Shown here in pieces: positions 1 to 34,059 of a stretch of 34,059 nucleotides of DNA (positions are counted from its first letter, which is position 1; each line of letters opens with the position of its first letter). A program made the position numbers and the translations under genes. The stretch covers positions 1 to 34,059 of IMG/VR virus record IMGVR_UViG_3300032516_001943; one strand, given 5' to 3'. Origin of the DNA: a virus. The notes beneath the pieces were generated by a model. It searched no databases and was not told the origin of the DNA. It worked only from the letters and a program-made list of their open reading frames with translations.

Positions 1-2
1 TT

Positions 3-164
3 TCTGGAGCAAACCTTTCTGGAGCAAACTTTTCTGAAGCAGACCTTTCTGAAGCAAACCTTTTTGGAGCAAACCTTTCTAGAGCAAACCTTTTTGGAGC
101 AAAAATAAAAATTTCACAAAAAAATGAAATTATTAGAGCTTTAGGAATAATAACTGAAAAATAA
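3..164 (+). CDS. Pentapeptide-repeat protein, C-terminal fragment
   Basis: The open frame enters from the left edge, so only the last 53 residues are present. They read as consecutive five-residue units of the A(D/N)LxX type (SGANL, SGANF, SEADL, SEANL, FGANL, SRANL, FGAKI), followed by a 20-residue polar tail ending at TAA. Such units build a right-handed quadrilateral beta-helix. The approximate 15-base DNA repeat at 3-107 is the coding trace of this repeat and not an independent element. Pentapeptide proteins in phages are often of unknown role, with DNA mimicry known for a few. The function cannot be set without the missing N-terminus. Confidence 0.8.
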   Translation, partial: SGANLSGANFSEADLSEANLFGANLSRANLFGAKIKISQKNEIIRALGIITEK

Positions 165-173
165 CCAACTTTT

Positions 174-449
174 ATGAAAATACCGAATAAATTAAAAATT
201 GGCGGACACATTTTTAAAATTGATTATTCAAAGGAATTAGAAAATGAAAATGGAAAAACAGAATGGAAAGAAAACACAATTTATCTTTGTAAGACACTTC
301 CGCAAGACCAAAAAGAAAGCACTTTAATTCACGAAATTATACATTGTTGCAATACATCAATCGGAGATACTAATTCACACCATGCGATTATAGATAGTTT
401 GGCAGAACAATTATATCAAGTTTTTAAGGATAATAATTTATTAAAATGA
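174..449 (+). CDS. Small zincin metallopeptidase-like protein (HEXXH)
   Basis: This 91-residue protein has a zinc-binding HEIIH motif at residues 53-57, preceded by the helix ESTLI, and a likely third ligand in a downstream helix (SLAEQLYQVF, Glu78). This arrangement is typical of the short ImmA/IrrE- or SprT-like zincins common in phage genomes, where the protein is little more than the active-site core. In ImmA-type proteins the activity is cleavage of a repressor; no repressor is visible nearby, so the target is unknown. Its end overlaps the next start as ATGA, indicating co-translation. No Shine-Dalgarno sequence precedes the ATG. Confidence 0.7.
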   Translation: MKIPNKLKIGGHIFKIDYSKELENENGKTEWKENTIYLCKTLPQDQKESTLIHEIIHCCNTSIGDTNSHHAIIDSLAEQLYQVFKDNNLLK

Positions 450-715
450 CCCCCACTTACCCCTGTAAAAACTACCTAAACTTTTCAGCAATAACTAATT
501 GTTTATCTTCTGATACGGGAGAATATAAATTGGCTACTAAAATTTTATCATTTATGGCGAGAATAAAAAGATTAAATTCAAGTGTCCAAAAAGAATCTGA
601 AGCCATGATAAAAGATATTGAAGTGCCGATACCGAAGTTTGAAGCTCTGAAGGTCGTAAAGAGCGCGGGAGCGTGGAACTTATTTAGAAATTTGATTAAA
701 TCAATAGCGATATGA
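446..715 (+). CDS. Hypothetical protein, 89 aa
   Basis: I do not recognise this protein. It is mainly helical with a basic centre and a hydrophobic C-terminal helix, and shows no catalytic motif or clear membrane segment. It is linked by ATGA overlaps to both the metallopeptidase gene before it and the 45-residue gene after it, so the three are probably translated together. That coupling is the main evidence that it is real. Confidence 0.6.
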   Translation: MTPTYPCKNYLNFSAITNCLSSDTGEYKLATKILSFMARIKRLNSSVQKESEAMIKDIEVPIPKFEALKVVKSAGAWNLFRNLIKSIAI

Positions 716-849
716 TTACAAAAGCTATGTTAGAACAAATATATCTACAAGCAGACGAATTGGCAAAAGGAATAGAACAAAAAGTGGGTGAGGATTTCTG
801 TATCACTCTTGGACAATTACATATGATTTTAGATAAATTTGAAGATTAA
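712..849 (+). CDS. Hypothetical small protein, 45 aa
   Basis: A short open frame begins at an ATG overlapping the previous stop (ATGA) and ends in TAA. The product is acidic and helical (begins MITKAMLEQIYLQADEL, ends MILDKFED). No family is recognised. The tight overlap, the absence of any other gene in this stretch and the next gene beginning right after its stop support it as coding. Confidence 0.5.
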   Translation: MITKAMLEQIYLQADELAKGIEQKVGEDFCITLGQLHMILDKFED

Positions 850-853
850 AAAA

Positions 854-1198
854 ATGTTCAATTCAGACTCAAAATTACATTGGATTAAGAATCTATATCT
901 CCGTTTTAGATATGGAGCAGGTTGTTGTGATACTTATTCTTTATATCTTTATTTGGCAAAGAAAATCTTAAAACCATTAAAAGAATTTGAAAAAAGAAAA
1001 GATTCATTTCCTAGTGATTTAAAATCCGACAAAGAATGGCATGAAATTCTTAATAAAATGATTTGGTCTTTTCAAAATACTGTTGATGGAGAAACATTTG
1101 AAGTTCCTTATGATTTTGAAAAAGAAAGACTGTTGGAGAAAAGACAGCAAGAGGGTTTTGAATTATTCGGTAAGTATTTTAGAAATTTGTGGAGATAA
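854..1198 (+). CDS. Conserved phage-type hypothetical protein
   Basis: The protein has 114 residues from ATG 854; a TTG at 839 in the same frame would add five residues but lies inside the previous gene. The order of motifs (WIKNLYLRFRYG near the start, CDTYSLYLYLAKKIL, PSDLKSDKEWHEILNKMI, then a charged C-terminal helix ending in ELFGKYFRNLWR) resembles a hypothetical family I recall from many tailed phages, in which a Trp-rich N-terminal segment is followed by an S-D/E-E-W-x-E-I-L-x-K-M motif. The function of that family is not known to me. It lies in the accessory region of small genes before the terminase block. Confidence 0.6.
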   Translation: MFNSDSKLHWIKNLYLRFRYGAGCCDTYSLYLYLAKKILKPLKEFEKRKDSFPSDLKSDKEWHEILNKMIWSFQNTVDGETFEVPYDFEKERLLEKRQQEGFELFGKYFRNLWR

Positions 1199-1210
1199 CA
1201 ATTAAAACAT

Positions 1211-1453
1211 ATGCCAGAGAAAAAGATAATTGAGGAGTTTGATGAAAGGTTTGTTTTTATTCCACCTCCTGAATCTCACATAAGCGGTGGAACATTATTA
1301 AAACCTTACGAAATTAAAAGTAGTGTCAGTGTCGGTGAAATCAAATCCTTTATCCTCCAAGTCCGCTCCGAAGCCATAAAAGAAATGAAACAGAAAATCC
1401 TTAAACATTCGGCTAGGATTCCAAAGGGAGTGTTGGCGGATTTATTAAGTTAA
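1211..1453 (+). CDS. Hypothetical protein, 80 aa
   Basis: I do not recognise this protein. The N-terminus is acidic and Pro-containing (FIPPPES), followed by a helix rich in Lys and Glu with the pattern EIKSFILQVRSEAIKEMKQK and a short hydrophobic end. It starts 12 bases after the preceding stop and is the last + strand gene before the bidirectional terminator. It may be a small regulatory or assembly accessory protein, but nothing in the sequence proves that. Confidence 0.5.
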   Translation: MPEKKIIEEFDERFVFIPPPESHISGGTLLKPYEIKSSVSVGEIKSFILQVRSEAIKEMKQKILKHSARIPKGVLADLLS

Positions 1454-1619
1454 AAAAACATGATACAAAAAATAAATTTCGTAAGTTTAGAAAAGCGTGA
1501 AGAAGACAAAATGTGAAGAATAAATGAGCGAAAGGAAAAACATAAAAAGAAATAAAGCAAGGAAGAAGTCAAGTTTACTTCCTTTTTACTGTGGAATTCA
1601 AAGAAATTATAATAAGAAA

Positions 1620-1645
1620 AAGCCAAACGATAATTTGGCTTTATT
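1620..1645. terminator. Bidirectional rho-independent terminator
   Basis: A perfect 8-bp stem, AAGCCAAA (1620-1627) with TTTGGCTT (1634-1641), encloses a 6-base loop. On the + strand it is followed by TATTCT and a T-rich stretch. On the minus strand it is followed by TTTTCTTATT. It sits between a + strand gene group and a minus-strand gene that converge here, which is where a two-way terminator is expected. Confidence 0.75.
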
Positions 1646-1651
1646 CTAATT

Positions 1652-1915
1652 TTATTTGTCTTTCTTACCTGAATTTCCTGAATTTCCTGAATTGCCTGAA
1701 TTGCCCCAGCGAGCTAAAGCACCGCCTTTTCCAATCGCAGTGAGCTGTTGTTTAGTTAGATTTCTTGCCCGAGCGTTACCTCCCAATCTTCCAAGAGCAA
1801 CTGCGTTGATATTTTTTACAGCGATAGTTTTTACAGCCTTGTCAGAAGTTATTTCAGAATTTGCAACCTTGTCAGATTTTATGCCGTCTGTTGTGCCGTC
1901 TGTTGTGTTTTCCAT
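1652..1915 (-). CDS. Small basic protein with LGG/ARA/ARW motif and GNS repeats
   Basis: The 87-residue product has three parts: a Thr/Asp/Lys-rich N-terminus with a duplicated TTDG unit, a conserved core (ALGRLGGNARARNLTKQQ, then GKGGALARWG), and a C-terminal tail of four GNS repeats ending KKDK. The core resembles a short widespread bacterial motif of the form LGG-x-ARA-x-LT-x-Q-x-I-(x)-A-x-ARW, which I recall in many small hypothetical proteins and whose basic nature suggests nucleic acid binding. The GNS repeats come from a 9-base tandem repeat (about 1668-1705), likely variable in copy number. It is one of only two minus-strand genes here, with its own promoter-like sequence and terminator, as expected for an independently expressed accessory gene. 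Confidence 0.65.
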   Translation of the reverse strand: MENTTDGTTDGIKSDKVANSEITSDKAVKTIAVKNINAVALGRLGGNARARNLTKQQLTAIGKGGALARWGNSGNSGNSGNSGKKDK

Positions 1916-1993
1916 AATTTTATTATTAGTTTATAACAAAAAACCGATTAAAGCATAGTATTATTATTTTTGTTTATCTTGTAATGCAATAAG

Positions 1994-2020
1994 TCTATAC
2001 CTAGCGTTAGTTAGTGTCAA
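1994..2020 (-). promoter_or_regulatory. Sigma70-like promoter for the minus-strand gene
   Basis: Read on the minus strand, a consensus -35 (TTGACA, 2015-2020) is followed after 15 bases by TATAGA (1994-1999). The predicted start lies about 70 bases before the ATG at 1915. The 15-base spacing is slightly short. A second TTGACA with a TATAAT only 10 bases away lies further upstream (near 2038-2060) and looks less usable. Confidence 0.45.
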
Positions 2021-2184
2021 GCATATTTTATACTCGCAATTATAACCAGTCTTTTGTCAATAGCTTGCGGTAGGCAAAGATAAGGATACAACATACCACT
2101 AGCATATTCTGCGTGCGTCCTAGGGCATTTTAGGAGGTCAAAAAACGGCCAAAAGTGTCTTTTGTTGTGTTTTCTTTTCTTTTT

Positions 2185-2193
2185 TGATATAAT
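2185..2193 (+). promoter_or_regulatory. Extended -10 promoter, near-leaderless
   Basis: The sequence TGATATAAT (TG at 2185-2186, TATAAT at 2188-2193) is a perfect extended -10 element, preceded by a pyrimidine-rich tract without a good -35. The ATG at 2201 begins seven bases after it, so transcription would start at or next to the start codon. Confidence 0.6.
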
Positions 2194-2200
2194 AGGGCGA

Positions 2201-2548
2201 ATGACAAAGACTGTTAAAAAACCTTCACTTAACTCTCGTGTTGGTAAATATTTTCTGAATCGGCAGAAAGGGCTTGACAAAAAGAAGTCTGCTATTTTGG
2301 CTGGATATAATCCAACTCATACAACAAGGATTGAAGAGACTGACGGATACAAACGGCTATCCATAAAAGAGGAGATACTCAAACAAACAACGCTTGAGGC
2401 ATTGAGCAAAAAACTTATTGACAACGCATTACAGATCGAAGAACGGAACGCAAGCAATAAAGCTCTTGAGATAGCTTTTGATAGAATTGAACCCGAGAAT
2501 AAGGAGACAGAAGATGTTGAGAAGGTTATGGTTATATTGCGTGGTTGA
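2201..2548 (+). CDS. Probable terminase small subunit
   Basis: The 115-residue protein begins with a basic segment (MTKTVKKPSLNSRVGKYF) and a helix-turn-helix-like stretch (RQKGLDKKKSAILAGYNP, near residues 22-40). The A-x-x-AGY pattern is typical of the N-terminal DNA-binding domain of phage small terminase subunits. The C-terminal half is acidic and helical, as expected for oligomerisation. Its place directly before the large terminase supports the call, although a 0.5-kb gap separates them. An in-frame TTG at 2162 exists, but ATG 2201 fits the promoter and removes an implausible hydrophobic extension. In the cell it would recognise phage DNA and start packaging. An alternative is an unrelated HTH regulator. 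Confidence 0.55.
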   Translation: MTKTVKKPSLNSRVGKYFLNRQKGLDKKKSAILAGYNPTHTTRIEETDGYKRLSIKEEILKQTTLEALSKKLIDNALQIEERNASNKALEIAFDRIEPENKETEDVEKVMVILRG

Positions 2549-3049
2549 CTTACTTACTAATAATCCGCTACAAGCTGGGAATCAATCAGCCAGAAGATGG
2601 TGAAGCTCACAACGAGCAGGCTATCACAAACAGGGAATGACCTGATAAAGAGTAACGGAATAAAAGGTAATGCTCTGATAATTTCATAGAAACTACGGCT
2701 ATCTGTAAAGTCTTCTGATTGTACGCTAGTATCTGAAAGAGCGGTGAGGGTTGCGGGTAGCGGGTAGGCGGGCGTTGGTAGGCGGATGTTGAACATCTTT
2801 ACACCCACTCTGTACTTTATTATAGCAGTATGTGGTAATATAGAGCGTGTTGGAAGAGAATATACGGCTTATTGTAAGCATATACTGGTTGATATTACCC
2901 ACATCATATATTGTGCGACATGTAGGGGGGGGAGTAGACAAGGTTGGTGGTGAGTGTTTATTTGTAATTCCACCCATCTGCACAAACCTAAATATCAAGT
3001 TTAGTAGAACATGAAAACATGGTAATAACAAGCTATCTTTCTGTCTTTT
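2549..3049 (+). other. 0.5-kb non-coding gap with G-rich elements
   Basis: No convincing gene is visible. The two minus-strand open frames here have low-complexity, non-protein-like products. A 55-codon + strand frame (2786-2953) has no recognisable features. The stretch is visibly G-richer than its surroundings. It contains a G-quadruplex motif (2748-2772), a short inverted repeat (GATGTT 2785-2790 with AACATC 2792-2797) and a run of eight G (2925-2932). Lying between the probable small and large terminase genes, it could hold a packaging recognition site or a structured regulatory RNA; both ideas are inference. Confidence 0.5.
2748..2772 (+). other. G-quadruplex motif
   Basis: Four GGG runs (2748-2750, 2755-2757, 2762-2764, 2770-2772) are separated by loops of 4, 4 and 5 bases, which matches the canonical intramolecular quadruplex pattern. 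The G-rich strand is the coding strand, so it could form in RNA as well as in DNA. Confidence 0.6.
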
Positions 3050-4561
3050 ATGGCTTATGAATCCGAGTGGACTAAAATTGTAAGAACTCTTATTGAAAAG
3101 AAAGTTGATGAAACGACTGGGAAGCCATTTCGTATAAGAGAACTTACTTTAAGAGGAAAGACTTTTAAGTTCAATGACAAGCAGGCGGAATTTATTTCTG
3201 ATTTGGATGGTTCTAATCACAAATATATGTTATTCAGCGGAGGCAGAGGATGCGGGAAGTCTCTGGCGCTCTGCGTGAAGATGTATTTGATGTGCAAAGG
3301 ATTCAGGGGAATAAGAATCCTTCTTGGAAGAAAAAATATCAGTGATATTGAAAAGACGACTCTTCAGGATTTGTTCAAATTGATTCCTCCAGGAGAATTT
3401 GAGTATCGAATCAAAGACGGACTTTTGAATTTCAAGAATGGTTCTCAGATTATTCTCATGGGACTTGATGCTATGCAGAGCGGAAATATCGGAGATATGA
3501 AGAAAGCCGAACAGAAAACTAAGTCGATGAATATCGGCGCTTATTTCATCGACCAACTGGAGGAAATTGAATATGGAGTTTTTCAGAAGCTGAATGACAC
3601 GATGAGAATGACGCAGAGCGATAAGACGCAACCAGATTATCCGAGGCAGGGAAACATGACGACCAACCCCGCCAATTTCTGGGCTTATCACTACTTTAAG
3701 CTGAATCAAATGATGACCGAAGGAGAAGATTGGATTCCGAAGAAAGTTTCCGATTCGTGTTTATTGGAAGGAAGCATGCTCGACAACAGGGATAATCTTC
3801 CTGAAGATTTCGTTAAAGACAGATTGAATCGAGAAGAAAGTTACGTGAGGCGTTTTGTTTATGGAGAATGGAATATGGATATCTTGACTAAAGGAGCGGT
3901 ATTCGCAAAAGAACATATTAGATTTCTTGAGACGATGATTAGGCCGCCTCTCTGCATCGAGGAAGGATGCGAGATATTCGAACAGCCGACTAATACGGAA
4001 TATAGAATGGGAGTCGACCCTTCGGAAGGAGTTGAAGACCCCTCTTCAATCTCTGTGGTTTCGAACGAAGGAAGAAAAGTCGCCAAGTGGAATGGCATGA
4101 TTCCGATTATCGCTTTGGCTGATAAGGTAAAATTTCTTTATTATAAGTATCACAAACCGTTAATTATTCCAGAATCAAATACCGGCGCGGCATTGATTAG
4201 AGAACTTCGTGATTTGAAAGTTTACAAGAGAAAGTTCATGGATGCCAAGGAAGACAGAGAAACGGATAAGTTGGGATTCAGGATGACGCATGATTCCAAA
4301 CAGCAACTCATTTCTCATTTTCAGAATCTTCTTCGAGAAAAGAAACCGAAGATTTACGACAGAAAAACGATTGAAGAAATGAAAACATTTATCTGGTCTG
4401 ACCAAGCGACTTCGTCTGGAGCGCAAGCTCAGAGGGGATTTCACGATGACGAAATAATCTCAACTCTTTTGGCGTTCTTTGAAATTAATCCGAAGAAAAT
4501 CGAGGAACAAGTTTATATAAAAACCATGCCAAAGAGAGTTAGAAAATTTCAATATTTTTAA
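3050..4561 (+). CDS. terL: Terminase large subunit
   Basis: This is the ATP-driven DNA packaging motor with its headful or end-cutting nuclease. The 503-residue length is typical. The N-terminal ATPase domain has Walker A GGRGCGKS (residues 64-71), Walker B with catalytic acids YFIDQLEE (165-172) and a TTNPAN coupling motif (204-209). The C-terminal RNase H-like nuclease has Asp323 in MGVDPSEG, Glu375 in IIPESNTG and the Asp pair in FHDDE (465-468). All expected catalytic residues are present, so the enzyme should be active. It precedes the portal by two tiny genes, the usual terminase-portal order. There is no Shine-Dalgarno sequence before the ATG. Confidence 0.97.
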   Translation: MAYESEWTKIVRTLIEKKVDETTGKPFRIRELTLRGKTFKFNDKQAEFISDLDGSNHKYMLFSGGRGCGKSLALCVKMYLMCKGFRGIRILLGRKNISDIEKTTLQDLFKLIPPGEFEYRIKDGLLNFKNGSQIILMGLDAMQSGNIGDMKKAEQKTKSMNIGAYFIDQLEEIEYGVFQKLNDTMRMTQSDKTQPDYPRQGNMTTNPANFWAYHYFKLNQMMTEGEDWIPKKVSDSCLLEGSMLDNRDNLPEDFVKDRLNREESYVRRFVYGEWNMDILTKGAVFAKEHIRFLETMIRPPLCIEEGCEIFEQPTNTEYRMGVDPSEGVEDPSSISVVSNEGRKVAKWNGMIPIIALADKVKFLYYKYHKPLIIPESNTGAALIRELRDLKVYKRKFMDAKEDRETDKLGFRMTHDSKQQLISHFQNLLREKKPKIYDRKTIEEMKTFIWSDQATSSGAQAQRGFHDDEIISTLLAFFEINPKKIEEQVYIKTMPKRVRKFQYF

Positions 4562-4575
4562 TTTTATGGATTTTG

Positions 4576-4584
4576 TGCTATAAT
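4576..4584 (+). promoter_or_regulatory. Extended -10 promoter after terminase gene
   Basis: TG (4576-4577), one base, then TATAAT (4579-4584) forms a perfect extended -10. It lies just after the terminase stop, 25 bases before the ATG at 4610. It probably drives the portal-capsid gene group. No -35 is evident. Confidence 0.5.
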
Positions 4585-4609
4585 GTATTTAATTAGATAA
4601 TAAAAAAAA

Positions 4610-4822
4610 ATGGGAAGACCTAAAAAAATAATTGAAGTTGTTGAAAAAACAATAAATGAGTCAATAGTCAAATCTCCTGGCTTAATTGAAAAGACTGAAA
4701 CTCTTAAGTTGATTTTAAAAACCAAATCTCCTGGAATATTCGAGCGAGAACCCGCTCCCGCTTTTGCGGAAGGCAATTTGAATAAATTAGTTGAAGATAT
4801 TATATGCCTTTTAAAAAAGTAG
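4610..4822 (+). CDS. Hypothetical protein, 70 aa, between terminase and portal
   Basis: A short protein starting MGRPKK, an N-terminus resembling a minor-groove AT-hook-type element, followed by a Lys-rich helical body. An SPGI/SPGL motif occurs twice and there is an Ala/Pro-rich linker. No family is recognised. It overlaps the next 37-codon gene by 19 bases and that gene overlaps the portal, so the three are probably translated as a unit. A role in packaging or head assembly is possible from position only. Confidence 0.55.
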   Translation: MGRPKKIIEVVEKTINESIVKSPGLIEKTETLKLILKTKSPGIFEREPAPAFAEGNLNKLVEDIICLLKK

Positions 4823-4917
4823 GAAAAAAATATGTAAGTCCCTCGGGAAGAAAATTTACCAAAAAACAGGTGGCGATGTATTACGCTACCAATGGTTTTA
4901 AAAAAAGAAAAAAATGA
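4804..4917 (+). CDS. Tiny basic protein, 37 aa, before portal
   Basis: This short frame encodes a strongly basic peptide beginning MPFKKVGKKYVSPSGRKFT and ending NGFKKRKK. Its stop overlaps the portal start as ATGA, and its start lies inside the preceding gene. Those overlaps, together with the ordered composition (a central PSGRKFTKKQVAMYYAT segment), support it as real although it is very short. The charge suggests nucleic acid binding. I recall similar small peptides next to portal genes in metagenomic phages, but no function is established. Confidence 0.65.
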   Translation: MPFKKVGKKYVSPSGRKFTKKQVAMYYATNGFKKRKK

Positions 4918-6695
4918 TATTAAAAGACCTTAACAAAGAAATTGAAGATTTCAAGACTAAACAAATAACTATTGTTCAGGGTTTGAATTTCAATCAGTTT
5001 GAGACTCTTAACAAGATTTTTTTCTATTACAATTCTAAATATGTTACAGGAGAAGTGGATGATGACGGAGACAGAAAATATTTCTATAACATAGTCAAAA
5101 ATCCCTGCAAAGTTTTCTCAAAGGCGATAGATTTTGACACGAAAAATATTCGTCTTTTGACTGTTGGAGGCGGAGACCCGATTAAGACGTGGTTCATGGA
5201 ACGCGATTTGAAATATTGGATGAGGGATATTCAATTCGGCAGAACTTTAAATCGAATCTTCAGGGAACTTCCCATCTTCGGTTCGGTAGTTCTGAAAAAT
5301 GTGGACGGAGTTCCTTACTTTGTAGACCTTCGAAACTTTGTGGTAGAGCAATCAGCCGATAGACTGGAATCTTCCAGTTATATTGTTGAAATCCATAATA
5401 TCACTCCTGATAAATTTCGTAAGGTGGGAAAACAAATGGGTTGGAAACAGGAGGACATCGATAAAACTATCGAAGAATTTCACAAAATGAAAGATACTTC
5501 TCATATAAGATTATTCGAACGATACGGAGAAGTTGAAGAACTCGTTGGAGATAAAAAAACTTATACTTATAAGAGAGTTTTCTTTGCCGATGTGGGTGTT
5601 GACGAATACGATAATAAAGGAAATCTTACTCTCGCAAAACAAGGTGTTGAACTTTCTTCCGAAGAATGGGAAGGTCATCCTTATTGGGAATTTCATGCCG
5701 AAAAAATGTCCGGAAGATGGTTAGGAATCGGAGTTGTGGAAACCTTATTTGAACCGCAGATTCGTCAAAATGAAATAGCTAATCTTCAAAGTAAATCTTC
5801 TTATTGGGCGGCGCTTCGATTGTTCTTTTCAAAAGATTCCAATATGGCGGGCAATCTGATGAATGATAAAAGTAACGGAGATGTAATAACTGGCGATTCG
5901 GAAGTTACCCAGATAGACATGAGTGATAGGAACTTGGCTTTCTTCAATGAAGAAACTCGGAAATGGCTTCAAAATCGGGATGAACTTACTTTTTCTTATG
6001 ATGTGGTTCAAGGAGAAAGATTGCCCGCGGGAACTCCTTTGGGTTCGGCGCAGATTGCGATAACGCAAACTCTTTCTTACTTCGAACAGATTCAAGAAAA
6101 TATCGCTCTGGATGTTAAAGAGATGCTTTATGAAGTAATCATTCCAAGATTTATAAAAGAATCTTCCACTGAACACACCTTGAGATTAGTCGGAAAAGAT
6201 TTGGATGTTTACATCGAAATGGTCAAGAATGAAATGATTCTTAAAGAAGTTATCAGGCAAACCCTTCAGGGCAAGATTCCGAATAATCACGACAGGGATA
6301 TTATAGGATTGGCAATCGAAGAATCGATAAAGCAAGGCAAGGAAAAGAATCTTACTATTCCTAGAAATCATTACGACAAGGTCAAATATGATATTGATAT
6401 AGACATTACGGGCGAGAGTGTGGATACAAGAGTGCGATATGCCACAAAGTTTGCTATACTTCAAGCTATGACAGCCGACCCGACAGTGATTACCGACCCA
6501 GTTAAGAGAAACTTCTTAATGAGTATGGCTGAAGACGGAGGAGTGAATCCAATCGATTTCTTTGGAGTTCAAAGCAAGAAGATTGAAGATTTGGTTCCGA
6601 TGCAACTTCAAATGGGAGGAAAAATGGGGGGTGGAGGAGTTTCCGCTCCAGTTATGAATAATAAGATACCTGGTCAGATGGCAACCACATTATGA
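4914..6695 (+). CDS. Portal protein
   Basis: A 593-residue protein directly after the terminase group and before the scaffold and capsid genes. It has the features of a phage portal: a long helical N-terminal part, a mixed clip/wing region, a helix with a conserved segment (RWLGIGVVETLFEPQIRQNE) typical of portal stems, a repeat of Gln/Ser-rich loops, a long C-terminal helical crown region and a flexible Gly/Met-rich tail. Portals form the dodecameric gate at one capsid vertex that docks the terminase and then the neck. No catalytic motifs are expected. Its stop overlaps the start of the following small gene (ATGA). Confidence 0.88.
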   Translation: MILKDLNKEIEDFKTKQITIVQGLNFNQFETLNKIFFYYNSKYVTGEVDDDGDRKYFYNIVKNPCKVFSKAIDFDTKNIRLLTVGGGDPIKTWFMERDLKYWMRDIQFGRTLNRIFRELPIFGSVVLKNVDGVPYFVDLRNFVVEQSADRLESSSYIVEIHNITPDKFRKVGKQMGWKQEDIDKTIEEFHKMKDTSHIRLFERYGEVEELVGDKKTYTYKRVFFADVGVDEYDNKGNLTLAKQGVELSSEEWEGHPYWEFHAEKMSGRWLGIGVVETLFEPQIRQNEIANLQSKSSYWAALRLFFSKDSNMAGNLMNDKSNGDVITGDSEVTQIDMSDRNLAFFNEETRKWLQNRDELTFSYDVVQGERLPAGTPLGSAQIAITQTLSYFEQIQENIALDVKEMLYEVIIPRFIKESSTEHTLRLVGKDLDVYIEMVKNEMILKEVIRQTLQGKIPNNHDRDIIGLAIEESIKQGKEKNLTIPRNHYDKVKYDIDIDITGESVDTRVRYATKFAILQAMTADPTVITDPVKRNFLMSMAEDGGVNPIDFFGVQSKKIEDLVPMQLQMGGKMGGGGVSAPVMNNKIPGQMATTL

Positions 6696-6922
6696 TAAAA
6701 CCCGAAACAAAAAAACTTTTAGTCGATTTGGGACAGAACGTTTACGGCAAAGCTCTAAAAGAATTTCTCGACAATGAACTTGATACTTTGAAAAATATCG
6801 TAGAGACGAAAAGTTGGGAAGAAACTCTCGGAAGACAATACGCGGTAAAACTGATTGAAAAATTATTCGGATTTATGAAAGACGCTGAAATTCCAGTCAA
6901 GACGAAAAATCAATATGAATAA
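6692..6922 (+). CDS. Hypothetical protein, 76 aa, after portal
   Basis: A mostly helical charged protein (MIKPETKKLLVDLGQNVYG at the start), translationally coupled to the portal by an ATGA overlap. No family is recognised. Its place between portal and scaffold suggests a minor head-assembly role, but the sequence gives no direct proof. A perfect 13-base tandem repeat begins inside its stop codon. Confidence 0.6.
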   Translation: MIKPETKKLLVDLGQNVYGKALKEFLDNELDTLKNIVETKSWEETLGRQYAVKLIEKLFGFMKDAEIPVKTKNQYE

Positions 6923-6946
6923 TTAGTATTTATAATTAGTATTTAT
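6921..6946 (+). repeat. 13-base tandem duplication at a stop codon
   Basis: AATTAGTATTTAT occurs twice without a break (6921-6933 and 6934-6946). The first copy begins within the TAA stop codon of the preceding gene (6920-6922). No coding effect is seen. Confidence 0.85.
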
Positions 6947-6979
6947 TAGCATGGCGGTAATGCATAAACCGCTTAACGC

Positions 6980-7003
6980 TTGATAGTAAGCATAATCTAT
7001 CAA
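6980..7003 (+). promoter_or_regulatory. Hairpin just before the scaffold gene start
   Basis: TTGATAG (6980-6986) and CTATCAA (6997-7003) form a perfect 7-bp stem with a 10-base loop, ending four bases before the ATG at 7008. It has no T-tract, so it is not a typical terminator. It could control translation initiation or mRNA processing of the scaffold gene. Confidence 0.4.
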
Positions 7004-7007
7004 ATCT

Positions 7008-7568
7008 ATGGATGACCCACAGACGGCAGTCCCGCCACAAGGGGAACAGGAACCTACGCCTGAAACAAAAGAGGAAGAGGTTGTGGAGCCGGCAAACAAG
7101 GACCTTGAAGATAAACTTAACAAGGAAATTGAAGCAAGAAAACAACTCACGGCCAGAGCTAAGAAGGCTGAAAATGAGAAAGCTACTCTTGAGGCGCGAT
7201 TAAAGGCCTCAAAAAACACGCTTGATGTCGAAGATTATATCGATATAAGCGCGGCTCTCGAAGGACTTGACCAGAAAGAGAAAGAAAAAATTTCTCGTGA
7301 ACACAAACTCACAGGCAAGCCACTCGGTGAAATTAGAAAAGACGAAGATTTCCTTTTATGGCAAAAAGCCTATCGGGAAAAAGTCGAAAAGGAAACTAAA
7401 ACACTTGCTCCTACTTCAACTCAGATAAATGAAGATAAACCTAAAACTTTACTTGAAAAATTAAAAGACGCTAAGTCTATTGATGAAAAAGAAAAATTTC
7501 TTCAAGAGGCGGGATTCGGAGGAAGAAGAATCCAACGAAATCCAAATGCGGGAAAAGTGAAATTTTAA
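7008..7568 (+). CDS. Scaffold-like capsid assembly protein
   Basis: The 186-residue product is highly charged and has the layout of phage scaffolding proteins: an acidic disordered N-terminus with Pro/Gln/Glu, a long Lys/Glu-rich coiled coil (residues about 28-70), a middle helical region and a small basic C-terminus (RRIQRNPNAGKVKF) suited to bind the coat protein. It sits directly before the major capsid gene, the normal scaffold position. No protease catalytic motif is visible, so a separate protease is not claimed. Identity rests on composition and position and not on a family signature. Confidence 0.7.
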   Translation: MDDPQTAVPPQGEQEPTPETKEEEVVEPANKDLEDKLNKEIEARKQLTARAKKAENEKATLEARLKASKNTLDVEDYIDISAALEGLDQKEKEKISREHKLTGKPLGEIRKDEDFLLWQKAYREKVEKETKTLAPTSTQINEDKPKTLLEKLKDAKSIDEKEKFLQEAGFGGRRIQRNPNAGKVKF

Positions 7569-7607
7569 GATTAAATTCTAATTTGAGGATAGTAGAAGCA
7601 GAATATA

Positions 7608-8597
7608 ATGGCGACAATAGCAAACGATATAAGCGCGATTCAACCGGAAATATGGAGTGCGATGGTTCAAGCGCCTCTTTATAAATCTTTGGTTGCGATG
7701 GAAGTTTGTAATACAAAACTTCAGGCAGATTTGAAAAATGGGGATACTATTCACGTTCCTCGTTTTACGGATTTGTCAGCTTATGTCTATACACCAGGAA
7801 CAGATTTGACTGCCCAATCTCAGGAATGGGATTTTGACAATCTTATTGTTTCAACATATAAAGCAACAATTTTCTATGTTGATGATGTAAGAAAACTGAC
7901 CTTAAATGTTGACCAGGCAAGAGAACTTGCTACAAACAGCGCGTTTCAATTAAGAGATAAGATTGACGCATTTGTTTTTAGCAAAATGAAAAATGCTCAC
8001 GCTTTAACAAAAGGCGGTGGATTCTTTGCTATGGATAACGAGGCGGCATTAGCGGGCACGAGAGGGCGACCAGTTTCAGCGGGAAGCGCGAATATTATAA
8101 ACATATTCGGCGCAACTCGTGAAAAACTACGAACTTTCAATGTTGAAGAGAATGTTCCGTGGTGTGCTGTAATTTCCCCGAAAGTAGCCAAAGCTATCGA
8201 ATTGAAATCTACCACTGTTGGATTCAACGTGGCAGACTCAACTTTGAGAAATGGTTACATCGGAGATTTTATGGGTTATGAGATTTATATCTCAAACAAC
8301 CTACCTACCGGAAGCGCATCAGCTGTTGCGTGTATCTCTACGGTTTACGAAGAGACTACTACGGAATGGGGTGGATGTTCAGGAGGTGCGGTATCGGCAA
8401 CGACAGTTCAGTTGCAATACTTCGGTCAAAAGGGAACGATTGACCTGGTAATGCTTGCAGAACCGCAGTTGGTAATTAAAGATGAACCGAATAAACTCGG
8501 CAAGAACTTTATTACCTATACTCTCTATGGCGCAAACCTAGGAGAAAAAAACCGCAAGAGAGCGGTTATGGTTCCAGTTCAGTCAGGATTCTATTAG
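7608..8597 (+). CDS. Major capsid protein (HK97-fold type)
   Basis: A 329-residue protein in the canonical position after the scaffold. It starts with a helical N-arm (PEIWSAMVQAPLYKSLVAME), followed by a DTIHVPRFTDLSAYVYTPG beta segment, a long spine-type helix region (QARELATNSAFQLRDKIDAF) and an A-domain-like C-terminal half with VPWCAVISPKVAKAIE, matching the order in phage coat proteins of the P22/T7-like HK97 fold. It should form the icosahedral shell. The stop codon is duplicated within a 12-base tandem repeat and is followed by paired hairpins. The island of sugar and phosphonate genes begins right after it. Confidence 0.9.
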   Translation: MATIANDISAIQPEIWSAMVQAPLYKSLVAMEVCNTKLQADLKNGDTIHVPRFTDLSAYVYTPGTDLTAQSQEWDFDNLIVSTYKATIFYVDDVRKLTLNVDQARELATNSAFQLRDKIDAFVFSKMKNAHALTKGGGFFAMDNEAALAGTRGRPVSAGSANIINIFGATREKLRTFNVEENVPWCAVISPKVAKAIELKSTTVGFNVADSTLRNGYIGDFMGYEIYISNNLPTGSASAVACISTVYEETTTEWGGCSGGAVSATTVQLQYFGQKGTIDLVMLAEPQLVIKDEPNKLGKNFITYTLYGANLGEKNRKRAVMVPVQSGFY

Positions 8598-8618
8598 AAT
8601 CTTAAGTAGAATCTTAAG
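8595..8618 (+). repeat. 12-base tandem duplication at the capsid gene stop
   Basis: TAGAATCTTAAG occurs twice in a row (8595-8606, 8607-8618). The first copy starts exactly at the capsid TAG stop. Confidence 0.85.
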
Positions 8619-8654
8619 CAGGTTTATTAACCCTTACCCTTACGACCTGTTTTT
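8616..8654 (+). terminator. Hairpin with T-tract after the capsid gene
   Basis: AAGCAGGT (8616-8623) pairs with ACCTGTTT (8645-8652), including one G-U pair, and five T follow from 8650. The 21-base loop carries two CCCTTA units. The stem is weak and the loop large, so termination is likely partial. The loop is complementary to the loop of the next hairpin. Confidence 0.45.
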
Positions 8655-8691
8655 ACTTCACATTTTTGCTCGTAAGGGGAAAATGTGAAGT
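8655..8691 (+). promoter_or_regulatory. Strong 12-bp hairpin, loop complementary to upstream loop
   Basis: ACTTCACATTTT (8655-8666) and AAAATGTGAAGT (8680-8691) form a perfect 12-bp stem around a 13-base loop. Loop bases CGTAAGGG (8671-8678) are the exact reverse complement of CCCTTACG (8637-8644) in the preceding hairpin. No T-tract follows, so it is probably a structural or processing element and not a simple terminator. It ends 17 bases before the first island gene. Confidence 0.6.
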
Positions 8692-8708
8692 ATAAATAGG
8701 TAACTACT

Positions 8709-8942
8709 ATGAAAGATAAAATAATAGATTGGTTTCTCACAACCTACGTCAAACATAGGTTTCTTTGGAACTTCTATCGTAGACGAAACGAGAATAAAAT
8801 TCTTCAAGATTATATAACTCAAAGAATCATCGGTTATAAAGATGAAAAACCTCAGGAAAATAGACGAGGCGAACTTCTTGAAAAACAAGGTGAAGAAAAA
8901 GAGTTGGCTTTATTTATTAGTTTTTTAAGGAACTACAAATGA
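8709..8942 (+). CDS. Hypothetical protein, 77 aa, first gene of the island
   Basis: An unknown small protein with an aromatic and basic N-terminus (MKDKIIDWFLTTYVKHRFLWNFYRRR) and a Glu/Lys-rich middle. The N-terminal helix is amphipathic and could touch a membrane, but no clear transmembrane segment is present. Its stop overlaps the start of the glycosyltransferase gene (ATGA), so it belongs to that operon. It may help anchor or regulate the glycan enzymes; this is inference. Confidence 0.55.
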   Translation: MKDKIIDWFLTTYVKHRFLWNFYRRRNENKILQDYITQRIIGYKDEKPQENRRGELLEKQGEEKELALFISFLRNYK

Positions 8943-10075
8943 GTCGTATAATGTTTGTTTGCGATTCTCCCGTCTATTGGAGAAGCGGAATTTGGTTTCA
9001 TCGAGTAAATACTCCAAGTGAAGCTCTTGATAAAAGAGGACATGGTGTTAAACATATAACATTAGGTAAAAGAGGAACTCAAATTTCTCAAGACCTAGTT
9101 GATTGGCCTGATACCGTAATTTTTGGCAGAACCTATCCTGACCATCTCGACCCTCTTTCTGCTATGCAACAATTCAAAAAAGCCGGTAAAAGGATTCTCT
9201 ATGATATGGATGACGATTATTGGACTGTGGCAAAAGACAATCCTTCGATTCTGATGTCCTCGGCTCACAAAGACCAATATGAAAGTTTGATAAGAGGAGC
9301 GGATGCTTTGACGACTCCTTCAGTAACTCTGGCTAAAAAGTTCAAGAAACTCTGTAAGAAACCTGTTTTTATTTGTCCTAATGGAATCAATTCTGAGATT
9401 TATAGAGAAAGATTAAATAATCATCAAGGACTTATTATCGGTTATATGGGAGCGGCTTCTCATTGGAAAGACCTTCAAGTTGTCGGAGAGGCATTAGTTG
9501 AACTCTACAAGAAACATGACTTTATGTTCGTGATTTATGGGGTTACGGCAGAACCGATGGATGCGGCAATTTACGAATACAAGAAAGCTCTGGCTTTTCA
9601 TTTTGCTCCTGAAAAAGAACCTTATCTTAAATCAGCCGTAGATTTCTTCGACAACACATTGAGTAAATTAAAGTTTCATCATATAGCCTTTAGACCTCCC
9701 GAAATGCATCCTATTGCTTTAAGTGGGTGCGATTTTGATATAGGCATCGCTCCAATCGTAGATACGGAGTTTAATCATGGAAAATCGTGCATTAAATTCT
9801 ATGAATATGCTTCAGTAGGAACAGTAACAGTATCTTCGGATGTTATGCCATATTCTGCCGAAGTAAATTATCGTGCTCAAAATACTAAAAAAGATTGGAT
9901 TAAAAAACTTGAAAAGTTAATCATTGATGAAGAATTTAGAAAAAAAACTCTCAAAGAACAACAGGATTGGGTTTCAAAAAATCGTTCCTTAAAAGCTATT
10001 GGATTGGAGTGGGAATTGGCGATTCAAAAACCATCATTACCAGGAGCTCCAAAAGTATTAAACCAACAAAGATAA
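8939..10075 (+). CDS. Glycosyltransferase, GT-B fold (GT4-like)
   Basis: The 378-residue protein has a two-domain GT-B layout. The N-terminal domain includes YDMDDDYW (residues 88-95), then a linker with PNGIN (147-151) and IIGYMGAASHWKD (166-178), the usual start of the nucleotide-sugar domain. The donor-binding region reads FDIGIAPIVDTEF (266-278) followed by KSCIKFYEYASVG (282-294), matching the E-x7-E region of retaining GT4 enzymes. It should add a sugar from a nucleotide sugar to an acceptor; substrate cannot be read from sequence. DMDDDYW-type glycosyltransferases are known to me from several phage and polysaccharide gene clusters. It opens the glycan island. Confidence 0.85.
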   Translation: MSRIMFVCDSPVYWRSGIWFHRVNTPSEALDKRGHGVKHITLGKRGTQISQDLVDWPDTVIFGRTYPDHLDPLSAMQQFKKAGKRILYDMDDDYWTVAKDNPSILMSSAHKDQYESLIRGADALTTPSVTLAKKFKKLCKKPVFICPNGINSEIYRERLNNHQGLIIGYMGAASHWKDLQVVGEALVELYKKHDFMFVIYGVTAEPMDAAIYEYKKALAFHFAPEKEPYLKSAVDFFDNTLSKLKFHHIAFRPPEMHPIALSGCDFDIGIAPIVDTEFNHGKSCIKFYEYASVGTVTVSSDVMPYSAEVNYRAQNTKKDWIKKLEKLIIDEEFRKKTLKEQQDWVSKNRSLKAIGLEWELAIQKPSLPGAPKVLNQQR

Positions 10076-10085
10076 ATTTTTTATC

Positions 10086-10178
10086 ATGCCAATAGGATAT
10101 AAACATACTGAAGAAATGAAGAAAAGATTGTCTGATTTTTCTAAAAAACAATGGTATGAAGACGATAAAACTAAGTAG
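10086..10178 (+). CDS. Tiny protein, 30 aa, NUMOD-like motif
   Basis: A short open frame encodes MPIGYKHTEEMKKRLSDFSK and a ten-residue tail. The GYKHTEE-x-KKRLS pattern resembles the NUMOD3-type DNA-binding motif of homing endonucleases (typically G-x-KHSEETK-x-K-x-S). No nuclease domain is attached, so it could be a remnant of a homing endonuclease or a stand-alone peptide. It overlaps the next gene by 23 bases. Its small size limits confidence. Confidence 0.4.
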   Translation: MPIGYKHTEEMKKRLSDFSKKQWYEDDKTK

Positions 10179-10746
10179 ACAAGAAAACGCAGTTAAGGAC
10201 TTTCAAGAAATAAAACAGGTTTTAGATGAATTAGGTGTTGAGTTCTTTCTTGTTGGAGGTTCAGCATTAGGAGGTTACAGAGATAATGAATTTATGGTTT
10301 CAGGTTCAGCGAGTATAGGATTGGGAATTTTTGAAACTAAAGAAGGTTTAGAATCACTTAAACTTGAAAATCTTATTGCGGATAAATTGGTTGAGAGAGG
10401 ATTTAAAACTGAACCTAATCTTCGAACTATTGTTCAAGTTGTAAAATTGGTTCAGACAATGATTTATTTCTTTATTTTACAGAAATATTGGTGGACATCT
10501 TACATGAGAAATGGAGAATCGCTCGACCAAAGACATTTCTTACCTGACCGACCGAGAGTAAATGTTTACCTGCGATTCCCTCCAAAATTTAATCAACTTG
10601 AAGAAATAATAATAAAAGGAATTAAAGTCAAAGTATTAAAACCAATCGAAGAATATCTAACTCATACTTACGGAAATTGGAAAGCTCCTAATCCAGGACA
10701 AAAGACTAAATTATGGGCGGATAGCGAACCGCCATTCGATGAATAA
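10156..10746 (+). CDS. LicD-like nucleotidyltransferase-fold protein, active-site residues lost
   Basis: This 196-residue protein is one of three LicD-like proteins in the island. It keeps the fold signature FFLVGGSALGGYRD (residues 30-43) and the C-terminal YLTHTYGNWK segment shared with the other two. Where they have the metal-binding GDIDIDLG or GDDDIDIS, this copy has GSASIGLG (residues 50-57), so the acidic catalytic residues are replaced by Ser and Gly. It is therefore predicted to be catalytically inactive and may bind substrate or partner with an active paralogue. LicD proteins in bacteria attach phosphocholine or related groups to surface glycans. It overlaps the following methyltransferase gene by 8 bases. 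Confidence 0.65.
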   Translation: MKTIKLSRQENAVKDFQEIKQVLDELGVEFFLVGGSALGGYRDNEFMVSGSASIGLGIFETKEGLESLKLENLIADKLVERGFKTEPNLRTIVQVVKLVQTMIYFFILQKYWWTSYMRNGESLDQRHFLPDRPRVNVYLRFPPKFNQLEEIIIKGIKVKVLKPIEEYLTHTYGNWKAPNPGQKTKLWADSEPPFDE

Positions 10747-11317
10747 TATGAAAAGAAATCTAAGTTCCGAAAAAGCCGAATATATTAAGAAGTTTATCTT
10801 GAATACCAGGAAGATTCCTGGTGATGTTGCCGAGGTTGGAGTTTCTATCGGAGATAGCGCTGAAGTTATCTGTAAGAATAAAGGAGATGTTCCGATACAT
10901 TTATTCGATACATTCAAAGGACATCCCGCGGAATGGATAGGAAAATATGATTTAGGACAAACTGCGGGTCGTCATGCCGCCTCCCTTGAATCGGTGAAAA
11001 AAAGACTGAATAAATATCCAAATGTTTTTTATTATGAAGGAATTTTTCCTTTTACTTCCGACCCCGTAAAAGATAAAATGTTTTCTTTTGTAAATTTAGA
11101 TACCGATTTGTATAAAAGCACTCTGGCTGGATTGGAATTCTTCTATCCCAGATTATCGGTAGGGGGTGTTATAGGAATTGACGATTCTACCTATATCTTA
11201 GGTGTAGGTTGTGCCATTATTGATTTTCTAACCGGCATGAAATCCAAGGGACCTGAAACTTGGCAGGCTTGTTCGGAATATAAAATGAACCAAGCGTTCA
11301 TAAAGAAAATAAAATGA
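10739..11317 (+). CDS. TylF/MycF-type O-methyltransferase
   Basis: A 192-residue SAM-dependent methyltransferase of the macrocin O-methyltransferase (TylF) family, known to methylate sugar hydroxyls. Family motifs are in order: GDVAEVGVSIGDSA (residues 28-41, SAM-binding loop), HLFDTFKG (54-61), FVNLDTDLYKST (117-128, metal-binding Asp region) and YPRLSVGGVIGIDD (136-149). It is shorter than actinobacterial TylF (about 255 residues) because N-terminal lid elements are missing. It may start at ATG 10739 or 10748. It lies among glycosyltransferases, so methylation of a sugar in the phage-made glycan is the likely job. Its stop overlaps the next gene by ATGA. Confidence 0.85.
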   Translation: MNNMKRNLSSEKAEYIKKFILNTRKIPGDVAEVGVSIGDSAEVICKNKGDVPIHLFDTFKGHPAEWIGKYDLGQTAGRHAASLESVKKRLNKYPNVFYYEGIFPFTSDPVKDKMFSFVNLDTDLYKSTLAGLEFFYPRLSVGGVIGIDDSTYILGVGCAIIDFLTGMKSKGPETWQACSEYKMNQAFIKKIK

Positions 11318-12219
11318 AAATTCTTGTATCAAATTGGAATAATATTTATGACGATGTAATACCGAAACTCGTAAAGAACGGTTATACTCTTGTCAGAACT
11401 CCAGAAGAAGCGGATTTTCTTTTATTGTGGAATGAGGTTGGGTTATCTGGGCGACCACTGGTTGAAAAGGCGCACAAGTTGGGTAAGAAAGTTATTACGT
11501 TACAACACGGTAGATATGGTTCTTCAAGAGTATATCCTCCTTTTAATGAACATATTATTTCAGATAAGTATTTATGTTGGGGTGAGGGAGACAGGAATAG
11601 ACTCTTGGCGATAGGCACTAATCCTGATATACTTGAAGTGGTTGGTTCTCCCATTTTAAAATATTTAAAACCTCGTGTTGCTCACGAAGGAAAGAATATT
11701 GTTTTTTGTCCCGAACATTGGGGAGTTGAAGCTCTTGAGAATTTTATTGTAACGACAGAACTTCGAAAATTGAAAGGAGTTAATATTTTTTCAAAACTTC
11801 TTGAGGGTGAACACGATGAAAGATTCTACCAAAATCCGATAATCTCAAAACGGAACTCTCCAGGACATATAGAGAAAGTTATGGAACTTTTGTCAAAGAC
11901 CGATTTAGTTGTTTCACTACTTGATGGAACATTTGAACTTATCGCCGAATCGATGGATATTCCCGTAATTCTTGTGGATATTTGGCGACCCAAAACAACC
12001 GCCAAAGACCCCAGATATATAGATTACAGGAGACCAACTTCTCCAGCATGTTTAAAAATAAAAGATATTAAACTTTTGAACAAAGAAATAATGTATTATC
12101 TCAAACATCCCGAAATACTCCGAGAAGAACGAAAAATTGTTGCGATTGAAGATGGTGGAATCGATAAAGGAAATCCTGTTGAGAATATTTTAAAGATAAT
12201 AAACGAAATGCTTTTATGA
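11314..12219 (+). CDS. GT-B-fold glycan or polyol-phosphate transferase
   Basis: A 301-residue protein with the second-domain features of GT-B enzymes that act on surface polymers: ITLQHGRYGSSR (residues 61-72), DKYLCWGEGDRNRL (84-97), EVVGSPILKYL (108-118) and, near 195-222, DLVVSLLDGTFELIAESM followed by IPVILVD. The QHG...CWG...GSP order is like CDP-glycerol glycerophosphotransferases and related capsule transferases; UDP-GlcNAc 2-epimerase-like enzymes share the fold, so a hydrolysing epimerase (NeuC-like) is an alternative that would supply the NeuB pathway. No membrane segment is seen. It is coupled to both neighbours by 4-base overlaps. Confidence 0.6.
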   Translation: MKILVSNWNNIYDDVIPKLVKNGYTLVRTPEEADFLLLWNEVGLSGRPLVEKAHKLGKKVITLQHGRYGSSRVYPPFNEHIISDKYLCWGEGDRNRLLAIGTNPDILEVVGSPILKYLKPRVAHEGKNIVFCPEHWGVEALENFIVTTELRKLKGVNIFSKLLEGEHDERFYQNPIISKRNSPGHIEKVMELLSKTDLVVSLLDGTFELIAESMDIPVILVDIWRPKTTAKDPRYIDYRRPTSPACLKIKDIKLLNKEIMYYLKHPEILREERKIVAIEDGGIDKGNPVENILKIINEMLL

Positions 12220-12722
12220 AAACTTTCGTAAGTAAAAAAAATAAAAGGTTCCTCAGTAATTTTGTGTTGGCAATCGGGGGTGGGGTTACTATTGATTCTG
12301 CTAAAATCTATTCTAAAAAACATAATAAATTTTGTATTGCAATTCCCACTACGGGAGCGGGTTCAACTGAAACAACTCATGCGGTAGTTTGGGGTAAAAC
12401 TAAACAAAACATAAAGACTGATAAACCACTGACAGTCTTACCACCATTTAAAATAACATTATCAAAGAAAGACCGAACAAATACTTGTTACGATATGATT
12501 GGTCATTTAGTAGATTATCTAAATGTTTGTTCAGACAATGAACTTGTCGAGGTGGGAATTTATTTAGGAAAGTTAATTGAAAAACATCCAACTAATCTGA
12601 CACATCCAATGTCATACCATTTAACATTAAAAGGTATTCCTCATGGCGAGGCGATTGGAAGAGTGTTAAAACAATGTTTAGATAAAGCATTTCCGTTACC
12701 TGATGACCGAAATAGTCATTAA
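12216..12722 (+). CDS. Compact iron-type alcohol dehydrogenase, probable phosphonoacetaldehyde reductase
   Basis: Iron-containing alcohol dehydrogenases usually have about 380 residues; this one has 168 yet keeps the key motifs. The nucleotide-binding turn is GGGVTIDSAK (residues 21-30), followed by IPTTGAGSTETT (43-54). Metal ligands appear as Asp93 and His97 in CYDMIGHLVDYL, then His135 and His143 in HPMSYHLTLKGIPHG (130-144). The last motif resembles the HAxSYPLTxxYGIPHG segment I recall in Fe-ADHs of phosphonate clusters (PhpC/FomC type), which reduce phosphonoacetaldehyde to 2-hydroxyethylphosphonate. With PEP mutase and decarboxylase genes downstream, that reaction is the best inference. 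The reduced size, from loss of N-terminal Rossmann elements and some C-terminal helices, makes activity uncertain. Confidence 0.75.
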   Translation: MKTFVSKKNKRFLSNFVLAIGGGVTIDSAKIYSKKHNKFCIAIPTTGAGSTETTHAVVWGKTKQNIKTDKPLTVLPPFKITLSKKDRTNTCYDMIGHLVDYLNVCSDNELVEVGIYLGKLIEKHPTNLTHPMSYHLTLKGIPHGEAIGRVLKQCLDKAFPLPDDRNSH

Positions 12723-12739
12723 ACTAATGTTCTTTTACA

Positions 12740-12750
12740 AGAAAGGAGGT
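12740..12750 (+). promoter_or_regulatory. Exceptionally strong Shine-Dalgarno site
   Basis: AGAAAGGAGGT is complementary over 11 bases to the common 16S rRNA 3' end and lies five bases from GGAGG to the ATG at 12755. Nearly all other genes in the window lack such a site. Confidence 0.9.
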
Positions 12751-12754
12751 AGAA

Positions 12755-14260
12755 ATGAACTTTCTACTTATCTATCCGACACAGATTTCAGAGACTCCGA
12801 TGACACTGGCCATGCTTGGGGCTGTTCTCAAGCAAGAAGGTTGGAAAGTATTTACCTGTATTAACACTTTTCGCAAACCTTTAACGGTTCAAGATTTTGT
12901 TAATAAAGCTATGGAAGTTAAAGCAGACTGTGTAGGTATTTCAATGCTTACATTCCAAGTTTTATTTGTTTACGAAATTGTCAAAGCATTAAAGAAAAAA
13001 GGATTTAGCGTTATCTTGGGAGGTCCTCATCCGACCGATTGTCCTTTAGAAGGAATCAAAGCTGGAGCCGATATTGTTATACGAGGCGAGGGCGAAGAAA
13101 CGCTTCGTGAAATTGTTCAAGGAAAATCGTTAAAGACTATCCTTGGAATCACAACTTTAAATTTTTCCACTTCAAACCGACCGCGACTTGATGTGAGTAA
13201 ACTGCCACTTCCAGATTTGAGTATCTTCGAGAAGAATCTATTTCTTGATGATGGATTCATTAAAGGATTTCATCGAGTTTATACTTCTCGCGGATGCCCA
13301 GGCGTATGTACATTCTGCGACTGGAAAGTTTTCGGTCAAAGATTCAAAGCATACGACATTGATTCCGTTGTGGAAGAAATTAAGCAACGCAGAGATAAAT
13401 ACGGACTCCAAAGTTTCTCGATTGCTGATGATTGTTTTACTATCGACCCAAAAAGAGTTTACAGATTCTGCGAACTCATAAAGGGTCTTAATGTAAAATG
13501 GCGAGCAAACTCAAGAGCCAATCTGGTAACCAAAGAAATGCTTGAAACCATGAAGGATTCAGGTTGTCATTCAATCGCTTTTGGACTTGAAAGCGGAGAC
13601 TCTGAAACTCTGCGAAGAATTGGTAAGGATGTTATGTTGTCAGACAATATCCTTGCTCCGAGACTTGCTCACGAAGCAGGTCTTGAGGTCTATGGATGTT
13701 TGATGACTGGTTTTCCGTGGGAAACTCCTGAAAACGTGGAGAATCAAATCAAGTTCGTTCACGAAGTTTGGGATTATGTTTCGTTGTTCCAAGTATCGGG
13801 TTCTTTAATGCCCTTCCCTGGTACAGCGATTTACAGACAGTATGCCAAGAGGTACGGGTTTGAAGAATACTGGCTCAAACCAGAATACCAAAACTTTGGA
13901 ATTCAGGTTTATCAAAATTCTCCCAATCCATTCAAAGTCAGCACTTTTTATCAGAGAACTTTATTTGATGATACATACATTCAGAACGAATACTTCTTTC
14001 CGTATTCGAAAGAATACAAAAAAGCGGTTCGCAGGTTAGTCGGAGAAATAGGCAGACATAATCTTCAATTCATGTTCAAGGGACAACTCGCAAAACAGAA
14101 GATTTATTTTCATTTAGCCAAACTTTCTATGTTAGTTTCTGACTGCTTTCCACATCTAGAAAAAACAGTCATTGGAGGATTGTTTTCTGGAAGAAGTCAG
14201 ATTGAATTGATTCGAGATAAACGGAGAGGAATAGCAAGAAGTTATTCCAACCCCAATTAA
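12755..14260 (+). CDS. B12-binding-type radical SAM enzyme
   Basis: The 501-residue protein has an N-terminal cobalamin-binding-type Rossmann domain (residues 1-140, with VKADCVGISMLTF, VILGGPHPT and GADIVIRGEGE) and a radical SAM domain whose cluster ligands are C181, C185 and C188 (SRGCPGVCTFCDW). Typical downstream segments are SIADDCFTIDPKR, FGLESGDSETLRRIGK and MTGFPWETPE. A C-terminal helical domain follows. This class includes methyltransferases and other enzymes of natural-product and glycan pathways; Fom3, which methylates HEP-CMP, is one member. Because a HEP-CMP pathway is predicted in this island, a Fom3-like reaction is an attractive but unproven idea. Alone among the island genes it has a strong Shine-Dalgarno site, which suggests separate acquisition or a need for high translation. 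Confidence 0.9.
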   Translation: MNFLLIYPTQISETPMTLAMLGAVLKQEGWKVFTCINTFRKPLTVQDFVNKAMEVKADCVGISMLTFQVLFVYEIVKALKKKGFSVILGGPHPTDCPLEGIKAGADIVIRGEGEETLREIVQGKSLKTILGITTLNFSTSNRPRLDVSKLPLPDLSIFEKNLFLDDGFIKGFHRVYTSRGCPGVCTFCDWKVFGQRFKAYDIDSVVEEIKQRRDKYGLQSFSIADDCFTIDPKRVYRFCELIKGLNVKWRANSRANLVTKEMLETMKDSGCHSIAFGLESGDSETLRRIGKDVMLSDNILAPRLAHEAGLEVYGCLMTGFPWETPENVENQIKFVHEVWDYVSLFQVSGSLMPFPGTAIYRQYAKRYGFEEYWLKPEYQNFGIQVYQNSPNPFKVSTFYQRTLFDDTYIQNEYFFPYSKEYKKAVRRLVGEIGRHNLQFMFKGQLAKQKIYFHLAKLSMLVSDCFPHLEKTVIGGLFSGRSQIELIRDKRRGIARSYSNPN

Positions 14261-14262
14261 AC

Positions 14263-14289
14263 ATGGGGATGAAAATCCCCTTTTTATGA
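14263..14289 (+). promoter_or_regulatory. Eight-codon leader frame overlapping the next start
   Basis: A mini frame (MGMKIPFL, stop TGA 14287-14289) runs through the hairpin at 14265-14280 and its stop overlaps the next ATG as ATGA. Ribosomes translating it would melt the hairpin and could re-start at 14286. Function is inferred from layout only. Confidence 0.35.
14265..14285 (+). terminator. Rho-independent terminator-like hairpin abutting a start codon
   Basis: GGGGAT (14265-14270), a GAAA tetraloop and ATCCCC (14275-14280) form a compact stem followed by five T (14281-14285), directly touching the ATG at 14286. It is an intrinsic terminator by form. Since the genes continue without a gap, it is likely partial or acts as an attenuator. 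Confidence 0.7.
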
Positions 14290-14792
14290 AAGGACCCAAC
14301 AAAGCATTACAACTATTTGACCTATTGGATATAACCAAGATTTTTAAAGATGTTGGTTCTGAAATGTTTCTTGTTTACGGAACGGCTTTGGGTGCGTATC
14401 GAGATGGAGATTTTTTACCAGGAGATATTGATATTGATTTAGGTTCATTTGATGTAAAAAAACGAGATATTATCGCCGAAAAAATGAGAAAAAAAGGTTA
14501 TAAGGTTTCGGATATTCTTGACGACAACGGAATGTATCTTAAAGAAGCCCAGATGATTCATGCTAAACATTATATACATATTGATATATTTTTTTACAGA
14601 AAAGATGGAGATAAATATATTGCTTATAGAGATTTAATTGGAGAACCTTTTTCAGTAATTCCTATCGTGGAATTAGAGAAAGTTAAGTTGCTTGGGCGAG
14701 AATTTAATATGCTTTCTTCTGAACTTTTAGAACTATGGTATGGGGATTGGAAAGACAAAAATAATAAAATTCACGGCAGACTTCATGTTTAA
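14286..14792 (+). CDS. LicD-like nucleotidyltransferase-fold transferase
   Basis: A 168-residue LicD-type protein with intact catalytic pattern: MFLVYGTALGAYRDGDF (residues 27-43), metal-binding Asp residues in GDIDIDLG (46-53: D47, D49, D51) and a third acidic position in HIDIFFY (D100). The C-terminal WYGDWKDKNNKIHG segment is shared with the other copies. LicD enzymes transfer phosphocholine from CDP-choline to cell-surface glycans. Here CMP-activated phosphonate, predicted from the PEP mutase genes, is a possible donor. The gene starts directly after a terminator-like hairpin and a mini frame, and its stop lies in a 16-base tandem duplication. Confidence 0.75.
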   Translation: MKGPNKALQLFDLLDITKIFKDVGSEMFLVYGTALGAYRDGDFLPGDIDIDLGSFDVKKRDIIAEKMRKKGYKVSDILDDNGMYLKEAQMIHAKHYIHIDIFFYRKDGDKYIAYRDLIGEPFSVIPIVELEKVKLLGREFNMLSSELLELWYGDWKDKNNKIHGRLHV

Positions 14793-14809
14793 AAGACTTC
14801 ATGTTTAAA
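14778..14809 (+). repeat. 16-base tandem duplication at a gene junction
   Basis: AGACTTCATGTTTAAA occurs twice in a row (14778-14793, 14794-14809). The first copy supplies the stop of the LicD-like gene, the second the ATG of the next gene. With a single copy the two genes would overlap, so the duplication has pulled them apart. Confidence 0.9.
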
Positions 14810-15661
14810 AGAATTATAGATTCATATAATAAAGAAATTAAGGACTTTCCAGAAGTTGGTCCTTATTCTTCTTCTGGTCTATGGACAGGAGCGGAAAAAC
14901 CTTACAAAGATTTAAAGAAACGTTTGGAGAATTTTGGTTCGGATATTATTTCTAGCGGTCTTTCCTTATCAAGGGATGTAATCAATGAAGAACGTATAGG
15001 TAGATATATAACATTGTGGAAACGCCTATTGAATTTAGATTTAAAGTTTCTTGAATATCCTAAAAAATTCGGTTTTAAAATGGTTCGATTTGGAGATATA
15101 TCAACTATTGGAATCGCAACCAGATTTTTATATTATGCTTCAAGAATAAATGAACTGACAAAGAGTGTGATTGAAATAGGAGGTTCATTTGGCGGAGTTC
15201 CATTTCATTTGTTCAGAGATTTTGACTTTAAAGGATTGTATATAGGTTTTGATTTACCTCATTCTTTACTTTTGGCAAAGTATTTTCTTACCGAGATGTT
15301 CCCTGAAAAACGATTCCAATTTTATGGAGAGACCGTGGACAAACCAGATATAATTTTACTTCCGCATTTTGCGATTAAAGACTTCAAGATTAAATGCGAT
15401 ATGGTTTTCAATGCTCACAGTTTATCGGAAATGGGTACTCTGCAAATAGAAGAATATATAAAACAGGTCGAACGCCTTTCAAAGAAATATTTTCTTCATT
15501 TCAATCACGAAATGCAAACGACAAAAAAAGGCGAGGTAAAAAAGAATCTTAATCTGTCGAATTTATCAATTAAAATGAAAAGACTTTATAAACAATTTGA
15601 AATATTTTCAGGTGATGATACTTTGGATTATTTCGAATATCTATATGTTAAAAATAATTAA
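14801..15661 (+). CDS. Putative sugar O-methyltransferase
   Basis: A 286-residue methyltransferase-like protein. After a helical N-terminal domain, the SAM-binding loop reads VIEIGGSFGG (residues 123-132), followed by GFDLPHSLLLAKYFL (149-163) and VFNAHSLSEM (202-211). This order matches the family annotated as putative sugar O-methyltransferase (the NanM-associated group, TIGR04371 as I recall it), which occurs in nonulosonic acid and surface glycan loci. That fits the NeuA and NeuB homologues downstream. It would methylate a sugar or sugar acid in the cytoplasm. The gene end overlaps the next by 17 bases with the chosen start. Confidence 0.75.
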   Translation: MFKRIIDSYNKEIKDFPEVGPYSSSGLWTGAEKPYKDLKKRLENFGSDIISSGLSLSRDVINEERIGRYITLWKRLLNLDLKFLEYPKKFGFKMVRFGDISTIGIATRFLYYASRINELTKSVIEIGGSFGGVPFHLFRDFDFKGLYIGFDLPHSLLLAKYFLTEMFPEKRFQFYGETVDKPDIILLPHFAIKDFKIKCDMVFNAHSLSEMGTLQIEEYIKQVERLSKKYFLHFNHEMQTTKKGEVKKNLNLSNLSIKMKRLYKQFEIFSGDDTLDYFEYLYVKNN

Positions 15662-16922
15662 AGATTTATACCCACTGGGTATCCAGTTATTAGGTGAGAG
15701 TTACGATAAAGCTCTAGAATATATTGAGAAGATTCTTCCCAATAGAGAGTTACAAATTCCTCTTGAGATTATTGAGATAAAAAGCGGAACTAAACTGGAA
15801 CAATGGACTGTGCCAGATGAATGGGTCGTTAAAGACGCATGGGTAAAGTTCAAAGGAGAAAAGATTTTGGATTATAAAAAGAATCCATTATGTCTTGTTG
15901 TCTACTCTGCCCCATTTAAGGGAAAAATGACTAGAGAACAATTTTTGCCGTATCTGAATATTGCCCCCGAAGTGAACGCCTACGCATATAAGTATTCTTT
16001 CTATGAGAAAAAATGGGGATTTACTATTCCTCACGATTCGGTTTATAAAGACAATCATCTTCAGTTGGAAGAAGGCGAATATGAAATAATGATTGATACC
16101 GAATTTAAACCAGGAGTGATGAAACTTGGCGTTCACACAATTATAGGAAAGTCCGAAAGAGAGATTTTACTTTTTGCTCATCTTGACCACCCATATCAGG
16201 CAAATGATAACTTATCTGGCGTGGCATGCCTTATTGATTTAGCAAAGAAAATAAAGTGCGAACATACCGTTAAAATTATCTTTTGTCCTGAAACTATCGG
16301 GTCGATTGCTTATGGACTGACGCAGGACATCTCTAAAGTTGATTTTGTAATAGCTTTAGATTGTATAGGAAATGACAACTCGATATTGATTCAAAAAGCG
16401 TGGGATAAAGAAGCAAGAATAAATTTTGCTATTCACTTTGCCTTGCCAGATTTGATGGCGGATTATAGAAAGGGTGAATTCAGATATCTTATAGGTTCGG
16501 ATGAGTATTTCTTCAATGACCCGAAGATAGGAATTCCAGGGATAATGTTATCACGCTGGCCGTACCCTGAATACCACACTGAATTGGATAAACCTGAAAT
16601 AGTTAAGGAAGAAAAACTTATAGAAATTCAGAACCTTATTCTGAAGACTATTGATATTTATGAACAAGATTTTATCCCTGTTAAAAACTTCAAAGGCCCT
16701 TTGATGAGGTCTAAATACGGAGTTCAAACTGTCAGTAAAGATACCAATCGAGGGATTGATTATCTAATCTATGGGATTGATGGAGAGAAATGGCTTTCTC
16801 GAATAGCGATAGGTTTAGGATTGTCTTGGAACTTTTGTTATGACTTATTAGTTAAATTAGAAAAAGATGGTTATATCAGCCGTAATTCTGGCAAAGTCAG
16901 AAAGTCAAAGACTGCCAAATAA
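15645..16922 (+). CDS. DUF4910 aminopeptidase-like protein
   Basis: From ATG 15645 the protein has 425 residues; an upstream in-frame ATG at 15597 would add 16 residues lying wholly within the previous gene. The N-terminal region has WTVPDEWVVKDAWV, characteristic of the DUF4910 family. The M28-like zinc core is FAHLDHPYQANDNLSG (H179, H182, D188) with PETIGS (E216) downstream, and HTELDKPE near residue 325. A small winged-helix-like C-terminus ends the protein. The family is frequent in polysaccharide and nonulosonic acid clusters, where its substrate is not established. Its last 18 codons overlap the next gene in a different frame. Confidence 0.8.
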   Translation: MLKIIKDLYPLGIQLLGESYDKALEYIEKILPNRELQIPLEIIEIKSGTKLEQWTVPDEWVVKDAWVKFKGEKILDYKKNPLCLVVYSAPFKGKMTREQFLPYLNIAPEVNAYAYKYSFYEKKWGFTIPHDSVYKDNHLQLEEGEYEIMIDTEFKPGVMKLGVHTIIGKSEREILLFAHLDHPYQANDNLSGVACLIDLAKKIKCEHTVKIIFCPETIGSIAYGLTQDISKVDFVIALDCIGNDNSILIQKAWDKEARINFAIHFALPDLMADYRKGEFRYLIGSDEYFFNDPKIGIPGIMLSRWPYPEYHTELDKPEIVKEEKLIEIQNLILKTIDIYEQDFIPVKNFKGPLMRSKYGVQTVSKDTNRGIDYLIYGIDGEKWLSRIAIGLGLSWNFCYDLLVKLEKDGYISRNSGKVRKSKTAK

Positions 16923-17409
16923 AAATATACTTGATTTTCACGGAAAGTCGATGTTTCTTGTGAATGTAGAAAAATGTCTGCATATCTTTGACAAGGTTTA
17001 TGTAACTTCTGATGACCCAAAGATTCTTAAAATGGTGGAAAATATTGGGGCAATAGGCATACTGCGCGGAAAAGACCTATGCGGGTCGATACCCAATATC
17101 CCAGTTTATAGGCACGCTTTAGATTTTATGGGAGAAATTGACGGAATTGTAGCGGTTCAAGCAAATAGTCCGAATGTTCCGTTAAATACGATTGCTCTGG
17201 TTAAAAAGTTAATGGAACTTGGCGGAGAAGAAGTTATGACTTGTCATTCTGATTATTCTTTCTACGGTTCAGTTTGGGGACTGACGAGGAATCTTATCAT
17301 TCAGTATGAGGATTTCTATAAACCAAAACCTAATATACTGATAGTTGATGATTCTATTGATATTCATACCAAAGAAGATTATTTGAACTCATTAAAACAT
17401 GGAAAATAA
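16867..17409 (+). CDS. neuA: CMP-sugar acid synthetase (NeuA-like)
   Basis: The 180-residue protein carries the cytidylyltransferase signature of CMP-nonulosonate synthetases: AVILAKSESQRLPNKNI (residues 5-21), VYVTSDDPKIL, VQANSPNVPL (the family's LQPTSPLR position) and the C-terminal DIHTKEDY (the DIDTPED motif). The start at 16867 is needed to include the N-terminal motif, giving a 56-base overlap with the preceding gene. Usual length is about 220-230 residues, so it is shortened. The first motif has Ser-Glu-Ser in place of the more common Gly-Gly-Ser. It would activate the NeuB product with CTP for use by a glycosyltransferase. It overlaps NeuB by 11 bases. Confidence 0.85.
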   Translation: MVISAVILAKSESQRLPNKNILDFHGKSMFLVNVEKCLHIFDKVYVTSDDPKILKMVENIGAIGILRGKDLCGSIPNIPVYRHALDFMGEIDGIVAVQANSPNVPLNTIALVKKLMELGGEEVMTCHSDYSFYGSVWGLTRNLIIQYEDFYKPKPNILIVDDSIDIHTKEDYLNSLKHGK

Positions 17410-18106
17410 AATACTTTGCATAGCGGAAATTGGGCATAATTTTAATGGTAATCTTCGTCTTGCCAAAACAATGATTGATGAGGCAAAATCCTGCGGGGTT
17501 GATATTGTCAAGTTTCAACTTTATGATACAGATAAAATTAAAAAACCATGGCAATCAAGATATTTAGAATTGAAGTTTGCTGAACTTACTGCTGATGACG
17601 CTTTTGAACTCAAAGAATATTGCGATAAAAAAGGCATAGAATTCATGGCTTCCGCTTTTGATTGTGAACGGGTTAGGTGGCTCAAAGAAATGGGCGTTAA
17701 GCGGTATAAATTGGCTTCCAGGAGCATATATGATACAGAATTGATTGAATGTATGGAAGGGACTGGCAAACCGATAATTGCTTCACTGGGAATGTGGAAA
17801 GGAGATAATTTCCCAGTAATAAAAAATGCGGAGTTTCTTTATTGTATTTCAGAATATCCCGCCTATCTTAAAGAACTTCCAAAATTCGGTATTCAATTTA
17901 ACAATGAATATCAGGGTTTTTCAGACCATACTATTGGTTGTTATTGGGCAAGAGAAGCCGTTAAAAAAGGAGCAAAAATAATTGAAAAACATTTCACTCT
18001 TTCTCATGAACTTCCTGGACACGACCAGAAATGTTCTGCTGAACCTTACGAACTTAAAGACTTAATAACTTATATAAAACAACATGAACGCGGGATTGAC
18101 TTTTAA
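17399..18106 (+). CDS. neuB: Nonulosonate synthase (NeuB-like), SAF domain absent
   Basis: NeuB condenses PEP with a hexosamine or related sugar to make a nine-carbon acid. The TIM-barrel motifs are present: CIAEIGHNFNGN (residues 7-18, Glu10), VDIVKFQLY (34-42), GIEFMASAFD, YKLASRS, GKPIIASLGMW, SDHTIG and KHFTLSHELPGHDQKCS. The protein has 235 residues and ends after the barrel; the C-terminal antifreeze-like SAF domain that covers the active site of the partner subunit in cellular NeuB (about 345 residues) is missing. No gene for the hexosamine 2-epimerase is certain. The loss could alter substrate or require a host partner. Confidence 0.88.
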   Translation: MENKILCIAEIGHNFNGNLRLAKTMIDEAKSCGVDIVKFQLYDTDKIKKPWQSRYLELKFAELTADDAFELKEYCDKKGIEFMASAFDCERVRWLKEMGVKRYKLASRSIYDTELIECMEGTGKPIIASLGMWKGDNFPVIKNAEFLYCISEYPAYLKELPKFGIQFNNEYQGFSDHTIGCYWAREAVKKGAKIIEKHFTLSHELPGHDQKCSAEPYELKDLITYIKQHERGIDF

Positions 18107-18713
18107 AGATTTAGAAACTATCAAAGAAGTCTTCGATAAACTTGGAGTAAAATTTTTGATTACCTACGGAGCGTTACTGGGATTTTACCGAGACAAAACT
18201 TTTCTTCCTGGAGATGACGATATTGATATTTCTGTAATAGACAATATTGATTTGAAAACACGAAAGGAAATAGGTTGGAAACTTTATGACTTGGGATTTC
18301 AATCGCAACAAATAGCTTTCAATGTTTTTGGAAGAATGGAACCCTGTGAAATTGGTTATAACGGAGATGAAAATACAGGAATAATTGTTTGTCAGAGAAA
18401 TTTTAAGTTCACAATATTCTTTTTTAAATCTGTATTTTGTGAACAACATGATTGGGAATATGTTTGTATTCCTAAACTAGGAGCGATGAAACTTATTTCA
18501 ACTCCTGCAAAATTCTTTACTGAATTTGGAGAGATAAAAATAAACAAGAAAAAATATCTCACTCCCAGTCCGATTGAAGATTATCTTTCGTTTACCTATT
18601 TTGATAACTGGAAAGACAAAACTGACAGACGCCATGGATTCACATATCCTGAAATGCACGCTAAAGAAAGTCTTACAAAAGAAGAAGTTAATTCAACACA
18701 AATATGGAAGTAA
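18084..18713 (+). CDS. LicD-like nucleotidyltransferase-fold transferase
   Basis: The third LicD-like protein (209 residues) has FLITYGALLGFYRDKTFLPG (residues 24-43) followed by the metal-binding DDDIDIS (44-50), the strongest match of the three to the canonical LicD motif. The C-terminal part has PIEDYLSFTYFDNWKD then RRHGF, shared in part with the other copies. It lies directly upstream of PEP mutase, overlapping it by 10 bases, and is thus the best candidate to transfer the CMP-activated phosphonate to a glycan. Donor and acceptor are inferred from context. Confidence 0.8.
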   Translation: MNAGLTFKDLETIKEVFDKLGVKFLITYGALLGFYRDKTFLPGDDDIDISVIDNIDLKTRKEIGWKLYDLGFQSQQIAFNVFGRMEPCEIGYNGDENTGIIVCQRNFKFTIFFFKSVFCEQHDWEYVCIPKLGAMKLISTPAKFFTEFGEIKINKKKYLTPSPIEDYLSFTYFDNWKDKTDRRHGFTYPEMHAKESLTKEEVNSTQIWK

Positions 18714-19450
18714 TTGAAGTACATAGCGGGTTATCAGCAATACTCGCAGAAAAATCAAATTATAACGCCTTTTGGATTTCATCTTTGACTCATGCTACGA
18801 GTAAAGGACTTCCCGATAATGAACTTGTGCCCTTAAAGGAACGGGTTGATTTAGTTTCGGAAATTAAACGGATTACCACTAAACCCATTATAGTTGATAT
18901 AGATACAGGAGAAAGTATTGAACATTTGCCTTTTTTAATCAGGTGGTTTGATAAAGCAAACGCTTATGCTGTGATTATGGAAGACAAGAAATATCCTAAA
19001 CAGAATTCACTTCTTGAAGACGCTAACCAAACATTGGAAGATGTGGATGTCTTTTGCAAGAAAATTAAAGTCGCTAAAGAAAATTCCGGCGAGATGAAAA
19101 TCTTTGCTCGATTGGAAAGTTTGATTGCGAAGAAATCTGTTTACGAAGCAATTCTCCGAGCTAAAGCATATATGGAAGCGGGTGCTGATGGAATAATGGT
19201 GCACTCTAAACAAAAAGTTGACTGTTCGGAAGTCATGAGGGTTGCTGAAGAAATAAGAAAGATAAACCCTACGATTACTTTGATTGCTGTTCCCACAACC
19301 TATACTCTCCCAAAAGAACATCCTTTTGAAATTGTAATTCACGCAAATCATCTCATGCGCGCGAGCATGAAAGCCATGCAGAAATACTTAAATGGCGAGG
19401 AGGTCGAACTCGCTTCAGTTGAGGAGATTTTTAATTTAGTCGGACATTGA
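18704..19450 (+). CDS. Phosphoenolpyruvate mutase
   Basis: PEP mutase rearranges PEP into phosphonopyruvate, forming the C-P bond that starts nearly all known phosphonate pathways. The 248-residue protein shows the diagnostic EDKx5NS signature, EDKKYPKQNS (residues 93-102), which separates mutases from other isocitrate-lyase-superfamily enzymes. Other matches are EVHSGLSA (5-12), the metal-site region VDIDTGES (64-71), IFARLES (133-139) and GADGIMVHSK (160-169). The length is somewhat short for the family (about 290) but the core is complete. It overlaps the LicD-like gene before it and the HAD gene after it (4 bases), so it is part of the operon. Relatives in cells are usually followed by the decarboxylase, as here. 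Confidence 0.95.
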   Translation: MEVIEVHSGLSAILAEKSNYNAFWISSLTHATSKGLPDNELVPLKERVDLVSEIKRITTKPIIVDIDTGESIEHLPFLIRWFDKANAYAVIMEDKKYPKQNSLLEDANQTLEDVDVFCKKIKVAKENSGEMKIFARLESLIAKKSVYEAILRAKAYMEAGADGIMVHSKQKVDCSEVMRVAEEIRKINPTITLIAVPTTYTLPKEHPFEIVIHANHLMRASMKAMQKYLNGEEVELASVEEIFNLVGH

Positions 19451-19800
19451 TGATATATATATTTGATATTGACGGGGTGGTTTGTGAAACAAAGAATGGA
19501 GAATATAAAAAATCTATTCCTATTAAAGATAATATCGGGAAAATAAACTTCTTATTCAAAGACCATACTATTATCTTCAATACAGCGAGAGGAACGAAAA
19601 CTGGAATCGATTGGGAAAATTTGACCAAACAACAATTCAAAAAATGGGGGCTTAAATACCATTTAATTTTATTTCAAAAACCCTACGGGGATTTTTACAT
19701 TGATGACAAAGCAGTCAACTCAAAAGATTTTTTTCGTTGGCATACCAGACAAACTCCTAATAAATTGGTTGAAAGGAAAAAATTACATTTCCACCGCTGA
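19447..19800 (+). CDS. HAD-superfamily phosphatase-like protein
   Basis: A minimal HAD hydrolase of 117 residues: motif I YIFDIDGVVC (nucleophile Asp7, acid/base Asp9), motif II FNTARG (residues 44-49) with TGIDWENLT, a Lys in FQKPYGD and motif IV FYIDDKAVN (83-91). This short HAD family occurs in sugar and capsule loci and may remove phosphate from a sugar phosphate. In this island it could act on a nonulosonate 9-phosphate or other intermediate, which is inference. Its last third overlaps the decarboxylase gene by 101 bases in another frame, and the conserved DDKAVN region lies across that gene's start. Confidence 0.75.
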   Translation: MMIYIFDIDGVVCETKNGEYKKSIPIKDNIGKINFLFKDHTIIFNTARGTKTGIDWENLTKQQFKKWGLKYHLILFQKPYGDFYIDDKAVNSKDFFRWHTRQTPNKLVERKKLHFHR

Positions 19801-20080
19801 TGAAGGCGAGGCGATAGGAGTAGCTTGTGGATATTATTTTGCAACAGGAAAAACTCCGACAGTCTTTATGTCGGCAGACGGTTTTTGCAATGCCTTGAAC
19901 CCGATTACAAGTTTGGTAATTCCTAATAAAATAAAAATGAAAATAGTAATTTCAATGGGTCGAAAAGAAGCGCAACATATTGTGATGTCGGACATACTGC
20001 AAGACCTAATCAAACTCATCAAAAAGAAAACGCGTGGAGCAAAAAACATTTCTATCGAACTTATTAAAAAGAAATCCTGA
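19700..20080 (+). CDS. Phosphonopyruvate decarboxylase, N-terminal (PYR) part
   Basis: The 126-residue product matches the thiamine-diphosphate pyrimidine-binding domain of phosphonopyruvate decarboxylase: FFVGIPDKLL (residues 11-20), ADEGEAIGVACGYYFATGK (33-51, with conserved Glu35), ADGFCNALNPITSL (59-72) and QHIVM (92-96). It stops where the central linker of cellular enzymes (total about 380 residues) would begin. The C-terminal half is encoded by the next overlapping gene in a different frame. Two-subunit decarboxylases exist in the related sulfopyruvate enzyme ComDE, so a natural split is plausible; an A-rich run near 20021-20030 also makes a frameshift possible. Confidence 0.85.
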   Translation: MMTKQSTQKIFFVGIPDKLLINWLKGKNYISTADEGEAIGVACGYYFATGKTPTVFMSADGFCNALNPITSLVIPNKIKMKIVISMGRKEAQHIVMSDILQDLIKLIKKKTRGAKNISIELIKKKS

Positions 20081-20414
20081 CTCTGTTATCATAGGTTCTC
20101 TGGGAACTATTTCTTACGACCTTGAACAAATACCCCATAAACATAAGATACTTGTCAAGGGAGCTATGGGTTGTGTTCTTGGTGTAGGTCTTGGTTATGC
20201 TCTCTATTCAAAGAAAAAAGTTATTGTTGTGATTGGCGATGGGGCTTTTCTTATGCGTATGGGGTCAATTTCGACAATCATGGCGTATAAACCCAAAAAT
20301 CTTAAAATATACATTTTGAATAATGGCAAGTATATCTCGACAGGAGGTCAAAAGATAAATTTTATTATTCCCAAACTTCCTCGTATTTTTAATTTAGTCA
20401 AATTTGTGATATAA
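20034..20414 (+). CDS. Phosphonopyruvate decarboxylase, C-terminal (PP) part
   Basis: This 126-residue frame, starting at GTG 20034, holds the diphosphate-binding domain: VIVVIGDGAFLMRMGS (residues 63-78, GDG at 68-70) and, 25 residues later, NNGKYISTGG (96-105), the ThDP metal-binding motif pair. VIIGSLGTISYDL and KGAMGCVLGVGLGYAL also match the decarboxylase family. It overlaps the N-terminal half by 47 bases. The enzyme pair would convert phosphonopyruvate to phosphonoacetaldehyde, the step that pulls the unfavourable mutase reaction forward. Combined length (about 250 residues) is much below that of cellular enzymes because the central linker is missing. Confidence 0.85.
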   Translation: MEQKTFLSNLLKRNPDSVIIGSLGTISYDLEQIPHKHKILVKGAMGCVLGVGLGYALYSKKKVIVVIGDGAFLMRMGSISTIMAYKPKNLKIYILNNGKYISTGGQKINFIIPKLPRIFNLVKFVI

Positions 20415-20415
20415 T
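20407..20415 (+). promoter_or_regulatory. Extended -10 promoter before the cytidylyltransferase gene
   Basis: TGATATAAT (TG 20407-20408, TATAAT 20410-20415) overlaps the end of the decarboxylase gene and lies nine bases before ATG 20425. Transcripts would start almost at the start codon. It is the same nine-base element as that at 2185. Confidence 0.55.
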
Positions 20416-20424
20416 AACCCCTAA

Positions 20425-20835
20425 ATGGAAATATATTTTCCTATGACTGCTGACATATTGACGGTTGGACATGTAAGATGTATAGAATATTTAAGCAAAC
20501 AGGGTTATGTAACGATTGGGCTACTTACAGATGAGGCATTAAAGGGATATAAAAAAAATATAGTTCCGTTCAAAGACAGGAAATACATCATGGATACGAT
20601 TGCCATGGCTATTGGTGCAGATGTAGTTCCTCAAGATACATTAGACCCTTCAAAAAACATCAGAAAATACAAAAGTGATGCGATTGCTTCAGGTGATGGA
20701 TGGGAAAAAGTTGAAGTTAATGCCATAAGGAAATATCGACTTAAAAAAATAGACATTAAATTCAAAGGAGAGAAGGGGAAGAGAGGAGAAAAAAACAAAC
20801 TTTATTCAAGCAGTAAATTAAAAGAAAAACTATGA
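20425..20835 (+). CDS. Phosphonate cytidylyltransferase (Fom1 N-domain-like)
   Basis: The 136-residue protein resembles the cytidylyltransferase domain fused to PEP mutase in Fom1-type enzymes, which makes HEP-CMP. Segments in order are FPMTADILTVGHVR (residues 5-18), TIGLLTDEALKGYK (30-43), DVVPQDTLD (66-74), IRKYKSDAIASGDGW (79-93) and SSSKLKEKL (128-136). The catalytic HxGH motif is TVGH (13-16): the second His is kept, the first is Thr. Activity may be reduced or the residue may be dispensable in this group. Encoding it separately from the mutase is unusual compared with Fom1. Its end overlaps the SDR gene by four bases. It would supply a CMP-activated phosphonate to a LicD-type transferase. 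Confidence 0.8.
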   Translation: MEIYFPMTADILTVGHVRCIEYLSKQGYVTIGLLTDEALKGYKKNIVPFKDRKYIMDTIAMAIGADVVPQDTLDPSKNIRKYKSDAIASGDGWEKVEVNAIRKYRLKKIDIKFKGEKGKRGEKNKLYSSSKLKEKL

Positions 20836-21836
20836 AGAATGTTGTTATCACGGGAGGGGCTGGGTCAATAGGAGTTCATGTTATTTCTTATATTTGTAAA
20901 AATACAAACTGGAATGTTGTTGTGTTGGATTCATTTCATCACAAAGGTTATCGAGAACGAATTTCAAGGATACTCAAAGATAATCCTGAATGGATTTCAA
21001 AATTAAGGGTGATTCAGACTGATTTGAATTGTCCTATCAATCCTCAAATGATAAAAGAGATTGGTGCTGTAGATTACATTTTACATCTTGCGGCTTTATC
21101 AGATGTTTTCTTTTCTGTTGAAAACCCTGTTTACACAATTCAAAATAATATAAATTCAACTTTAGTAATGTTGGAGTATGCAAGAGTGGTTAAACCTGAA
21201 CAATTTATTTATTTTTCAACTGATGAAGTTTTAGGGGCTGTTTCAATAGGAACTTCACACAAGGAATGGGAAACACATAGACCAAGTAATGCTTATTCGG
21301 CATCCAAAGCGGCTTCTGAAGATCTTTGTTATGCCTATTGGAGAAGTTACGATGTTCCAATAATTATTACGAACACGATGAATAATTTTTCAACAATGCA
21401 AAGTTCTTCAAAGTTTCCAGTAATGGTTCAAAAAAAAGTTGAAGTTGGAGATGTTGTTACTATCCACGGAAACGAAAAAGAAATAGGAACACGTTTTTAT
21501 ATTGATTCGAGAATGGTTGCCGAAGCTCTTTTACATATTATAAAACTCGGAGCATATCATCATAAGATTGGAGAAATAGATGAACCAAATCGATATAATA
21601 TTGTTGGAGAAAGAGCATATTCAAATCTTGAATTGGCTAAAATTATTGCCAAAATAATGGGAAAAGAATTGAAATATAAATTAGAAGATTTCCACAATTC
21701 AAATCCAGCCCACGATATACATTATGGTTTAGATGGGACTAAACTTGAAAAAACAGGTTGGAAACCAAGTAAACCTTTTGAAGTTTGTCTTGAAGAAGTT
21801 ATAAAATGGCAACAACAAAACCCAGAATGGATTTAA
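20832..21836 (+). CDS. NAD-dependent epimerase/4,6-dehydratase (SDR)
   Basis: A 334-residue extended SDR. It has the NAD-binding GGAGSIG (residues 8-14), LHLAALSDV (85-92), the dehydratase-type STDEVLG (129-135) and the catalytic YSASK (155-159). The Thr-Asp-Glu triad at 130-132 is that of nucleotide-sugar 4,6-dehydratases such as RmlB, and NNFSTMQ corresponds to RmlB NNYGPYQ. It would make a 4-keto-6-deoxy nucleotide sugar, a precursor for deoxy or amino sugars. The nucleotide cannot be told. It is the last gene of the island, 15 bases before the first tail gene. Confidence 0.88.
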   Translation: MKNVVITGGAGSIGVHVISYICKNTNWNVVVLDSFHHKGYRERISRILKDNPEWISKLRVIQTDLNCPINPQMIKEIGAVDYILHLAALSDVFFSVENPVYTIQNNINSTLVMLEYARVVKPEQFIYFSTDEVLGAVSIGTSHKEWETHRPSNAYSASKAASEDLCYAYWRSYDVPIIITNTMNNFSTMQSSSKFPVMVQKKVEVGDVVTIHGNEKEIGTRFYIDSRMVAEALLHIIKLGAYHHKIGEIDEPNRYNIVGERAYSNLELAKIIAKIMGKELKYKLEDFHNSNPAHDIHYGLDGTKLEKTGWKPSKPFEVCLEEVIKWQQQNPEWI

Positions 21837-21851
21837 TAATATAAATAAAAT

Positions 21852-22505
21852 ATGAATCTACTTACATTAAAAAACGATGTGAATTTTCTCTGCGGTTCTA
21901 CTTCCGCCACTTATGCGGACACGGATAAATTGAGAAATATCAATGTTTCTTATGCAAATGTTGCAAGAATAATTTGGGAGAACGCTGGAGGTTGGCAATA
22001 TGACGATTCTAACGCCACCGATTTTGGAATTGCTACAACCAATATCAAAGCAAGTCAGCAAGATTACGAACTTCCTTCCACCTGTCAAAGACTTCAAGCT
22101 GTTGAGTTAAATAACGTTAGATTAAAACAGGTTGATTTGAGCGACATGCCAAATTCAATTACAAATTTTGAGGGACAGATTTGTTATGATATTCATGGCA
22201 GGTCAATTTTTCTTTATCCGACGCCCAGCGGGGACATAGCGGCAGGACTTAAAGTATTCTTTGATAGGGATGTTACGGATTTAAGTGCCGATGTAGATAC
22301 TCCTGGATTTCCAGTTCCATTTCATAGAATTTTATCTTTGTCCGCTTCTTTAGACTTTATAACCGAACCCAATAAAAGAAGTTTTCTGGTAGAACAAAAA
22401 ATAAGTCTTGAAAAAGGTTTAGCTAAGTTTGTTTCTAAAAGAAATTTAGAAAGGCAGACTGCAATTAGACCTAAAAATAAACGTAGTTGGCGTCAATATC
22501 AGTAA
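21852..22505 (+). CDS. Probable head-tail adaptor or neck protein
   Basis: A 217-residue protein at the resumption of the virion genes. It has a helical N-terminus, then WENAGGWQYDDSNATDFGIAT and QQDYELPSTCQRLQAVE, a pattern I recall from adaptor-like proteins of podoviruses and siphoviruses, and a basic C-terminal tail. These proteins bind below the portal. Position after the capsid and before the tail proteins, although separated by the island, supports the call. The match is by motif order only. Confidence 0.5.
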   Translation: MNLLTLKNDVNFLCGSTSATYADTDKLRNINVSYANVARIIWENAGGWQYDDSNATDFGIATTNIKASQQDYELPSTCQRLQAVELNNVRLKQVDLSDMPNSITNFEGQICYDIHGRSIFLYPTPSGDIAAGLKVFFDRDVTDLSADVDTPGFPVPFHRILSLSASLDFITEPNKRSFLVEQKISLEKGLAKFVSKRNLERQTAIRPKNKRSWRQYQ

Positions 22506-22517
22506 TAAATAAAAAAT

Positions 22518-22988
22518 ATGAAAATAAAAGAATCAATAGGAATAGAAGGAAGATTCAGACTTCAGTGTTTTACAAAAGAGGGCAAATTGAAATGGAATAC
22601 TGGTTGGAAAAAGAATTTAATTACAAGTGCTGGTAAAGCCCAAATAGCTCTCTTGGCTGGAAGCGCGGCGGCTGTTCCTTTTACTTATCTGGCTTTAGGA
22701 ACTTCGGCAACAGCCGTTGGGGTAGGTGATACGGCTCTTAACGCAGAAATTACCGATACAGGACTAGCAAGAACGGCGGCAACAGTTTCAAGAACAACCA
22801 CGACGGTAACAAACGATACCTTGTCTTTGGCTTATATTTGGACTGCTTCAGGTGCTAAGACGATAGAGGAAATAGGGGTATTTACCGCTTCATCTGGAGG
22901 AGAGATGCTATCTCACGCTCTAACAGGTTCAAAGACTACAGCTAATACCGACCAAGTGATTGAAAGTTATTTAATAAAATTTGCGTAA
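22518..22988 (+). CDS. Phage tail/neck structural protein
   Basis: The 156-residue product has the pattern NLITSAGKAQIALLAG then PFTYLALGTSATA, GDTALNAEI and a Thr-rich beta segment, typical of a small phage structural protein family commonly annotated as tail or head-tail protein. It is mainly beta with an aliphatic N-terminal part. It lies between the adaptor and the beta-rich surface protein, consistent with a tail or appendage part. No enzymatic motif is visible. Confidence 0.5.
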   Translation: MKIKESIGIEGRFRLQCFTKEGKLKWNTGWKKNLITSAGKAQIALLAGSAAAVPFTYLALGTSATAVGVGDTALNAEITDTGLARTAATVSRTTTTVTNDTLSLAYIWTASGAKTIEEIGVFTASSGGEMLSHALTGSKTTANTDQVIESYLIKFA

Positions 22989-23885
22989 ATGGCTCTTGCA
23001 TATAATTCATCAGCGCAAGGAGGGGCAAACGGAGATTCATTGACATTTGCCCATACGTGCACGGGAGCGAACGTGATACTTTTTGTCGGAGTAACACAAC
23101 AAAGAAATACAGGAGCGGCAGGTCAAGACGATGTTACTGGAGTTACATATAATGGTTCTGCTATGACGAGGATTAACACGTTAGCGGGAACATCATTTTC
23201 AGGCAGATTGTATTTATATTACATTTTAATCGCCAGTCCCGATGGCAATGCTCACAATGTGGTAATTTCAGAAAATGGCGGAACAAGCGCAATACGCGGT
23301 TGTAGTTCTTCTTACACAGGAGCGAAACAATCCGCTCAACCTGATTCACAGATTACAGATTATGGCGCTTCTCCAAACACAACAACAATTACGACGGTTG
23401 CAAATATGAGTTGGTGCGTTTTAATCGCTTCTTCCAACGCAAGTTTGGGGGCAAGCACAGGAAGCACTGAAAGGCAAGCAATATCAGGGGTGATTGGAAT
23501 TTACGATTCTAACGGACCAAAGACTCCAGCAGGAGCAAACAATATGATAATAAATGGCGGGGCCGCGGGAGTAGATACTTGCGCCGCTTCATTTTCTCCA
23601 GAACCGATTACAATTTCAATTTCAGAAACGATAACTATGACGGAATCATATTCAACACTGCGAAAGATTTTCATCAATGTTACCGAGACAATAACAATGT
23701 GCAGGGTATTTATAGGAACAGTTACGGATACGATAACCGTAAGCGAGGTTTTACAGAAATTAAAAATAGGATTTAAGAATATCGCAAAAGCAACATCTTC
23801 TTGGACAAATAAATCAAAAAATACCTCCTCGTGGACTGATAAAAATAAAACAGATACAACGTGGGATAATCAAGAAAAATCATGA
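22989..23885 (+). CDS. Beta-rich virion surface protein with C-terminal repeats
   Basis: The 298-residue protein starts with a jelly-roll-like domain of about 200 residues (Gly, Ser and Thr rich), like the repeated domains of the last gene in the window. Then three similar segments occur (SETITMTES, TETITMCRV, TDTITVSEV). The C-terminus carries three short Trp-containing Lys-rich repeats (SSWTNKSKN, SSWTDKNKT, TTWDNQEKS). Repeated short units at the end suggest an interaction tail, perhaps for attaching a fibre. It begins on the base after the preceding stop codon. Receptor binding or decoration is inferred. Confidence 0.5.
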   Translation: MALAYNSSAQGGANGDSLTFAHTCTGANVILFVGVTQQRNTGAAGQDDVTGVTYNGSAMTRINTLAGTSFSGRLYLYYILIASPDGNAHNVVISENGGTSAIRGCSSSYTGAKQSAQPDSQITDYGASPNTTTITTVANMSWCVLIASSNASLGASTGSTERQAISGVIGIYDSNGPKTPAGANNMIINGGAAGVDTCAASFSPEPITISISETITMTESYSTLRKIFINVTETITMCRVFIGTVTDTITVSEVLQKLKIGFKNIAKATSSWTNKSKNTSSWTDKNKTDTTWDNQEKS

Positions 23886-24148
23886 CCGAAATACAAAACC
23901 TACAAAATCAAATAAACGAACTTAAGAAACAATTAAATGATTTAATGAATGTTTCAACCTTTCCTTATGATTTGCAAAAAATAATTGAAGCAAGATTGAA
24001 TGTTCTTTCCGCGGATTCTACTTCCTCCGCAACCACGCAAGATATAAATTTGACTGGCAACGCGCAGACAATAACCGTTCCAACTCAACCATCAGGTTCA
24101 TTGATAGTTAAATTTAATGGAATTCCATATTCACTTTTATATAAATGA
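23882..24148 (+). CDS. Small coiled-coil virion protein
   Basis: An 88-residue protein with an N-terminal heptad-repeat helix (NLQNQINELKKQLNDLM, residues 5-21), then a linker and a small beta-rich end. The coiled coil suggests trimer formation, as in fibre connectors. Overlaps of four bases with both neighbours put it in the tail operon. No family is recognised. Confidence 0.5.
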   Translation: MTEIQNLQNQINELKKQLNDLMNVSTFPYDLQKIIEARLNVLSADSTSSATTQDINLTGNAQTITVPTQPSGSLIVKFNGIPYSLLYK

Positions 24149-25938
24149 TTAAACTTCCTCAAAACGGAAAATTCGTTCAGCCAAATAACAGTAATCTGTT
24201 AGGTTCTATTTGGTCATCTTTTAATATTGATTTGAACAGTAATAAAGGAAGTTTAAAAGTTTCTCCCAGAATGAAGATGTGCGGAAGTTCAGATACGGGT
24301 TTTACGAATGGAAATGCGGATATGGGACTTCCCGTTGCTTTTAAAATTTTGAATAATGGAAGCGGAGTAAACCAAATTTACGCGCTCTGCGGAGCGTATA
24401 TATTTGAAAATGACGGAACGCCAAATAGAACATTTACAAAAAATTCAACGACAGGATTTCCCACTACTCTTGGTTTGAATTCCGATATGGAAATATTCAG
24501 TAATACCGCAACATATATTTATGTAACTCCGCATGAAGAAGATAAAATTTATTATCTTTCAGAATCAAAAGCATGGGCAAATTTTACTCAAAGTCTCGAT
24601 AGTACATCTGTTCATTTATTGATAACTTTTGAAAACAGAATGTATGTTACAAATCTCCAATCAATAATTTATTCTTGGAGCACATATAATGGCAGTGATA
24701 TGGTTTCCAACGGAACTTCCGATTATTCTCTGCAATTAGGAAATTCAAATGCCAACACAATTTCAACTCTGCGTTCCACGTCAAGTAGGGTTTGGATTGG
24801 AACAGTTAATTTAAGAGGAAATAAAGGATATATCTACGAATGGGATGGTGTTACTGGAGGAACTAACATCGCTTTAGGAAATGGATTATTTAAAGCATAT
24901 CGACTTGAATCTGCGGGTGTCGTGGCTTGCGTCATTAAAAACGATATTCCATATTTTATGGATGTTGAAGGAAATCTTTTAGAATTTAATGGAGTAACTT
25001 TTAATAAAATTGCATCTCTTCCAGTGGAAAGAAAATTGCTAGGGAATAGTTTGGTCGCCTCAAACGCCAGATATATTCATCCTAATGGAATTTCTTTAAT
25101 AAATGGAAATATAAATATTTTAGTCAATGCGACTAATAGAGATTATGGTTCAACTCAAAATGAAAATTGTCCTTCAGGAATTTGGGAATACACGAAAGAA
25201 AATGGATTTGTTCATAAACATGGAGTTAATCGTTCTCCAACAGACGCTCTCACGACAGACTACGGACAATTTAGAGTTTCGGCAGTCGGAGCTTTATCAG
25301 ATATGAATATCCGAGAAACAACCTCAACTGTAAATGGAACTTTACTTGCAGGGGCAACCTATTATACAGACGCTACTACAACAAAGAACGGTATTTTTTA
25401 TAATGACAATAATAATACTGAAGCTAAAACAGGTTATTTTGTAACTCCAAAAATTTTAAGCGCGGATATTCAAGATACTTGGGGCAAATTAGCTTTGAGA
25501 TTTAAGAGATTAAACAGCGGAGATAAAATCATCGTTAAATATAGAGTTATCGATGCCGACCCGACAGAAGTTACGGCAACTTGGGCAACTACAACCACTT
25601 TTACCACCACAACGAACGTTTTAGGCAAAGAAGGATACGAGGTAGAGATAATTCAGGGGTATGGCGGGGGCAAAACAGCTCATATAACAACGATTGACGT
25701 GGATGGCGGCACTTATACCGTTCACCTTGATGAAACTATCACAGGAGCGACTGGAACGGCAAAAGCGAGAATACAAAATTGGATTAAACTTAAAGAGTTT
25801 TCAACTGTAAATGCGGATTATTTCACCGAAAATCTTGAGAAAAGCAATGTTTGGATTCAATTTAAAGTCTACTTTGAAGTTACAGGAGAAGACGAATTTT
25901 ATGATTTATCATTAACAAACATATCTAATGTAAAATAA
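24145..25938 (+). CDS. Large beta-rich tail protein (propeller-like)
   Basis: A 597-residue protein dominated by short beta segments with repeated aromatic-Gly pairs (IYALCGAYIFEND, IYVTPHEEDKIYYLSE, RVWIGTVNLRGNKGYIYEWDG, IPYFMDVEGNLLEFNG), consistent with a beta-propeller of the sort found in podovirus tail hub and plug proteins. The C-terminal third is a Thr-rich beta region. It follows the coiled-coil gene by a four-base overlap. It may be the tail nozzle or hub; the exact part is not known. Confidence 0.6.
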   Translation: MIKLPQNGKFVQPNNSNLLGSIWSSFNIDLNSNKGSLKVSPRMKMCGSSDTGFTNGNADMGLPVAFKILNNGSGVNQIYALCGAYIFENDGTPNRTFTKNSTTGFPTTLGLNSDMEIFSNTATYIYVTPHEEDKIYYLSESKAWANFTQSLDSTSVHLLITFENRMYVTNLQSIIYSWSTYNGSDMVSNGTSDYSLQLGNSNANTISTLRSTSSRVWIGTVNLRGNKGYIYEWDGVTGGTNIALGNGLFKAYRLESAGVVACVIKNDIPYFMDVEGNLLEFNGVTFNKIASLPVERKLLGNSLVASNARYIHPNGISLINGNINILVNATNRDYGSTQNENCPSGIWEYTKENGFVHKHGVNRSPTDALTTDYGQFRVSAVGALSDMNIRETTSTVNGTLLAGATYYTDATTTKNGIFYNDNNNTEAKTGYFVTPKILSADIQDTWGKLALRFKRLNSGDKIIVKYRVIDADPTEVTATWATTTTFTTTTNVLGKEGYEVEIIQGYGGGKTAHITTIDVDGGTYTVHLDETITGATGTAKARIQNWIKLKEFSTVNADYFTENLEKSNVWIQFKVYFEVTGEDEFYDLSLTNISNVK

Positions 25939-25939
25939 T

Positions 25940-27418
25940 ATGGCTACTCCCCAATTTGCAACACCAGAACAACTTAAAATAGCGGAACAGGCGGATACTG
26001 GAAATGCTTCCATGTATAATGCCACGGCTGGAGCAAATCCGTCAATGAGTATTGAAGCATATAAAACGGCAAATCCTCAAGATTATACCGTGGGACTTCT
26101 TAACTCTTTGCCGAAAAATTCCGCTCCTAGCAATGCAAGTAATGTAAATCAATTTTCAAATGTAAATCTTCCAAATAACACACCGACTTCAGGAAACATA
26201 ACCGAGGCGACTGCCGCCTCGCAAGGACTTCAGAAATTCATAGATACGTCTATTGCTCAAGAAACTGCCAACCAACAACAAGTAAACGAACTTCAAAAAC
26301 AACGAGAGCAAGTCCAAAAGTCGATATCTTCATTATTGACATCTAATCCTACCCAAGAAGCTAAAACTAAAGCTACCGCAGAAACAGGAATAGTCCCTGC
26401 CGAATATTGGGCTAGTAAGCAAGCTATTTTAAAAGAAATTGAATCTTTATCCACGGGATATAATGGACTTGTCCTAAGTCGTGAAAATGAAAAGACTAAA
26501 ATTGGAGCGAATGGAATCGTGTCAAGTGATTATGGAAATATTGTCGCAAATGCAATCGATAGAAATTATGCTATTAAACTTAATGCTCTATCTGCCACAA
26601 TAAATACTAAGGTGGCTGTTTTACAACGAATGGAAGGTAACTTCGCAGAAGCACAGGCATTTATAAAACAAGCCGTTGAAGATTCTACCGCAGATTTGAA
26701 ATTTAAAGTGGATGCTTTGACTTTTATAGACGATTCAAAAAAAGATGAAATTGCTCGTCTTGATACCCAATACCAAAATGCTTGGAATAAGAATTTTGAA
26801 ATGGTTAAATTGCAATACCAAGAAGAAGTTGCAAATAAAAAGACCATAGGCGACCTTATTCTTTCCAATCCGCAAGCAGGAATTGCTTTCACTGATTCTT
26901 TGGAACAGGCGTATACAAAAATAGGTATTAACCCGAATTCACCTGATTACTTGAAGAAAATAGCAGATATAAACGCTACTAATAGACAGAATATTCAAGG
27001 AAGTAAAAGTGCTGGATTTAAAGATTCAAAAGTTGAAGCAGATGTTCGTTCTGATGTTGTTGACCTCATTTATAACCAAGGATTAAAACCAGAAGATGCT
27101 TATAAACAATTAAGAACTGCTTATAGTTCTTTAGAAGTTTCAGACGACACATTAAAAAGTCTTCTAGGAATAAATACAACAGTTACTCCAACTCCAGTGG
27201 CGATAACTCCGTCAAAAGTAGGCACGGGAAATTTTTTGAAAACTGAAATAGACGCTCGCGCTAAAGAATTGTCCAAATTTGGTGGAGGAATATATATTAA
27301 GAATGAATTGATAAAAGAAGGATACAACAAAAATGATGCTTATACTGCCGCAAATGCTATCAGTAATCCGATTGACCAATTTACTAATGTAATTTCAAAG
27401 TTTTTATTTAAAGAATAA
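25940..27418 (+). CDS. Helical internal virion / ejection-type protein
   Basis: The 492-residue product is Ala, Asn and Gln rich and mostly helical. A disordered N-terminal 110 residues is followed by a long coiled-coil segment (ANQQQVNELQKQREQVQKSI) and helical repeats. Short-tailed phages encode such helical proteins next to a giant internal protein; they form the channel that carries DNA into the host. The next gene overlaps by one base (TAATG). No enzymatic signature is visible, so the label rests on composition and neighbours. Confidence 0.55.
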   Translation: MATPQFATPEQLKIAEQADTGNASMYNATAGANPSMSIEAYKTANPQDYTVGLLNSLPKNSAPSNASNVNQFSNVNLPNNTPTSGNITEATAASQGLQKFIDTSIAQETANQQQVNELQKQREQVQKSISSLLTSNPTQEAKTKATAETGIVPAEYWASKQAILKEIESLSTGYNGLVLSRENEKTKIGANGIVSSDYGNIVANAIDRNYAIKLNALSATINTKVAVLQRMEGNFAEAQAFIKQAVEDSTADLKFKVDALTFIDDSKKDEIARLDTQYQNAWNKNFEMVKLQYQEEVANKKTIGDLILSNPQAGIAFTDSLEQAYTKIGINPNSPDYLKKIADINATNRQNIQGSKSAGFKDSKVEADVRSDVVDLIYNQGLKPEDAYKQLRTAYSSLEVSDDTLKSLLGINTTVTPTPVAITPSKVGTGNFLKTEIDARAKELSKFGGGIYIKNELIKEGYNKNDAYTAANAISNPIDQFTNVISKFLFKE

Positions 27419-30132
27419 TGGGAAGATTAACTTCAACAAGCAGAGGTAGACTTACGAAATCTACGCAAGACCTCAACAGTATTGAAGGATTAACTTCTTA
27501 TGCTCAAAAAGTTGGTTTAGGACAAGAAGCAAATCAAATTGTAAATTCAAAACCTAAATTATCTTTTTTACAGAGATTAGGTTCTGCCTTAGGTGCTTTC
27601 AATCCAGCAGAAGCTATTTTAACTGGGAAAGAACAAGGATTGGCGACTGGAATAAAAACCTATGGAACTGGAATTTTGAGAAGTCTTGGTTCGGCTGTTA
27701 CAGGAACGGATTATAATCCAAATCGTAGAACTTTCTCGGATGTTGCTTCGGAAATGGGAGTTAAGAACGGAATTGCAAAATTCGGAGTTGGATTTTTAGG
27801 AGATGTTTTACTTGACCCGACAACCTATTTTGGCGGAGCAATAGCTAAAGGTGTTTTGAAAACTGCGGGGATTAGTTCCGAACTTGCTTTAAAAGGCATT
27901 GGAACACTCGCGCCCGAAACTGAAACAGGTTTACGATTGGCGGGGACAGGACTTCAAGATGCTTTCGGTAGAGCTTTTGTATCGGGTTATAAATCTTCTA
28001 AAGGAGCAACTGCTGATGTAATGACGGCTATGAATGTTAAAGCGACAAAACTTGCTCAGGAGGCATCTGACCAACTTTCAAATTTAGGTGTTGGTGGTTT
28101 GTCTAAAGCACAAAGATTAGAGGTTGGACTGAAAACCGCTATCGGTAAACAGGGAGAATTTTTATTGGGGCAAGAAGTGGGTGAAAGAAGTGTTGCTACA
28201 GGTCTAATTGAAGAAGCCCAAAGAACAGGTAATTGGTCAAAAATAGATGCCATTAACCCTGAACTTAAAGGGAAGATAAATGTTAAGTTTGATACTCCCC
28301 AACAAGTGGAATATTTTGCTAAACAACAAATAAAGTCAAAAGAATTTGCAAACATGGTTGGAGTTCAAGACCCTTATGCGGTTTATATGCCTTTTCTTAA
28401 AGATGAAGTTAAAACTAAATTCTTAAAAGACATTCAGGGCAAGGGAATTACTATTGGAAGCAAAGATTATTTAAAAGAATTCAAAAATATTGTTACAACC
28501 GAGAATATGATTCTTGACCCTGCCAAAGCTCATTTTATTAGAAATGCTCAAATTATTTCCGATACGGAAAATGCCACAGCTTTAAAGCAATTTGTAGAAA
28601 AATATGGAAAACCTATTGATTCGTTTGCCGATGAATCTATTGCAAGACAAGCAGGATTTCGCGCCTTAAAAGAAAAAGGCGGTTTAGGAAAAATAGTTGG
28701 TTATGTCGGGGAATGGGATGCTAAACTTTTTAACGATTTAATTAGACCAGAGTTCCAAACAATAAATATGCTTGCAAAAGCAACTGGTTTTGACGCAGTT
28801 ACTAATTTATTTAAGAGGTCTGTTACCGGATTATTTTTACCTTTTTATGTCAGAAACTATGCTTCAGGTTTAATTCAAAATTTTGAAACATTTGGACTTG
28901 ACGCATTTAATCCAAAAACTATTGCGGCAGGGCAAAGATTTGCTTATCTTCTTGCGGCAGGCAAAAAACCTGCCGAAGGATTAGTTGAAGTGGCAGGAAA
29001 ACCGACTGTAATGAAAGATGTTTTCCAATCTTTTGCGGATAGATTTGCGGGAGATACCTTTTTTACGAATGAATTTTTAAATGCCGCTGATACTGGAACG
29101 ACTTTAAAATCCGCACAAGGAATATTAAGTAAGGGAGCATTAAGAAGCACCCTAGGTTTTGAGAAAGGAAATGTCATACCTTTAATTGGAGCTCAGGGTT
29201 CTTTATTCAAATCAGCCAGAGTTGTTGGTCAATTTATAGAATATCAACAAAAAGCCGTTGCCTATTTGACAGCTTTAGGACAAGGAAAGGCAATTCCTGA
29301 AGCATTACAACTTGCTGAAAGAGCAGGTTTTGATTACAGGGCTTTAACTCAATTTGAAAGTCAAATAATGAAAAGAATTATTCCTTTTTATTCATTCACA
29401 AGAAAAAATGTTGAACTTCAATTACGAACTCTTGGCGAAAATCCTCAAAGGATAAATCAAATTCTCTCTTTCTTTTCTAATATGGGAGATAGACCGACAG
29501 AAACAGAAAAGAAATCTCTGCCTGAATATCTTCAAAATTCAATCGGTATTAAACTTGCTGATTTGCCTAATGGTATTAAACAATATATCAGTTCATTTGG
29601 AACTCCAGTTGAACAATTTGCCAATCTAGTTAATGGCAATCCTATTTTACAGACAATAAGCACTATGAATCCTTTGTTAAAAGTTCCAATCGAACTAGGA
29701 ATTGGCAAGGATAGTTTTAGACAAAAAGATTTGAAAGATGTTTATGACGCCAGTGAATATGGAAGTATGCCTAAAATCATTCAAAATATGTTAGATATAA
29801 TGCCTGTTCAGAAAGATATTCTTGAAAAACAGCCTAATGGGAAACTAAAAAAGATAGGAGAAAGAACTCAATATATTGCTGACCCAGTTAAACTTTTGAT
29901 TGCTCGTTCTCTGTTTACTTCTCGCGGAGTTACATATCTTGACCAAGTCTTTGGTGGTAAATTGGAAGGACTTGTTAAACTATTAAAAGTTACCACTGGA
30001 ATTAAACCAGTTCCGATAGATTTACAAATGCAACAATCATTGAATGAATCAAAACAAAAACAAGAATTGACAAGTTTACTCACTAAAAAAGGCGGTCTTC
30101 TTAAATATCAAAATGTTTATAAACCGAAATAA
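27418..30132 (+). CDS. Large internal virion / ejection protein
   Basis: At 904 residues this is the largest complete protein here. It has a basic N-terminus, a region of Ala/Gly-rich helices that may insert in a membrane (GFLGDVLLDPTTYFGGAIAK and similar), a long mixed middle, and a conserved segment FDYRALTQFESQIMKRII followed by PFYSFTRKN (residues about 640-666). That segment resembles a motif of large polyvalent or DNA-ejection proteins in many tailed phages, where F-Y-x-x-L-T-x-x-E...R-x-I-P-F-Y-x-W-x-R-K-N recurs. It probably leaves the capsid with the DNA and helps it cross the envelope. No lysozyme motif was found. Confidence 0.65.
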   Translation: MGRLTSTSRGRLTKSTQDLNSIEGLTSYAQKVGLGQEANQIVNSKPKLSFLQRLGSALGAFNPAEAILTGKEQGLATGIKTYGTGILRSLGSAVTGTDYNPNRRTFSDVASEMGVKNGIAKFGVGFLGDVLLDPTTYFGGAIAKGVLKTAGISSELALKGIGTLAPETETGLRLAGTGLQDAFGRAFVSGYKSSKGATADVMTAMNVKATKLAQEASDQLSNLGVGGLSKAQRLEVGLKTAIGKQGEFLLGQEVGERSVATGLIEEAQRTGNWSKIDAINPELKGKINVKFDTPQQVEYFAKQQIKSKEFANMVGVQDPYAVYMPFLKDEVKTKFLKDIQGKGITIGSKDYLKEFKNIVTTENMILDPAKAHFIRNAQIISDTENATALKQFVEKYGKPIDSFADESIARQAGFRALKEKGGLGKIVGYVGEWDAKLFNDLIRPEFQTINMLAKATGFDAVTNLFKRSVTGLFLPFYVRNYASGLIQNFETFGLDAFNPKTIAAGQRFAYLLAAGKKPAEGLVEVAGKPTVMKDVFQSFADRFAGDTFFTNEFLNAADTGTTLKSAQGILSKGALRSTLGFEKGNVIPLIGAQGSLFKSARVVGQFIEYQQKAVAYLTALGQGKAIPEALQLAERAGFDYRALTQFESQIMKRIIPFYSFTRKNVELQLRTLGENPQRINQILSFFSNMGDRPTETEKKSLPEYLQNSIGIKLADLPNGIKQYISSFGTPVEQFANLVNGNPILQTISTMNPLLKVPIELGIGKDSFRQKDLKDVYDASEYGSMPKIIQNMLDIMPVQKDILEKQPNGKLKKIGERTQYIADPVKLLIARSLFTSRGVTYLDQVFGGKLEGLVKLLKVTTGIKPVPIDLQMQQSLNESKQKQELTSLLTKKGGLLKYQNVYKPK

Positions 30133-30282
30133 TTAGTAACAATCCCCGTATGCAGTGCAATATCCTGCACCTTCATAATCAGTTGCAACAGGTTTCGTTG
30201 TAAAAAATGATGCCAAAAAAAACAAAAACATCATCATAATTATTAGACCAATCATTCCTACTAAAATTTCACCGAATTTCAT
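30133..30282 (-). CDS. Small membrane protein, 49 aa, minus strand
   Basis: A short frame on the minus strand encodes a start MKFGEILVGM, one long hydrophobic helix of about 18-20 residues (IGLIIMMMFLFFLASFF) and a soluble tail (TTKPVATDYEGAGYCTAYGD plus CY) with two Cys. It lies between two + strand virion genes and has a good promoter ending six bases before its ATG, so it looks like a self-standing accessory gene (moron). The topology suits a superinfection-exclusion, envelope or lysis factor, but no family is recognised. It fills the only gap between the ejection protein and the fibre. Confidence 0.6.
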   Translation of the reverse strand: MKFGEILVGMIGLIIMMMFLFFLASFFTTKPVATDYEGAGYCTAYGDCY

Positions 30283-30288
30283 AGTTAG

Positions 30289-30316
30289 AATATATATCAT
30301 TATTTATGGAAATCAA
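30289..30316 (-). promoter_or_regulatory. Promoter for the minus-strand membrane protein
   Basis: On the minus strand TTGATT (30311-30316) is followed after 16 bases by TATATT (30289-30294), six bases before the ATG at 30282. Spacing and sequence fit a sigma70-type promoter that gives an almost leaderless mRNA. It overlaps the start of the fibre gene on the other strand. Confidence 0.5.
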
Positions 30317-31769
30317 GGACTTCAAAAAAATCGCAAGGATTTTAAAAGAGAGTTACAAAAAACTCGAAGAAGAATCTATGGCTGAAAATATAGATATATT
30401 CTCTCCTGAATACAAAAACCTTCAGGATAAAATAAGAGAAAAAATTTTAAAGAATTTTGGCTTTACGCTGGAAGAATATCAGACTGTCAAGAATGAAGTT
30501 GAAACTGCTCGCAAAACAAAACTTGAAGAAAAAGATTCACAGTTAAAAACCGTCATGGAAAAAGTTTCCGCTATTATTGGGGCAAAGGGAGATAAAGGAG
30601 ATAAGGGAGATATAGGAGACAAAGGTAACAAGGGCGACAAGGGCGACACTGGAATTCAGGGTCTCATTGGTCCGCAAGGATTAAAAGGAGACCGCGGAGA
30701 AAAAGGTTTGGATGGCAGAGATGGAAGAGACGGCAGAGATATTGATGAATCAACCATCGGATATTTAGAAGAAAAGATTGACTCTAAAATTAAGTCTGTT
30801 AAAAAAGAAATCCCAGAACCAGTAGATATTGAAGGACTTAAAGAATTCTTCCGCGACGACTTCCATGAAAATTTCAAAAAGAATATCAATATCATGGGTA
30901 TGCCTGATTTTAGAAAATTGGCTATGGGACTTCAGGGACAAATAGACGAGATTAGAAACTCTAGTTTAACTGACCTCCAGACTATTACGACTATGGGTGA
31001 AGTTTCTGATACGGCTTGTTTCCCGATGTTTGCCAATGCCCAGACAGGCAATCAACAACCCAAAACAAACGCTGGTTTGAAATTCAACGCTTCTACGGGT
31101 CTTTTAGAATCCACCCTAATAACTTCACTTACAGTTACTGGCTCTACGGCTCTAGTTAGTCCGATATTAAAACCTCTTGCTGACGGAACAACTGCTTTGA
31201 TTATCACCAAAGCCGACGGCTCTACTCCCTTAATAAATTTTGACTCAACAAATAGCATAGCGATCTTTACCGCCGCTATTGTCGCTCCTGCTGGCACGGC
31301 CTCTTATGCTGGTCTTCGCCTGCAAACAGGAACACCGCTAAGCAGTGTTGCAAACGGAGCGGTGGAATGGCATGGCGACCATTTATATTTTTCCACGTCA
31401 GCGACACGTTTTAAACTTGACAGGCAAGCGTCAAATATTAGGACATATACTTGGGTAATAGATACACCTGCTACTGGGGGAATTTTAGGACCGAGATTGG
31501 CAGAGGGGCATACAGTAACCAGAATTGACTCCTACACGAAAGACGCTACTTCGGTAACTTTTAATATTGAGGAAAGAGCAACCATTGGTTCTGCTGGAGT
31601 GGATATTCTGGCTTCAGACCAAGTAGCTAATGTTGATGGCACTGCGGCGACCAGTTTTTATAATGCTGACTTGGCTTCCGCCGCATGGCTTTATTTGGAT
31701 ATTTCCGCAATTTCAGGCACGCCTGGACAAGTGGTTGTTATCTTAACTTGTACCGTAGAAGGAACATAA
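30306..31769 (+). CDS. Collagen-like fibre protein
   Basis: The 487-residue protein has a helical N-terminal coiled-coil region (residues 1-90) that probably attaches to the virion, then 18 uninterrupted Gly-X-Y triplets (residues 92-145) rich in GDK and GRD, which should form a short charged triple helix. A second coiled-coil stretch (155-225) and a long beta-rich C-terminal part follow, suited to trimer formation and receptor contact. Collagen-like stems are common in phage fibres. The ASNIRTYTWVIDTPATGG segment is followed by a small beta-domain like those in tail tip proteins. Confidence 0.82.
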   Translation: MEIKDFKKIARILKESYKKLEEESMAENIDIFSPEYKNLQDKIREKILKNFGFTLEEYQTVKNEVETARKTKLEEKDSQLKTVMEKVSAIIGAKGDKGDKGDIGDKGNKGDKGDTGIQGLIGPQGLKGDRGEKGLDGRDGRDGRDIDESTIGYLEEKIDSKIKSVKKEIPEPVDIEGLKEFFRDDFHENFKKNINIMGMPDFRKLAMGLQGQIDEIRNSSLTDLQTITTMGEVSDTACFPMFANAQTGNQQPKTNAGLKFNASTGLLESTLITSLTVTGSTALVSPILKPLADGTTALIITKADGSTPLINFDSTNSIAIFTAAIVAPAGTASYAGLRLQTGTPLSSVANGAVEWHGDHLYFSTSATRFKLDRQASNIRTYTWVIDTPATGGILGPRLAEGHTVTRIDSYTKDATSVTFNIEERATIGSAGVDILASDQVANVDGTAATSFYNADLASAAWLYLDISAISGTPGQVVVILTCTVEGT

Positions 31770-31770
31770 C

Positions 31771-32187
31771 ATGGATACAATAACAACAAATGGCGGTCAA
31801 ATAACTTTAGACCCGACAAAACATGACGTTGAAAGCAAGGTTCAATCAGATTTATTTACCGTGCCTGCGGACGCTAAAGGAAAAATAACTGGAGAAATTT
31901 TAATTGACGCTTCTGTTTTAACCGACACCACCAGAGCTTTTAAATGTGTCGTGGATGTTTCCGATGACGGCGTAAAATTCAAAAACTTAATAAGTTTCAC
32001 GTGGGACGGAAACTCCAAACTGGGTAAAAATGGATTGCCACAGACAGGATGCTCTTGGAAATTTCCCGTTAAGGATTTGCTCGGAAAGAAAATAAGACAC
32101 TCGTTTTATCCTATAATTCCTATCTATAATAAAACGGCGGGAGTGGCAAAAAGCGTGCCTATAATTCTAAAAGTTTCCATAAAATAA
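31771..32187 (+). CDS. Small beta-rich tail protein
   Basis: A 138-residue protein beginning one base after the fibre gene's stop codon. It is predicted to be beta-rich (GKITGEILIDASVLT, AFKCVVDVSDDGVKFKNLI) with a C-terminal hydrophobic strand, compatible with a tail or fibre accessory domain. No family is recognised. A purine-rich GAAGGA lies about ten bases before the ATG, one of the few weak Shine-Dalgarno-like signals. Confidence 0.55.
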   Translation: MDTITTNGGQITLDPTKHDVESKVQSDLFTVPADAKGKITGEILIDASVLTDTTRAFKCVVDVSDDGVKFKNLISFTWDGNSKLGKNGLPQTGCSWKFPVKDLLGKKIRHSFYPIIPIYNKTAGVAKSVPIILKVSIK

Positions 32188-34059
32188 ATGGCATATTCAA
32201 TCGTACAAACAAAAGCAAGCGGTGAAGTATCAAACGCTTCTTCAATCGCTGTCCAATTTGATGATACGACAATAGCTGGAAATCATTTTATTGCTACAAC
32301 GGTTGTTTGGGACGGAGATGGCACAGCTCCCTCGTCTCATACGATGTCCGATACTTATACCAATACGTGGGGAGCGGCAGACAGGTCGCAAGCGTTTGGT
32401 TTAGATTCTGGCAATAATGAAGCGATATTATCTGTTTATCGGTCTGTAACTGGATTGGAGGGAGAAACTCACGAAATTACTTGCACCTTTGGAGACAGCG
32501 GATTGTCCTCAACAATGGGTATTTATGAGGTGTCGGGCTTGAACACAGACGCGCCTGCGGTTAATTCTGCGGCAAACAACGCGGAAAATTCTGCTAGTGT
32601 AAATTCAGGCAGTGTAACCCCGAATGCGGCTGGATTCTTCTTGGGCGTGATGTCTTATGAGGGAGGCCCTGCGACAATAACTCCAGACACAGGCAATAGT
32701 TGGATTGAACTGCTTGAAATTGACGAGAACAACGATACACAAGTATCAGCGAGCGAATATCAGGATGCGGCTGAGGGTGTAGGAAAGGCGGCGACATGGA
32801 CAATAAGTAGTAACCTTTGCTGGTGCGCTGTGTTGGTAGCTTATGAAGAAGTTTCTGTTGTTGTTATAGAACAGAAAACATTTCAGTTTTTTGAGTCTGG
32901 AGATGAGCTTCCGCATTGGGATTACAGCACTGCCCCTCTGATTGAGGCGGGAGATATAACGGGAAGTTCTGATAATTCCGCAGGTACGCAATTTTTATGT
33001 TCCTATCCTTCCACAGTTAATGCTGGTGACCTTCTTATCTTCGTAGTGGGCAAGGATGATGACCCTGCCATTGTTGATGTTACGGGAACGCTAACCGAGA
33101 TAGGCAAAGGAGCGGCGGCAGGTTCGCTTAATGGCCCTTATCTTTATGTCGGATACAAAATAGCGGTAGGAAATGAAGATAGCTCAAACCATGAATTTAG
33201 CGGGGACAGCGAAGAGTTTCAGGGATTCTGTATTCGTGTGCCTGCTGGAGAATTTGACTCTAATCGTCCTATAGACGCTTTTAGCGTAGTGGCAGGAAGC
33301 AATGTAGACCAAGAGACCGCAGTAACCCCTGCGTTCACGGTAGGACGGGCTGGAGGCACGATTATCGCATGCGGAGCGGTGGATATTGACCCAATGGACG
33401 CCACATTCAGTCCTGCTGGTTGGACAGACCTTGCTGATGTTGACGCTGGAGAAATTACCGCTTTTATCTCTAAAAGAGACGCGGCTACAACTCTCTATGA
33501 AGCAGTCGGAACGGCCGCATTTGGAATCAATACCACCGATTCTTGGGCGGCTTTAGCGTTTGTGATTAACGCTCCACGGCAAGCCGATGGACGAGCTCCC
33601 ATTGATATAGCTGGGGCAGACGCGGTTCTTGTTGTTGACACCGACTATGGTTGGCATTTTAGGATTGAAAGTTCAGGTTCTGTTTCCGCTGAAGACACTT
33701 TCAAAATACAGTACAAACACATTGAGGGAACGAACACCTGGACGGATGTTACCGACTCCAGCGATGTTATAAGAGTATCCGCAACAGCTGACTTCGCCAA
33801 CGGCGCGGATGTGCCAGAGTTTATTGAGGGATTATTTAATTATTATGCCAATAATAACGCCGCCCTAGACACTTCGGGAGCATTGACGCTCGGAGCGGTA
33901 TTGGGGAGTGATTCATCTTTTGAGGGACATCTAAATTTTCAAATACTCGGAAGCACTGTAAATGACGAAGACACCGTGCAGTTAAGAGTGGTCTACAGCG
34001 ATGGCGATGAATTGGAAGTCTATACCGACACCCCAATCATCACTGTAAATAAGCCCCCG
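32188..34059 (+). CDS. Large virion surface protein with tandem beta domains, 3' end missing
   Basis: An open frame of 624 codons starts at ATG 32188, immediately after the stop codon of the gene before it, and continues past the window edge. Two jelly-roll-like domains of about 230 residues come first (MAYSIVQTKASGEVS...AVLVAYEE, then SSDNSAGTQFLCSYP...ALAFVINAP). They are similar in layout to the 22989-23885 protein, with the same IIACGAVD / WCAVLVAY hydrophobic strand near the end of each domain. A third, immunoglobulin-like part follows (WHFRIESSGSVSAEDTF, TWTDVTDSSDVIRVSAT, QLRVVYSDGDELEVYTDTP). The DNA looks GC-richer than the island genes. Such tandem beta domains are typical of virion decoration or host-contact proteins. 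Confidence 0.75.
   Translation, partial: MAYSIVQTKASGEVSNASSIAVQFDDTTIAGNHFIATTVVWDGDGTAPSSHTMSDTYTNTWGAADRSQAFGLDSGNNEAILSVYRSVTGLEGETHEITCTFGDSGLSSTMGIYEVSGLNTDAPAVNSAANNAENSASVNSGSVTPNAAGFFLGVMSYEGGPATITPDTGNSWIELLEIDENNDTQVSASEYQDAAEGVGKAATWTISSNLCWCAVLVAYEEVSVVVIEQKTFQFFESGDELPHWDYSTAPLIEAGDITGSSDNSAGTQFLCSYPSTVNAGDLLIFVVGKDDDPAIVDVTGTLTEIGKGAAAGSLNGPYLYVGYKIAVGNEDSSNHEFSGDSEEFQGFCIRVPAGEFDSNRPIDAFSVVAGSNVDQETAVTPAFTVGRAGGTIIACGAVDIDPMDATFSPAGWTDLADVDAGEITAFISKRDAATTLYEAVGTAAFGINTTDSWAALAFVINAPRQADGRAPIDIAGADAVLVVDTDYGWHFRIESSGSVSAEDTFKIQYKHIEGTNTWTDVTDSSDVIRVSATADFANGADVPEFIEGLFNYYANNNAALDTSGALTLGAVLGSDSSFEGHLNFQILGSTVNDEDTVQLRVVYSDGDELEVYTDTPIITVNKPP

Follow-up and report, generated by a model that had tools for sequence, protein, structure and literature searches.

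The window, the whole 34,059-nucleotide stretch of DNA that was analysed, is a 34-kb IMG/VR viral record with a five-gene phosphonate set: a PEP mutase (PEPM), a phosphonopyruvate decarboxylase (Ppd) split in two, an Fe-type alcohol dehydrogenase (FeADH), and a cytidylyltransferase (CTase). The set is positioned between the major capsid protein (MCP) gene and the tail genes downstream, and all genes given coordinates here are on the plus strand. The upstream border of the block is the major head protein (7608..8597; phrog_267, E=2.5e-30), and the downstream border is a conserved virion-block protein with the working label "adaptor" (21852..22505). Because TerL (phrog_2) and the major head protein are encoded upstream and tail proteins downstream, the set lies inside the virion gene block, as a first-pass annotation had claimed; all five proteins are found where that annotation placed them. 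Searching IMG/VR with the single MCP sequence of the window gave no relatives; an alignment-based search gave 70.

The five phosphonate genes

The PEPM (248 aa, 18704..19450), predicted to convert PEP to phosphonopyruvate, has TIGR02320 as its best family (E=3.7e-73), with 246 bits; the phosphonopyruvate hydrolase and methylisocitrate lyase families score 112.8 and 85.8. The score falls below the TIGR02320 cut-off of 319.55 bits, a naming threshold, because the protein is shorter and begins at profile position 12; the Pfam PEP_mutase cut-off is passed. The EDK-x5-NS signature noted earlier is present as EDKKYPKQNS and is kept in relatives. The best PDB match is the Mytilus PEPM 1m1b, and in the tree the window protein falls within the PEPM clade, apart from other PF13714 proteins. 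Family scores, PDB match, and tree all keep it away from the methylisocitrate lyases and oxaloacetate hydrolases.

The Ppd alpha half (PYR domain; at most 126 aa, 19700..20080, starting at 19700 or 19703) overlaps the ORF of a HAD protein. The beta half (TPP pyrophosphate domain; 126 aa, 20034..20414) carries the TPP motif GDG..NN, plus STGGQ. Both halves match TIGR03297, with 63.0 and 78.2 bits over profile positions 4-116 and 177-285 of 360, and the best PDB match of both is RhiEF, a known heterodimeric Ppd (RhiE 9IZ3_A, E=1.5e-10; RhiF 9IZ3_B, E=4.3e-27). These matches confirm the original call of Ppd halves.

The FeADH (168 aa, 12216..12722), a predicted phosphonoacetaldehyde reductase, is above the Pfam cut-off for Fe-ADH_2, with roughly half of a normal Fe-ADH missing. 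The strong shortening of this protein and of both Ppd halves had previously been overlooked. The window protein has the NAD motif GGG and the metal ligands D93, H97, H130, and H143; across 31 viral FeADH proteins, all of these are invariant except H97, which is Q in some relatives. The best NCBIfam match is TIGR03405 (PsrA, a phosphonate Fe-ADH), which scores 35 bits across a 45-residue stretch in the C-terminal part, a long way below the cut-off of 423.7 bits. The proposal of a phosphonate-type Fe dehydrogenase holds for the family, the NAD motif, and the metal ligands, but the protein is not full length and, being short and under the cut-off, is not filed as a member of PsrA, FomC, or PhpC, only predicted to work like one. 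In a tree without FomC or PhpC references, it falls beside Fe-ADHs adjoining pepM, split from the outgroup with support of 64. An AF2 model from 31 sequences has a confident fold (pLDDT 93.8); a poor first model from 8 sequences (pLDDT 60.5) was discarded for it. Foldseek and VIA both rank chains of the Fe-ADH superfamily at the top, including the sulfoacetaldehyde reductase 6jko, with Foldseek TM-scores of only 0.3-0.45 and VIA Z below 8. Foldseek found no match among viral models (BFVD) at E <= 0.001.

The CTase (20425..20835; PF01467 above cut-off), predicted to turn 2-hydroxyethylphosphonate (HEP) into CMP-HEP, is homologous to the CTase domains that other phages have fused to PEPM, in agreement with its suggested resemblance to the Fom1 N-domain. 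It has TVGH in place of HxGH; related adenylyltransferases, CoaD for example, have TxGH as their motif. PEPM-fused PF01467 CTases are also found in loci with an aminotransferase of the 2-aminoethylphosphonate (AEP) type, so the identity of the product does not follow from the CTase alone.

In a search of other phage genomes, all five genes were found together in 34 of the 44 distinct IMG/VR contigs recovered, and of 33 FeADH-seeded contigs, 29 have PEPM no more than 8 kb away. L004 has the other four genes and no FeADH on its 28-kb contig. Fusion of CTase to PEPM, as in Fom1, is seen in one phage group and in bacteria. L007 and L008 are short, unverified human faecal records that fall with bacteria in the trees, and they were left out of the phage evidence. 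Substitutions between the FeADH genes of the window and L002 stand at 0.17/0.16/0.66 for codon positions 1/2/3, and strong purifying selection is found in all copies compared. Given this recurrence in distinct viral contigs and the excess at third positions, the set is more than a chance association. Where L005 and L011, their relatives by PEPM, encode a larger FeADH, the window and L002 encode a small one from a different clade; the protein has been exchanged and the reductase step retained.

LicD and the glycan genes around the module

The surroundings of the module, with LicD, NeuA, NeuB, and glycosyltransferase genes, were overlooked in the first-pass annotation. The LicD-family transferase LicD3 (18084..18713), the predicted HEP-phosphonate transferase, has a DDDID motif, and its gene abuts the PEPM gene. 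It passes the Pfam cut-off for PF04991 (24.7 versus 22.6 bits); orthologues in L005 and L011 are just under it, and which side the score falls on depends on the phage. A second LicD-family protein (14286..14792) has a DIDID motif, and a third LicD-like protein (10156..10746) has no DxD motif. Upstream of LicD3 are a shortened NeuB-type nonulosonate synthase (235 aa, 17399..18106; TIGR03569, E=3.4e-52) and a shortened NeuA (180 aa, 16867..17409), a CMP-nonulosonate/KDO cytidylyltransferase-like protein matching PseF (47.5 bits) and the KdsB type (42.7 bits).

The first larger gene past the capsid gene encodes a group 1 glycosyltransferase (8939..10075) with a weak Pfam match. The block also has an NAD-dependent nucleotide-sugar 4,6-dehydratase/epimerase (SDR; 20832..21836), a conserved DUF4910/M28-like protein (15597..16922), and a small HAD phosphatase-like protein of the EcbF/BcbF subfamily (19447..19800), which at 27 bits is under the cut-off and is conserved in L005 and L011. 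A further conserved protein (11314..12219) has no Pfam family; "CDPglyGPT" was a working label only, and no family was found to match it. A B12-binding radical SAM protein (12755..14260) is present in only some cassettes.

Phage L105 has LicD fused to CTase, the bacterial loci L034 and L048 have it fused to Fe-ADH, and in L048 an NTP-transferase, Fe-ADH, and LicD form one polypeptide. LicD3 follows the phosphonate module more closely than the capsid gene does: it needs two state changes versus four to five for MCP, NeuB, NeuA, the glycosyltransferase, and DUF4910. In sister phages, the sugar block is the same and a methyltransferase takes the module's place after LicD3; module and methyltransferase never occur together. 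In the LicD tree, which is small and weakly supported at its inner branches, the methyltransferase-type locus L195 falls among PEPM loci.

Proposed product and destination

The reading we favor, with a probability of about two in three, is that a compact phage module makes CMP-HEP and that LicD phosphonylates a sialic-acid-like glycan built by the phage. Phosphonopyruvate from the mutase would be decarboxylated by the split Ppd to phosphonoacetaldehyde, which the miniature FeADH would reduce to HEP for activation to CMP-HEP by the CTase. The same late gene block would assemble the sialic-acid-like glycan in the cytoplasm, and a LicD-type transferase, with CMP-HEP as donor, would put the HEP phosphonate on this NeuB/NeuA glycan; as acceptor, a virion protein is likelier than the host envelope. 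The route to HEP-CMP in the first-pass annotation is supported by families, phylogeny, the RhiEF-like Ppd halves, recurrence, Fom1-type fusions, and alternation of FeADH with an aminotransferase. The claim that the pathway ends there is probably wrong: since LicD is adjacent and is elsewhere fused to the CTase or the Fe-ADH, CMP-HEP would instead be the activated donor for glycan decoration. What the sequences show directly is the enzyme family and conserved residues of the five proteins, together with purifying selection, joint recurrence, fusions, and the alternation of FeADH with an aminotransferase; we infer HEP as the product, LicD as the transferase, a glycan as the acceptor, and the virion as the destination. 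The wider proposal, that tailed-phage virions of several lineages bear HEP-decorated glycans from a phage-encoded, miniaturized C-P pathway, is offered tentatively. If true, phages are both makers and carriers of phosphonates and may add to the phosphonoglycan pool of natural waters.

A possible though rather unlikely alternative is that CMP-HEP is made but the glycan is placed on the host surface, for receptor masking or superinfection exclusion. Bacterial relatives of the module have been proposed as cell-surface decorators (PMC6697681, PMC8931226), and loci for envelope glycans are where NeuA/NeuB and LicD are typically found. Across the whole phage family, however, the glycan block sits in the virion region, from the MCP to the tail genes downstream. 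Neither a flippase nor a polymerase family turned up in the block, and simple hydropathy scanning of it revealed no clear membrane protein.

Phosphonoacetaldehyde could also be diverted by a host aminotransferase, with the CTase then forming CMP-AEP. AEP is the commonest bacterial decoration (PMC6697681), and two related viral contigs have a class-V aminotransferase. The window's 34 kb, however, contains no aminotransferase of PF00266 or PF00155, as the island had been described. Among Ppd-seeded viral contigs (n=15), FeADH is found in 12, the class-V aminotransferase in 2, and both in none, the pattern that competition for phosphonoacetaldehyde would produce; in bacteria, a small number of SAR11 loci do have both. 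The PLP enzymes of L002, L004, and L013 were rejected as AEP aminotransferases, being DegT-type sugar aminotransferases. Having the dehydrogenase only, the window has HEP and CMP-HEP as predicted products, and AEP is an improbable one.

A Fom3-like step, with CMP-HEP methylated by the B12 radical SAM protein to give 2-hydroxypropylphosphonate-CMP as in the fosfomycin route, is very improbable. The gene is directly 3' of FeADH in the window and also occurs in L012, L112, and L211, but most cassettes lack it and a relative occurs in aminotransferase-type SAR11 loci. Its best families are HpnJ and ApyD, with the P-methyltransferase families PhpK and Sden_1168 scoring lower.

It is also very improbable that the module is the shortened, decaying, and inactive remnant of a captured bacterial cluster. 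Bacterial counterparts of FeADH, both Ppd halves, NeuA, and NeuB are longer, and one LicD copy lacks DxD, but third-position substitutions, catalytic residues invariant across divergent phages, retention of the step through FeADH exchange, and the confident FeADH fold all oppose decay. Least probable is a glycerol-phosphate branch unrelated to PEPM (glycerol-1-phosphate dehydrogenase and glycerol-phosphate cytidylyltransferase, giving CDP-glycerol), to which weak NCBIfam matches point (G1P dehydrogenase, 31.7 bits; TagD, 31.5 bits) and which we reject, given CTase-PEPM fusion in many phages and bacteria, FeADH adjoining Ppd, and PEPM-less sister phages that keep other glycan genes without FeADH and, in nearly all cases, without the CTase.

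Comparison with known systems

Most cells break down phosphonates with difficulty. Phosphonoglycans, whose production is attributed to bacteria and archaea, are part of marine dissolved organic phosphorus. With a recurrent viral module, viruses would join these producers and the product would be a surface decoration of unusual chemistry; the module's Ppd and Fe-ADH are also very small enzymes that could be studied. The chemistry is familiar from bacteria and, as far as could be found, apparently undescribed for viruses: searches of the open PMC literature yielded no description of a phosphonate biosynthesis module in a phage, which is weak evidence of absence, and PMC13188868 lists viral genes for phosphonate degradation, not biosynthesis.

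RhiEF (PDB 9IZ3/9IZ4; PMC12141560) likewise has PYR and PP domains on two polypeptides, of 181 and 186 aa versus 126 and 126 in the window, where the two genes overlap and the PP half lacks the C-terminal part. The entry to fosfomycin in Streptomyces (Fom1 CyT-PEPM, Fom2, FomC) has the same predicted order, PEP, PnPy, PnAA, HEP, and CMP-HEP. The activity of Fom1 CyT is cited in PMC6697681. The Fom1 fusion is seen in related phages, whereas the window has separate genes, no epoxidase was found, and glycan genes surround the set in place of an antibiotic cluster.

Vibrio phage Va2 (MW073017) has an annotated PEP mutase and a TPP enzyme matching Ppd, like the window, but the identity is 28.9%, the branch is very long, and no FeADH was found in the stretch examined. 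In mycobacteriophage virion glycosylation (Freeman 2023, as cited in PMC12619734), genes of the phage serve to glycosylate its capsid or tail proteins, as proposed here; in that account, phosphonate is not involved and the acceptor is demonstrated.

Bacterial loci for phosphonyl tailoring (Pnt) with LicD (PMC6697681) and for SAR11/Prochlorococcus phosphonoglycoproteins (PMC8931226) likewise combine PEPM, Ppd, a PF01467 CTase, LicD, and glycan genes. The window set differs in being viral, in its place in a virion block, and in its split mini Ppd and mini Fe-ADH; viral modules mostly have the HEP branch, not the AEP branch, and HEP is among the most abundant marine phosphonates (PMC6697681, PMC8931226). 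Phosphonate coats have been proposed to shield cells from phages (PMC8931226), whereas here the phages themselves have the genes.

The phosphonate genes and their neighbours

The window spans an entire IMG/VR virus record of 34,059 bases. The five enzymes named in the first-pass annotation are all present by family profiles and positions and lie inside the virion gene block: PEP mutase (PEPM), the phosphonopyruvate decarboxylase halves PpdA and PpdB, an Fe-type alcohol dehydrogenase (FeADH), and a PF01467 cytidylyltransferase (CTase). The terminase large subunit (3050-4561) and the major head protein (MCP, 7608-8597) are upstream of this sugar/phosphonate block, and tail proteins follow it from 22518 onward. 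A tail-fibre protein (30306-31769) has collagen-like PHROG matches. While the enzyme inventory stood, it overlooked the surroundings. A LicD-family gene (LicD3, 18084-18713, DDDID motif) lies upstream of PEPM with a ten-base overlap and is preceded by NeuB- and NeuA-like genes. Farther upstream are a glycosyltransferase (GT), a TylF-like methyltransferase, a B12 radical SAM gene, DUF4910, and two more LicD-like genes, and a nucleotide-sugar dehydratase-like SDR gene is found downstream of the phosphonate genes. One of the three LicD-like proteins (10156-10746) has lost its DxD motif (SGSASIGLG) and is perhaps inactive. The B12-binding radical SAM protein (12755-14260) has relatives in L012, L112, L210, L211, and SAR11 phosphonate loci.

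PEPM carries the expected EDKx5NS signature (EDKKYPKQNS) and scores highest with TIGR02320 (246 bits), ahead of phosphonopyruvate hydrolase (112.8) and methylisocitrate lyase (85.8); its best PDB match is Mytilus PEPM. Two overlapping genes encode the Ppd halves, which align to TIGR03297 profile positions 4-116 and 177-285; the best PDB match for each half is RhiEF, a Ppd made of two chains (PMC12141560). A HAD-like ORF (19447-19800) overlaps the Ppd alpha ORF (19700-20080) by ~100 bases, and the two are separate in the related viral contig L005. The CTase (136 aa) has TxGH in place of HxGH, as do seven relatives.

The FeADH is only 168 aa. Compared with the relative L002, it differs at 17, 16, and 66% of codon positions 1, 2, and 3, a pattern like that of the remaining module genes. 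The NAD motif GGG, K63, D93, H130, and H143 are invariant in 31 viral FeADHs. An AF2 model from 31 sequences (pLDDT 93.8) shows a predicted Fe-ADH superfamily fold: its top Foldseek matches are without exception Fe-ADH/glycerol dehydrogenase chains, and VIA aligned ~150 of the 168 residues to FucO residues 55-344 (Z 7.6, 3.6 A). TM-scores are low because half of the protein is absent, so this partial match supports the superfamily, not the function. In contig L014 (3300025000_001646:55594-55845), an FeADH-like frame is interrupted by two in-frame TGA codons and would be a pseudogene or use recoded TGA.

Recurrence and the predicted product

IMG/VR searches with PEPM, FeADH, and PpdB gathered metagenomic relatives, giving 44 distinct contigs including the window. 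The gene set does recur, with all five genes in 34 of the 44 and LicD in the fetched stretch of 15 of those 34; independent events are fewer than contigs, as some are near-copies. Dropping rows above ~93% similarity left 36 viral PEPMs, three of them GenBank records. Of the 33 FeADH-seeded contigs, 29 have PEPM no more than 8 kb away and 30 have PpdB. Phages of the window's lineage typically show the gene order LicD-PEPM-PpdA-PpdB-FeADH-CTase; in other lineages it is typically [CTase-PEPM]-PpdA-PpdB-FeADH. A TerL match (phrog_2) occurs in 16 of 43 contigs; the viral status of the rest is the IMG/VR classification.

Phosphonoacetaldehyde is either reduced to 2-hydroxyethylphosphonate (HEP) or transaminated to 2-aminoethylphosphonate (AEP). 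Among 15 Ppd-seeded viral contigs, 12 have FeADH, two a class-V aminotransferase (L109, L111), one neither (L004), and none both. The window, as first proposed, lacks an aminotransferase: a profile search of all 34,059 bases found neither PF00266 nor PF00155. L002, L004, and L005 are the closest relatives in the PEPM tree, yet the window and L005 fall in different FeADH clades: the reductase was swapped and the reduction step retained. This exchange, the alternation of FeADH with aminotransferase, and the missing aminotransferase favour HEP as the predicted product. The aminotransferases of L109 (9940-11019) and L111 (3544-4650) accompany PEPM and Ppd without FeADH; these contigs therefore probably make AEP. 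A SAR11 single-cell genome (L015:14082-15630) encodes several CTases; a PEPM-fused copy neighbours an aminotransferase and a stand-alone copy neighbours an Fe-ADH, as if both branches were in one genome.

Proposed acceptor and LicD link

The virion-block position, soluble enzymes, and lack of any flippase or polymerase family in the block suggest a cytoplasmic acceptor, hence virion proteins, as in mycobacteriophages, whose virion proteins are glycosylation acceptors in work cited in PMC12619734. A simple hydropathy scan of the glycan genes found no clear membrane segment, with marginal windows in PpdB and the SDR only. Transfer onto host envelope precursors is a possible alternative.

Three lines point to LicD as the predicted user of CMP-HEP: fusions, fixed position, and state changes on trees. 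A phage ORF (L105:9352-10440) joins a phosphonate-type CTase to a LicD domain, and a 1002-aa Eubacterium MAG protein (L048:2422-5430) combines NTP-transferase, Fe-ADH, and LicD, adjoining CTase-PEPM and Ppd; L034 resembles it by profiles. Apart from these LicD fusions, a Clostridiaceae MAG (L047:156 onward) has, by profiles, Ppd-CTase-PEPM in one 842-aa ORF. L078 (1100-2933) and L088 (7480-9271) have CTase, FeADH, and LicD, with PEPM/Ppd not found within the fetched stretch.

In 70 MCP-seeded loci sampling the phage family, those with enough flank mostly retain the order MCP-GT-...-DUF4910-NeuA-NeuB-LicD3. The place after LicD3 is taken by the phosphonate module in some loci and by a small methyltransferase-like gene in others, and no locus has the two together. 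The methyltransferase-like gene (L168:12274-12792 and 15 further sister-phage loci) matches TehB weakly and lies immediately or shortly downstream of LicD3; it may provide the same LicD with a second donor or tailoring chemistry. The module/methyltransferase state changes twice on the LicD3 tree versus four to five times for MCP, NeuB, NeuA, GT, and DUF4910 (quick trees of at most 21 rows, modest support); LicD thus appears to move with its donor module. A role of FeADH and CTase in glycerol-phosphate chemistry is disfavoured because the sugar genes persist in sister phages that lack FeADH and, in nearly all cases, the CTase.

Relation to known systems

None of the enzyme kinds in the module is new, and there are bacterial loci that combine PEPM, Ppd, CTase, Fe-ADH, and LicD. 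No account of a phage-borne phosphonate module was found in the open literature; as far as searched, what would be new is the occurrence in viruses, the splitting and small size of the enzymes, and the methyltransferase swap at a fixed site. The GenBank phage collection gave five PEPM-like matches; one belongs to an isolate, Vibrio phage Va2, whose PEP mutase is annotated as such and is distant from that of the window. The fused CTase-PEPM of other viral lineages has the architecture of Fom1 (PMC6697681), and the likeness of the window to Fom1, Fom2, FomC, and PhpC is at the level of families and architecture.
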